A stretch of 44,128 nt of DNA from a virus: positions 1 through 44,128 of the IMG/VR virus record IMGVR_UViG_3300025769_000232, one strand, 5' to 3'. The stretch's first letter is position 1, and each line of letters begins with the position of its first letter. Shown here one piece after another: positions 1 through 44,128 of the stretch. The position numbers and the translations under genes are program-made. Under the pieces are notes generated by a model. That model had not been told where the DNA came from, made no database searches, and saw only the letters and a list, made by a program, of their open reading frames with translations.

Positions 1-666
1 TACATCTATATGTTGGGAATATGATGCATTTTCATTTAATTTTTTATACCCCGAACCATATGGAGCTGCTTTACCATCTTCAGGATCGTTTTCAGATATT
101 TTATCTGCTACTATATTGTATACTTCTTCTTGTTCTTCTGGATTAAGCATTGTTGGTAGAAAAGGTATAAATTTTTCTAATGATACTTTAGAAGCATTTC
201 TAGCAGCAGTACCTGAAACTCCACCTTGTGTTATAATAGTACGAAGTTCTAAATTTGGATATTTAGAAATAGAAGTTGTTCTAGCAGAAATATCTTTAAA
301 ATCTTCATCATTACCTTCTCTAGCACCTATAATCCATAATACTTCTCTTGTTGGGTGATTTTTAGCAAAATCATATACTGCTTTAACAGGTGGTATAGAT
401 GTTGGTTCTAATTTAACTTTAAATGGGAGATAATTATTGTATACTTCCCAAATTAATAAAGACTCATCCTGAGATATTCCATTTCTTTCTTTAGTACCTA
501 TAAAGATAATAAATTCATCTATTTCAGGATTTTGTTTTAATGCCTCTTCAACTACTTCAAAATGTCCAGCAGTAGGAGGTTTAAAACCGCCAGCATATAC
601 TGCTGTAGTTTGTTTTTTTTCCTCTTCAGGCAATAATCCTTCTGTTAAGTAACTTGTTAAACTCAT
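1..666 (-). CDS. Nucleotidyltransferase (cytidylyltransferase-like), 3' end beyond window
   Basis: Reading the minus strand from the ATG at 666 gives an open frame of 222 codons that leaves the window without a stop. Residues about 22-36 read AVYAGGFKPPTAGHF, the (T/H)xGH nucleotide-binding motif of the cytidylyltransferase/NMN-adenylyltransferase superfamily, with Thr in place of the first His. Around residues 150-156 GVSGTAARNA matches the second conserved motif (IS[ST]T/GTxxR) that closes on the triphosphate. The enzyme should transfer a nucleotidyl group from an NTP to a phosphorylated small molecule; the substrate cannot be read from the sequence. The ATG overlaps the stop of the P-loop kinase (ATGA), so the two are probably co-translated and may act in sequence. 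Confidence 0.85.
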   Translation of the reverse strand, partial: MSLTSYLTEGLLPEEEKKQTTAVYAGGFKPPTAGHFEVVEEALKQNPEIDEFIIFIGTKERNGISQDESLLIWEVYNNYLPFKVKLEPTSIPPVKAVYDFAKNHPTREVLWIIGAREGNDEDFKDISARTTSISKYPNLELRTIITQGGVSGTAARNASKVSLEKFIPFLPTMLNPEEQEEVYNIVADKISENDPEDGKAAPYGSGYKKLNENASYSQHIDV

Positions 667-1463
667 TTAGATAAAAATTGTCTTAATACTTCTTGTGCTT
701 GTTCTTTTGAAACTGAATTATTTATTATATTTTGAACATTTTCATCTGCGATTAGTTCTTTTAATTTAGCATTTAAAGCAGCTTTTGATTTATCTGATCT
801 TGCTTGTGCCTTAGCATCTTTTGGTTTTGTTCCTTGTGGTTTAAAAGGATCTAAATATTTTTTTATTATATCCTCTACATCACTTAATTTTTTATCTTCT
901 AATGTATTAGCAACGGAAACAAAATTGTTTTTAAACATTGCTTCATATGCTTTATAATTATCAGTAACCGAGGCCCATGTTCTCATTACTATAGCTGGGG
1001 CTAAACTTCTATCTTCACCACCTGATTTTTCAAATCTATCTTGATTTTGTTTAAGTGAACGTTCTAAATCAGTATAAACATAAAGCATAAATACTTCATA
1101 TCCAGCTTCTTCTAATTCTTTTTTTAAATTAGCTGTTTGTTTAATTGATGCTGCTGTTCCATCTAATATAAAAGGTTCTTTACCTTCTATTGTAGCTGCT
1201 ACTTTTCCTTTAAATTCTTTATTAGCTGATGCCATTGCTTTAGCTGCTTCACTTCTATCTCTAGGACCAGCATTTTTTAAATCTAATGATACATTAGCTT
1301 TTTTTAATAAATTAATATAAGTATTATCTACATTAAGTGTCTTAATACCATCAATGTCTAAACCACGTAAAACATATCCCTTACCTGCTCCAGGAGCGCC
1401 AGCTAGGATAATAGCTTTTGGTCTTTCTAATTGTTCTTTTATTAAGTTATACAATTTTATCAT
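663..1463 (-). CDS. P-loop kinase, zeta-toxin/AAA_33-like
   Basis: The 266-aa protein has a Walker A motif near residues 21-30 (GAPGAGKGYV), a second conserved stretch FILDGTAAS near 98-106 and a helix rich in Arg/Lys (DLERSLKQNQDRF) that resembles the lid of zeta-type kinases. This predicts ATP-dependent phosphorylation of a small molecule or nucleotide. The last ~60 residues are charged and helical and may be a separate tail. The ATG at 1463 follows a ~70-base intergenic leader with a TCGTATATT element, so this gene probably begins a short operon with the nucleotidyltransferase downstream. A true zeta toxin is less likely because no antitoxin gene adjoins it. Substrate unknown. Confidence 0.8.
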   Translation of the reverse strand: MIKLYNLIKEQLERPKAIILAGAPGAGKGYVLRGLDIDGIKTLNVDNTYINLLKKANVSLDLKNAGPRDRSEAAKAMASANKEFKGKVAATIEGKEPFILDGTAASIKQTANLKKELEEAGYEVFMLYVYTDLERSLKQNQDRFEKSGGEDRSLAPAIVMRTWASVTDNYKAYEAMFKNNFVSVANTLEDKKLSDVEDIIKKYLDPFKPQGTKPKDAKAQARSDKSKAALNAKLKELIADENVQNIINNSVSKEQAQEVLRQFLSK

Positions 1464-1502
1464 TCTATATTTTATTATACATATGAGTGAATTTTACGAT
1501 AT

Positions 1503-1513
1503 GAATATACGAA
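1503..1513 (-). promoter_or_regulatory. Candidate promoter/operator element (TTCGTATATTC)
   Basis: On the minus strand this reads TTCGTATATTC, about 40 bases before the kinase ATG. The same 11-mer occurs upstream of the genes starting at 43310 and 43685, and a 9-base core (TCGTATATT) precedes the glycosyltransferase operon at 14853. Recurrence only in intergenic leaders suggests a shared regulatory site, perhaps an early or middle promoter. Function is inferred. Confidence 0.45.
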
Positions 1514-1534
1514 AAGTTTTACCGGTAACCAAAT

Positions 1535-1693
1535 TTAAGTATAATTATTTATATAATCTGTACATTCTTGTCTAGTATTTGCACCAAACCATCTACTTAA
1601 ATCTCTGGTATTTTCAACCATATATTTATTACTATGTAATATATCGGTTCCTATTTTGTCTTCTGGGACTTCAATTATTATAAAATTTGCCAT
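1535..1693 (-). CDS. Small hypothetical protein (52 aa) after lectin genes
   Basis: The start MANFIIIEVPEDKIG at 1693 is preferred over the longer frame because it lies one base past the stop of the upstream LamG gene, the spacing used throughout this operon. The protein is soluble-looking, with no membrane helix or cysteine pair. It ends the lectin cassette. Its closest parallel in the window is the 69-aa protein at 3040-3249, also a small partner between virion-lectin genes. A role as chaperone or small tail-associated protein is only a guess. Confidence 0.55.
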   Translation of the reverse strand: MANFIIIEVPEDKIGTDILHSNKYMVENTRDLSRWFGANTRQECTDYINNYT

Positions 1694-1694
1694 A

Positions 1695-2345
1695 TTATAT
1701 ATATAGGTTTTTTCTAGCATTAAAGTTTTGTAAAATTTCTGAGTCTGTTAATCCTCTATTGTATATTCTAAGGCTACCAAAGTCAACATTTGATTGTCTT
1801 GTAGTACTAATATACCATGTGGCGCTGGTATCATATAAAGGTAGCCCAGTTCCAAAAGTTGAATTGTGTTTTTGTACCCCATCAGCCCAAATAATAAACC
1901 TATTATCTCTACGAGCCCCAACTATATGATGCCATTGATCATAAGCCACACTAAAAGAAGGGTGTTGATAATATCTACCCCCATTATTAAAACTTATCAT
2001 TGTATAAAGATTAGCATTTATTTGGAAAAATCTAAAATCATACCTACCAAATATTGTATCACAACATCCAGTGTGTATACCATTAGTTGCTGGTCTATAC
2101 CACATTTCTATTGTTAACTCATCAGTGCCCCTCCACGCACTAGGAGATATTATAGAAGTTTGATCGCTTGTATAATTCATATAACCATTAAAGCTATTTG
2201 TCCAAGCACCTGATGGGATTGTTGTATTGTGGCGTTCTTTACTTATATCTTTCCAAACTGTTCCTGTTCCAGGATAAGATCTGACTGAAGTTGGTTCTGC
2301 TGCAAAAACTAAACCGTTTGTTACTGTGTGTGGTCCTGAATACAT
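1695..2345 (-). CDS. LamG-like lectin-fold virion protein (C-terminal member of cassette)
   Basis: The preferred start is MYSGPHTVTNGLVF at 2345, which overlaps the preceding stop by one base (TAATG); the longer frame would begin inside the upstream gene. The 216-aa product is a single concanavalin A/LamG-like beta-sandwich. Markers are RSYPGTGTVWKDIS near the N-terminus, LTIEMWYRP and YDQWHHIVGARR in the core, GSLRIYNRGLTDSEIL at the end and a terminal NARKNLYI. These signatures are typical of phage tail or receptor-binding proteins that bind glycans. It closely parallels the two LamG genes upstream. A surface-exposed adhesin role is inferred from family and context. Confidence 0.8.
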   Translation of the reverse strand: MYSGPHTVTNGLVFAAEPTSVRSYPGTGTVWKDISKERHNTTIPSGAWTNSFNGYMNYTSDQTSIISPSAWRGTDELTIEMWYRPATNGIHTGCCDTIFGRYDFRFFQINANLYTMISFNNGGRYYQHPSFSVAYDQWHHIVGARRDNRFIIWADGVQKHNSTFGTGLPLYDTSATWYISTTRQSNVDFGSLRIYNRGLTDSEILQNFNARKNLYI

Positions 2346-3040
2346 TATCTTCCGAATCTTGATTTTTGTGCATTCCAATTTTGTTCTACTTGACTATCAG
2401 TTAATGCACTATTATAAATACGTATTATAGCAATTCCTCCTGCATATTGTCTACCTGAGGATTCTCTACCTATTATTAAATTAGTATTACGAGTACTAGT
2501 ACCTGTAATATTATTAGTAGTATATTTTGTTCCATTTTGCCATTGTTTAAGTTCACTCCCAGTCCATACAGTACACCAATGATTCCATGTTTGATTTGTA
2601 ATTGCAGGTGCTCCTTGATGGTATCCATTATTGTTTTTTCCATACCAATAACTAGATAATTGTCTACTACTTTTAGTTATAGACATATAATTCCCACTTC
2701 CCCCATTTAATAGAATTATAGTTCCTCTATCACCACTTGTTACTTCAGAAGATGCAGGATATAACCATGCTTCTAATGTTCTTTGGGTAGTATTAGTATT
2801 AACAGTAGAAGGTATACCTCCAGTGGGTCCTGAAAATACATCCCCATCTTGATCAAAATTAAAACAAGTTGCTCCTCCTAGTGTAGTTAAAGTAGGGGAA
2901 CCTGAACTGTTAAGATTAACACCCTTACCACTTAAGTCATACCAAACTGTTCCACTACCTGGGTATGATCTGGAAGATGCGGCATCTAAAGATACTATTA
3001 AATTGTCCTGAACTACATTTGGTCCTCTAAAAAATGCCAT
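2345..3040 (-). CDS. LamG-like lectin-fold virion protein
   Basis: The 231-aa product begins MAFFRGPNVVQDNLIVSLDA, a tag nearly repeated in the paralogue at 3995-4684 (MGFYRGPNIVKDDLALALD). The LamG/ConA-like core includes SYPGSGTVWYDLSGKG, RTLEAWLYP, QTWNHWCTVW and IIRIYNSALTDSQVEQN, ending in NAQKSRFGR. The conserved N-terminal tag suggests a common docking site on the tail, with the lectin core diversified for host glycans. One-base TAATG junctions on both sides show a tightly coupled operon. Exact ligand unknown. Confidence 0.82.
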   Translation of the reverse strand: MAFFRGPNVVQDNLIVSLDAASSRSYPGSGTVWYDLSGKGVNLNSSGSPTLTTLGGATCFNFDQDGDVFSGPTGGIPSTVNTNTTQRTLEAWLYPASSEVTSGDRGTIILLNGGSGNYMSITKSSRQLSSYWYGKNNNGYHQGAPAITNQTWNHWCTVWTGSELKQWQNGTKYTTNNITGTSTRNTNLIIGRESSGRQYAGGIAIIRIYNSALTDSQVEQNWNAQKSRFGR

Positions 3041-3249
3041 TATATAAATCTTATTACTTCAACTATATTCCATTGTGGTAGGGAACACGTTTGTGTTTCC
3101 CAAGCATCAAATTCCTCCTCTGTTGGTTCTTCTATTATTGGATTTATTTCTTCGTATATTAAAAGACCATTTAGATCTTCTACTACTTTTTTCCAAGTAG
3201 TTTCAGTTCTTGAAAAAATTAATTTCATTGGTTTTATTTCTATTGCCAT
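3040..3249 (-). CDS. Small acidic hypothetical protein in lectin cassette (69 aa)
   Basis: Starts MAIEIKPMKLIFSRTETTWK and has an acidic stretch IEEPTEEEFDAWE. No recognised domain, signal peptide or membrane helix. It is separated by 5 bases from the fibrinogen-domain gene upstream and overlaps the next LamG gene by one base, so it is probably a genuine gene of the tail-adhesin operon. It may be an assembly helper or small fibre-associated protein; no function is claimed. Confidence 0.6.
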   Translation of the reverse strand: MAIEIKPMKLIFSRTETTWKKVVEDLNGLLIYEEINPIIEEPTEEEFDAWETQTCSLPQWNIVEVIRFI

Positions 3250-3254
3250 ATTTT

Positions 3255-3995
3255 TTATTTTATATAAACTGCACCATAGATGTGAGAATTAGCTGAATTA
3301 GAACTAGTCCAGTAAGGTCTATCGTTATATCCTCCCCCAGCAAAATAATTTCCTGACCAACAACTGCCATACCAAAAAGGATTATTATTATAATACGTAG
3401 AACAATTTCCACCATTTGAATCTTGGTCATTATCATAAGTAGTTAACTTACGGCTACCTTTTGAATGGTAACTATAAAAACCAGGAGAACCAGTACCTGT
3501 TTCATCAGTAACTGCAACGGAATTAGTAAATGAATAACCGGTTCCCCAACCATCAAAACGCCATCTATATCTATGATTATGTGAACTTGTAGCACTTAAA
3601 GCTGTTCCGTGTGTTGATGATACAAATTGTACTATAGTTACTTTATCTGTTACTACTCTACCAGCTAATTCAAACCAAAATTTTAAACCTATAAAAGTAT
3701 TAACATCACTTAAACCTAAATTTGTTAAAGATGGGTTAACACCATGTACCGTATTTGTTGAATCATCTGATGATGGTTCTGTTCTATAATTAGATTTATT
3801 TATAGCATCACTATAACTAAGATTGTTCATACCCGCTGTACCTCCTCTATTGGCTAAAACCATAGCCCAACCACCACCATCATAATCTTGGTCTACATAA
3901 GTACAAACGGGGCCTTCGCTAGTATAAATGTTATAAAAACCAGATGGTCCTTTTACTTGATCTACGCTTGTGTAATGTCCTGAAAATACCCCCAT
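3255..3995 (-). CDS. Fibrinogen-related-domain (FReD-like) phage adhesin
   Basis: The 246-aa protein opens with GPSGFYNIYTSEGPVCTYVDQDYDGGGWAMV (given here as landmarks GFYNIY, VCTYVD, DYDGGGWAMV, residues ~17-46). This is the entry signature of fibrinogen C-terminal domains (YxIxp, yCDMxTDGGGW). Near the end are LTTYDNDQDSNGGNCS, FWYGSCW and AGGGYNDRPYWTS, matching the DxDxD calcium site, the paired cysteines (NC...SC) and the closing Trp/Tyr pocket of FReDs such as ficolins. In animals these domains bind acetylated sugars. Here it sits between LamG lectins with one-base junctions, pointing to a receptor-binding or capsule-binding tail adhesin. N-terminus MGVFSGHYTSVD resembles the LamG tags. 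Alternative: a distantly related bacterial-type FReD of other function. Confidence 0.78.
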   Translation of the reverse strand: MGVFSGHYTSVDQVKGPSGFYNIYTSEGPVCTYVDQDYDGGGWAMVLANRGGTAGMNNLSYSDAINKSNYRTEPSSDDSTNTVHGVNPSLTNLGLSDVNTFIGLKFWFELAGRVVTDKVTIVQFVSSTHGTALSATSSHNHRYRWRFDGWGTGYSFTNSVAVTDETGTGSPGFYSYHSKGSRKLTTYDNDQDSNGGNCSTYYNNNPFWYGSCWSGNYFAGGGYNDRPYWTSSNSANSHIYGAVYIK

Positions 3996-4684
3996 TATAT
4001 AAATCTTCCTTTTAACGCGTTATAATTTTGTAAAACCTCACTATCAGAAAGTCCTCTAGTGTAGGCATGTATTAATGCTATATTCCCTTGAAAATATACT
4101 CCAGTATATCCTAGTCCTATTCTAATATTGTTTGTTGTAGTTGCACTCATGGGAGTGTAGCTATCTGTTGTTGTTACTTCTAGCGAGCCATTTAAATACC
4201 ATTTTGCTCCTCCTGTGTATCTTGTACTTGTTATATATTGCCATCCATTTTCTGGTACATCCATACTACTAAACCCCTTATATGATTGTGCATTACCCCC
4301 ATTACTCCCATAATAATAACTAATAGTTCCTCCTTGTTCATGAGTCCAAGTACCATAGCCCCCATATGCTTGATCCCATAAATTTCTTCTTCCGCTAATA
4401 CCCGGGTGGTAAACCCACATTCCTATGGTCTGACCAGGTTTAAAACTTAAAGAGGTTTCATTCGCTGATATTTGCAAATAATCATTACTACCATCAAAAT
4501 ACATATTTTGAGCTGGAGTTCCCGCATCTTGGGTAGCGGGTGAACCATTAACCGTTGCATTATTATTATTAGCAGTAAGGTCATATGCTGTTGTCGAGCC
4601 TGCTGTCCAACATCTTGGGGAAGCAAAGTCAAGGGCTAATGCTAAATCATCTTTTACTATATTTGGTCCTCTATAGAATCCCAT
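3995..4684 (-). CDS. LamG-like lectin-fold virion protein (first of cassette)
   Basis: The 229-aa protein starts MGFYRGPNIVKDDLALALDF and ends LSDSEVLQNYNALKGRFI, tags shared with its two paralogues. The core carries AYDLTANNNNATVNG, MYFDGSNDYLQI, GQTIGMWVYHP, NGWQYITSTRY and IALIHAYTRG, classic LamG/ConA-like strands. The leader of 20 bases before the ATG contains a TATTTATA box at 4697-4704, so the lectin cassette is probably transcribed late from here. Expected location is the virion tail or fibre tip. Confidence 0.83.
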   Translation of the reverse strand: MGFYRGPNIVKDDLALALDFASPRCWTAGSTTAYDLTANNNNATVNGSPATQDAGTPAQNMYFDGSNDYLQISANETSLSFKPGQTIGMWVYHPGISGRRNLWDQAYGGYGTWTHEQGGTISYYYGSNGGNAQSYKGFSSMDVPENGWQYITSTRYTGGAKWYLNGSLEVTTTDSYTPMSATTTNNIRIGLGYTGVYFQGNIALIHAYTRGLSDSEVLQNYNALKGRFI

Positions 4685-4696
4685 TTGATATTTTGT

Positions 4697-4704
4697 TATA
4701 AATA
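4697..4704 (-). promoter_or_regulatory. Candidate late promoter box TATTTATA
   Basis: The minus strand reads TATTTATA, 12 bases before the ATG at 4684. The same octamer at 12-14 bases occurs before five other starts in the window, four minus and one plus. Position and recurrence suggest a gp55-type late -10 element; T4's own consensus is TATAAATA. Confidence 0.5.
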
Positions 4705-5484
4705 TTAAACGGTTCTTTTTACTATGGTTTCAAATTTTTGTGTCGCAGGTTTATGCTTTGGATTTTCTAGATCAAATAATTTTTTTACTGATTGGAATAT
4801 ATCTATATTTTGATCTTGTGTACGAGGTGATTCATAAACTTCCCAATTTTTACCTTTTAAACGTTTACCTGCTTTATCTGCACCTCTAGATTTAGATTTT
4901 AACCATAATACACCTACTCTATCTACAGGCATACCATAGCATTCTTCATAACATTGGGCGTAAACAGCTCCTTGTAAATCGTAAGTTGTTTGTAAATGAT
5001 TAGATGTTTTAAAATCAATTACCCATCTTTCTGTTTTACCATCTATTTCAATTTCACATACTAAATCACAAGTACCTGCTACTTTAAGTTTATCTGAAAA
5101 TAACGATACTTCTGTTTCAACTAATGTTGGTTTATAGGTTTCCCAAAAATCAACAAAACGTAAAAACATTTGCCAAACATGAGGGGGCATTTTGGGATGA
5201 CCATTATCATTTAAATACTTTAATTCTTTACCTTCAAAATATTCTTCAATCATTTCGTGTACTGCTGTACCTTCTTCACCTGCTTTTTTTACAATCCATT
5301 CTGCACTGTATCCAACTTTTTTAAGCCAATCTTCAAAATATTTGCCTTTTGGATAAGCATTTAAAACATAAGTAATTGAAGGATAATATTCTCCATTACG
5401 TCTGTAATACCTTGAATCAGGTAAAGTAATTTGTTTGTGATCATCTGAGATCTCTAGTATTCTATTGTATGATTTTTTGATCAT
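4705..5484 (-). CDS. PD-(D/E)XK nuclease (Cas4/RecB-like)
   Basis: The 259-aa protein has the PD-(D/E)XK landmarks in order: GTAVHEMIEEYFEG (residues ~73-86, the His/Glu of motif I), VAGTCDLVCEI (~134, catalytic Asp) followed by WVIDFKTSN (~153-161, D-x-K), then LQGAVYAQCYEE (~170-181, the QxxxY motif). This predicts a metal-dependent DNA exonuclease of the RecB/Cas4 type acting in replication, recombination or host-DNA breakdown. The ATG overlaps the primase stop by four bases, so it belongs with the replication genes and not with the lectins downstream. Confidence 0.87.
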   Translation of the reverse strand: MIKKSYNRILEISDDHKQITLPDSRYYRRNGEYYPSITYVLNAYPKGKYFEDWLKKVGYSAEWIVKKAGEEGTAVHEMIEEYFEGKELKYLNDNGHPKMPPHVWQMFLRFVDFWETYKPTLVETEVSLFSDKLKVAGTCDLVCEIEIDGKTERWVIDFKTSNHLQTTYDLQGAVYAQCYEECYGMPVDRVGVLWLKSKSRGADKAGKRLKGKNWEVYESPRTQDQNIDIFQSVKKLFDLENPKHKPATQKFETIVKRTV

Positions 5485-6410
5485 ATAGCTAGTTTGTGTT
5501 CCATTAAATCATAGTAGGTTAATGGTACTGTGTTTTGAATAAGTCTAGTGAAATTTTCGAAACCCATTTCACTCGGGTCCTTATCTTGTAAATCTACAAG
5601 ATAGACTTCTTTACCTTCTGCCATTAATTTTTCACAGAATTTTAAAGCTTGTTTAATTGCATCCCTATCTAATGCAATATAAATTTTATCTACTACAGAG
5701 GTAACTATTTTTTTCATTAAGCTACTCTGTATGTTTTTCCCTAATAGTGGGATTGCGTTTCTTTTTATAGCAATAGCATCAAATAATCCTTCACATAAAA
5801 TAATTGGTATATTCCAATTAATTAAATGTTCATTAGGTACTACATCTCTACTTGCTGATGGGTTACGATATTTAATGTATGGTTCTTTTTCAAAGGAACG
5901 AGCAGTAAAATAATTTAATCTACCCTCAGCATCATATGTTGGGATTATAATCATATTTTTATATAATCCTTCTTTACAATATCCTATATTGTACTTTATT
6001 ATATCGTATTTACTAATGTGTCTTTTTTTTAGGTACGCAAGCGCGTGCCTAGCCATAATTCCGCTGTTATCAACGTTATTTAGGCCAATATATTCATTAG
6101 GTAATACAACATTAGATGCAACTTGTGTTTCTTTTATTGATTTAGAAGTTTTTACTAATGATTTAAGTTCTGTAAATTTACTTACATCTACTTTTAATTG
6201 TTTAAATAAAGAATATATAGTAGTACCTCTTACATCACAAGCCCAACAATGCCAAGGATTTTTACCTTCACGATTTTCTGTTAGATTAACCTCCATTTTA
6301 GGTTTATGGTGGTGACAGAATGGACAGTGATAGGCATAATTGTTTCTAGCAGTTGCCTTGCCTGAACCCATTACAGAGTTTACTAATGTAACTAATAACT
6401 GGTTTACCAT
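5481..6410 (-). CDS. DNA primase, DnaG-type with zinc ribbon and Toprim
   Basis: The 309-aa protein has an N-terminal zinc ribbon with CPFC at 29-32 and CWAC at 55-58, as in CHC2/DnaG primases and T4 gp61. A central region leads to the Toprim domain with PIILCEGLFDAIAI near 202 (catalytic Glu-Gly) and IALDRDAI near 244 (DxD), then VDLQDKDPSEMG. It should make RNA primers for lagging-strand synthesis with a DnaB-type helicase that is not in this window. T4 gp61 is of similar size (~340 aa). The gene lies between a GIY-YIG nuclease and a PD-(D/E)XK nuclease. Confidence 0.9.
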   Translation of the reverse strand: MVNQLLVTLVNSVMGSGKATARNNYAYHCPFCHHHKPKMEVNLTENREGKNPWHCWACDVRGTTIYSLFKQLKVDVSKFTELKSLVKTSKSIKETQVASNVVLPNEYIGLNNVDNSGIMARHALAYLKKRHISKYDIIKYNIGYCKEGLYKNMIIIPTYDAEGRLNYFTARSFEKEPYIKYRNPSASRDVVPNEHLINWNIPIILCEGLFDAIAIKRNAIPLLGKNIQSSLMKKIVTSVVDKIYIALDRDAIKQALKFCEKLMAEGKEVYLVDLQDKDPSEMGFENFTRLIQNTVPLTYYDLMEHKLAI

Positions 6411-6425
6411 ATGGGGTAATATACA

Positions 6426-6911
6426 CTAATGTATTTTAATTTCCAAAGGATCTTCGTAGTTAATATCTTTTAAGTCTTTTGTAAAAAATTTACCTAAAAT
6501 ATTATCATTAAAAAATTCATCTGGTTTTTCTAAAACTTGATATATCATTTGATACTTAGTTTCAAAATATGTCATTGATTTTTTATCAGGACACATTCTT
6601 AAAATTATACGTTCAAATTCATCTTTTTTACCTTCTAAAAGTAATTGTTTAATATCTTTTTGAGAACCATAATATTTTTTCCAATCTGATTCTTTAACTT
6701 CTAATTTGTATGTAGGGCGACGACCAACAATTCCAGTTAAGGCAGCTAACTCTTTTTTTCCGAGTCTCTTTTTTTTATTATGAAACAATACCTTTTTCCC
6801 AATATAAGACTTACCCGTAGGTTTGTGTGTTGTAATATAAACGAAACCGAATGTATTTTCTGGGAATTGAGTAATGTCTCCTATTTTGTGTGTTTTATAG
6901 GTCCAACTCAT
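6426..6911 (-). CDS. GIY-YIG-like endonuclease
   Basis: Residues ~21-40 read FGFVYITTHKPTGKSYIGKK, the two signature strands of the GIY-YIG nuclease fold, here FVYI...YIG. Downstream SDWKKYYGSQKDI and the Glu in YFETKYQMIYQVL fit the conserved Arg/Tyr and catalytic Glu helices. Such 160-aa proteins in T4-like phages are described as putative free-standing endonucleases related to Seg homing enzymes. It lies 15 bases upstream of the primase gene, and homing enzymes often sit beside the gene they target. Homing is not shown here; a repair or processing nuclease is also possible. Confidence 0.78.
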   Translation of the reverse strand: MSWTYKTHKIGDITQFPENTFGFVYITTHKPTGKSYIGKKVLFHNKKKRLGKKELAALTGIVGRRPTYKLEVKESDWKKYYGSQKDIKQLLLEGKKDEFERIILRMCPDKKSMTYFETKYQMIYQVLEKPDEFFNDNILGKFFTKDLKDINYEDPLEIKIH

Positions 6912-6925
6912 AATTTATGATTTAA

Positions 6926-6933
6926 TATAAATA
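6926..6933 (-). promoter_or_regulatory. Candidate late promoter box TATTTATA
   Basis: Minus strand TATTTATA directly follows the TAA stop of the upstream glycosyltransferase gene and lies 14 bases before the ATG at 6911. It would drive GIY-YIG, primase and nuclease genes. These are not classical late genes, which weakens a strictly late reading of the box. Confidence 0.4.
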
Positions 6934-8631
6934 TTAATTTTCTCTTCGTTCCTCAGGTTTGTAATAATGAATACGTTCATGCCATATAGGAGAAGCTAAT
7001 AAAACTGCAGGATGTAAATTGCCTTTTTTAGTTTCTTGGTACATATAGGACATCCAAGTTTGTTCATAAGGATGATCCCATTTTGTATCTATAAACATTT
7101 TTTTATTGCCTTTTTTAGAAACAATCATAGGCCAATTTGTATAAGTAATTTCTCCATCTATATAAGCTACTCCACTTAAAGTGTTTATTTTATTAAAAAT
7201 AGTTCTAGGGGCATTAGGATCATTACCAGTGGTAGGTAATTTATCATAATTAGGCCAATCTCTAGTTCTTATGTCTTGTGGAACATTATACCAACTAGTT
7301 TGAATATTATTATCCCAATATACTTCTGTAAATGATAATTTTAGAAAATCAAAGTCTTCCTTTAACATAATTGTATGTAATATATTATATAAATCAGGAA
7401 TAAATTTTCTTAAGCCATTTCTACAAAATTGCCCCTCCATTGAAGGTGGATTTGATGTCATATCATCTTCAAAAAAGAAATAATAATCAGCATCTGATTT
7501 ATCAAAATGGTCTGCTGCTGCTTGTCTTCCTCCACATATTCCTATATTACCTCCATTATCAATATATTCAAATTTATATTTTTTTGCTATTTTTTTATTT
7601 TTAGCTTTAGCTTTTTCGTCTGTAGAATTATCTAATAATACTAAATGGGGTTTCTCCAACCATTCAGGAGTTTTTTCCATTGTTTTTAATGTAAATTCCA
7701 ACTGTTTTGGAAAATTAAATGTTAAAATATATAAATTTGTTTTTAGGTTTTTTAGATCCCATATAGATATTTTTTTATTAAGTTTAGAATTTTTAGGAAT
7801 ATCAACTAATTTAACATCTTTATTTACTAAAGCTTCTGTAAATTTTACTACTAAACCATTTCCATCTAATTCAAATCTTCTATATAAATTTGGTTCTTTA
7901 TGAGCCATAATAGAAAAAATACTTTCTTCTGTACCCATTAAGCCCCTTTCTAAGGTTTGAGTTAATAATGCATAGTAAGTTGAGTTAGCTTCTCTGATTT
8001 GTTCTTTATGCCCACCAAATAAACCTCCTCTACAAACGTATTTTACTTTTTCCCCTGCAATTTCATTCATTTCAGGGTATTTAAACCCATGTATTTCATC
8101 GGTTGCATCATAAGGGTATGATAAAAATAAAAAGGGATTTGAACATTCGGTTAAATAATCTAAACAATTGTTTTCACCTAGATGTGTAGCAGGAACTGTA
8201 TTGGTTAAACCTGCATCAACCCAAAAATAATAATCAGTTTCAAAGTTATTATAACATACAGCATCATGCAACATAAACATTTTAGACTGTACTATAGGAT
8301 TATAATACTCTAATGATGCTTGAGGACTATTAGGTAACCATCCTCCTTTACCTGTTAAATTATACCAATCTGGGTTCTTTCTGATTTCTTGTGTTTTATC
8401 CCAGTGTGGGGCGTATAATTGTTTTATATCCTCTAATTCAAATACTTTAACAAAAGTATTATCTGGGTTTCTATGTTCCCATACAAGTTTTTCTAATGAA
8501 GCAGGAACAAATAAAATCATATTTGCTTCTATCTTTAAAAATTCTTTAAATCTGGGAATGTAATGTTCTTCAAACTTTCTACCTTCTCGGTTTAGATCCC
8601 ATAAACCTGAAACTATTGTATAATTTTTCAT
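6934..8631 (-). CDS. Two-domain glycosyltransferase: HtrL/YibB-like N-terminus plus GT2-like C-terminus
   Basis: The N-terminal ~290 residues resemble the HtrL/YibB family: opening YTIVSGLWDLNREGR, then YYFWVDAGLTNTVP near 135-148 and CRGGLFGG near 200. From about residue 298 a GT-A fold begins: NLYILTFNFPKQLEFTL, LLDNSTDEKAKAKNKKI, YIDNGGNIGICGGRQAAAD and the DxD-type metal site YYFFFEDDM near 385. This is the pattern of GT2 enzymes using a nucleotide sugar. Fusion of the two is unusual but the frame is continuous. It is the last gene of the sugar operon and overlaps the carbamoyltransferase stop by four bases. Acceptor unknown: virion protein, host surface glycan or modified DNA base. Confidence 0.8.
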   Translation of the reverse strand: MKNYTIVSGLWDLNREGRKFEEHYIPRFKEFLKIEANMILFVPASLEKLVWEHRNPDNTFVKVFELEDIKQLYAPHWDKTQEIRKNPDWYNLTGKGGWLPNSPQASLEYYNPIVQSKMFMLHDAVCYNNFETDYYFWVDAGLTNTVPATHLGENNCLDYLTECSNPFLFLSYPYDATDEIHGFKYPEMNEIAGEKVKYVCRGGLFGGHKEQIREANSTYYALLTQTLERGLMGTEESIFSIMAHKEPNLYRRFELDGNGLVVKFTEALVNKDVKLVDIPKNSKLNKKISIWDLKNLKTNLYILTFNFPKQLEFTLKTMEKTPEWLEKPHLVLLDNSTDEKAKAKNKKIAKKYKFEYIDNGGNIGICGGRQAAADHFDKSDADYYFFFEDDMTSNPPSMEGQFCRNGLRKFIPDLYNILHTIMLKEDFDFLKLSFTEVYWDNNIQTSWYNVPQDIRTRDWPNYDKLPTTGNDPNAPRTIFNKINTLSGVAYIDGEITYTNWPMIVSKKGNKKMFIDTKWDHPYEQTWMSYMYQETKKGNLHPAVLLASPIWHERIHYYKPEERREN

Positions 8632-10307
8632 AACTTTGGAAATTCTTCTTTTCTAATATAATAATTTTCTAGTAATAAACATTCTAATTGTTCGTTATCA
8701 AATATTTGGAATGCATCTCTATAAGTGGATAAAATTGGTTTACCATTTACATTAAATGAAGTATTTAATAAAACTCCTACACCTGTTCTTTTATCAAATT
8801 CAGTAAGTAAATTATATAACCATTCATTTTGTTCTTTTGTTACTGTTTGGACTCTAGCTGTGTTATCAATATGGGTAATAGATGGTAATTTTTCTCTCCA
8901 TTCTTCTTTAACTGTAGGGCAGAAACTCATCCATCTTGCTTCATCCTCCCAATCAAAATATTTAGAAACATCTTCTAATCTAACAACAGGTGCAAATGGT
9001 CTATACCATTCTCTATGTTTTACTTTTTCATTTAAAATATCCTTCATTTCAGCTATAGAGGGATTACATAAAATACTTCTATTTCCTAAAGCTCTAGGAC
9101 CATGTTCTGCTTGACCTCTTACTATCCCTAATATTTTACCTTTTTCTAAGTCATCAACTAAAATTGAAGGTGGATATTGTTCAAATGGGTGATAATAACC
9201 ATCATCTTCCATTAATTTTTTAACATGAGGATATTCTGGTAGTGTTCTTGCTATAGTAGATTGATCTAATATAGGTAAACCTTTATATGTTATATCAATT
9301 GGTGTTTGGGGTTTTAAATGTTTTAACATTAAACCTAAACCAATACCACAATCATTTGGATTTGGTCCAACAAATACTTCTTTATTAAACTCAGTTTTTA
9401 CTCTAGTATTTAAAATAATATTTAAAGCACATCCTCCTGTAATACACACTGGTAAATCAGGATATTTTTTAAAATAAGGAACTGCAACTTCTAGGAAACA
9501 CTCTTCAAATGCCTTTTGAGCTGTAGCAGCTATGTCATAAGCTATTTGTCCTTCTAATCTTTCAGTTATACTAAATTTAACACCTATTTTATCTCCTAAT
9601 TTATTTATTTTATTAACATAATCATCATTTGATCCCTCAGGGTCACTTTTAAAGAAAGTGATAAAATCATCTAACCATTCTTGTCTATAATTACCATAAG
9701 ATACTAACCCCATTATTTTACCTGGGTATACTAAATTACCATGGGATAGATCATTAAAAGATATATCTTTAAAATAATGACCAAATACCATATAGGCAAA
9801 TCCTAAATCATAGAAAGGACGTGAAGGATGTTCAAATGGGTTTTTTAATACTTCTATTAATTCAACCCCTTTTTCTTTATCTCCTAAATAAACATTAAAT
9901 TTACCATCATCTCCACCACCATCAAATGAAAATATTAAAGCTTTTTTATAAGGGGATTGATAAAATACTCCATTAGCATGTGATTCATGATGTGTAGAAT
10001 GAATAAAGTTTTTAGCATTTATAAGAGTATTAGTTTGAAAAGTTATATGTTCTCCTTTCCAATTTTCTCCTATAAAGTCTGTACTTGCAAAATAACAATT
10101 TTCAAATTTTGTTATTCCATATTCAGATTTAACCCACTTTAAAATTTCTTCTAAAGTTATCATTATATATCTAGGAGTAAAATATTGGGTTAGACCCATA
10201 TTTTTAGCATTTAAAAACCTTTCTATTTCAATTACACATAATATTTCTCCTTTATCTTCAATTATTAAAGAGCCATTATGTGATCCGTAAAAACTTATAT
10301 TAGCCAT
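8628..10307 (-). CDS. NodU/TobZ-family O-carbamoyltransferase
   Basis: The 559-aa protein has both halves of the family. The N-terminal Kae1-like part shows HHESHANGVFYQSPY (residues ~106-120) and FSFDGGGDDG (~126-135), the metal/ATP-binding His and Asp motifs. The C-terminal YrdC-like part shows GQAEHGPRALGNRSIL near 395-410 and VLLNTSFNVNGKPI near 515. Family members transfer a carbamoyl group from carbamoyl phosphate to a sugar hydroxyl (Nod factors, tobramycin). Length is normal for the family, so it is probably active. Placed inside a glycosyltransferase operon with 4- and 8-base overlaps, it likely decorates a sugar made or attached by its neighbours. Relatives occur in marine T4-like phages. 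Confidence 0.92.
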   Translation of the reverse strand: MANISFYGSHNGSLIIEDKGEILCVIEIERFLNAKNMGLTQYFTPRYIMITLEEILKWVKSEYGITKFENCYFASTDFIGENWKGEHITFQTNTLINAKNFIHSTHHESHANGVFYQSPYKKALIFSFDGGGDDGKFNVYLGDKEKGVELIEVLKNPFEHPSRPFYDLGFAYMVFGHYFKDISFNDLSHGNLVYPGKIMGLVSYGNYRQEWLDDFITFFKSDPEGSNDDYVNKINKLGDKIGVKFSITERLEGQIAYDIAATAQKAFEECFLEVAVPYFKKYPDLPVCITGGCALNIILNTRVKTEFNKEVFVGPNPNDCGIGLGLMLKHLKPQTPIDITYKGLPILDQSTIARTLPEYPHVKKLMEDDGYYHPFEQYPPSILVDDLEKGKILGIVRGQAEHGPRALGNRSILCNPSIAEMKDILNEKVKHREWYRPFAPVVRLEDVSKYFDWEDEARWMSFCPTVKEEWREKLPSITHIDNTARVQTVTKEQNEWLYNLLTEFDKRTGVGVLLNTSFNVNGKPILSTYRDAFQIFDNEQLECLLLENYYIRKEEFPKL

Positions 10308-11175
10308 TATTTAAATTATTTAGTTTTAAAAATTCTTCGTAATTAGTATGTTCTTGTAACCCATCATAACCTAATGTTTTCCAAAATCTTTCTTTTTTAA
10401 CATTATGTTTTACTTCAAATAAACGATGAGATGAACAAGAATGACAATGTTTATTATTCAATTTAAACATCCTATATATGGGAGCCAAAATATATTCATC
10501 ATTTATTACATAAGATCCTTTAAATATATTAATTTGATTAGATTCATATAAATAAAGCATAACTTTATCCCAAACATCAAAAAAATCTTTTGCTTGTTTA
10601 ATATCTCTAAAACAAAAAATCCTAGCTGCTGCATCTAATACTCTTACCTTTTGGTCTATTTGGTGATTATATTCTTTTTTTAGAAAGTCACTAATAACAT
10701 TCATACCAAATTTACTAGTACTTTCATCCCATTCTGATATAGTATTAATTATGGTATTAGGTTCTAATTCCATTAAAGGTAAAAAATCTAAATTAATTCT
10801 AGTATCAGTACAAATCAAAGATATATTACTAATATTATATTTTATTGCTTGTAAAAAATGAAATCTCATTAAAGAAAAAGGAAATAAATAGTTTTTCTCT
10901 GTAAAAATTTTAGCATATTCATTTTTATCTTTTGCTTCTATTATGGGTTCATATTCTTCTATATGAGGATATTCTTTATAAAAATCTTTAATTTCGTTTA
11001 CTATTAAATTTTTCCTTTTAATATTTTTAAAATATTTTTTATCATCAGTTAATATAAAATAAAAAAGGTTTTCATCATCAATGTATAAATTTTGTAATTT
11101 GTTTATAGTACTTTCTCTAAAAGTTTCCCCAAAGCATGTATAACAAATAGCTAATTTATCTTTTATTAAAGGCAT
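10300..11175 (-). CDS. Putative glycosyltransferase-like protein, unassigned family
   Basis: The 291-aa protein starts with LAICYTCFGETFRESTINKLQ, followed by FYFILTDDKKYF and ISLICTDTRINLDFLPLM near residue 118, which resembles a GT-A fold with an acidic DxR metal site. The middle (SLMRFHFLQAI) resembles acceptor-side helices of GT8/GT32-like enzymes. Cys/His-rich HCHSCSSHRLFE near 247 is unusual and may bind a metal. The call rests mainly on weak motif likeness and on location between two convincing sugar enzymes. It overlaps the carbamoyltransferase start by eight bases. Confidence 0.55.
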   Translation of the reverse strand: MPLIKDKLAICYTCFGETFRESTINKLQNLYIDDENLFYFILTDDKKYFKNIKRKNLIVNEIKDFYKEYPHIEEYEPIIEAKDKNEYAKIFTEKNYLFPFSLMRFHFLQAIKYNISNISLICTDTRINLDFLPLMELEPNTIINTISEWDESTSKFGMNVISDFLKKEYNHQIDQKVRVLDAAARIFCFRDIKQAKDFFDVWDKVMLYLYESNQINIFKGSYVINDEYILAPIYRMFKLNNKHCHSCSSHRLFEVKHNVKKERFWKTLGYDGLQEHTNYEEFLKLNNLNNG

Positions 11176-11177
11176 AT

Positions 11178-12161
11178 CTATAATTTTAAACGTGATAATA
11201 AATAATTAACTCTAGTAGAGGGTTTACAATAATCCTCATAATATTTTCTAGCATTTATAGATATTTGATTTAAAAACTCAAAATCATCTTTTACTTCTAA
11301 AAATCTTTCTTTATATGCTTGTACATAAATATCTCCTCCTATCCTATCGTCATTAGTAGTCCAATTTTTGTTATTTTTAGATCCTGGAAAGTTATATTTT
11401 TCTCTGTTAATTGCTATATAATGGTAATTAGGTATTAATTGAGGTGTATATTCTCCTTTATATTCTAATCTTAACATTGGGATTCCTGTAGCCATGTATT
11501 CTATGTCTCTATAACATATTTCAGCTAAGCTTGAAATGGATAATCCTACTTTGTAATTAATTGATAAATCTAAATATTCTTCAATTTTTAAAGATTTTTC
11601 TCCTTTATTACATAAACCTAATTCTCTTAATTTAAATGGGTCTTCTCTACGAGTAGTAGATAACCAAAACATCTGATCATTTAAATCTTTATAATTTATT
11701 AATTTTCTTTTTTCATAAAAAACATCATGATCTATAGGACTTGAAAAAGTATAAAAGGGGGTTGATTCAATTGTAAAATTCCAATTCCCTTTTAAATATG
11801 TTTTTTGTTCTTCTAATTCATAAAACCATGTACTTTGATGGGTTATTAAAAGAATATCATTTTTATTGTTTCTTTTTTTAAATAGATCTAATAAACATTC
11901 TTCTTCACCTCCACAGTTATGGACCTCACACCAAGTAACAGCTTTTAAAATATCATTTTTTTCATCATAAATTATTAATTCACAATCTTTTTGTTTTAAA
12001 TTAAATTTATCTATATAAAGATGATCATTATCTTTTGATATAATTGGAAGTTTATGGTAATAAGTAGCATTATACTTATTGTTTATATGGTTAGATAATT
12101 GATTAAATACGTCATGCCACCCAAGCCAATGACATGGAGTTTCTAAATGGTATACTATCAT
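11178..12161 (-). CDS. Putative GT-B-type glycosyltransferase
   Basis: In the C-terminal third, residues ~203-245 read as VGLSISSLAEICYRDIEYMATGIPML in part, the pattern (Glu, then Y/F-MA-G-P) of the donor-binding site in GT-B enzymes such as GT1/exostosin-like transferases. A nearby WLSTTRREDPFKLRELG could be the start of the C-terminal Rossmann domain, where such proteins commonly read x-x-x-R-R. The first ~130 residues hold HLETPCHWLGWHDVFNQL and would be the acceptor domain. It has a one-base junction with the first GT60-like gene and two bases to the next gene. Donor and acceptor unknown. Confidence 0.6.
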   Translation of the reverse strand: MIVYHLETPCHWLGWHDVFNQLSNHINNKYNATYYHKLPIISKDNDHLYIDKFNLKQKDCELIIYDEKNDILKAVTWCEVHNCGGEEECLLDLFKKRNNKNDILLITHQSTWFYELEEQKTYLKGNWNFTIESTPFYTFSSPIDHDVFYEKRKLINYKDLNDQMFWLSTTRREDPFKLRELGLCNKGEKSLKIEEYLDLSINYKVGLSISSLAEICYRDIEYMATGIPMLRLEYKGEYTPQLIPNYHYIAINREKYNFPGSKNNKNWTTNDDRIGGDIYVQAYKERFLEVKDDFEFLNQISINARKYYEDYCKPSTRVNYLLSRLKL

Positions 12162-13426
12162 TAGATTTTTGATTCTATTCTTTCAACCCATCCTCTTTTT
12201 TCACTGTGTCCCCAATATACTACCCTTGCAGGATTTTCATCTGTCATAAACATTTTTTCATAATGGATAGGTTTACCTTCTTCTAAAAATTGTTTTAATC
12301 TATAATCATCTATATATTCACTATCAATACTATTTCCATCTTTATCATCATATGCTATTAAAATAAAATTATAATCTTTAGCTGGTAGTTGGTCAGGAGT
12401 AACATTTACTAAATGATAAAATGAAAACATAAAACTATCCTCCCATTCTTGTTCATCTTCAATTATAGGGTTTGGAGGGAATTTATTGTCTCTAGTATAT
12501 TTTTGGAATGATTTTTTCTTAAAATGAATACCAGCATATTTTTCATAATCTCTTATAGTACGAACATTACCTAAACCATATTCACCTAAATCATAACCAT
12601 TATCTTCAACTCCTATAAGTTGTCTAATTCTAGCTCTCCCTATATCTTGTTGTCTCCACCACATATCATCCCCACGCTTAGATTGATCATCCCATATTAA
12701 CATATTATCCCTTTCTTCTCTCATTGTAGCATGCCAAACAACTACTTGGTGGGGGTGGAATAAATCATAACCATGTGTAAAACTTCTAACCGATAAATTT
12801 AATTCTTCTCCTGAAAAATATATTTCAGGATCATGTTTTACTGTTTTAGCCCATTTATTTGGACCAAAACAAAAATGACCTGAAATAAATCTAGCTGGTA
12901 CTGGTTCTTTTAATGTTTTATAGTCTACATGATGATATCCTGTAGGGCGAATAAATATAGTACCATGTGGATAAAAACATGCTGCTTCACTAAACCATGG
13001 CTCATTTACTCTTTCTGCTGGGTCATTAAATGGGTTATAATATGGTAAATAACCACATATTAAAGGATTTTTACCTTTCTTTTTTAATTTATCATACCAT
13101 TTAATTAAAGTTGCATCCCAGTCTTTTGCAAATCTATGATGAGCATCTAACTGTAAAACAAAATCTTCATCATCTAATAACTCTTCATTTATAATAGCTC
13201 TAGCATAGGGTAAACCTTTAGCTTCTTCATAAGGGATATCTGATATTTTAAATCTAGGATCATCCCTAAATTCATCTAAATTATCAAAACCATCCTCAGG
13301 ATTATATTGCCTACAAATACCAAAATGTATTCTTTTAGGATTTTTAGCTTGGGCTAATGCATCTTTAATAGTAGGTATTAATTCGGGTTCCCTATAAGCA
13401 GGGAGATGTAGCATTATTTTTCTCAT
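12161..13426 (-). CDS. GT60-like (Skp1/mucin-type) GlcNAc-transferase homologue, copy 1
   Basis: The 421-aa protein begins MLHLPAYREPELIPTIKDAL, aligning with the family opening (V/I-S-I-A-SYRDPEL...T). It continues with FGICRQYNPEDG, PYARAIINE, the metal-site segment FVLQLDAHHRFAKDWD (residues ~89-104), SGHFCFGP (~184), DPEIYFSGEELNLSVRSFTHGYDLFHP and VVWHATMRE. These are the conserved blocks of the GlcNAc family (Pfam PF11397, CAZy GT60), whose protist members add GlcNAc to hydroxyproline of Skp1 or to Thr/Ser of mucin-like proteins. Copy 2 upstream has the same blocks and overlaps by four bases. Enzyme class is well supported; donor sugar and acceptor are inferred. Confidence 0.85.
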   Translation of the reverse strand: MRKIMLHLPAYREPELIPTIKDALAQAKNPKRIHFGICRQYNPEDGFDNLDEFRDDPRFKISDIPYEEAKGLPYARAIINEELLDDEDFVLQLDAHHRFAKDWDATLIKWYDKLKKKGKNPLICGYLPYYNPFNDPAERVNEPWFSEAACFYPHGTIFIRPTGYHHVDYKTLKEPVPARFISGHFCFGPNKWAKTVKHDPEIYFSGEELNLSVRSFTHGYDLFHPHQVVVWHATMREERDNMLIWDDQSKRGDDMWWRQQDIGRARIRQLIGVEDNGYDLGEYGLGNVRTIRDYEKYAGIHFKKKSFQKYTRDNKFPPNPIIEDEQEWEDSFMFSFYHLVNVTPDQLPAKDYNFILIAYDDKDGNSIDSEYIDDYRLKQFLEEGKPIHYEKMFMTDENPARVVYWGHSEKRGWVERIESKI

Positions 13427-14853
13427 TGAGGTGGTTCTATTCCTTTATTTAATTTTACTTCATATCTTTCAATATATCCCTTAGATTCGGAATGAGGCCA
13501 TATAACCCATTTATCAGGTTTTTGTCCAAAAAATTCTCTCCAAATTCTAACCCAACCATCATCTCCTTTAGCTTGCTCTAATAATCTTTTTAATTCATTA
13601 GCATCTGCATCTTGTCTATCTACTACTGTACCATCTTCCATTTCAAAAGAAACTACCCAAAAATCATAATCATCTTCATTAAAATGGTCTTGATGTACAT
13701 CAATACAATGTTTAAAATGAGGTCTTAACATACCTTCATATTTATCTGGTGGATTAGGAGGTACATTTCTATCTAAAGTAAATTGGGTTACTGTTCTATC
13801 TCCAAATTTTAATCCAGCATAACGCTCATATTCTTCTAGGGTTCTTACTTCCCCAAAATAATATTTTCCCAAAGCATTTTTAGCACATGGTGTACATTTA
13901 TGTCCGTCCATTTCATGTAAAGTTCGATATCTTAAATGGGAATGTTCATCAATGTCGTTCCAATTACTATGATCATCCCAATGTTTTATAAAACCGTTTC
14001 TACTATAAAAATGCCATGCTATAATTTTATGAGGGTGAAAAATATCATAACCCCAAGTAAAAGCTCTAGCAGCTATACTAGGTTCTTCACCATGAAAATA
14101 CATTTCGGGATCATGTTGTACCTCATTACAAAATGCTCCTCCTGCAAAAGCAAAATGGGCAGAATAAAATCTTCCTGGAACAGGAGAATCTAAATTTTCC
14201 CACCCTGAAATTAGGGAAGGAAAAGTAAATATATAACCTTCAGGAGTAAATCTATTAAAATCTTGTTGCCAACACTCTTGTGTTCTATCTTTAGGATCTT
14301 TTTCTGGGAAGTATGAGGGTAAATAACTAGTTATTAAAGGTTTTTTATGTCCTTTTTTCTGAAGGCCTTTATACATTTTAATTAATTCTGTATCCCAGTT
14401 TTTAATAAATCTATGATGGGAATCTAATTGTAAAGTATAAGTTTCATCAGTATAATATTGTTGAATCATATTTCTAGCCCAACATACACCATTTGATTCT
14501 TTATAAGGAATATCTAAAATTAAAACCCTACTATCATTTTGATATTTATCTAATTGATCCCATTTATCTTTATCATCATGTTGCCAAGCAATACAAACTT
14601 TAAGATTATCTGGGTTTTGAGCATTTTTAAATAAATCTTCTAAAGTATTATTTAATTCGGGGTCTCTATATGATGCTATTTGTACAAAAATACTTTCGTC
14701 TTTTTTAGACGATTTATAAGGTACTATTTTATTTAAATACTCTTGCCTTTTATCACACCCACAATCTTCATCTATGGATTTAACAAGTTTATCTATTTTA
14801 AAAAATTTAGTGATTTTGGCTACTGTATCACCCAGCCCTTTAGATTTTGACAT
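13423..14853 (-). CDS. GT60-like GlcNAc-transferase homologue, copy 2, with N-terminal Cys-rich extension
   Basis: From residue ~55 the 476-aa protein has the GT60 blocks FVQIASYRDPELNNTLEDLF, VCIAWQHDD, CWARNMIQQ, LQLDSHHRFIKNWD (~141-154), SAHFAFAGG, DPEMYFHGEEPSIAARAFTWG and IIAWHFYSR. The D-x-H metal triad matches copy 1 (LQLDAHHRF). The first 50 residues (GLGDTVAKITKFFKIDKLVK then DEDCGCDKRQEYLN) are absent from copy 1 and may be a targeting or metal-binding tag. It is the first gene of the six-gene sugar operon. Two divergent copies imply different acceptors or a two-step reaction. Its C-terminus (WVIWPHSESKGYIERYEVKL) parallels copy 1. Confidence 0.86.
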   Translation of the reverse strand: MSKSKGLGDTVAKITKFFKIDKLVKSIDEDCGCDKRQEYLNKIVPYKSSKKDESIFVQIASYRDPELNNTLEDLFKNAQNPDNLKVCIAWQHDDKDKWDQLDKYQNDSRVLILDIPYKESNGVCWARNMIQQYYTDETYTLQLDSHHRFIKNWDTELIKMYKGLQKKGHKKPLITSYLPSYFPEKDPKDRTQECWQQDFNRFTPEGYIFTFPSLISGWENLDSPVPGRFYSAHFAFAGGAFCNEVQHDPEMYFHGEEPSIAARAFTWGYDIFHPHKIIAWHFYSRNGFIKHWDDHSNWNDIDEHSHLRYRTLHEMDGHKCTPCAKNALGKYYFGEVRTLEEYERYAGLKFGDRTVTQFTLDRNVPPNPPDKYEGMLRPHFKHCIDVHQDHFNEDDYDFWVVSFEMEDGTVVDRQDADANELKRLLEQAKGDDGWVRIWREFFGQKPDKWVIWPHSESKGYIERYEVKLNKGIEPPQ

Positions 14854-14872
14854 TGGATATAACTTTTATTAT

Positions 14873-14881
14873 AATATACGA
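14873..14881 (-). promoter_or_regulatory. Candidate promoter element core TCGTATATT for sugar operon
   Basis: The minus strand carries TCGTATATT 19 bases before the ATG at 14853. The same nine bases occur in the leaders of the genes starting at 1463, 43310 and 43685. It suggests the sugar operon may share an early/middle regulatory signal, separate from the TATTTATA boxes. Spacing to the ATG differs (19 versus 31-40), so confidence is low. Confidence 0.3.
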
Positions 14882-14907
14882 CCATTTTACTTAATAACCA
14901 AATAATT

Positions 14908-15234
14908 TTATCTATCTATATTAACCAAAATTGTAGTATCTGTTGTACGAGATGTTGGTAATGGTTGTGCTAATTTTCCTACTGCTAATAAATTATAAGC
15001 TTCATCATATAGTCCTACACAAGTAACATAAGGAGAGAAAAATGATCCAGTTGCATAATCATAGGGTTGCCCTTGACTTCCTGATAGAACAGTTGGGTTA
15101 TTAGTATAATTATATTCTTCAGAACCTATTGTACATTTATATTGAGTTTCAAAAATTTCATAGGAACTAGAAAATGACATAGTCACATCCATTTCACCTA
15201 TAAAAGCTTGTAAAAAACTATCTCTTGTACCCAT
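14908..15234 (-). CDS. Small virion-type protein homologous to C-terminus of the 20257-21312 protein
   Basis: The 108-aa protein matches the last ~100 residues of the 351-aa protein: EEYNYTNNPTVLSGSQG versus AEFNYSENPSFISGSTG, VTCVGLYDEAYNLLAVGKLAQPL versus ATTVGMYNDSNELLAVAKLSKPL, and a closing LVNIDR versus VRVKLDF. The C-terminal module is therefore a stand-alone domain in one gene and a fused one in the other. The context (tail proteins, repeat proteins) suggests a baseplate- or tail-associated role. No enzymatic motif. Confidence 0.65.
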   Translation of the reverse strand: MGTRDSFLQAFIGEMDVTMSFSSSYEIFETQYKCTIGSEEYNYTNNPTVLSGSQGQPYDYATGSFFSPYVTCVGLYDEAYNLLAVGKLAQPLPTSRTTDTTILVNIDR

Positions 15235-15244
15235 GTTATTTTAT

Positions 15245-15252
15245 AATAAATA
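15245..15252 (-). promoter_or_regulatory. Possible degenerate late box (TATTTATT)
   Basis: Minus strand TATTTATT lies 10 bases before the ATG at 15234. It differs from the TATTTATA box in its last base and is closer to the start, so it is only a possible site. Confidence 0.2.
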
Positions 15253-15777
15253 TTATATTGATTCTAAGTTTAATACTTTACTATTAATTGGAAAATATAA
15301 AGATCCACTTTCATTTAAACTACTAGAATATTTTGTTATTAATTCTAATTCATCATTATTATAATTACCTGATGTGTCCCACCATAAATCCATTAATATT
15401 AAATCATAACTTGAAGTTATATTATATTTAAAGGCATCTCCCTCTATAATATTAATATCTGAAGATAAGTGGTTACTTTCACTTAGCCAAGTAATTACTT
15501 CATTTTCATTTTCAATTACATCTATTTTAGAACAAGAAGTATTTGTATCTACCCAATGAGCTAATATTCCTAAACCTGCTCCACCTATTAAAATAGAATC
15601 AAACTCTAAAGTTTTTAATTTTCGGGCAAAACTATTTATATAGCTAGGACAATCATCTATATGTTTTCCTGTATTTGTATAAAGCATTTTTACATTACCC
15701 ATGTGATCAAGTAAAACACTAATATTATTACCGTTATAATAATGTAATTGATTATGATTTATATTTAATAACCCCAT
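15253..15777 (-). CDS. SAM-dependent methyltransferase-like protein (spermidine-synthase-like Rossmann)
   Basis: Central residues DSILIGGAGLGILAHW (~59-74) form the glycine-rich loop of a class I Rossmann methyltransferase or spermidine synthase, followed by KIDVIENENEVITWL (acidic residue binding the cofactor ribose), INIIEGDAF and YDLILMDLWWD (motif IV region). At 174 aa it has the nucleotide-binding core but little of the substrate domain, so it may be a minimal or partner-dependent enzyme. The N-terminal YNGNNISVLLDHMGNVKMLY is beta-rich. It is placed between a tail-type protein and the large Ser/Thr/Pro repeat protein. Substrate not predictable. Confidence 0.7.
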   Translation of the reverse strand: MGLLNINHNQLHYYNGNNISVLLDHMGNVKMLYTNTGKHIDDCPSYINSFARKLKTLEFDSILIGGAGLGILAHWVDTNTSCSKIDVIENENEVITWLSESNHLSSDINIIEGDAFKYNITSSYDLILMDLWWDTSGNYNNDELELITKYSSSLNESGSLYFPINSKVLNLESI

Positions 15778-15797
15778 ATTTTATTTTTTAAAATTAT

Positions 15798-18700
15798 CTA
15801 AAATTGATTACATAATTGTGTTAAAGTAATTGTTCCTGTTGCTGTTTTAGACCCAGCTGATGTTCCATCTGCATAATATCCTGCAGGAGCATGTTTAGTA
15901 CCTGTTGAATTAAAGTATATGGTACATCCACTACCAAATGATGAACAATTTGAATAGAATGTTGTTGGACTGAAAGTATGATCTATACAAGCATCATCTC
16001 CATCATCAACATTATAACCTAATGATAAGGCATTTAAACCAGCTGGTGTTGATGAAGGGGTTCTTGTTGGTGTTGGTGTTGGAGAAGTACAAGTACCAGT
16101 GCTAGTAACTTCACCTGCATTGTTTACTCTCATATATCTTGTAGCACCAAATCCATCAACTTCATGGATACCATAATAATATAAACCTCCTACCCATGTT
16201 ACAGTACCTGCTGAGTTTTTATAAATTTCATCTCCTACTTGAATTTGAGATAATGATGGACGAGCAACCCAGAATGAAGTTTGGTTTGAAAATGTACCAC
16301 AAGCTGTTGAAATTGTCGTTGCACCTGAACCTTCTGAACTAACTGATTGGTATTGGAATAAAGTTGGTGTACTTGAAGGTGTTACTGTTCTACTAGGTGT
16401 TCTAGAAGGTGTTCTAGATGGGGTTTTAGTAGGTGTATAACTAGGTGTTATAGATTTTGAAGGTGTTATACTAATCGTTCTAGTAGGTGTTGGTGTAATA
16501 CTAGTACATAATGTCATTCCAGTAGAAACAATTCCTGCTGCGTTAACTCCTACATAAACATTTTGTGGTCCTGCACCTAAAGTTCCTGAGGTATCTACAT
16601 ACCCAAAGAATCCACTACCTGCTACAAGACTTCCCGATACTCTTATTTCATCACCTACTTCTGGATAAGCATTACCCGCACCATTTGCTACTGATTTGAT
16701 TAAATCTACAGAATATTGATTAGCTCCAAATCCAATTACATTACAAGAGTTATATGAGAATGCATCCATATCTTTAGTTGCACTCCAACTAGAAACAGCT
16801 ATGAAAATATCTATATCAGATAATTTTCTAGATGGTGTAGGTGTTGGTGTTCTACTAATAGACTTACTAATTGTTATACTAGGTGTTCTAGTTACAGTAG
16901 GTGTTCTACTTATAGATTTACTAATTGTTATACTAGGTGTTTTAGATGGCGTTCTAGTTATTGATTTACTAGGTGTTCTAGATGGCGTTCTAGTTATTGA
17001 TTTACTAGGTGTTCTAGATGGTGTTCTAGTAGTGGTTGCTGTTATAGATGGTGTTCTAGTTATTGATTTACTAGGTGTTTTAGATGGTGTTCTAGTTATT
17101 GACTTACTAATAGTAATACTAGGTGTTACAGAAGGTGTTCTGGTGATTGATTTACTAGGTGTTCTAGTAGGTGTAAAAGTCCTTGTTGGTGTTATAGAAG
17201 GTGTTCTAGTAGTAGATGGTGTTCTAGTGGTTGTTGCTGTTCTAGTAGGTGTTACTGTTCTTGTTGCAGTAACACTTGGTGTTCTAGTAATTGATTTAGA
17301 TATAGTAATACTAGGTGTTCTAGAAGGAGTCCTTGTAATTGACTTACTAATTGTTATACTAGGTGATGGTGTAGTAGAAGCTGTTATACTAATACTTGGA
17401 GTTCTAGTAGGTGTTCTAGTGATAGATTTACTAATAGTAATACTAGGTGTTACTGAACTTGTTCTAGTTACACTAGGTGTTCTACTTATAGAAATACTAG
17501 GTGTAACACTTGGAGTTCTAGAAGGACTAACTGTTATACTTGGTGTTATACTAATACTAGGAGTAGCACTTATAGATTTACTAATCGTTATACTAGGTGT
17601 TTTACTTATACTTACACTAGGTGTAGCGCTTATTGATTTACTTATCGTTATACTAGGTGTTATAGTTACAGTAGGTGTTCTACTTATAGATTTACTAACT
17701 GTTATACTAGGTGTTCTACTTATACTAATACTTGGGGTTATAGAAGGTGTTCTAGTTATTGAAGCAGAAGGTGTAACTGATGATTCAGGTGTTGGTGAAA
17801 TAGAAATACTAGGTGTTATAGAAGGTGTTCTAGTTACACTAGGTGTTCTTGATATTGATTTACTAGGGGTAACACTTGGTGTTCTAGTAATTGATTTACT
17901 AACCGTTATACTAGGTGTCTTACTAATACTAATACTTGGGGTTATAGACTTACTTATACTAACACTTGGGGTAGCACTTATTGATTTACTTATTGTTACA
18001 CTTGGGGTTTTAGAAATAGATTTACTTACTGTAATACTAGGTGTTATACTAATACTAGGTGTAGCACTTATCGATTTACTTACAGTAATACTAGGTGTAA
18101 TACTTGGTGTAGCACTTATACTAATACTAGGTGTAATAGAAATACTAGGTGTAATAGAAATACTTGGAGTTTTACTTATACTAATACTAGGTGTAACACT
18201 AAAACTAACACTAGGTGTAACTGAGGTAGATGGTGTTATACTAATACTTGGGGTATTACTAATAGACTTACTAATTGTTATACTAGGTGTTTTACTTATA
18301 GTAATACTAGGTGTTATACTAGGTGTTTTACTTATACTAATACTTGGAGTTCTAGTAGGTGTTCTAGTGATAGATTTACTAATAGTAATACTAGGACTTG
18401 GAGTAGTAGAAGATGTTATACTAATACTTGGTGTAACACTTACTGATTTACTTATTGTAATACTAGGTGTTACTGAAGGGGTTCTAGTTGCACTTATAGA
18501 TTTACTTACACTATTACTTGGTGTTACACTAGTACTTGGAGTAGCACTTATAGATTTAGAAATACTAATACTTGGAGTAGCACTTATAGATTTAGAAATA
18601 CTAATACTTGGAGTATTACTTGGAGTAGCACTTATACTAATACTAGGTGTTATACTAATACTAGGTGTTGTAGAAGGTGTAGTTGTACTTGTTGGAGTTC

Positions 18701-19586
18701 TAGTTATAGATTTACTAATAGTAATACTAGGTGTTACACTTACAGATTTACTAATTGATACACTAGGTGTTCTAGTTACTGATACACTTTTACTAGTAGT
18801 TGGTGTTATTGATTTACTAATAGATACTGAAGGAGTTGTACTTATACTAATACTAGGTGTTGAACTTATACTTACACTTGGTGTAGCACTTATACTCATA
18901 CTAGGAGTAGCACTAACTGATTTACTAACTGTTATACTAGGTGTAACTGTTGGTGTAATACTAGGAGTTCTAGTTATACTAATAGAAGGGGTTGATGAAG
19001 GGGTTGTTGTTGGTGTTATTGAAGGTGAGGGTTGAATTGATAATGTATCATAATCAGCATCTGTTAAAGTGTTAGCTAATATAATCATCCCATGTTCGTA
19101 AATTACATTACCAACAAAAAGAGAATTTCCACTACTTCCCGTAATTCTTAATCTACCATTTCCATCATCTGTTATTGTTCCACTATTTGGGCTTTCTATT
19201 TTAACTGTTCCTGGTTGAATATAATCTCCATACAATTTTGAGGGTACAGTTATTACTCCAATACTTTGGGATGTTGGGAATGATTTTTGAGGATTTAATG
19301 TTGTTTCCTCATAATTGTAATATGTTGTATTATATATATTATCTGAACCTGAAGGTGGAGTAAGAGTACCATCTAGATTTTCTGTAGGTACAATTGCATC
19401 CGAAATCTCTCCATAACTTCCTGATATATAATTTGTATAATATAGTTGAGAAGCATTAGCATAAACTAACACTTCAGGTACAAAATAAACAGAATCAGTA
19501 CTTGATAAAGATTGGGAATTAAGGTAGTTCCCTGGTTTCCCAAAGTATCTATCTATTCCTACATTATCATCGTTAAAAAACGCCAT
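15798..19586 (-). CDS. Giant Ser/Thr/Pro-repeat (mucin-like) virion protein
   Basis: The 1262-aa protein has an N-terminal domain (1-185; starts MAFFNDDNVGIDRYFGKPGN) of tail-type sequence, then about 735 residues (186-920) built from units of the form TPSISISKSI, TPSVTPS and RTPS. Ser, Thr, Pro, Ile, Val, Lys and Arg make up nearly all of this region. Three C-terminal modules follow: A (~921-1028) and B (~1075-1165) share VGDEI...YxxVNxAGxVxSTGxxC, and C (~1184-1262) resembles the end of the 214-aa protein downstream. The stalk is mucin-like, extended and probably protease-sensitive unless modified. A fibre or decoration stalk with distal binding modules is the likely role. GT60-like enzymes encoded nearby could glycosylate it. 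Confidence 0.8.
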   Translation of the reverse strand: MAFFNDDNVGIDRYFGKPGNYLNSQSLSSTDSVYFVPEVLVYANASQLYYTNYISGSYGEISDAIVPTENLDGTLTPPSGSDNIYNTTYYNYEETTLNPQKSFPTSQSIGVITVPSKLYGDYIQPGTVKIESPNSGTITDDGNGRLRITGSSGNSLFVGNVIYEHGMIILANTLTDADYDTLSIQPSPSITPTTTPSSTPSISITRTPSITPTVTPSITVSKSVSATPSMSISATPSVSISSTPSISISTTPSVSISKSITPTTSKSVSVTRTPSVSISKSVSVTPSITISKSITRTPTSTTTPSTTPSISITPSISISATPSNTPSISISKSISATPSISISKSISATPSTSVTPSNSVSKSISATRTPSVTPSITISKSVSVTPSISITSSTTPSPSITISKSITRTPTRTPSISISKTPSITPSITISKTPSITISKSISNTPSISITPSTSVTPSVSFSVTPSISISKTPSISITPSISITPSISISATPSITPSITVSKSISATPSISITPSITVSKSISKTPSVTISKSISATPSVSISKSITPSISISKTPSITVSKSITRTPSVTPSKSISRTPSVTRTPSITPSISISPTPESSVTPSASITRTPSITPSISISRTPSITVSKSISRTPTVTITPSITISKSISATPSVSISKTPSITISKSISATPSISITPSITVSPSRTPSVTPSISISRTPSVTRTSSVTPSITISKSITRTPTRTPSISITASTTPSPSITISKSITRTPSRTPSITISKSITRTPSVTATRTVTPTRTATTTRTPSTTRTPSITPTRTFTPTRTPSKSITRTPSVTPSITISKSITRTPSKTPSKSITRTPSITATTTRTPSRTPSKSITRTPSRTPSKSITRTPSKTPSITISKSISRTPTVTRTPSITISKSISRTPTPTPSRKLSDIDIFIAVSSWSATKDMDAFSYNSCNVIGFGANQYSVDLIKSVANGAGNAYPEVGDEIRVSGSLVAGSGFFGYVDTSGTLGAGPQNVYVGVNAAGIVSTGMTLCTSITPTPTRTISITPSKSITPSYTPTKTPSRTPSRTPSRTVTPSSTPTLFQYQSVSSEGSGATTISTACGTFSNQTSFWVARPSLSQIQVGDEIYKNSAGTVTWVGGLYYYGIHEVDGFGATRYMRVNNAGEVTSTGTCTSPTPTPTRTPSSTPAGLNALSLGYNVDDGDDACIDHTFSPTTFYSNCSSFGSGCTIYFNSTGTKHAPAGYYADGTSAGSKTATGTITLTQLCNQF
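16830..19030 (-). repeat. Degenerate tandem repeat tract encoding Ser/Thr/Pro units
   Basis: About 2.2 kb of short, variable repeats of the plus-strand type ctaggtgtt, ctaatagtaatactaggtgtt and ttctagttattgattta, encoding TPS and SITISKS units. Unit lengths vary in multiples of three, so expansion or loss would preserve the frame. The opposite strand is also open for 744 codons as a side effect. Confidence 0.85.
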
Positions 19587-19605
19587 TTATTTTATATTTT
19601 TATTA

Positions 19606-20250
19606 TTATGAAAGACTACAAATTTGTCCACTACTTCCCCAAGTACCTGTAGTACCATAATATTTAACTACATTATTTCTTGCATACCATCCTGCTGCAG
19701 CACGTTTACCACCACTAGAATTAAAATATAAGATTGGAGTTGAAGTATTTGTCCATTCTATATTTGAATAAATTGTTGGGTTAGTTCCTTGATCATCACA
19801 AGCATCTTGTGCATCTAAAGTATCATAACCATAATTTGTTTCTGAAAATAGAGTTGATGATGTAGAAGGTGTCACACTTCTAGTAGGTGTAATACTAATA
19901 CTAGGTGTAATACTAATACTAGGTGTAATACTAATACTAGGGGATGGTGTAACTGTAACATTAGCTGGTCCACTAACAGATATAGTAGGTGTTATACTAG
20001 GTGTTCTACTTATACTTACACTTGGTGTTATACTAATACTAGGTGTTATACTAGGTGTTATACTAGGTGTTACTGAAATACTAGTACTAGGAGTTATACT
20101 AATACTAGGGGTAACACTAACACTAGGTGTAGCACTAGGTGTTGGTGAGATAGTAGGTGTTGGAGAATTTGCAACAAACCTAAATCCCTTATTTACCTCT
20201 AGTGGAGATATTATTATATCTTGCGCTTTGAATTGTTTGAAAGTAGCCAT
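19606..20250 (-). CDS. Ser/Thr/Pro-repeat protein with C-terminal module like that of the 1262-aa protein
   Basis: The 214-aa protein starts MATFKQFKAQDIIISPLEVN, related to the opening of the 351-aa protein upstream (MGFKRFDPQDFVVSADTV). Residues ~28-130 are TPSISITPS repeats, and the C-terminal ~80 residues (YDTLDAQDACDD...PTIYSNI...YFNSSGGKRAAAGWYARN...ICSLS) match module C of the 1262-aa protein. The shared stalk-plus-module plan suggests two lengths of the same type of virion appendage. The gap to the large gene is 19 bases, so they are probably co-expressed. Confidence 0.78.
   Translation of the reverse strand: MATFKQFKAQDIIISPLEVNKGFRFVANSPTPTISPTPSATPSVSVTPSISITPSTSISVTPSITPSITPSISITPSVSISRTPSITPTISVSGPANVTVTPSPSISITPSISITPSISITPTRSVTPSTSSTLFSETNYGYDTLDAQDACDDQGTNPTIYSNIEWTNTSTPILYFNSSGGKRAAAGWYARNNVVKYYGTTGTWGSSGQICSLS
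19866..20160 (-). repeat. Short Ser/Thr/Pro-coding repeat tract
   Basis: The same plus-strand repeat words (aatactaggtgtt, ctaatactaggtg) as in the 16.8-19 kb tract, about 0.3 kb. It provides an in-genome partner for recombination with the longer tract. Confidence 0.75.
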
Positions 20251-20256
20251 TCATTA

Positions 20257-21312
20257 TTAAAAATCTAATTTAACCCTAACTAATGCCTCTTTTGTAAAGT
20301 CTTTTAGTAAAGGTTTTGATAATTTAGCTACAGCTAAAAGTTCATTACTATCATTATACATTCCAACCGTTGTTGCATATGTCTGGGGATTATCAATAAA
20401 ATAACTATAAATTACTTCTCCTGTTGATCCTGATATAAAACTTGGATTTTCTGAATAATTAAATTCTGCGTTTCTTGCTCTAACAAATACAAAATCTGAT
20501 GTTATTGTTTCTTGGGAATTTAATTTAAATATTTCTCCATCTGTATCACCTGTTGAACTTGAAATATGATTATATAATTCCGTTGCATTAGAAAGACCAG
20601 CTGAATTGTCATTATCATTTGAAGCACTTACAATATTTAAACCAATACCTATTGATGTTTTATCACATAAAGCAGCTACATTTAATAATACTGTAGAAAT
20701 GTCTGGAAGGAATAAACCATATGATCCAGATACTTCTGTGTATCCAATTCCTCCATCATATGAAGTACCATCTGATCCACTAATTACTTGATATGCTCTT
20801 TGAGCACCATAATAAGTGGGGATTGATTGTAATTTTGAGTTATCAGTTAAACTTAACTGTGTTAAGTTAACATTACTACTTGATAATACTAAATTAAATG
20901 AACTTGGGAATAATTTTTCTTTATATCTTGCTCTTTCAATACTTAAAGCTATAAACTGGCTTCCTGAAAAACTAGAACCAAATACAAACTGTGAATTTTC
21001 ATCTTCTAAAACTAAAGTTCTATATTGACCATATGAAGTTCTTGAAGGTGATTTACCACTTACTGCGGGATCGAACAATAAGCTTCCTCCTCCTGTATCA
21101 TTAGCATAAGCAATTCCAAATTGTACTGCTGCTTCTGGTAGGTCAGATGCTGTTTGATAAACATTTAAATAATAAGGACCAGATGATCCTTCTCTTTGTG
21201 TTGAAGAGGTTGCATACGTGTTAAGTGATACACTATTATTAGACCATACTGTAGAAGTAACTGTATCAGCACTTACTACAAAATCTTGTGGATCGAATCT
21301 TTTAAAGCCCAT
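20257..21312 (-). CDS. Tail/baseplate-type structural protein (351 aa)
   Basis: Starts MGFKRFDPQDFVVSADTVTSTVW, a tag partly shared with the 214-aa repeat protein. The body is beta-rich with Ser/Thr/Gly-rich segments typical of phage tail proteins (YLNVYQTASDLPEAAVQFGIAY, SQFIALSIERARYKEKLFP). The last ~100 residues (AEFNYSENPSFISGSTG ... TTVGMYNDSNELLAVAKLSKPL) are homologous to the 108-aa protein at 14908. Follows the 221-aa protein by three bases. A role linking adhesins to the baseplate is inferred from position and from the tag sharing. Confidence 0.6.
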   Translation of the reverse strand: MGFKRFDPQDFVVSADTVTSTVWSNNSVSLNTYATSSTQREGSSGPYYLNVYQTASDLPEAAVQFGIAYANDTGGGSLLFDPAVSGKSPSRTSYGQYRTLVLEDENSQFVFGSSFSGSQFIALSIERARYKEKLFPSSFNLVLSSSNVNLTQLSLTDNSKLQSIPTYYGAQRAYQVISGSDGTSYDGGIGYTEVSGSYGLFLPDISTVLLNVAALCDKTSIGIGLNIVSASNDNDNSAGLSNATELYNHISSSTGDTDGEIFKLNSQETITSDFVFVRARNAEFNYSENPSFISGSTGEVIYSYFIDNPQTYATTVGMYNDSNELLAVAKLSKPLLKDFTKEALVRVKLDF

Positions 21313-21315
21313 ATC

Positions 21316-21981
21316 TTATGAAGTTAGTTGGTTTTGTGTTATTGTTACTGGGATTGTTATTCTTGCTCCACTATCTAAACCTGTTACTGTTAAAGTAGTT
21401 TTTAAAGTATTTTGAGTACCAAATAAAGTATTAACGGTTGTTGCTGTTAGATTAATTTGAGTACCAATAACTGTTTTGGATACATTAGTACCAATTGTAG
21501 TTGTTGAATTTGCATTAGTTGCAACATCCGTATTAATTCCTATACCATTAAAGTTACTAAATAAACGAACATCTCCAATAGTAGCTACATAACCACTAGT
21601 TTCGAATGTTTGATTTTGACTTAAATAGTTTAAAGTTTGTGGAGTTATTGCTAACTGAGCACCTTGTTTTAAGTTTATTGAAGCGTATCCTAAATCAAGT
21701 ACTGGTAGTCTAGCTGTACCTCTTGGTAAAGTAGTTAATTTGTACTTCATTATTTGTTGTTCATCCGGAAATGCTTCTAATAGAGGCATGTTATCAATTG
21801 CTTCACCATAATATGCTGAACCTGATGGATGTGTTGGATTATAAAGTGTATAATCTATTTCATCATCAGATAATGCAAATTGAGTGATTCTAAATGAACC
21901 ATCGTTTCTTGCTAACAGCTCTCTACCTTTTTTAGTAAGAATAGCATCAACTGTTATTACTGAATTGTTTAAATATCCCAT
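21316..21981 (-). CDS. Conserved tail/baseplate-type structural protein (221 aa)
   Basis: Begins MGYLNNSVITVDAILTKKGRELLARNDGSF, then ITQFALSDDEIDYTLYNPTHP, a block I recognise from structural proteins of marine T4-like phages without an assigned function. The second half is Thr/Asn-rich and beta-like (TTIGTNVSKTVIG). Two TATTTATA boxes lie in the 47-base leader, marking a likely late transcription start for genes running toward the repeat proteins. No enzymatic motif seen. Confidence 0.65.
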   Translation of the reverse strand: MGYLNNSVITVDAILTKKGRELLARNDGSFRITQFALSDDEIDYTLYNPTHPSGSAYYGEAIDNMPLLEAFPDEQQIMKYKLTTLPRGTARLPVLDLGYASINLKQGAQLAITPQTLNYLSQNQTFETSGYVATIGDVRLFSNFNGIGINTDVATNANSTTTIGTNVSKTVIGTQINLTATTVNTLFGTQNTLKTTLTVTGLDSGARITIPVTITQNQLTS

Positions 21982-21994
21982 TGTTGTGTTTTTA

Positions 21995-22002
21995 TATAAA
22001 TA
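21995..22002 (-). promoter_or_regulatory. Candidate late promoter box TATTTATA (proximal)
   Basis: Minus strand TATTTATA, 13 bases before the ATG at 21981, in a leader between two structural genes. Confidence 0.5.
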
Positions 22003-22011
22003 TTATATGCT

Positions 22012-22019
22012 TATAAATA
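22012..22019 (-). promoter_or_regulatory. Second TATTTATA box (distal)
   Basis: A second exact copy lies 17 bases upstream of the proximal one. It could be an alternative start or a chance copy in AT-rich sequence. Confidence 0.3.
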
Positions 22020-22028
22020 TGCATCTTA

Positions 22029-25000
22029 TTAAGATTGTATTACTCCTTTACTAATTAAATCATTTACTATTATAGAAGCACTTTGAATTAAATAATCTGT
22101 CGGATAATTCGGGTACAATATACCAGGGGTCATTTGCGACTCCAAGGAACTAAATGAAGCAGAGTAAGAACCACTTAGATCTGAATTACCACCGGAACCT
22201 GAATCTATACTTCCTGATAAAGCAAATCTAGATCCTGAATATTCTACTACTCCTGTACTTATACTTGCACTTCCTAATGTTTCATAAGGAAATGGAGTAT
22301 CTAAATATAGTGAATTAGGACTATCAATTGGTCTTCTTACTAAAAAGAAATCTTTATTTATTGATTCATCTATAGGTTCAGATAGTTCAATTTTTAATTT
22401 TCCTATTCCGTCACCTTCTATATTTTCATCTGGTCCCCATACTCTAATAATATCGTATGTAAAGTTTTCATTATTAGAAAATCTAATTTGATCGTTTGTA
22501 AATAATTGTAGTGAATATTTTATTGTATCAAATGATGTGTTAGCAGGTTCTATTCCTCCAGGAAAGTATTCTGATGGACCAGGGAAATATTCTAAATCTC
22601 CTTGTTTAAATTCTTGACCATATGCTTCATTCATATTTGAGGAGGACATAACTAAATAAGTTGGTTCTCCTGATCCAGTTACCATCCAAAAAGGTGCTGC
22701 AGCTACATTAGATTCTTGTAATAAATGATCATAAACACCCATTCCTTGAATTCTTGTTGGTGTTTGTAAGAAATCTCCAGAATCTGGGAAGAAGTAACCT
22801 TGTCTATGTCCACCTCTAGCATTTTTAAATGAACCATTTATTCTAAATCTAATATCATCTCCAACTTTAATAGTGTGATTACCCGTATTTAATGTAATTA
22901 TCCACTCTAATGCTATTACTCCTGAACCATTTTTAGGTTTTCTTTCTCTCATTAATCCTCTATCAAAAAGAGTATCAAACATTTCCCAATCAGCTGTAAC
23001 TTTAATTCCTCCGGTAGGTATTGGTATTCTTGTAGTTCTCCATCTATTTCTAGATGAATAAGCATCTCTTAATGACTTAAGACTTGTTTTTCTTTTTCTC
23101 CATTCAACAATATTTTTAACATCAAACCATCCATAATCTAGAGCACTTCCAATACTAGTTACTTTTCCATCTTCAGTATATACATTACATTCTATATCTT
23201 CTAAATTAAATGATATTTCAGTATTATCATTACTTCCTGTATATGCATGCACTTCAAATCTTAATTCATCTCTTGTTCCCCTTGTTTCAGAAACATAAGT
23301 TGTGAATATTGAATGTTTCATACTTACAACTTGTGCATTTGGTAAATCATTTCCATTACTTCCACCCCAAACACTAGATGGATATAAAGCTGAGTTGTTT
23401 CCTCCTTGTACCCATGGATTAGTTGAATTTGTATTTTGTGGATTTCCTGTTACTTGCTGAGAGGGGTCAATGTAATAATCTACATTTTGGACTGGTGAGC
23501 TAGTATCTACAGAAGCTGTTCCTTGTGCTTTAAACTGTTGAAATATTTGAGAGTTTTCATCATCATTATCATATCTAGAAACAAACCCTGAACCCGAAAG
23601 TTGAATTTTATTAGTATAATTATCTCCTGAATTTTGAGAGTACATTATAGGTTCATAATATGTTAATAATTGTTTTACTTCAACATTATCTCCTAATACT
23701 TTATATTGTGAACTTCCAGATTGTACTGCTATAGAAGTTAATTCCTCTATAGGGAATACTGATTTTAGAGTTGGTATACCTATAGAAGGCAGAGAAGGTG
23801 GTAAAGCATTACTTTGTTCATCTACTAAATAATTTAAATTAACTCTAGTTAAACCATTTATATTTGGGTAATCATCTGATAGATCATTAAAGTATCCAAA
23901 AAATGCATCCCGTAATTCTATATTAGGTAATTTACCATAAGTACCCGTATCTTTTATATGCCATTCATTTATTTCAGCACACGTAGATTTTACACCATCA
24001 TATCTTGGGTTTATTACTTTAGGTGAAGTATAATTAGAATCTGGCAGAGATGCTTTAGCAGCTGTATTATTTAATATTTGATTTATATTTGATGGTAAGA
24101 TTGATCCTGTAACATTAGAATAATCAACTTCCATTATAAAGCTATTATCTCTTTGGGCATTATAATTATTTAATAAAGGTTGACAATCAAGTGCTTTATT
24201 AAAAGGTATAACACCTGATCCAAAGAAAGTAGGAATAGATAGCCCTGTTGATACTGGGGCTCTAAAACTATTATATCCTATTCCTGGAAGTAATCTTGCA
24301 TTATCTGATTGTGTTGGGTATATACTCATAGAGTATTCAAGAATTTCAAACCCAGATCCAAAATTCTTATTAACTTCTACTCCTAATCTAAATGAATCAC
24401 TATTTAAATATTCATAATTATAACTTCCAGATACATGGAATCTAACTCCATTTTGGGCTTCATTATCAATTATAAATTGATTAGATAATATAAAACTACC
24501 AAAACTACTATTATTCTGTAATTCATTACCTTTAGCAATATATAAACTTCCTGTTAAATCATATCCTACAACAGCATCTTTAAATGAAGAAGTTATAAAT
24601 AATTTAGTATTTGGTTCCATTCCATCACTTAAGTCTGCTGTAAAGAAACTAAATCCAGCTCCTCCAAATCCTGGGGTGTAATTACTTGCGGAATATTCTA
24701 TAAAATACATATCTCCTTCTGTTGTTATAGAAGAAGTTGCACCTGCAGTTTGATGAGATATATCTAAAATAGGACTATCAGGAAATGAAAATTCAACTCC
24801 TGGACCCATGGTTACTGCTGTTAAAGGATTTGAACTTGTAATTATTCTTTCATACCCTACACCTGAAGAGTCTGATCCAGTTACTTTTAAATGTACTTGT
24901 ATATCTCCAGTTCCTAATAAACCTAGAACAAAAGATTGTGGGAACATATCGTTATTTATTCCATTTTGACCTGTAGTACTAATAAGGTTATTAAAGGTAT

Positions 25001-28000
25001 GAGTTTCGTCATATATTGTACCTCCATCATATTGGGCTGAAACATCAAATCTAACATCTAAATCTAATTCAGTCATAGTATATTCATACTCTGTTTCAGG
25101 ACTTTTAATAACAGGTCTAAAATATAAAACCCCATCTGCAGGTTGGAGAATACTAGCAATAGTAGTATAACCACTTGGATTTACATACCAAGTTCCATTA
25201 GTTCCAGTATCTGCGTTTCCAAACTTACTAGGGATTGTTTGCCAAAATGCATTAGTAACTGGAGGAGAAGCTAAATATTGCCATGAAGATGTTATATGTA
25301 AGTTTGAATCTGCTGTAAATTTAATTCTTGGTCTAATATAAACATCTCTAATTGTTACTTCATCAATATTACCAGAATTTTGTGGATTTAATGTAGCATA
25401 AAGTTCCATTTGATTATAGTAAATACCTATTGTTCCATCTCTTGAAGAAGAATAGGATGATAACTTAGCTATGCCATTTCCTGGAGTTGCTGTAACAAAA
25501 CTTGAATTTGAAGCATCAAGGGTACTACCTGAATATGGAGTCCAAAGTAAATTTTGTGATTCAATTGGGATAGTTCCATCTAATTGAAATGAAGGAAAAT
25601 GAAAATCTAATGAAGATGAGGATGCTAATCTAAATTTAGGATGACCTCCTGGATTTATAAGTGGTAAAAAAGTTGGATCACCTGATCCTGAATCACCTGG
25701 AATTAAAACATTATAACTAGTCTGAAATACTGTTTCATTTAAATCTATTTGAGTTGGAACTGGTCGGAATACCGCACTTTCTACTGTCGAAGATAATACT
25801 ACGGATTGGTCTGCAGCTGCTCCTGGATGTGTATTTCCTGAATGGTAAGTTCCCATTACTACTCCTTCTCCATCAAAACTAGTATTTGAAGAACTTATAA
25901 CTATAGAGGCACTAAAAAATAAAGGTATATTAGAAGAATTAGGTATAGTATAAGAACCAGAAGATATATTACCATTAGGTCCTAATATTACACTAGAATT
26001 AGAACTTATTGACCCCGTATCAAAATAACCTAATGCATCATTTACTGGAGTTCCATTCCAGTAATATATTGGTTGATTTTGAAATAAAAGGGTAGGATTT
26101 AAAAATACACCTTGTTGTGTATCATTTGAACTTTCAGTATTTACTGTATTACGAGTATTATAATCCCCATTAACTTCTAAACTCCAATTTTCTGATCCAC
26201 CATTTGGGTCAAAAAAAGTAGTAAAGTCTCCTTGCGTATTATCAATAGTTACATATACTCCATTTGCAAAAACATCTACACCATTAATGTAATAAGTAGT
26301 AATACCATCTTGAAAGAAAAATTCAATTGTACTAGAATCATCTATATAATCTCGTATAAAATTACCATTTAAATCAGTTGTAGGGAATTTAATTCCTGTT
26401 ACTTCAGTTTGATTTGTAGTATCATTAAATTGGTATCCTATCCAAACATATCCCTCTAAAGGATAATTATTTCTATCAGCAAATGTAGTACTAGAAACTG
26501 TTCCATTTCTTCGATCTTCATCTAATGAGAAAAATAATGGGTATAAATTTACGGGTGTATCTACTACTCTTAAATAAGGGTCACATCCCGGGTTTAATGA
26601 TTGTGTTGTTGCTTGAATATTTGAACCACTAAATTCACCATCATAAAATTCATGTTGAGAATCTATTATTGTATTTCCAAATCCTACAAATGAACCACTA
26701 TTATTTATAGTATTAGCAACTGATCCTTCTATTGATTCACTGTAACTTTGTGTTAAAAAGTATTTATTAGATAAACCATAAGCTGATTGTGAAGGAGAGG
26801 TATTTAATCCATTATATCTATTAGTTGAACCTCCAGGTCCTCCACTAAATCTATATATTGATGATCCACTAATATATTCATATGCACCAGTATCACCTGA
26901 TCCTGTATTATAATCTCTTGGAAAAGGTTTTATTGAACCTGAATAATCATGAAATGATTGGCTTACTAAAGCTTGTCTTTGTCTGTTTCTTTCTAAAATA
27001 TGTTGTTTAATTACAATACCAGAAGATAAACTAGTTCTAGCAGGGGTAAAATCTTTAATCATTTGAAATAATGAATTATCAAAGAATTTTATTAAACGAA
27101 CAAAGTCATTAACATTATAATTTTGAATATATTTTTCAAAATATGCATTACTTAAAGTATCTAAATCAGGGTAACTTAATGATGATGATAATATTTGTCT
27201 AGGATCTCCTATATAATCACCTATATTAAAATACCCAAGTTGAGCATTAATATCATCATTTATTTGATTTGCAGGAGAAAAAGCAACTTCTAAATAATCA
27301 GCTTTTGGGCTATAACTTCCACTTTCAAATGTTTCTTGTTGGATAGATTCTAATGGAGATAATACAACAACGTCAGCATCAGAACCTGAAGGTGGTTCAG
27401 GCATGTTTAATGAATGTAATTGTATATTATCTGATACTCTATTTTTTATACCTGCAATTACTTGATTTTCATATATTTTTTCTACATTAGTAACAAATAA
27501 TAAATCAGAATTATTTTGATTAATTAAAAAGCTACTACCAATATTACCTATTTCATTAAATGATTGGGTAATCTGAACAGCGGAACCTGTTACTCTAGGA
27601 TGAATAGAAACTCTACTTCCAGTATTTAATTCTGTACCTAAATCAGCCCTAAAAGCTAATTCATTAGGTGTAGAATTAACATTGTTACCTTGGTCAGAAT
27701 AAGGATTAACTACATAATCATAAAAAACACTTTGACTAAGTTCTGGTCCCCATAATCTGTATTCTTGGTAAGAACCTGAGAATGGTAGATATGATTTTAA
27801 ATTTATATTAATTAAATCTTTATGATTTACAGTTGAAATATCACCTCTAGTCCATGATCTACCATCCGTAGCTGTTACTGAGGATGATAAATTAAATCCT
27901 AATTCCCCATTAATTTCATTACCTACATATAAAGATGCAGTAACAGTAGAGGAAGCTCCGGCTGGTCCTTCTCCTGTATATCCTAGTTGAAATGACCACC

Positions 28001-30236
28001 AATCGTTATTAAAGAAGGGAGCATATACACTACAACTAACAGATGGGTTATAAAGTACATCTGGAAAGAATTTTAAAGTACCCCAAGTATCATATTCACT
28101 AGGTGAAGATCCAGAATAAGAACCGGTTATAAAACCTGAACCTGTGTATTCTAAAACTACAGCAGCTGAAGGATTATCAAATGGGTTAGTTAAATCATTA
28201 TCTATTGCCCATAGAGATTGAGAATATCTAATCTTAGGGTTAGGTGTATTATCTGATACTATTTCAGGGATTGTATTTGGTTTAAATCTCAGTTGTACTG
28301 TACCTACTGACTTTACTGAAGGTACTTCTGATCCAAAATTAGCATTAATATTAAAAGAAGATGTAAGTGTATTTAATGAGTTTGGGCCGGTGTTAAAAGC
28401 ATAATTAAATACATTTTGACTAAAATCCCAATTAGTATTCTCATTTTTATCTTTACCCCCAAATTCATTAATTCTTAACATAGTATCAGGGATACCATAA
28501 GAAGTAATTAATGCTCTTAAACCTGCTATTGTACCTTTTGTTTTTAATAAGTAAGGTATGTTGTGGTAAATACGTTTATATAAACGCTTATTAGTATCGT
28601 CTAAGGGTATTACATCATTCGAAGATGATATTTTAGTATCTATGTACTCATACCCCGTAGGTGTATTAACTTGCCCACCTATTGAACCCGTTATATTAGG
28701 GAAGGGGAATAAACTACCTGATGGAGTTAATCCTAAAAAGGCAGTAAATAAGTCGTCAGTATTAAAATTATTTGAATATAATTTAATTCCAAAATCTCTG
28801 ATAGCTTGAGCTACTAAATCCTTTGATACCCCAAAATTAATTCTATTATCCGTATTATACTTTTCAGTAATATCTTTTGTATATAGCCAAACATTATCAA
28901 AATGCTGACCAATCATATCTAAATATAATTCATATCTAACATTATCTGAATCATTTCTTAAATATTCAGGTATTGACCAATATAACCAATCTTGGTTATC
29001 TTGATCATAATTAGAGGCTGATAGTGCTTGGCCTCCATAATATGTAGAAGTTGAATCTGCACTACCTATCCATTGTAATACTTCTGTACTTCCTGTACTA
29101 TATAAAGTAAATGGTGGTTCTGTATTAGATTTTGGGTATGAGTATTTAGATCCACTATTAAAATAAAGGAAATATTCATATCCATCAAAATTATTTATTG
29201 TATTATCAATAATGGAAGTTAATGATGCTTTACTAGAACTATAAGCTGCTGTAGTAGTAGTTGATCCTGCTATATTTCCAAGATTTAAAGATAATTGGAT
29301 ACTAGCAGATTCAATTAGCCCAACTTTATAATAAAAATTTTCTAATCGTGTTTGGGCAGAACTAAAATTTACAAATTCTCCATAATTTTCATAATCAACA
29401 TTAATATTAATTTCTTTTGAATCTAATAAATTTTTTAGTTGGTTAATTGAACTTGTAACATCTGAATTTAAGAGGGTATTATAAGAATATAATTGACCTG
29501 CTTCAGCTGATTCTCCTATTATGTTTAAATTAAGATTAGGACCTGATAGAAATATTGATGAATCATTAGAAACGGGAATAAATGGAAAAAATACCTCATA
29601 TGATTGGCTTTTAGATAATTTTTCTACTATCCAACATTGACTTTTTGTAGTATATTGAGCGGGTAAGGGTTCATATAATTTAATTAATAAACTAGTATCC
29701 CCAGCATTAGAAGTATCTAATTGTAAATTATTAGCAATAATAGTATTATTACCTCCAAAGTTTAAAGCAAAATCTACAAAATAAGATGCTAAGTTTCTAT
29801 AAGCAGTAAATGTTTCAGCACCTGTTGATATTGCTTCATTAGATATGGTATTACTAGCTAATCTAATTTCGGTTCTATCAGATGATATTTCTTTAATATA
29901 ATATTTAAGAATAGGATCGGATGATACTCTTTTTCTATAAAAATTATAGGATATGTAATATCTTCCTATATCAAATCCAAAAGACTTTAGATCATTTTCA
30001 GGATCAAGTAATATGTCTCCTTGCCTTACATTAAAACTATTTAATGGGATTACATCTTCAGGATATAATAATTTTTTATTTTCATCATATACATAAAATT
30101 CAATATAATCTCTATCTAAATCAAAATCAGTATCCTGACTAATTTGTAACATTAAACTAGTATCAGAAACTGAATATGTTTCTTTTTCAAAAGTAGTAGA
30201 ATCTACTTGGTATATTTCAATGTTTTCTTCTTCCAT
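22029..30236 (-). CDS. Giant tail/baseplate structural protein (2735 aa)
   Basis: The largest gene in the window. Residues ~545-590 (RIYHNIPYLLKTKGTIAGLR, ITSYGIPDTML) resemble the P2 gpI-like tail-protein segment found in baseplate proteins of contractile tails. Residues ~640-850 form a LamG-like sandwich (TVQLRFKPNTIPE, WWSFQLGYTG, YRLWGPELS). Residues ~1000-1120 carry IGDPRQIL, VNDFVRLIKFFDNSLFQMIKDF and ARTSLSSGIVIKQHILERNR, a block seen in large marine-phage structural proteins. The rest is Ser/Gly/Asn-rich beta sequence. It lies downstream of gp25 and gp6 in the place where T4 has gp7 and gp8, so a wedge periphery protein fused to long fibre-like parts is likely. Not a tape measure: no long hydrophobic coils. 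Confidence 0.68.
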   Translation of the reverse strand: MEEENIEIYQVDSTTFEKETYSVSDTSLMLQISQDTDFDLDRDYIEFYVYDENKKLLYPEDVIPLNSFNVRQGDILLDPENDLKSFGFDIGRYYISYNFYRKRVSSDPILKYYIKEISSDRTEIRLASNTISNEAISTGAETFTAYRNLASYFVDFALNFGGNNTIIANNLQLDTSNAGDTSLLIKLYEPLPAQYTTKSQCWIVEKLSKSQSYEVFFPFIPVSNDSSIFLSGPNLNLNIIGESAEAGQLYSYNTLLNSDVTSSINQLKNLLDSKEININVDYENYGEFVNFSSAQTRLENFYYKVGLIESASIQLSLNLGNIAGSTTTTAAYSSSKASLTSIIDNTINNFDGYEYFLYFNSGSKYSYPKSNTEPPFTLYSTGSTEVLQWIGSADSTSTYYGGQALSASNYDQDNQDWLYWSIPEYLRNDSDNVRYELYLDMIGQHFDNVWLYTKDITEKYNTDNRINFGVSKDLVAQAIRDFGIKLYSNNFNTDDLFTAFLGLTPSGSLFPFPNITGSIGGQVNTPTGYEYIDTKISSSNDVIPLDDTNKRLYKRIYHNIPYLLKTKGTIAGLRALITSYGIPDTMLRINEFGGKDKNENTNWDFSQNVFNYAFNTGPNSLNTLTSSFNINANFGSEVPSVKSVGTVQLRFKPNTIPEIVSDNTPNPKIRYSQSLWAIDNDLTNPFDNPSAAVVLEYTGSGFITGSYSGSSPSEYDTWGTLKFFPDVLYNPSVSCSVYAPFFNNDWWSFQLGYTGEGPAGASSTVTASLYVGNEINGELGFNLSSSVTATDGRSWTRGDISTVNHKDLININLKSYLPFSGSYQEYRLWGPELSQSVFYDYVVNPYSDQGNNVNSTPNELAFRADLGTELNTGSRVSIHPRVTGSAVQITQSFNEIGNIGSSFLINQNNSDLLFVTNVEKIYENQVIAGIKNRVSDNIQLHSLNMPEPPSGSDADVVVLSPLESIQQETFESGSYSPKADYLEVAFSPANQINDDINAQLGYFNIGDYIGDPRQILSSSLSYPDLDTLSNAYFEKYIQNYNVNDFVRLIKFFDNSLFQMIKDFTPARTSLSSGIVIKQHILERNRQRQALVSQSFHDYSGSIKPFPRDYNTGSGDTGAYEYISGSSIYRFSGGPGGSTNRYNGLNTSPSQSAYGLSNKYFLTQSYSESIEGSVANTINNSGSFVGFGNTIIDSQHEFYDGEFSGSNIQATTQSLNPGCDPYLRVVDTPVNLYPLFFSLDEDRRNGTVSSTTFADRNNYPLEGYVWIGYQFNDTTNQTEVTGIKFPTTDLNGNFIRDYIDDSSTIEFFFQDGITTYYINGVDVFANGVYVTIDNTQGDFTTFFDPNGGSENWSLEVNGDYNTRNTVNTESSNDTQQGVFLNPTLLFQNQPIYYWNGTPVNDALGYFDTGSISSNSSVILGPNGNISSGSYTIPNSSNIPLFFSASIVISSSNTSFDGEGVVMGTYHSGNTHPGAAADQSVVLSSTVESAVFRPVPTQIDLNETVFQTSYNVLIPGDSGSGDPTFLPLINPGGHPKFRLASSSSLDFHFPSFQLDGTIPIESQNLLWTPYSGSTLDASNSSFVTATPGNGIAKLSSYSSSRDGTIGIYYNQMELYATLNPQNSGNIDEVTIRDVYIRPRIKFTADSNLHITSSWQYLASPPVTNAFWQTIPSKFGNADTGTNGTWYVNPSGYTTIASILQPADGVLYFRPVIKSPETEYEYTMTELDLDVRFDVSAQYDGGTIYDETHTFNNLISTTGQNGINNDMFPQSFVLGLLGTGDIQVHLKVTGSDSSGVGYERIITSSNPLTAVTMGPGVEFSFPDSPILDISHQTAGATSSITTEGDMYFIEYSASNYTPGFGGAGFSFFTADLSDGMEPNTKLFITSSFKDAVVGYDLTGSLYIAKGNELQNNSSFGSFILSNQFIIDNEAQNGVRFHVSGSYNYEYLNSDSFRLGVEVNKNFGSGFEILEYSMSIYPTQSDNARLLPGIGYNSFRAPVSTGLSIPTFFGSGVIPFNKALDCQPLLNNYNAQRDNSFIMEVDYSNVTGSILPSNINQILNNTAAKASLPDSNYTSPKVINPRYDGVKSTCAEINEWHIKDTGTYGKLPNIELRDAFFGYFNDLSDDYPNINGLTRVNLNYLVDEQSNALPPSLPSIGIPTLKSVFPIEELTSIAVQSGSSQYKVLGDNVEVKQLLTYYEPIMYSQNSGDNYTNKIQLSGSGFVSRYDNDDENSQIFQQFKAQGTASVDTSSPVQNVDYYIDPSQQVTGNPQNTNSTNPWVQGGNNSALYPSSVWGGSNGNDLPNAQVVSMKHSIFTTYVSETRGTRDELRFEVHAYTGSNDNTEISFNLEDIECNVYTEDGKVTSIGSALDYGWFDVKNIVEWRKRKTSLKSLRDAYSSRNRWRTTRIPIPTGGIKVTADWEMFDTLFDRGLMRERKPKNGSGVIALEWIITLNTGNHTIKVGDDIRFRINGSFKNARGGHRQGYFFPDSGDFLQTPTRIQGMGVYDHLLQESNVAAAPFWMVTGSGEPTYLVMSSSNMNEAYGQEFKQGDLEYFPGPSEYFPGGIEPANTSFDTIKYSLQLFTNDQIRFSNNENFTYDIIRVWGPDENIEGDGIGKLKIELSEPIDESINKDFFLVRRPIDSPNSLYLDTPFPYETLGSASISTGVVEYSGSRFALSGSIDSGSGGNSDLSGSYSASFSSLESQMTPGILYPNYPTDYLIQSASIIVNDLISKGVIQS

Positions 30237-30238
30237 AT

Positions 30239-30751
30239 TTAATCAAAATACCCTACAGCATTTGCTTGTTTATTTTCTGGTTCTGCGGTTGATGTTGCTA
30301 ATGAATTAGCAGTAGTTTGTATTTTATTTGCTGCTTCTAATTGTTGATCATTAACAGCATTAATTTGGTCTTCTAATTTAGCAATATCTTTTTCTAAACC
30401 TTCACCACCTAAATCTTTTAAATTATTTACTTGTAAATTTAAATTTTCTCTTCTTAAATTTGCTATTTCAGCTCTTAAAGCTTGTATTTCTTCTGTTTTA
30501 TCTTGAAAATTAATATATTCACCACTTTGTTCTACTAAAAATTGATGTGAATTAGTTGCACCTTCAGCTGGTATGTCATAAAAAAGGGTATTGTACATAT
30601 CAAAAAACTCTTCTACATTTGGCTGTTCTTCAATTTCTTGAGCAATAGTTGTAACTCCCAATTCTTTAAAAGAAGTATCTATTGTTTTCTGGTATTCAGA
30701 TTTACCAAATACTGATTTAAGAAGATTTACTTTTCTTTCTGTATTAGCCAT
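30239..30751 (-). CDS. Coiled-coil baseplate-associated protein (170 aa)
   Basis: Residues ~75-150 are a heptad-rich coiled coil (EEIQALRAEIANLRRENLNL, DIAKLEDQINAVNDQQLEAA). The N-terminus NLLKSVFGKSEYQKTIDTSF is mixed. No catalytic motif or membrane helix. It lies two bases before the giant protein gene and overlaps the DNRLRE-like gene by one base, so it is probably a trimeric connector or chaperone of the baseplate periphery. Confidence 0.6.
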   Translation of the reverse strand: MANTERKVNLLKSVFGKSEYQKTIDTSFKELGVTTIAQEIEEQPNVEEFFDMYNTLFYDIPAEGATNSHQFLVEQSGEYINFQDKTEEIQALRAEIANLRRENLNLQVNNLKDLGGEGLEKDIAKLEDQINAVNDQQLEAANKIQTTANSLATSTAEPENKQANAVGYFD

Positions 30752-31905
30752 TATCCATTAACTACTTTAAAATAATATTGATCATCTTTTACTATTGTAC
30801 TACCACTAATAGTAGTTTGTATTAAAATTTTATAATATCTTTCGGGTTCTAAACCATTCATGTATATAGTAAAATAATTTCCAATTTCATCACAACTTAT
30901 TTTTGTATATTCATCATCGAAATTAATAACAAATTCATTAGTATCCAAGTCTTTTACAGCATATAATGAACTACTATTTAAATAATTATTAGTTGTAAAT
31001 ATAGATCCTGTTTGATAAGTACGAGGTGGAAATTCAGGGCGTACATTTAATCTAAATCTATTTATGCTTTCTGAATAGAATACTCCAGGATTACTATCTA
31101 ATGCTATATATACATCAGTAGAATCTATTTCATTTAAACTACCTGTTTCAAATGATTGATCATCCCATTTTATTTCTAAGACAGGAGGATATATTGTATT
31201 GGTATCTACTGAATAAAATTGCATTATAGGTTGAATAGCGTCTGCTGTGCTAAATTCAACTGCATCTTCCCATTTTACTATAAAGCCTTCATTTGCAATA
31301 TTAGTATAACCACCTATAGAATTTGAACTAGAGTACCAAACATTAACAATATCTGTTACATCTAATTTTATATCTTTTTCAGTTCTTAAATTAAAAGTTT
31401 GATATGGAGTTAAATTAGTATTATTAGGATCATTTGACCCTGTAAACCAATTACCACCACCTGAATTATTACTTCCAGACCATGAAGCAGTTACATAAGT
31501 ATCCCACCCAGATGTAAGCCAATTACCACTTCCTGAAAAGTTTCTAGATACCCAACTTACACCATTTGTAGTTATTGGTGAATCTAAGTATGTACCTGAT
31601 CCATTATCCCATGAACCTGATACTGCATATGCATGCATATCTGTTTTCATTACTACCCCTTGAGCTTGAGCTATAAAACACTTTAAATCACTAGAAAATG
31701 CTTTAGTATTACCTACTTCAGTGTTAATAATATTTGTAATTTGGTCTTGATCAAATTGAACTACAAACCTTTGTACTTGTGGTACTGGATTGTAGTTTAC
31801 ATTTAAGTTTCCAGCTTCTATAATAGCATCTATCCCTGTATTCATAAAGGGATAAAATGAATATAAAGCTGCATCTTGGATTGGAAATAATTTGTATACT
31901 GCCAT
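30751..31905 (-). CDS. Baseplate/tail protein with DNRLRE-like beta domain (384 aa)
   Basis: Starts MAVYKLFPIQDAALYSFYPF, as in DNRLRE-type proteins where a stretch of this kind precedes a jelly-roll. Further on are IKLDVTDIVNVWYSSSNSIG and GFIVKWEDAVEFS, matching the dVTdiVnxW...GfxLk pattern of that fold. The C-terminal part is Fn3-like (PERYYKILIQTTISG). It follows gp6 by three bases; in T4, gp7 follows gp6. A peripheral wedge protein is a fair inference, with an alternative as a fibre-attachment protein. Confidence 0.6.
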   Translation of the reverse strand: MAVYKLFPIQDAALYSFYPFMNTGIDAIIEAGNLNVNYNPVPQVQRFVVQFDQDQITNIINTEVGNTKAFSSDLKCFIAQAQGVVMKTDMHAYAVSGSWDNGSGTYLDSPITTNGVSWVSRNFSGSGNWLTSGWDTYVTASWSGSNNSGGGNWFTGSNDPNNTNLTPYQTFNLRTEKDIKLDVTDIVNVWYSSSNSIGGYTNIANEGFIVKWEDAVEFSTADAIQPIMQFYSVDTNTIYPPVLEIKWDDQSFETGSLNEIDSTDVYIALDSNPGVFYSESINRFRLNVRPEFPPRTYQTGSIFTTNNYLNSSSLYAVKDLDTNEFVINFDDEYTKISCDEIGNYFTIYMNGLEPERYYKILIQTTISGSTIVKDDQYYFKVVNG

Positions 31906-31908
31906 TTT

Positions 31909-33750
31909 TTATAATGTTACTATTCTACCTTTAATATCATCTGTTGGGTATTTAACCTCAAATATACAAGGGTCTAATGATGGGTATACTACTCCATTTT
32001 GAGTTGCTCCATCAATATCATAAGCATATTCAGAATATCCGGTATTTGTTCCTGTTTTATTTACAATTATAACATTTTTAACACTTTGTGTACCTGGGAC
32101 ATTATCTATTATACTATATAAGTCTCTTATAATAATTGGTTGATTTATTTGCCAATTTTCTATTTGGAAAAATTGAATTAATCGAGAAATACATGCATTT
32201 AATACTTCATTGTTATTATAATTAGGTGAAATAATTACTTCAAATTCAACACCTATATTAACTACAAAACCATCTTTTATAGAAATAGTATCTCCTATCA
32301 TTCTATATTGGTTTAAATATCCTTTTAAGTTATTTTTTAAAGCAGTTGAAGTTGTAATTAAATTACCATTAGTATTAGATGTTAAAACATATAAATCTAA
32401 ATCAGCTCCCGTATTATTTACTAGAGGTTTTTGTATAAAAGCTTTGCTTATACCACCATACTTAGGGGGCATACTTAAAGCTCTAATTAAATAATCATCA
32501 GCAGTAACATTTCTAAGTTGAGTTCCATAATTAGATAATGAATTTTCTCTAATTTCTAAAAGTGTATCTCCATTTTGTCCTCCAGTAGCTGCATTTGGGT
32601 TATTTGTTGCAAACGAATCAAATATATATTGAGCCGTAGTTGAATTTAAACTACTTGCTAAAAATTTAACCCCATTTGTAATTGGAACTACTAATGAATT
32701 AGCAGGTACATTAGATGTAACTCCACCCCCTGTTAAATATCTTACAGTTAATGTTGTATTAGTAGGAGCAACACCATAAGTATTTGTAAAAATAAAATTA
32801 GTTGGACTATATGCTGTTGTTAATTTATTTCTTTCAAAAGGCAACCCTAAACCTATATTTGTTGGGTTTGGTGTAACTTCTTCATCAGTGTCTGATGGGT
32901 TACCTGAACCAAATTGGATTTGTAATTGGGTATCTGATTTAAATCTAGTTGTAAATCTACGTTGAACTTGTTTAGTTTGAAGTAAATAAGGAGTATCATC
33001 ACTTTCTTGATAATTATTAGGATCATTAGCATTATCATTTTTAATTGGTTGATAAACTAATTCTTGTCCTAAATGATCTACTTCAAAATATTCATTTCCA
33101 TTTGAATCAAATATATCTACTACATGGGATATATTACCATTATTAATATTTACTGTTGGAAATTCTTGAAAATCACCAAATGTAAAAGTTTCTGATTGAA
33201 TAGTTCCTGATGTTGCTTTTCTAGTTTTTTTAATTAAATAATAAGTTGGATCTCCATTTGATATTTGAGCTATACTAACATCAGTATCATCCTGAGAACT
33301 AGAAACTGTAAAATCTACAGGGTCTTCAATAATATAATTACCACCTAATCTAGTAGATACCGTAGTGTTTGCTCCTACAAATAAAGCATAATCATAATCT
33401 GGGACAATTTCTGTACTAGGTAAAGTTTTAGCTGGGAGTAATTGATAAAAATCAATATCTACTGTAGCTAAAGATGTTACTTTAGGTTTATAGTTAAACA
33501 TATAAGCTAGTTCAAATATATTATTATTTTGTCTAGCATATTGTAAATAAGTTTCTTGTACTTGATTATCAAGATAGAATGAAAGAACATCCCCTACATA
33601 AGAAGCTTGTTCTATAAACATCATTCCTATAGAACTCTGATCAAAATCTGAGTAAGTGTTAGGGAAATATGTTTGAGAGAAATTAATAAGTTGAGATCTA
33701 TAATCTGCAAAATCTTTATTAATATAATTTATGTTTCTGTTAATTGCCAT
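31909..33750 (-). CDS. 6: Baseplate wedge subunit, gp6-like (baseplate J family)
   Basis: The 613-aa protein (T4 gp6 is 660) has the family start INKDFADYRSQLINFSQTYF and DFDQSSIGMMFIEQASYVGD, where gp6 and gpJ proteins contact the wedge core. It continues with SFYLDNQVQETYLQYARQ, ADDYLIRALSMPPKYGGISK and the C-terminal DLYSIIDNVPGTQSVKNVII. gp6 dimers form the ring that holds the baseplate wedges together around the hub. It lies two bases after the gp25 gene, the order found in T4-like phages. Confidence 0.9.
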   Translation of the reverse strand: MAINRNINYINKDFADYRSQLINFSQTYFPNTYSDFDQSSIGMMFIEQASYVGDVLSFYLDNQVQETYLQYARQNNNIFELAYMFNYKPKVTSLATVDIDFYQLLPAKTLPSTEIVPDYDYALFVGANTTVSTRLGGNYIIEDPVDFTVSSSQDDTDVSIAQISNGDPTYYLIKKTRKATSGTIQSETFTFGDFQEFPTVNINNGNISHVVDIFDSNGNEYFEVDHLGQELVYQPIKNDNANDPNNYQESDDTPYLLQTKQVQRRFTTRFKSDTQLQIQFGSGNPSDTDEEVTPNPTNIGLGLPFERNKLTTAYSPTNFIFTNTYGVAPTNTTLTVRYLTGGGVTSNVPANSLVVPITNGVKFLASSLNSTTAQYIFDSFATNNPNAATGGQNGDTLLEIRENSLSNYGTQLRNVTADDYLIRALSMPPKYGGISKAFIQKPLVNNTGADLDLYVLTSNTNGNLITTSTALKNNLKGYLNQYRMIGDTISIKDGFVVNIGVEFEVIISPNYNNNEVLNACISRLIQFFQIENWQINQPIIIRDLYSIIDNVPGTQSVKNVIIVNKTGTNTGYSEYAYDIDGATQNGVVYPSLDPCIFEVKYPTDDIKGRIVTL

Positions 33751-33752
33751 TA

Positions 33753-34160
33753 TTATGCAAAATTTAATATTAAATTATCATTGATATTAGTATTAGGGAC
33801 TGAATAATCAATTTGTACTTTTATAGTATTAGCATCTATTTCTTCAGTTACTAATATATTATCTAATTGTATTTCACTAAATTCCCTACTTACTTTATCT
33901 TGTATATCTTCCCTTAAAAAGTCTAAATTGTCTTTAGCAATTTGAGTAAATATAAACTGTCTTAAACCAGCACCAAAAAGTGGATTTGCTATTCTTTCTC
34001 CGGGGTTAGTTAATAAATAATTAATTAAATTGCTTTTTAATGCCTCTTTAGTAGTATAATTTGGATCAAAGACAGCATCTCCATTAAGAGGGAGGTTTAT
34101 ACCTACAGCTCTTCTAGTGTTTAAATCAACAGGAAATATTCTTCTTTCTCCAAATGCCAT
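33753..34160 (-). CDS. 25: Baseplate wedge subunit, gp25-like (GPW/gp25 family)
   Basis: The 135-aa protein (T4 gp25 is 132) has the typical N-terminal MAFGERRIFPVDLNTRRAVG and the signature LLTNPGERIANPLFGAGLRQ (residues ~49-68), with the conserved Gly-Glu-Arg, Pro and Phe-Gly of the sheath-like baseplate domain. gp25 initiates sheath assembly on the baseplate. It precedes gp6 by two bases. Confidence 0.94.
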   Translation of the reverse strand: MAFGERRIFPVDLNTRRAVGINLPLNGDAVFDPNYTTKEALKSNLINYLLTNPGERIANPLFGAGLRQFIFTQIAKDNLDFLREDIQDKVSREFSEIQLDNILVTEEIDANTIKVQIDYSVPNTNINDNLILNFA

Positions 34161-34164
34161 TTAA

Positions 34165-34506
34165 TTATCTTTTATTCATTAATCCCATAATTTGATCCAT
34201 GCTTACATTTCCCTGGGGTAATTGACCATTAGGACTTGCTGTATCAGCATTTGTTACCTGTAAAGGAATATCATTTGTATTAGCAGACATTGTACCTCCA
34301 GTTCCTGGTCTCATGCTATTTAAAACACCCATCATATTTTCTCTTAGCTTTACTTTATCCTGTTTAGGTAATTTAGTTTGTGGGATTGATGATTCAATTA
34401 CTTGTTTTGGTGCACGTACAGCCTCTAAAAGAATATCTTTTAATTCATCTTGAATTGCTTCTTTTACGGCTTCTTTAACTATTGTTTTTAATTGACTGAT
34501 TTTCAT
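34165..34506 (-). CDS. Small helical hypothetical protein (113 aa)
   Basis: Starts MKISQLKTIVKEAVKEAIQD with an amphipathic helix, followed by a Pro/Asn-rich linker and a short C-terminal helix (SMDQIMGLMNKR). This pattern occurs in small proteins beside gp25 of marine phages. A TATTTATA box 14 bases before its ATG suggests it begins a late transcript that covers gp25 and gp6. Perhaps a baseplate chaperone or core peptide; unassigned. Confidence 0.55.
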   Translation of the reverse strand: MKISQLKTIVKEAVKEAIQDELKDILLEAVRAPKQVIESSIPQTKLPKQDKVKLRENMMGVLNSMRPGTGGTMSANTNDIPLQVTNADTASPNGQLPQGNVSMDQIMGLMNKR

Positions 34507-34520
34507 ATATAATGATTTAT

Positions 34521-34528
34521 TATAAATA
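34521..34528 (-). promoter_or_regulatory. Candidate late promoter box TATTTATA
   Basis: Minus strand TATTTATA, 14 bases before the ATG at 34506, in the 27-base leader ahead of the gp25/gp6 run. Confidence 0.5.
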
Positions 34529-34533
34529 TTAAC

Positions 34534-36834
34534 TTAAACTGCTTTTAAATCGTTTTGTTGTATATAGAATACTAATTCATCTATTAAAATTTGATCTACT
34601 GAACTAAATGATGGTTCTCCTTTTAATAATGTTATTCCTCTAGAATCTTTTGCAACTGCAAATCTTCTTTTTAAATCTCCTAACCCATTAGCTTCTGTTT
34701 CTACGGCAAGTTCAAATCCGTTTATACTTGATATTATAGGTTCTCCATCTTCTTCTTGTTCTTGTGTAAGGTCTATTAATTCTTGTGATAAAGCCTCAAA
34801 TTGAAGATTATCATCTGTAGTACACTCTTCAGTTAGTTTATCAATAGCATTTAAAAGAGCTAGTGCCGATATAGATCCAGCAACTGCGAATAATAAAGCT
34901 ACTAATAATTCTCTATTTAATTCCTTATTTTCTTCTTCTAATTGTCTTAATAAAGTAATTATGTTTGTAAATTTATTTTGAAATGCTGTTGTTTGTGATG
35001 ATATTAAACCTCCAAAATCTTTAGCAGGTGGGATACCAATTGCTTGTGGGATAGGTAAACTTTGAATTGAAATTCTACCTGATTTAAGTGCGGCACCTAA
35101 TGCTAGAGCAGCAGCTGCTATTCCTGTATTTACTGCTATTCCTTTATATATATTATTTAATTGTCTAACTACTTTGTTTCTTCTTTTAATTACATCTTTT
35201 AATCTACTAGGAGTAGGACAAGTTTTTTGTTTTGCTTGGAGAAGAGATGTTATACCAAATTCTATAAGTAATCCTAAAAGTACAGGGAATAAGGTACGTT
35301 TAATAATATTAGTTATTCTTAATACAGATTTTCTTCTTTGTATTAATGCTGCTTCTATTACAGATAAACCTAATACTTTTGCTTTATTTAATACCATATT
35401 AGAGGCATTTTGATAAAGCAACTTAGCTCTTTCTACTTCAACATCAATAGAAGTAATTTTAACTGTAGATAAATCACTTTTTACAGTTCTATCCCTGTTT
35501 AATATAGGTTGATATTTAGGAACATGACCTGGTTTAGTATATACTAAATATAAATTAAGTAAAGCTCGTTCATTTACGGGTAAAACAGGTACTCTTATAC
35601 TAATATTAAAACTTCCATCTATTGGGCTTGTTGTAGCATCAAAATTTATTTTTTTAAGTTCTTTTCTTTCTTCTTTTCTAGCTTCTCTTAATTGGTTACC
35701 TTCTGCTCTTTTAAATTCTCTTCTTTCTTTAGGTGATAAAGCTTGAATTTCTTTAGCTGTTAGATTTTCTAATTTTAATGTATATAAACTTATATCCATA
35801 AATTTACTACCATCACTACGAAATGGAGGTAATATTAACATATTAGGATAAGGGAAATATTCTACTCCTTCTGCTATGTCTAGAGGATTAATTTCTCTAA
35901 CATCAGCATTTACAACAGGTAAAACATCTTCAGATGAAAATGTTTCACTATTATAATCTGGGTCTGGGGAATTAATATTTACTCTTTCGTTTAATTGGTC
36001 ATCTAAAGAATTTGGGTTATCTGGCATTTGAAGGTAAGCAGCAGATATTCTTACACCACCAAAGGACCCATCAGTTTCACTTGTAGTAACTTCTAATTTT
36101 CTTGTTCTTTTTTCTGATTCAGATAGTGTTTGATTTTCATCAATTTTTTTCCATTTTTCTTCTATCTGTACAGATTCACCATATACCTTACCACTAATAA
36201 CAAATGTTTTGAGTGTAGGAGTATAATCTCGTTGTTGTTTACGAATTAAAGCTCTAATTTCCGCTTTAGCATTTTCAATTGCATCACGAGCATCATCTCT
36301 TCTTTGTCTTCTTCTATCCCTTCTACTTTGTCTTCTGGCAGCTCTTTCTTCTCTAGATAAACCTTCACCAAAAAAATCTAAATTTAATTCTGGGAATTGG
36401 AGTGATAAATTTGGTAAATCTATATTTAAATTAGCAAAATCTATATCATCAGTATAACCTTGAACAAAGGATTCAAAATTTTGTTTTCCATATGATATTA
36501 AATCTTCTTCTGAAAGTGAATCAATTTCAATCCCTTGATTTTGAGCATATTGTAGTCCTATTGCTTTTAATTCTTCATTAGGTAATGAATTAGTTGTGGA
36601 TTTAATTGTATTAGCTGTTGCTCCTAGACTTTTAGCTTTTGCTATACCTTGTTGAGCTGCTGTTACGAAACCTAAATTCATTAATTCAGATTCAGTTAAT
36701 TCTGCTTTATTGGCTATAGATTGTATTTGTTTATTTATAGCAGATGTTGGAAGTTCCTGTCCAAAAATTTTTTTACCTTTGGCACTACCCAAAAATTCTT
36801 CTGCTAATTTTAATATAAATGCTTCACTTGCCAT
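34534..36834 (-). CDS. Large virion protein with Arg-rich helix and three hydrophobic segments (766 aa)
   Basis: Features in order: helical N-terminus (1-150), a very basic helix (REERAARRQSRRDRRRQRRD, ~160-180), beta repeats of carboxypeptidase-regulatory or CNA type (FVISGKVYGES...TSETDGSFGGVRISA; TTSPIDGSFNISI), and a C-terminal half with hydrophobic stretches LFPVLLGLLIEFGITSLL (~510), GIAAAALALGAAL (~560) and LLVALLFAVAGSISALALLN (~635). I do not recognise the family. It lies between the hub gene and gp25, where T4-like phages encode hub or tape-measure-related parts, so a membrane-contacting component of the DNA injection machine is possible. Too short for a typical tape measure. Confidence 0.6.
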   Translation of the reverse strand: MASEAFILKLAEEFLGSAKGKKIFGQELPTSAINKQIQSIANKAELTESELMNLGFVTAAQQGIAKAKSLGATANTIKSTTNSLPNEELKAIGLQYAQNQGIEIDSLSEEDLISYGKQNFESFVQGYTDDIDFANLNIDLPNLSLQFPELNLDFFGEGLSREERAARRQSRRDRRRQRRDDARDAIENAKAEIRALIRKQQRDYTPTLKTFVISGKVYGESVQIEEKWKKIDENQTLSESEKRTRKLEVTTSETDGSFGGVRISAAYLQMPDNPNSLDDQLNERVNINSPDPDYNSETFSSEDVLPVVNADVREINPLDIAEGVEYFPYPNMLILPPFRSDGSKFMDISLYTLKLENLTAKEIQALSPKERREFKRAEGNQLREARKEERKELKKINFDATTSPIDGSFNISIRVPVLPVNERALLNLYLVYTKPGHVPKYQPILNRDRTVKSDLSTVKITSIDVEVERAKLLYQNASNMVLNKAKVLGLSVIEAALIQRRKSVLRITNIIKRTLFPVLLGLLIEFGITSLLQAKQKTCPTPSRLKDVIKRRNKVVRQLNNIYKGIAVNTGIAAAALALGAALKSGRISIQSLPIPQAIGIPPAKDFGGLISSQTTAFQNKFTNIITLLRQLEEENKELNRELLVALLFAVAGSISALALLNAIDKLTEECTTDDNLQFEALSQELIDLTQEQEEDGEPIISSINGFELAVETEANGLGDLKRRFAVAKDSRGITLLKGEPSFSSVDQILIDELVFYIQQNDLKAV

Positions 36835-36836
36835 TT

Positions 36837-38096
36837 CTATGTAGTTTGAACAGTTTTTGATAACATTATCCCTAATTGACCTTTAAATCCTTCAATTATT
36901 AATTTTAAATTATCGGCCATAGGAGCACTTACAGCTAAATTAGGTTCTTCTATAATAGCCTCAGCTAAAAAATTTAAGGCGTCTAATAATGCTCCAAACT
37001 GCATCATAAATGTATCTCCTAATATTAAAGATTCTGTAGCATTTACTCCACCTAATTTTACATTATTACCTCTAATATTTATATTCCCTTTTCTAGAAAA
37101 TAAACCTATATCTTCAACAGCAGATATTCCAACATGAACATGAGAATTTATTAAAATACTATCTAAATTAGTATTAAATACTAAACGTCCTGAGTTTAAT
37201 ATAATTTGAGGATTTTTATAAGTACCTAAAGTTTCAGGTTGAATTCCAGTAATAGATGGATATGATCTAAAATCAGATGATAATGGAATTTTTTGATTAG
37301 AGGTTAAATATATAGAAGATAAATCTTTATTTATATTTTCAATCACAGGTAACCAACCTTCATCTGAACTATCTGGGGATTGTCCGTTTCTAAGGATTGT
37401 GATTGGGTTACCATTTTTACCAAATTCTGACCAATTATTTTGATATAAAATATTTTTAGTCTTTATGGTACTCCCTAAACGTATAGAATTACCAAATCTG
37501 CCCTCATATATGTTATCTCCTGTAAAAGGTAATAAAGGGTGAACATTTAATTCTTCAACAAAAGTTCCGCCATTAGTACCAGGTTCAGCTACAGGAGAAT
37601 TTAAATTTATTTCTGTAGATTCATCTGTTATTCTTCTAACAGATCCTGCTTCTATACTTTGATAACTTTTTTGTTGTTGGTTAGGTAATTCACTAGTTTT
37701 TATTGAACTTGGATATGCATTATGGTGGGGGTGGTTCCAAAGATTAATTGGATTTAAATAGTAATATTCTTGTTTTTTACCACCAGAACCCATATTTCTA
37801 CTAGGTAGACTAAATAATAATACTACTTCATTAACTAAAGGAAAATTTTTTAAATAGGGCAATAAAGGGGTAGCTATAGTTAAATCTTTTTTATCAAATT
37901 GATTTATAGTAACATCTTCGCACATAATAGTACCAATCCCATTCCATTCACCATAATCTTCAAATTGAGGGTGTTGGTTATCTAATATAATATCTACTAC
38001 TCTAACACTAGTGATTAACCCATTTATAGTAGGTAATTGAGATCCTTGTGTTGGATTTAAAGTATTATTTAAAGCAGCAAAACCTTTCTTATTCAT
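36837..38096 (-). CDS. 5: Baseplate hub/spike protein, gp5-like without visible lysozyme domain
   Basis: N-terminal OB-fold-like region (LITSVRVVDIILDNQHPQF, GIGTIMCEDV, LPLVNEVVLLF-type strands), then GDNIYEGRFGNSIRLGSTI near 205, a block common to gp5/VgrG-type hubs of this phage group. The C-terminal half (IILNSGRLVFNTNLDSILIN, NINIRGNNVKLGG) looks like the intertwined beta-helix spike. T4 gp5 is 575 aa with a lysozyme domain; here 419 aa with no recognisable lysozyme segment. It overlaps the upstream small gene by eight bases. Role: hub core and membrane-piercing needle. Confidence 0.78.
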   Translation of the reverse strand: MNKKGFAALNNTLNPTQGSQLPTINGLITSVRVVDIILDNQHPQFEDYGEWNGIGTIMCEDVTINQFDKKDLTIATPLLPYLKNFPLVNEVVLLFSLPSRNMGSGGKKQEYYYLNPINLWNHPHHNAYPSSIKTSELPNQQQKSYQSIEAGSVRRITDESTEINLNSPVAEPGTNGGTFVEELNVHPLLPFTGDNIYEGRFGNSIRLGSTIKTKNILYQNNWSEFGKNGNPITILRNGQSPDSSDEGWLPVIENINKDLSSIYLTSNQKIPLSSDFRSYPSITGIQPETLGTYKNPQIILNSGRLVFNTNLDSILINSHVHVGISAVEDIGLFSRKGNINIRGNNVKLGGVNATESLILGDTFMMQFGALLDALNFLAEAIIEEPNLAVSAPMADNLKLIIEGFKGQLGIMLSKTVQTT

Positions 38097-38442
38097 CCTT
38101 GTTTTCTTCGTAGTTTTCGTTAAGCTTATCTAATTCAGCCATTAATTCTTCTTTTTCGGCATCGGTAATACCCATTGAATCATCGCTAGAACTATTATTA
38201 AGCGCACGCTGTACTATAGTAGCCATTTTAATTAATTGTTCATCGTTACGAACGCCAATTTCCATATATTCCTTTATGAGTGGAACAATTAAAGTGGCAT
38301 CACCTATATCATTTATAAGTGGTTTTAATTCTGAAATTAAACCTGTTATTTGTTTATCTTTCTTTTTTTGGTTGTCGTAGATTTCACTAAGGATATCCGA
38401 GAATTTCTTCTTTCCAAATACTACATTGTCTAATGCTCCCAT
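38089..38442 (-). CDS. Small helical hypothetical protein (117 aa)
   Basis: Mostly helical and charged: KKKFSDILSEIYDNQKKKDK, TLIVPLIKEYMEIGVRNDEQ, ending in acidic KLNENYEENKDE. No catalytic motif. A TATTTATA box 12 bases before its ATG marks it as the first gene of the hub/baseplate transcript, and it overlaps the gp5-like gene by eight bases. Perhaps an assembly factor; unassigned. Confidence 0.6.
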   Translation of the reverse strand: MGALDNVVFGKKKFSDILSEIYDNQKKKDKQITGLISELKPLINDIGDATLIVPLIKEYMEIGVRNDEQLIKMATIVQRALNNSSSDDSMGITDAEKEELMAELDKLNENYEENKDE

Positions 38443-38454
38443 AATATTTTTGGT

Positions 38455-38462
38455 TATAAATA
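38455..38462 (-). promoter_or_regulatory. Candidate late promoter box TATTTATA at baseplate module
   Basis: Minus strand TATTTATA, 12 bases before the ATG at 38442, in the 36-base gap after gp55. It would separate the gp55 transcript from the late structural genes. Confidence 0.55.
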
Positions 38463-38478
38463 TGGATATAGAAAGGGT

Positions 38479-39186
38479 TTAGAATCTAGTATAACCGTTT
38501 TCTAAAAAGAATATATATTGTGATTTAAATATATCATGAAGTTGATCAGCTATTTTAGTAATTTTAGGGGTTTTTACGTCTACCATTTCTCTTATGTAGA
38601 TATAAAGTGCCTTTTTATTAAATACCTCTAAATCTTCTCTTTTTCTAAATAACTCAAGTATAGCATCTGCTATTTGAGCATCATTCTTTTTTGGGAATAA
38701 ATCAAATATGTTATTTTCAACATGATTTACATAAATATCAACATACTTATCTAAATCACTTTTTATTCTATCATCTCCTATACTGTAAATATGGGATGAT
38801 CCTTCTTTAGATAATTCATCTACACCTACTTTATTTATTTTCTTTTTATAATTTTTAGTATTATATAATATTAACCACCTTTTAACAATAGTTCCAAAGT
38901 ATGAATATGCTTTCGCACCACGAGTTGGATCAAATAAATGCATCTTAGATAATAAAAATGTAATTATCTCATGTTGTAAATGTTCTAATTCTGTTACTTC
39001 AGTATGGTAAAACTTAAAAGTATGAATTATATTCTGGGTAAGTTTAAAAAACGCGAAATGGATATCACGTTCGTATATTTTAGATCTAATTTCTGAATCT
39101 TTAGTATTATTATATAACACTATAGCATCTTCAGTATCTTGGGTAAAGTAATTTTTACTTTTTTTTCTTCTTTTTCGTGGGGCCAT
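38479..39186 (-). CDS. 55: Late-transcription sigma factor, gp55-like
   Basis: The 235-aa protein (T4 gp55 is 185) has a basic N-terminus (APRKRRKKSKNYF) and the region 2-like helix block TELEHLQHEIITFLLSKM then FDPTRGAKAYSYFGTIVKRW (residues ~82-101), matching the FDpsrG.....FfatiirN pattern of sigma region 2 and T4 gp55. A C-terminal 'IFKSQYIFFLENGYTRF' may correspond to the clamp-binding tail. It directs host RNA polymerase to late promoters, with the sliding clamp (gp45) and gp33, neither of which is in the window. It sits directly upstream of the structural genes. Confidence 0.9.
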   Translation of the reverse strand: MAPRKRRKKSKNYFTQDTEDAIVLYNNTKDSEIRSKIYERDIHFAFFKLTQNIIHTFKFYHTEVTELEHLQHEIITFLLSKMHLFDPTRGAKAYSYFGTIVKRWLILYNTKNYKKKINKVGVDELSKEGSSHIYSIGDDRIKSDLDKYVDIYVNHVENNIFDLFPKKNDAQIADAILELFRKREDLEVFNKKALYIYIREMVDVKTPKITKIADQLHDIFKSQYIFFLENGYTRF

Positions 39187-39192
39187 AAATTA

Positions 39193-39468
39193 TTAGTCAA
39201 TTTTAAATTGAGATAAACCTTTTTGTAAAACCTTTATTTCATTAAAAAACCAACCTATTTCATCGTCACTTTTAAATGCTCCCTTTTCATCAATTTCATC
39301 TAAACGTTTTTGGGATTCATCTAAGTGAGATGATAATTTATTTAAAAAATCGGATTGAGAAACAATAATATCTTCTGCTTGTTCATTTTTTCTCAAAAGG
39401 TTAAAAGTCGTATATCCTAAGACAACGACTAAAAAACCTAAAATTCCTATTATTATTTCTGTTATCAT
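39193..39468 (-). CDS. Membrane-anchored coiled-coil small protein (91 aa)
   Basis: N-terminal helix MITEIIIGILGFLVVVLGYT is a clear membrane anchor, followed by Lys/Arg and a coiled coil (SDFLNKLSSHLDESQKRLDE). This N-in topology with a cytoplasmic coil recalls small phage inner-membrane proteins. It overlaps the HD-hydrolase stop by four bases. Function unknown; possibilities are spanin-like or host-takeover roles, not distinguishable. Confidence 0.6.
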   Translation of the reverse strand: MITEIIIGILGFLVVVLGYTTFNLLRKNEQAEDIIVSQSDFLNKLSSHLDESQKRLDEIDEKGAFKSDDEIGWFFNEIKVLQKGLSQFKID

Positions 39469-40241
39469 AAACTATCTAACATATTCTTTAATCCAGGACT
39501 TGAAATTGTATTTAGTGCCTTGGATTTGGATGACTTTATGTTCCCCTTCAATGTATAATTCTTCTTTTTGGTATCCACGCTATTTTGTCCATTTAATTTA
39601 GGTAACCATTCCTTTTCAAACTCTATACGGGCGGCCATTAAATCTGCTTGGTGTAAAATAAATGGTAAGCTGGTACGTGGTTTTTGTTCTGGCATAAAAG
39701 CGAATAGATACTTCTTATTCCCCTCATCATATAACCCATCATGGGTTTGAATAGCTAACATTTCATTAAATGTATACTGTATACCATGGGATTGTAATAA
39801 AAATAACCCACGATCTGGAACTGCTGCAAATGGTACTTTTTTATTAAACATATAATCTTCCCCTAATTTATCTTTCCTCCATTGATCAGTCTGGGGTATA
39901 TAAGATTCGTTTACTTCATCTCCCATTTTTCCTAAATCATGATTAATAGCAGAAAAAACAAGTTCTTCCTGAGTAAAAGTAGACATATCTGCGCCAAATC
40001 CCTCCCATAATGCACTAAATGATAATGAGGCTTTTACTACTCTATTTACGTGTTCTACATAACCCCCTGGGAAAGCATTGTGGTATTCTTTCTTATGAGC
40101 CGCTGGCATTAATATAATACGCTCCTCATATTTCTTATAAAATTCTAGTAATTTATCTTTTCTATCACCAGTAATATGTTGTTCAATGTTTGATAAAAAT
40201 TCTATCCAATTTTGTTGGATTTGTTCTGCTGTTAATTTCAT
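39465..40241 (-). CDS. HD-domain metal-dependent phosphohydrolase
   Basis: The 258-aa protein shows FPGGYVEHVNRVVKA (first His ~64), SAINHDLGKMG (HD pair ~99-100), LQSHGIQYTFNEML and AIQTHDG (later His), and LHQADLMAARIEFE (C-terminal Asp). This is the H...HD...D pattern of HD phosphohydrolases, which act on nucleotides or nucleotide signals. Common in T4-like marine phages next to gp55. May degrade host nucleotides or alarmones. The leader contains AAAGG just before the ATG, one of the few purine-rich sites seen. Confidence 0.83.
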   Translation of the reverse strand: MKLTAEQIQQNWIEFLSNIEQHITGDRKDKLLEFYKKYEERIILMPAAHKKEYHNAFPGGYVEHVNRVVKASLSFSALWEGFGADMSTFTQEELVFSAINHDLGKMGDEVNESYIPQTDQWRKDKLGEDYMFNKKVPFAAVPDRGLFLLQSHGIQYTFNEMLAIQTHDGLYDEGNKKYLFAFMPEQKPRTSLPFILHQADLMAARIEFEKEWLPKLNGQNSVDTKKKNYTLKGNIKSSKSKALNTISSPGLKNMLDSL

Positions 40242-40254
40242 AACCTTTATTTAT

Positions 40255-40452
40255 TTATATTTTATTCATTTCGTCTGGAGACATTGGTTCTCTTTCTACC
40301 ATATCCCTTAAATCCTCAATTATACCCTGAGCTTTTCCAATATTAATTTTGTACTGTTCAATTGGAGATTGGCGATTTACAATTTGTTGGAGAGTAATTA
40401 GAATTGTATCTAATCTATCTAATTTTTTGTGTGCTAATTTTCTATTTCTCAT
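40255..40452 (-). CDS. Small helical hypothetical protein (65 aa)
   Basis: MRNRKLAHKKLDRLDTILIT then LQQIVNRQSPIEQYKINIG, a basic then acidic helical protein. No domain recognised. It is the first gene after the 130-base intergenic stretch and lies 13 bases from the HD-domain gene. Confidence 0.5.
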   Translation of the reverse strand: MRNRKLAHKKLDRLDTILITLQQIVNRQSPIEQYKINIGKAQGIIEDLRDMVEREPMSPDEMNKI

Positions 40453-40582
40453 GACTTATTTATATTTAAAACAGGGTATCCCTTAACCCTAATTATTATG
40501 CCTTTATTCCTACCCCTATTATCCCATTTTTCTAAAACCCTGTGATATTAAGGTACGTAGAAGGGATAGTATAGCCTAGCTA
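40453..40582. other. Intergenic stretch, possible regulatory region
   Basis: No coding frame of note. It holds short inverted words (ACAGGG near 40470 and CCCTGT near 40537, separated by ~60 bases) and a small hairpin near 40574 (ATAGC-TAG-GCTAT on the minus strand). No clear terminator with a U-run was found. Confidence 0.4.
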
Positions 40583-41002
40583 TTATTTTCTTTCTCTTAT
40601 AATTTGTTGTATCTTGAAAATATGTGCACATTTCCTGTATTCTTCACTATCTTGGAAATATAAGAGTGCACTTTCCAAAGTTTTATTTAATATTTTAGGA
40701 TTAAAATCCAATACAGCACGTTGGTGGTTTTTATCTTCTATATTAACTTGTTTAAGATAATTCCAAGCTCTATTAAATACTACAAATGAAGATGCCTCAC
40801 GTGTTGATTCTGAGTTGTATGATGGTTGTTCTTTTTGGAGAAATTTTTCTAATTTATGATGAAAAACAAAATGGTTAACTATTAATTTAGTAAACATACC
40901 TAATTTATGATATGGACTAGCATTAAAGGAAGCCAAATCTTTATTATCTTTTTCAATAATAGTTTCATCATCGAATAATTCAAAAATTTTATCTTTATTC
41001 AC
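40583..41002 (-). CDS. Hypothetical helical protein (139 aa), GTG start
   Basis: The start codon at 41002 is GTG, giving MNKDKIFELFDDETIIEKDN, and it overlaps the stop of the 57-aa gene by eight bases. The protein is helical, with HHKLEKFLQKEQPSYNSEST in the middle and EEYRKCAHIFKIQQIIRERK at the end, a layout seen in small unknown proteins of marine T4-like phages. No catalytic motif, membrane helix or signal peptide. Confidence 0.6.
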   Translation of the reverse strand: MNKDKIFELFDDETIIEKDNKDLASFNASPYHKLGMFTKLIVNHFVFHHKLEKFLQKEQPSYNSESTREASSFVVFNRAWNYLKQVNIEDKNHQRAVLDFNPKILNKTLESALLYFQDSEEYRKCAHIFKIQQIIRERK

Positions 41003-41168
41003 TCCCTACCAATTTTAAATGATTAAATGCTTTTTCAGCAGCATCGGCATAGTTAATGTCTTCATTTTCACTAATAGATGATGTCAATCTTTGCCATTCT
41101 CTAAAAAACCCACTCCTATGAGCTTTATAACCATATTCTTCTACTAATTTGGCATTAAATTCTTTCAT
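40995..41168 (-). CDS. Small hypothetical protein (57 aa)
   Basis: The frame opens MKEFNAKLVEEYGYKAHRSG and ends DAAEKAFNHLKLVGSE before TAA at 40997-40995. It fills the gap between two genes with an eight-base overlap with the next start, supporting a real gene. Helical, charged, no recognised domain. Confidence 0.55.
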   Translation of the reverse strand: MKEFNAKLVEEYGYKAHRSGFFREWQRLTSSISENEDINYADAAEKAFNHLKLVGSE

Positions 41169-41190
41169 CAATTATACATATGTAGATAAT

Positions 41191-41397
41191 TTATTTTAAT
41201 TCTGCTAATTCATCTTCTATTTGTGTTTGAATTGCCTTAAGAACATTATACTCATCAACAATATCTTTTTTATTAGGGTTTTCTGGGTGGTAATTCCATA
41301 GTTCATCCATTACGGTACCTGTAGCCATTAAATCCTGAATTAAATCTGATTTTCTATTATTTTGAATTTGCTCTTTTGTTAATTTTAATTCTTTCAT
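41191..41397 (-). CDS. Small helical hypothetical protein (68 aa)
   Basis: Start MKELKLTKEQIQNN at 41397 is preferred; a start 21 bases upstream would overlap the preceding gene. Two helices and a conserved-looking ELWNYHPENPNKKDIVDEYN in the middle. It lies one base past the previous stop. No known function. Confidence 0.55.
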   Translation of the reverse strand: MKELKLTKEQIQNNRKSDLIQDLMATGTVMDELWNYHPENPNKKDIVDEYNVLKAIQTQIEDELAELK

Positions 41398-41398
41398 G

Positions 41399-41869
41399 TT
41401 ATTTAAATTTATTTCCAATTAAGTTAATTACTTCTTTTGCTTCTTCCAAATTAATTTGAAAAAATTCTTTATTATTATTTACTCTTTGTGATTTTAATTT
41501 ATGATGTACTTCTCTTTCAACAGTCTCACCATTAAAACATTGATAAGCCCATTCTACTTTATAAGGTAAAGCAACACCTGTTGCTGAGGATATTTGCTTA
41601 GCTCTCTCTTCTGGTAGTTTTTTAGTATATCCTATTTTTAATAAACCCGGAGATGAAGGATTAGATAAAACATATACCCATTGATCTCCATTTCCTTTAT
41701 CCGCGTATAAACCATATTTTTTATCCGTATAATACGTTACATCTTCCCATCCCTCACCTCTTTTACTGGATGTTAATGTAAAATATTTAGCGTGTTCTAA
41801 ATCCGTGTTTCCATAGTTTTCTTTTAATGGAATAAATTTTTTAGCTTCTTGGACTGTTAATTTTTTCAT
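41399..41869 (-). CDS. T5orf172-domain protein (GIY-YIG superfamily)
   Basis: The C-terminal half reads WVYVLSNPSSPGLLKIGYTK (residues ~69-88), RAKQISSATGVALPYKVEWA, ETVEREVHHKLKSQRV and KEFFQINLEEA. These are the blocks of the T5orf172 family: the VYVL/KIGYT pair, conserved Arg, Glu on the helix and the E-F-F end. The family is a GIY-YIG nuclease relative and often found in phages and in host-interaction genes. The N-terminal ~65 residues are unassigned. It overlaps the lipoprotein stop by four bases. Confidence 0.85.
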   Translation of the reverse strand: MKKLTVQEAKKFIPLKENYGNTDLEHAKYFTLTSSKRGEGWEDVTYYTDKKYGLYADKGNGDQWVYVLSNPSSPGLLKIGYTKKLPEERAKQISSATGVALPYKVEWAYQCFNGETVEREVHHKLKSQRVNNNKEFFQINLEEAKEVINLIGNKFK

Positions 41870-42501
41870 TCGAATATAATTTTAAATTCTTTTTCTATTT
41901 CAATATCTCCATTAAATATAGTTTTAACAAAAACTTTAGTAGTATCACCTGCCATTTGATTATCAAAAAATATTTGTTGCTTTGGATGAGTATTATATTT
42001 ACTTCTAGTACCAATTAATGTTTCAAAATAAGGACAATCCAAGCAAACATCTGGGTTAATTGAATAACCTACTATATTTAGTGGTGGGTGATTTATAGCC
42101 ATATCCTGTATAGTATACGTTAAATTACCAACAGGAATTGGGTTTGTGTAATCTCCACTGGTAAAAAATCCTAAAACGCTATATAACGGTACTGTGAAAG
42201 TTAAACCATCAATCCACACCCAATAATCAGAATCAAATATAGTTTCAATCTGAGGAACCCCATTTACCATATAATCAGGGTGTAATTCGCTAGTAATTCC
42301 TTTTATAGTAAAATACTGAATATCATTATGCGTAATGTGCCAATAACCATTATTATCCTGGTATACACCAGGAGATACAAGTGGGTCTATTTCAAAAAAT
42401 GTTTCACAATCACCTCCTAAACAAGGATAAGGTGAAATAAGCTCCTCTGGGCTACATGCCCAAAGGAAACTTATTAAGGTTATGTAAATTAACTTTCTCA
42501 T
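41866..42501 (-). CDS. Phage-encoded lipoprotein
   Basis: A 16-residue signal ends in the lipobox LWAC (MRKLIYITLISFLWACSPEE), so the mature protein starts at Cys16 and is lipid-anchored. The residues after it, SPEEL, are acidic, as in export signals described for Bacteroidota surface lipoproteins, suggesting exposure on the outer surface. The rest is beta-rich (GYWHITHNDIQYFTIKG), with two cysteines (CLDC ~155-158), and no catalytic motif. Superinfection exclusion or membrane remodelling is plausible. One-base overlap with the DUF932-like gene. Confidence 0.75.
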   Translation of the reverse strand: MRKLIYITLISFLWACSPEELISPYPCLGGDCETFFEIDPLVSPGVYQDNNGYWHITHNDIQYFTIKGITSELHPDYMVNGVPQIETIFDSDYWVWIDGLTFTVPLYSVLGFFTSGDYTNPIPVGNLTYTIQDMAINHPPLNIVGYSINPDVCLDCPYFETLIGTRSKYNTHPKQQIFFDNQMAGDTTKVFVKTIFNGDIEIEKEFKIIFE

Positions 42502-43310
42502 TATGCTACTAATTCCAATGCTTTACTAAACATTTTCTTATTTACTTCTTGATCTTGCTTAAAATTCTTAATAATTCTAGCTTGACGTAATTTTCCTGAA
42601 GGGGTTCTATATTCAAAATTACCTTCAATAATATTTTCTTGAACTCTATTAAATACTTCCCAAAGCATATTACCTTCATCTTTTTTACGTTGAGATTCTA
42701 AAACATCCTCAATTGCTTGGTTATCAAAAGTATTTTTCGTACCTTCTACTCTAATATCTAGAAATGATTTAGCAAGATTAAACATTTGCTCTTCTTGTAA
42801 TTCTACTTCTTTCATTTTATTCATTGCTTCTACTGTTAAAGGTAATTTCTCAACCATACCTCTAATTAGTATTTGCAAATCTTCAAACGTATAACCCATA
42901 TGACGCATTTTCAAATCTTCAAATTCATCTGTAGCTATAACTAAACCATTTTCACAAATCATTCTAAATAACCCAGCTGTAAATTGGAAAGCATTCTTAC
43001 CATCATGAGAATTAGTAATTAATATTTGAGGAAAAACTGTATCTCCATCTTCACCATTAATAACAACATCATTATTTCTAAAAACAACTAAATGCTTTTG
43101 AACACCTCGTGTATCTTCAGTTCTTGCTTTAACTTCTTTGGCATCAACAGGCTTCCAACCCATTAATTCCATATCATCAATTACTCTTTCAGTTGGAATA
43201 TGTGTGTACTTATCCGAAACAGTATTTGCTGGTTTCATTGTGAAAATACTTGGAGCGATTTCACTTAACTCTTTTTTTCCTAAAAACTTACTTGATTCTA
43301 AATTTAACAT
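42501..43310 (-). CDS. DUF932-family phage protein
   Basis: The 269-aa protein has FPQILITNSHDGKNAFQFTA then GLFRMICENGLVIATDEF (residues ~95-130), the signature of DUF932 / phage-plasmid TIGR03299 proteins (LTNSHDGxxAFxxxxGLFRLVCxNGLV). The C-terminal part is helical. Family function is unknown; members are common in phages and plasmids. The leader contains the 33-nt repeat with its TTCGTATATTC element. Confidence 0.82.
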   Translation of the reverse strand: MLNLESSKFLGKKELSEIAPSIFTMKPANTVSDKYTHIPTERVIDDMELMGWKPVDAKEVKARTEDTRGVQKHLVVFRNNDVVINGEDGDTVFPQILITNSHDGKNAFQFTAGLFRMICENGLVIATDEFEDLKMRHMGYTFEDLQILIRGMVEKLPLTVEAMNKMKEVELQEEQMFNLAKSFLDIRVEGTKNTFDNQAIEDVLESQRKKDEGNMLWEVFNRVQENIIEGNFEYRTPSGKLRQARIIKNFKQDQEVNKKMFSKALELVA

Positions 43311-43320
43311 ATGACCTTGA

Positions 43321-43353
43321 TTTTTAATTATTAATATACCGTGAATATACGAA
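43321..43353 (-). repeat. 33-nt direct repeat copy 1 (promoter-like)
   Basis: This 33-base segment is identical to 43694-43726. It contains TTCGTATATTCACGG and TATATTAATAATTA on the minus strand, and ends 10 bases before the ATG at 43310. Likely a promoter plus operator copied ahead of two consecutive genes. Confidence 0.7.
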
Positions 43354-43354
43354 A

Positions 43355-43378
43355 GGTAGCCTGGGGAGCCAAGCTACC
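43355..43378 (-). other. Hairpin upstream of 33-nt repeat, copy 1
   Basis: On the minus strand GGTAG-CTTGG, loop CTCC, CCAGG-CTACC forms a 10-bp stem with one G-U pair that would be a C-A mismatch on the plus-strand transcript. This favours a structured minus-strand RNA. It lies between the SH3-like gene and the DUF932-like gene. Not a classical terminator because no U-run follows. A part (CTTGG/CCAGG) recurs near 43733-43746. Confidence 0.5.
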
Positions 43379-43394
43379 TGTGCATTACTTTCAA

Positions 43395-43685
43395 TTATTT
43401 TTTAACTAATAAACTTGGAGAAACTGTATATTGACCACCTATTCTACCATCACCAACATCACTAGCTTGAACTTTAATATTCTTACTATTAATTTTAATA
43501 ACTCTAAAATTTTGCTTAGGATCAATTTTCTTATGATTAATACCTACTATATCACCTACTCTAAATGATACTTTAGCATCATAAGCTAATTCTGATCTTT
43601 TAATAGCAACTGCATTTTTAATTGCATTAATTTCTGATTGATCTGCACTCTTAATAAAATCTAATACTTCTTTTAAATTTACCAT
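43395..43685 (-). CDS. Small SH3/KOW-like nucleic-acid-associated protein (96 aa)
   Basis: Helical N-terminus (LKEVLDFIKSADQSEINAIK) and RSELAYDAKVSFRVGDIVGI followed by RVIKINSKNIKVQASDVGDG, ending in a VSPSLLVKK motif. This is the layout of small proteins of marine T4-like phages (pelagiphage-type) with an SH3/KOW-like fold; function unclear, perhaps RNA-binding. The first minus-strand gene at the right, with the second 33-nt repeat in its leader. Confidence 0.6.
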   Translation of the reverse strand: MVNLKEVLDFIKSADQSEINAIKNAVAIKRSELAYDAKVSFRVGDIVGINHKKIDPKQNFRVIKINSKNIKVQASDVGDGRIGGQYTVSPSLLVKK

Positions 43686-43693
43686 AACCTTTA

Positions 43694-43726
43694 TTTTTAA
43701 TTATTAATATACCGTGAATATACGAA
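43694..43726 (-). repeat. 33-nt direct repeat copy 2 (promoter-like)
   Basis: Identical to 43321-43353 and ending 8 bases before the ATG at 43685. Its further upstream sequence (43733-43746, CTTGG-CTAC-CCAGG on the minus strand) keeps the inner hairpin of copy 1 but loses the outer stem. Confidence 0.7.
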
Positions 43727-43779
43727 CCCTATCCTGGGTAGCCAAGTCTCCTGTGCATCGTCTTTGTTTTTTTTTTATA

Positions 43780-43787
43780 TATTTATA
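43780..43787 (+). promoter_or_regulatory. Candidate late promoter box TATTTATA (plus strand)
   Basis: Plus strand TATTTATA lies 13 bases before the ATG at 43801. This copy on the other strand supports the box being directional and tied to transcription toward the following gene. The sequence after it (ACAAAAT) matches that at 4697-4684, both reading TATTTATAACAAAAT. Confidence 0.55.
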
Positions 43788-43800
43788 ACAAAATTTAAAT

Positions 43801-44128
43801 ATGGCTGATTATTCTGCACCCGCATTAAGGGGATCTGGTAGTTTAAATGATTACAGTTTTGTATCAGGACAAACTTATACTTTTACACTTTTAGACCACC
43901 AAATAGTTCTAGTGAAACTAGATTATCAGGTTCAGGTGCATTTACATATGAAACCGTAAGAAATACTAAGGGTTTTTACGATCAAGGAGCACCTAAATAT
44001 GCCTCAGGAACTCATGCTAATCCAGTTGATTTACACAGTTTAATTAGTTCTTCTGAAAGTGGATATGGTAATTATATTTTTTCATATATTTTATATGGAG
44101 AAACTTCAACATTTGAATGGACTCCAAA
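43801..44128 (+). CDS. Plus-strand virion-type protein, 5' end only, apparent frameshift
   Basis: The first 32 codons give MADYSAPALRGSGSLNDYSF then VSGQTYTFTLLD, but the same frame ends at a stop near 43958. From ~43896 the reading continues sensibly one frame lower: PPNSSSETRLSGSGAFTYET then VRNTKGFYDQGAPKYASGTH, open to the window edge. Adding one C at about 43896-43899 would join the two as TLLDPPNSSSETR. Either a real mutation, a sequence error or a programmed shift. The sequence is tail/adhesin-like (Ser/Gly-rich). The only plus-strand gene seen. Confidence 0.65.

Follow-up and report, generated by a model that had tools for sequence, protein, structure and literature searches.

Enzymes of glycosyltransferase family GT60 are polypeptide alpha-GlcNAc-transferases that start mucin-type O-glycans on Ser/Thr-rich domains in Dictyostelium and T. 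cruzi (PMC8724618, PMC3188802, PMC3769586), and Gnt1 of the Skp1 pathway belongs to the same family (PMC6939170). In bacteria, the serine-rich repeat adhesin loci of streptococci and L. reuteri present a second arrangement in which a repeat protein and its glycosyltransferases (GTs) are encoded together. Glycosylation of phage virions is known in few cases, and the open-access literature searched yielded no description of a phage GT60, of mucin-like phage stalks, or of a dedicated mucin-like acceptor tied to its enzymes. Here we analyse such a locus in the window, the complete 44,128 nucleotide stretch of IMG/VR record IMGVR_UViG_3300025769_000232. It unites acceptor, enzymes, an empty site in relatives and a within-family control. 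We consider it probable, with good confidence, that the phage encodes a mucin-type O-glycosylation system, with exchangeable elongation genes, that acts on its own tail stalks, the sugar and the GT60 activity being predictions.

Organization of the locus

The ORF list and profile search recovered every gene named in a preliminary description of this DNA where it had been placed; all features below lie on the minus strand. A single tightly packed operon encodes two PF11397 (GT60) proteins, a NodU-type carbamoyltransferase, an HtrL–GT2 fusion and two further GT-like proteins. It follows the third piece of a split tail protein, the anchor, behind two Ser/Thr/Pro-repeat ORFs. The operon had been called overlapping, which holds for all neighbouring ORFs (overlaps of 1-8 nt) but one pair, 11178-12161 and 10300-11175, separated by a 2-nt gap. 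Immediately upstream of the slot lies the tail protein (20257..21312, hereafter tail351; 244 relatives in IMG/VR) that serves as the landmark for the family control. Downstream, a GIY-YIG-type ORF (6426..6911), whose orthologous position in the related phage Mel-JY01 is annotated GIY-YIG, follows the anchor in 57 repeat-less relatives. A methyltransferase-like ORF at 15253..15777 (phrog_15480 methyltransferase, E 3.9e-7; weak Pfam matches) could possibly methylate sugar or protein.

Enzymes of the operon

Both GT60 enzymes match the PF11397 profile (cut-off 21 bits) and carry the previously noticed motifs LQLDSHHRF and LQLDAHHRF. GT60-A (13423..14853; E 2.4e-68) has an extra N-terminal CGC domain of ~46 aa and 459 relatives in IMG/VR, and would be the initiating polypeptide GlcNAc-transferase. 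GT60-B (12161..13426; E 1.5e-49), 39% identical to GT60-A, may be a second initiating enzyme. D144 and H146 of LQLD(S/A)HHRF, which we take to be an acidic/His metal-binding motif of the D-x-H type, are invariant in the window enzymes and those of phages XacN1 and RAS14. The sequence search matched no solved GT60 structure.

Two further GT-like proteins had been proposed, of which one has a GT-B fold and the other is a likely GT. The AlphaFold model of the former (11178..12161; AF2 pLDDT 85) has as its best PDB matches in Foldseek POGLUT1 (E 8.5e-7), SdgB and GtfA, the latter two acting on Ser-rich repeats; T4 alpha-glucosyltransferase 1ya6 (E 6.4e-4) ranks below these protein O-glycosyltransferases. 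As modelled, this enzyme is thus nearest in fold to protein O-glycosyltransferases and may serve in elongation or as another initiating enzyme. The latter (10300..11175) matched no family in the profile search. It aligns at 24% identity with the gene that replaces it in the same slot of relative L006, and since both share an acidic D-x-x/D-x-D-like site, it likely encodes a GT, probably GT-A-like.

The NodU/TobZ-type carbamoyltransferase (8628..10307) is confirmed by matches to PF16861 (Carbam_trans_C, 2.5e-64), Carbam_trans_N (3.6e-22), NodU of NCBIfam (4.8e-43) and phrog_1601 (1.7e-123), and is a candidate for carbamoylation of the glycan. The HtrL-GT2 fusion (6934..8631) likewise stands, with an HtrL_YibB match (PF09612, 3.8e-12) and a GT2 part that matches below threshold (0.0016) and weakly resembles phrog_842; it would be an elongation enzyme. 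HtrL relatives occur in 64 of 78 GT60 loci, fused in 60, which makes HtrL-GT2 the most constant partner of GT60. Around the operon L006 is about 95% identical to the window and keeps both GT60s and HtrL-GT2 with the middle genes exchanged, as expected for variable glycan elongation.

The split anchor and its stalks

The repeats are real, but they do not belong to two separate virion proteins as first described: the ORFs are fragments of one split tail protein. Alignment of homologues shows an ancestral tail anchor protein of ~320 aa, intact in relatives and here in three pieces, with one repeat stalk at each break; the gene is split because two stalks were taken up. Piece 1 (20158..20250; residues 1-31, 74% identical to those of intact homologue L364) now starts a 214-aa ORF at 19606-20250. 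Piece 2 (19059..19586; residues ~35-194, 46-53% identical to intact L376, L358, L364 and L365) starts a 1262-aa ORF at 15798-19586, and piece 3 (14908..15234), the C-terminal ~106 residues, is a separate ORF 65-70% identical to residues 224-329 of L358 and others. Relatives show the empty site as tail351-anchor-GIY-primase, the anchor adjoining GIY-YIG–primase.

The short stalk (19807..20163), inserted after anchor residue ~31, comprises about 130 aa and the long stalk (16797..19085) about 760 aa, where ~100 aa and 735 aa had been estimated. The long stalk consists of S 28%, T 23%, I 16% and P 13%, with Ser/Thr exceeding Pro about 4:1, and contains 94 TP and 80 TPS. Its Ser/Thr fall in one register, at every second residue, in 98% of cases vs 60% in shuffles, and TP-to-TP spacings are even throughout; in the short stalk the register value is 0.86 vs 0.52 shuffled, with all TP spacings even. 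At the DNA level the repeat region is covered by tandem repeats with periods mostly multiples of 6. The short stalk ends in a small C-terminal domain (19606..19806) and the long one in C-terminal domains (15798..16796) joined via two further short TP linkers. From the reading frame, these appear to be tip domains; those of the long stalk have no match among cultured phages.

The anchor fold has no match in PDB at E <= 0.001. Its matches among viral models are uncharacterised phage proteins, some of which have lectin-type or laminin-G domains. The positions of the breaks in a moderate-confidence model suggest that the stalks sit at exposed loops. The locus thus has the long Ser/Thr/Pro-rich repeats of a mucin-type acceptor, on a virion protein that would display them.

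Association of GT60 with repeats

The family control comprised the relatives of tail351; since the slot lies beyond 10 kb of baseplate-gp6, gp6 loci were used as base rate only. When whole records were scanned, PF11397 turned up in 4/4 relatives with repeats and in 0/46 without them (P 4e-6, or 5e-5 when three lineages are counted). None of the 57 repeat-less relatives in which the slot is complete has GT60, HtrL-GT2, carbamoyltransferase or either of the two other GT genes. Equal frequency of the operon in phages lacking the repeats, which had been put forward as a refutation, is therefore not what the family displays.

Beyond the family, a TP-rich ORF lies within 10 kb of GT60 in 24/78 loci vs 0/80 gp6 control loci, which were not matched to them in phage type; the other 54/78 GT60 loci have none in that range. 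Among large GT60 contigs with no nearby repeat, 6/8 carry a TP-rich ORF elsewhere (controls 0/6), L033 and L084 having none in the DNA read. In the reverse search, PF11397 was found in 12/50 records with the TPTPTPTPT DNA pattern vs 3/50 controls (two of them this lineage); as 38/50 pattern records have no GT60, the repeats can also occur alone. The co-occurrence that the preliminary description proposed to survey is thus observed, and it recurs on the GT60 tree, where at least 11 label changes are forced. Because many of the loci compared share ancestry, the P values suggest more independence than there is. In viral loci, the distance between repeat ORF and GT60 is not shorter than expected for a random gene (P 0.24); in bacterial GT60 loci TP-rich ORFs occur in 13/59, with a median gap of 236 bp. 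Given that GT60 and tail repeats go together in this survey, the phage very probably sugar-coats its tail stalks.

No near-identical cultured phage was found, yet cultured carriers of the cassette, XacN1, RAS14 and CM1, make direct testing possible. XacN1 encodes GT60 (ORF334), carbamoyltransferase (ORF333) and HtrL_YibB (ORF330). Short TP-rich linkers form the end of its giant protein ORF325, which is encoded next to the baseplate wedge genes. Detection of glycoproteins in its virions has been published (PMC5852040).

Discussion

Glycosylation of the repeat stalks by the phage itself, as first suggested, held in all the comparative tests that could be made and is supported by the family and cross-phage comparisons, the acceptor class of GT60, the GT-B fold and the published XacN1 glycoproteins. 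We propose that the anchor, a tail or baseplate protein, acquired a Ser/Thr/Pro stalk at each of two surface loops and that the operon enzymes would decorate both stalks in the cytoplasm of the host, while virions are assembled or earlier. Thr/Ser residues of the (S/T)-X repeats would receive their first sugar, most likely alpha-GlcNAc, from GT60-A and GT60-B. Lengthening of the glycan would fall to the GT-B, GT-A-like and HtrL-GT2 enzymes, and the carbamoyltransferase would cap it. The glycan could then keep the disordered stalk extended and shielded, holding the tip domains off the virion.

Other targets were weighed. HtrL_YibB is named after an LPS-region gene, NodU-type carbamoyltransferases act on small saccharides and serotype-converting GTs of phages are known, all of which would suit an operon that alters host LPS or capsule, for instance to exclude other phages. 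The operon nevertheless includes neither a membrane-bound GT nor a flippase or Gtr-type gene, lies in a slot among tail genes and was found in none of the repeat-less relatives tested, and we regard such a role as very unlikely. Quite as unlikely is glycosylation and carbamoylation of phage DNA in the manner of T4-type glucosyltransferases, with an incidental tail-gene neighbourhood. The 1ya6 and phrog_842 matches fit it, and phage GTs often modify DNA (PMC12619734, citing Pyle et al. 2024). Yet GT60 tracks tail repeats rather than replication genes, the T4-type enzyme falls below protein O-glycosyltransferases in the fold ranking, and PF00303 (thymidylate synthase/dCMP hydroxymethylase family) is found in 0/50 GT60 records, many of them fragments, with positive controls. 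A PF12851 search for a hypermodification partner gave no match in its control records.

Slightly less improbable, though still unlikely, is that another virion protein such as capsid or tail tube is modified and that GT60 and TP repeats merely share large-phage types. Virion glycosylation is established in mycobacteriophages (Freeman et al. 2023, cited in PMC12619734) and viral GT60 genes are not systematically beside the repeat ORF. Against it, GT60 and repeats were gained together, adjacent and at the same slot, within one family of matched gene content, and adjacency returns in bacteria, which share no virion. Least credible of all is a Skp1-like route in which prolines of the repeats are first hydroxylated and GT60 then acts on the hydroxyproline, although Gnt1 is a GT60 (PMC6939170), the repeats are Pro-rich and Mel-JY01 encodes a prolyl 4-hydroxylase. 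Ser/Thr predominate over Pro in the long stalk, and PF13640, rejected as an obligatory partner, occurs in 10/50 GT60 records, mostly those with no repeats near. This variant of the original proposal is not supported, because the PF13640 prolyl-hydroxylase-type gene was not found in the window's near-identical 64-kb contig.

O-glycosylation of the tail stalks remains our preferred reading. For the wider proposal, that GT60 and an alternating (Ser/Thr)-X repeat form a portable substrate-plus-enzyme module in many unrelated phages and bacteria, building mucin-like virion brushes with sugar on every second residue and swapping elongation and capping genes between close relatives, we see even chances; it would make prokaryotic and viral mucin-type O-glycosylation widespread. 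If stalk glycosylation as proposed here is right, hundreds of environmental phages would have sugar-coated stalks, with possible consequences for adsorption, for the stability of the tail, for host range and for the way host or animal factors recognise the phage. Phages and bacteria would then also possess a large uncharacterised relative of the step that initiates mucin synthesis in protists.

Comparison with known systems

XacN1 resembles the window in that its GT60/carbamoyltransferase/HtrL cassette lies close to baseplate-wedge and giant tail genes. It differs in its short TP linkers, the repeats not being remarked on in the consulted parts of PMC5852040. The mycobacteriophages of Freeman et al. 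2023 likewise modify their own virion with phage-encoded glycosyltransferases, as we propose here, but on capsid and tail tube rather than on dedicated mucin-like stalks with GT60. The serine-rich repeat adhesin loci combine repeat adhesin, initiating GTs and strain-variable elongation GTs, glycosylate in the cytoplasm and set a tip domain atop a glycosylated stalk, as may be the case here; in the phage, however, the repeat chain would be part of the virion and not exported, and the initiating enzyme is of another family. Accessory SecA2/SecY2 and GtfA/GtfB were not among the window ORFs scanned, and the likeness to these accessory Sec loci is one of analogy, not membership. Dictyostelium Gnt2 and T. 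cruzi TcOGNT2 share with the phage enzymes the PF11397 family, Thr/Ser-rich, Pro-containing acceptor repeats and elongation by further GTs, whereas the phage system is cytosolic and soluble, shares its operon with the presumed acceptor and usually includes an HtrL-GT2 fusion.

Gene order and the split tail anchor

The linear 44,128-base IMG/VR virus fragment carries a baseplate gene with 42-46% identity to its counterparts in Flavobacterium phage immuto and Microcystis phage Mel-JY01; its first 25 kb gave no match to cultured phages at the DNA level. On the minus strand, baseplate and tail genes are followed by two Ser/Thr/Pro-repeat ORFs (19606-20250 and 15798-19586), a methyltransferase-like ORF, a 108-aa ORF, a block of six overlapping or almost touching ORFs, and GIY-YIG and primase genes. 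The block consists of GT60-A (13423-14853), GT60-B (12161-13426), ORFs 11178-12161 and 10300-11175, a carbamoyltransferase (8628-10307) and an HtrL-GT2 fusion (6934-8631). The assignments made in the preliminary description were all borne out except for ORF 10300-11175, which gave no family match.

The two repeat ORFs had been described as separate proteins beside the glycosyltransferase operon. Their location and repeats stand, but they are pieces of a split tail anchor. Relatives encode this anchor as a single protein of about 320 aa, in the gene that follows the one for the 351-aa tail protein (20257-21312 in the window), and three window ORFs align to its consecutive stretches: residues 1-31 correspond to the start of 19606-20250 (74% identity to locus L364), 35-194 to the start of 15798-19586 (53%, L376) and 224-329 to ORF 14908-15234 (70%, L358). 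Each of the two places where this conserved tail protein is broken thus holds a repeat. The intact L358 anchor was modelled with AlphaFold (mean pLDDT 71): site 1 (residues 27-34) falls in a turn that links strands 12-26 and 39-43, while site 2 (199-223) starts within the low-confidence loop 198-208. The nearest viral models include lectin-type and laminin-G domain proteins, so the anchor may be a chassis on which adhesion domains are mounted. In the more distantly related L374, a repeat (TPTVTPTITPT) occupies the second site only. Other inserts are carried by or split the same anchor in L375 (a short Thr-rich linker plus domain), L377 and L380, which lack GT60; judging from these, the anchor generally accepts insertions of tail domains.

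Elsewhere, window 1695-4684 encodes three laminin-G-type proteins and one fibrinogen-C-type protein. The set at this place differs in the near relative L006, so the region has the look of a second variable cassette for receptor binding.

Composition of the repeats

Ser and Thr make up 28% and 23% of the long stalk of some 760 aa, Ile 16% and Pro 13%; TP dipeptides number 94. Its Ser/Thr recur at alternate positions, 98% in register and 5% off it, where shuffles give 60/42. The same alternation, again above that of shuffles, appears in TP-rich ORFs both from unrelated GT60 phages and close to GT60 genes of bacteria. The strict dipeptide register may come partly from expansion in six-base units, and register alone is therefore no proof of selection. 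Opposite the long stalk, a 744-aa open frame with hydrophobic repeats (16801-19035, plus strand; 724 aa in L006) most likely arises as a side effect of the repeat codons.

Enzymes and variable cassette

In Dictyostelium and T. cruzi, mucin-type O-GlcNAc chains are begun by GT60 enzymes (PMC8724618, PMC3188802, PMC3769586), and the Skp1 hydroxyproline enzyme is also a member of this family (PMC6939170). The model of ORF 11178-12161 (pLDDT 85) best matched POGLUT1, SdgB and pneumococcal GtfA in the PDB, all protein O-glycosyltransferases; because TM-scores were near 0.4, only a predicted GT-B fold, and nothing finer, can be stated. HtrL-type relatives occur in 64 of 78 GT60 loci, fused to a GT2-like part in 60.

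L006 and the window are about 95% identical in flanking genes and about 92-95% in both GT60s and HtrL-GT2, whereas a diverged carbamoyltransferase and another glycosyltransferase (L006 12706-15317) replace the three middle genes (window 8628-12161); as judged from the alignment, this is an allelic exchange between near-identical phages. The L374 cassette (7564-14016) combines a GT60, whose N-terminus differs and is zinc-ribbon-like, with GT4-like, GT25, GT11, methyltransferase and UDP-galactopyranose mutase genes; its GT11, GT25 and mutase are compatible with a galactofuranose-containing glycan. Because L006 and L374 keep GT60 and differ in other genes, the constant part is GT60, plus HtrL-GT2 in most loci, and the variable part looks like one for elongation and capping.

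The N-terminal domain of GT60-A, its first ~46 aa (GLGDTVAKITKFF...DEDCGCDKRQ), recurs outside the window (loci L007-L019 and L029-L039): in other phages it forms an ORF of its own, 63-100 aa long, immediately upstream of GT60, and where GT60 is lacking it can be a stand-alone small ORF.

Association of repeats with GT60

Within the family, 80 loci were obtained via the 351-aa tail protein, which the anchor adjoins in all but L373, whose sequence ends within 216 bases. Repeats occur in L351 (the window's own lineage), L352 (the L006 contig), L354 (the L024 contig) and L374, and a PF11397 search of 50 whole records found the domain in exactly these four (Fisher P 4e-6; 5e-5 with L351 and L352 as one lineage). 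None of 57 repeat-less relatives with both anchor and GIY-YIG had GT60, HtrL-GT2, the carbamoyltransferase or the two other glycosyltransferase genes, and in many repeat-less relatives the anchor abuts GIY-YIG directly, which is the empty site of the island. Equal occurrence of the operon in repeat-less relatives, which the preliminary description named as evidence against glycosylation of the stalks, is thus not what was found; the absence favours self-glycosylation.

Co-occurrence, which the same description proposed to survey, extends to unrelated phages. Searching IMG/VR with four aligned GT60 proteins gave 459 relatives, of which 80 were taken. TP-rich ORFs (at least 7 TP in 80 aa, STP at least 45%) lay within 10 kb in 24 of 78 GT60 loci against 0 of 80 loci of the gp6 baseplate-gene control. 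With some contigs covered in part, they were present elsewhere in 6 of 8 large GT60 contigs lacking a near repeat and in 0 of 6 GT60-negative contigs. Two of those six carry ten or more. The contigs of L053 and L060 (G154, G160), from large phages, have at least 10 separate TP-rich ORFs each, as if the virion surface were largely mucin-like. In reverse, PF11397 was found in 12 of 50 records with a TPTPTPTPT-coding DNA pattern against 3 of 50 gp6 records, two of which are of the window's lineage (P 0.002 without those two). The third, L131 (G069:C1:24777-26543), encodes a 1228-aa ORF with two tandem GT60 domains. Mapping the repeat label onto the GT60 tree takes 17 changes, gains and losses undistinguished, at least 11 being forced by well-supported branches; a few rows were picked for having repeats.

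Bacterial GT60 loci contained a TP-rich ORF in 13 of 59 cases; the gap had a median of 236 bp, and comparison with random genes taken from those loci gave P 0.008. GT60 genes lie less than 500 bases from TP-rich ORFs in L540, L541, L565, L567, L568, L573, L595 and L596, which suggests that cells, too, may have O-glycoprotein systems of this type.

Discussion

Glycosylation by the phage of its own repeat stalks, as originally proposed, is supported as a comparative, putative reading by within-family, cross-phage and fold evidence. The cultured Xanthomonas phage XacN1 offers an experimental hint: it has GT60 (ORF334), carbamoyltransferase (ORF333) and HtrL (ORF330) in one cluster, and at least two virion glycoproteins have been reported for it (PMC5852040). 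Its 3313-aa ORF325 adjoins genes for the baseplate wedge and has TP-rich linkers at its end.

The operon could instead modify phage DNA, but no base-hydroxymethylating gene was found in 50 GT60 records, and modification of the host surface would leave the link with tail repeats unexplained. In phages whose repeat is distant, a different virion protein may be what is glycosylated; here that is less likely. Were hydroxyproline of the repeats the GT60 acceptor, as the Skp1 enzyme might invite one to think, a hydroxylase would be expected; none was found in the window's lineage.

Under self-glycosylation, the split tail anchor, two mucin-like stalks and putative enzymes are one island. A dedicated mucin-like acceptor with GT60 initiation is a form that we did not find described for phages in the literature searched; phage virion glycosylation itself is of a known kind.
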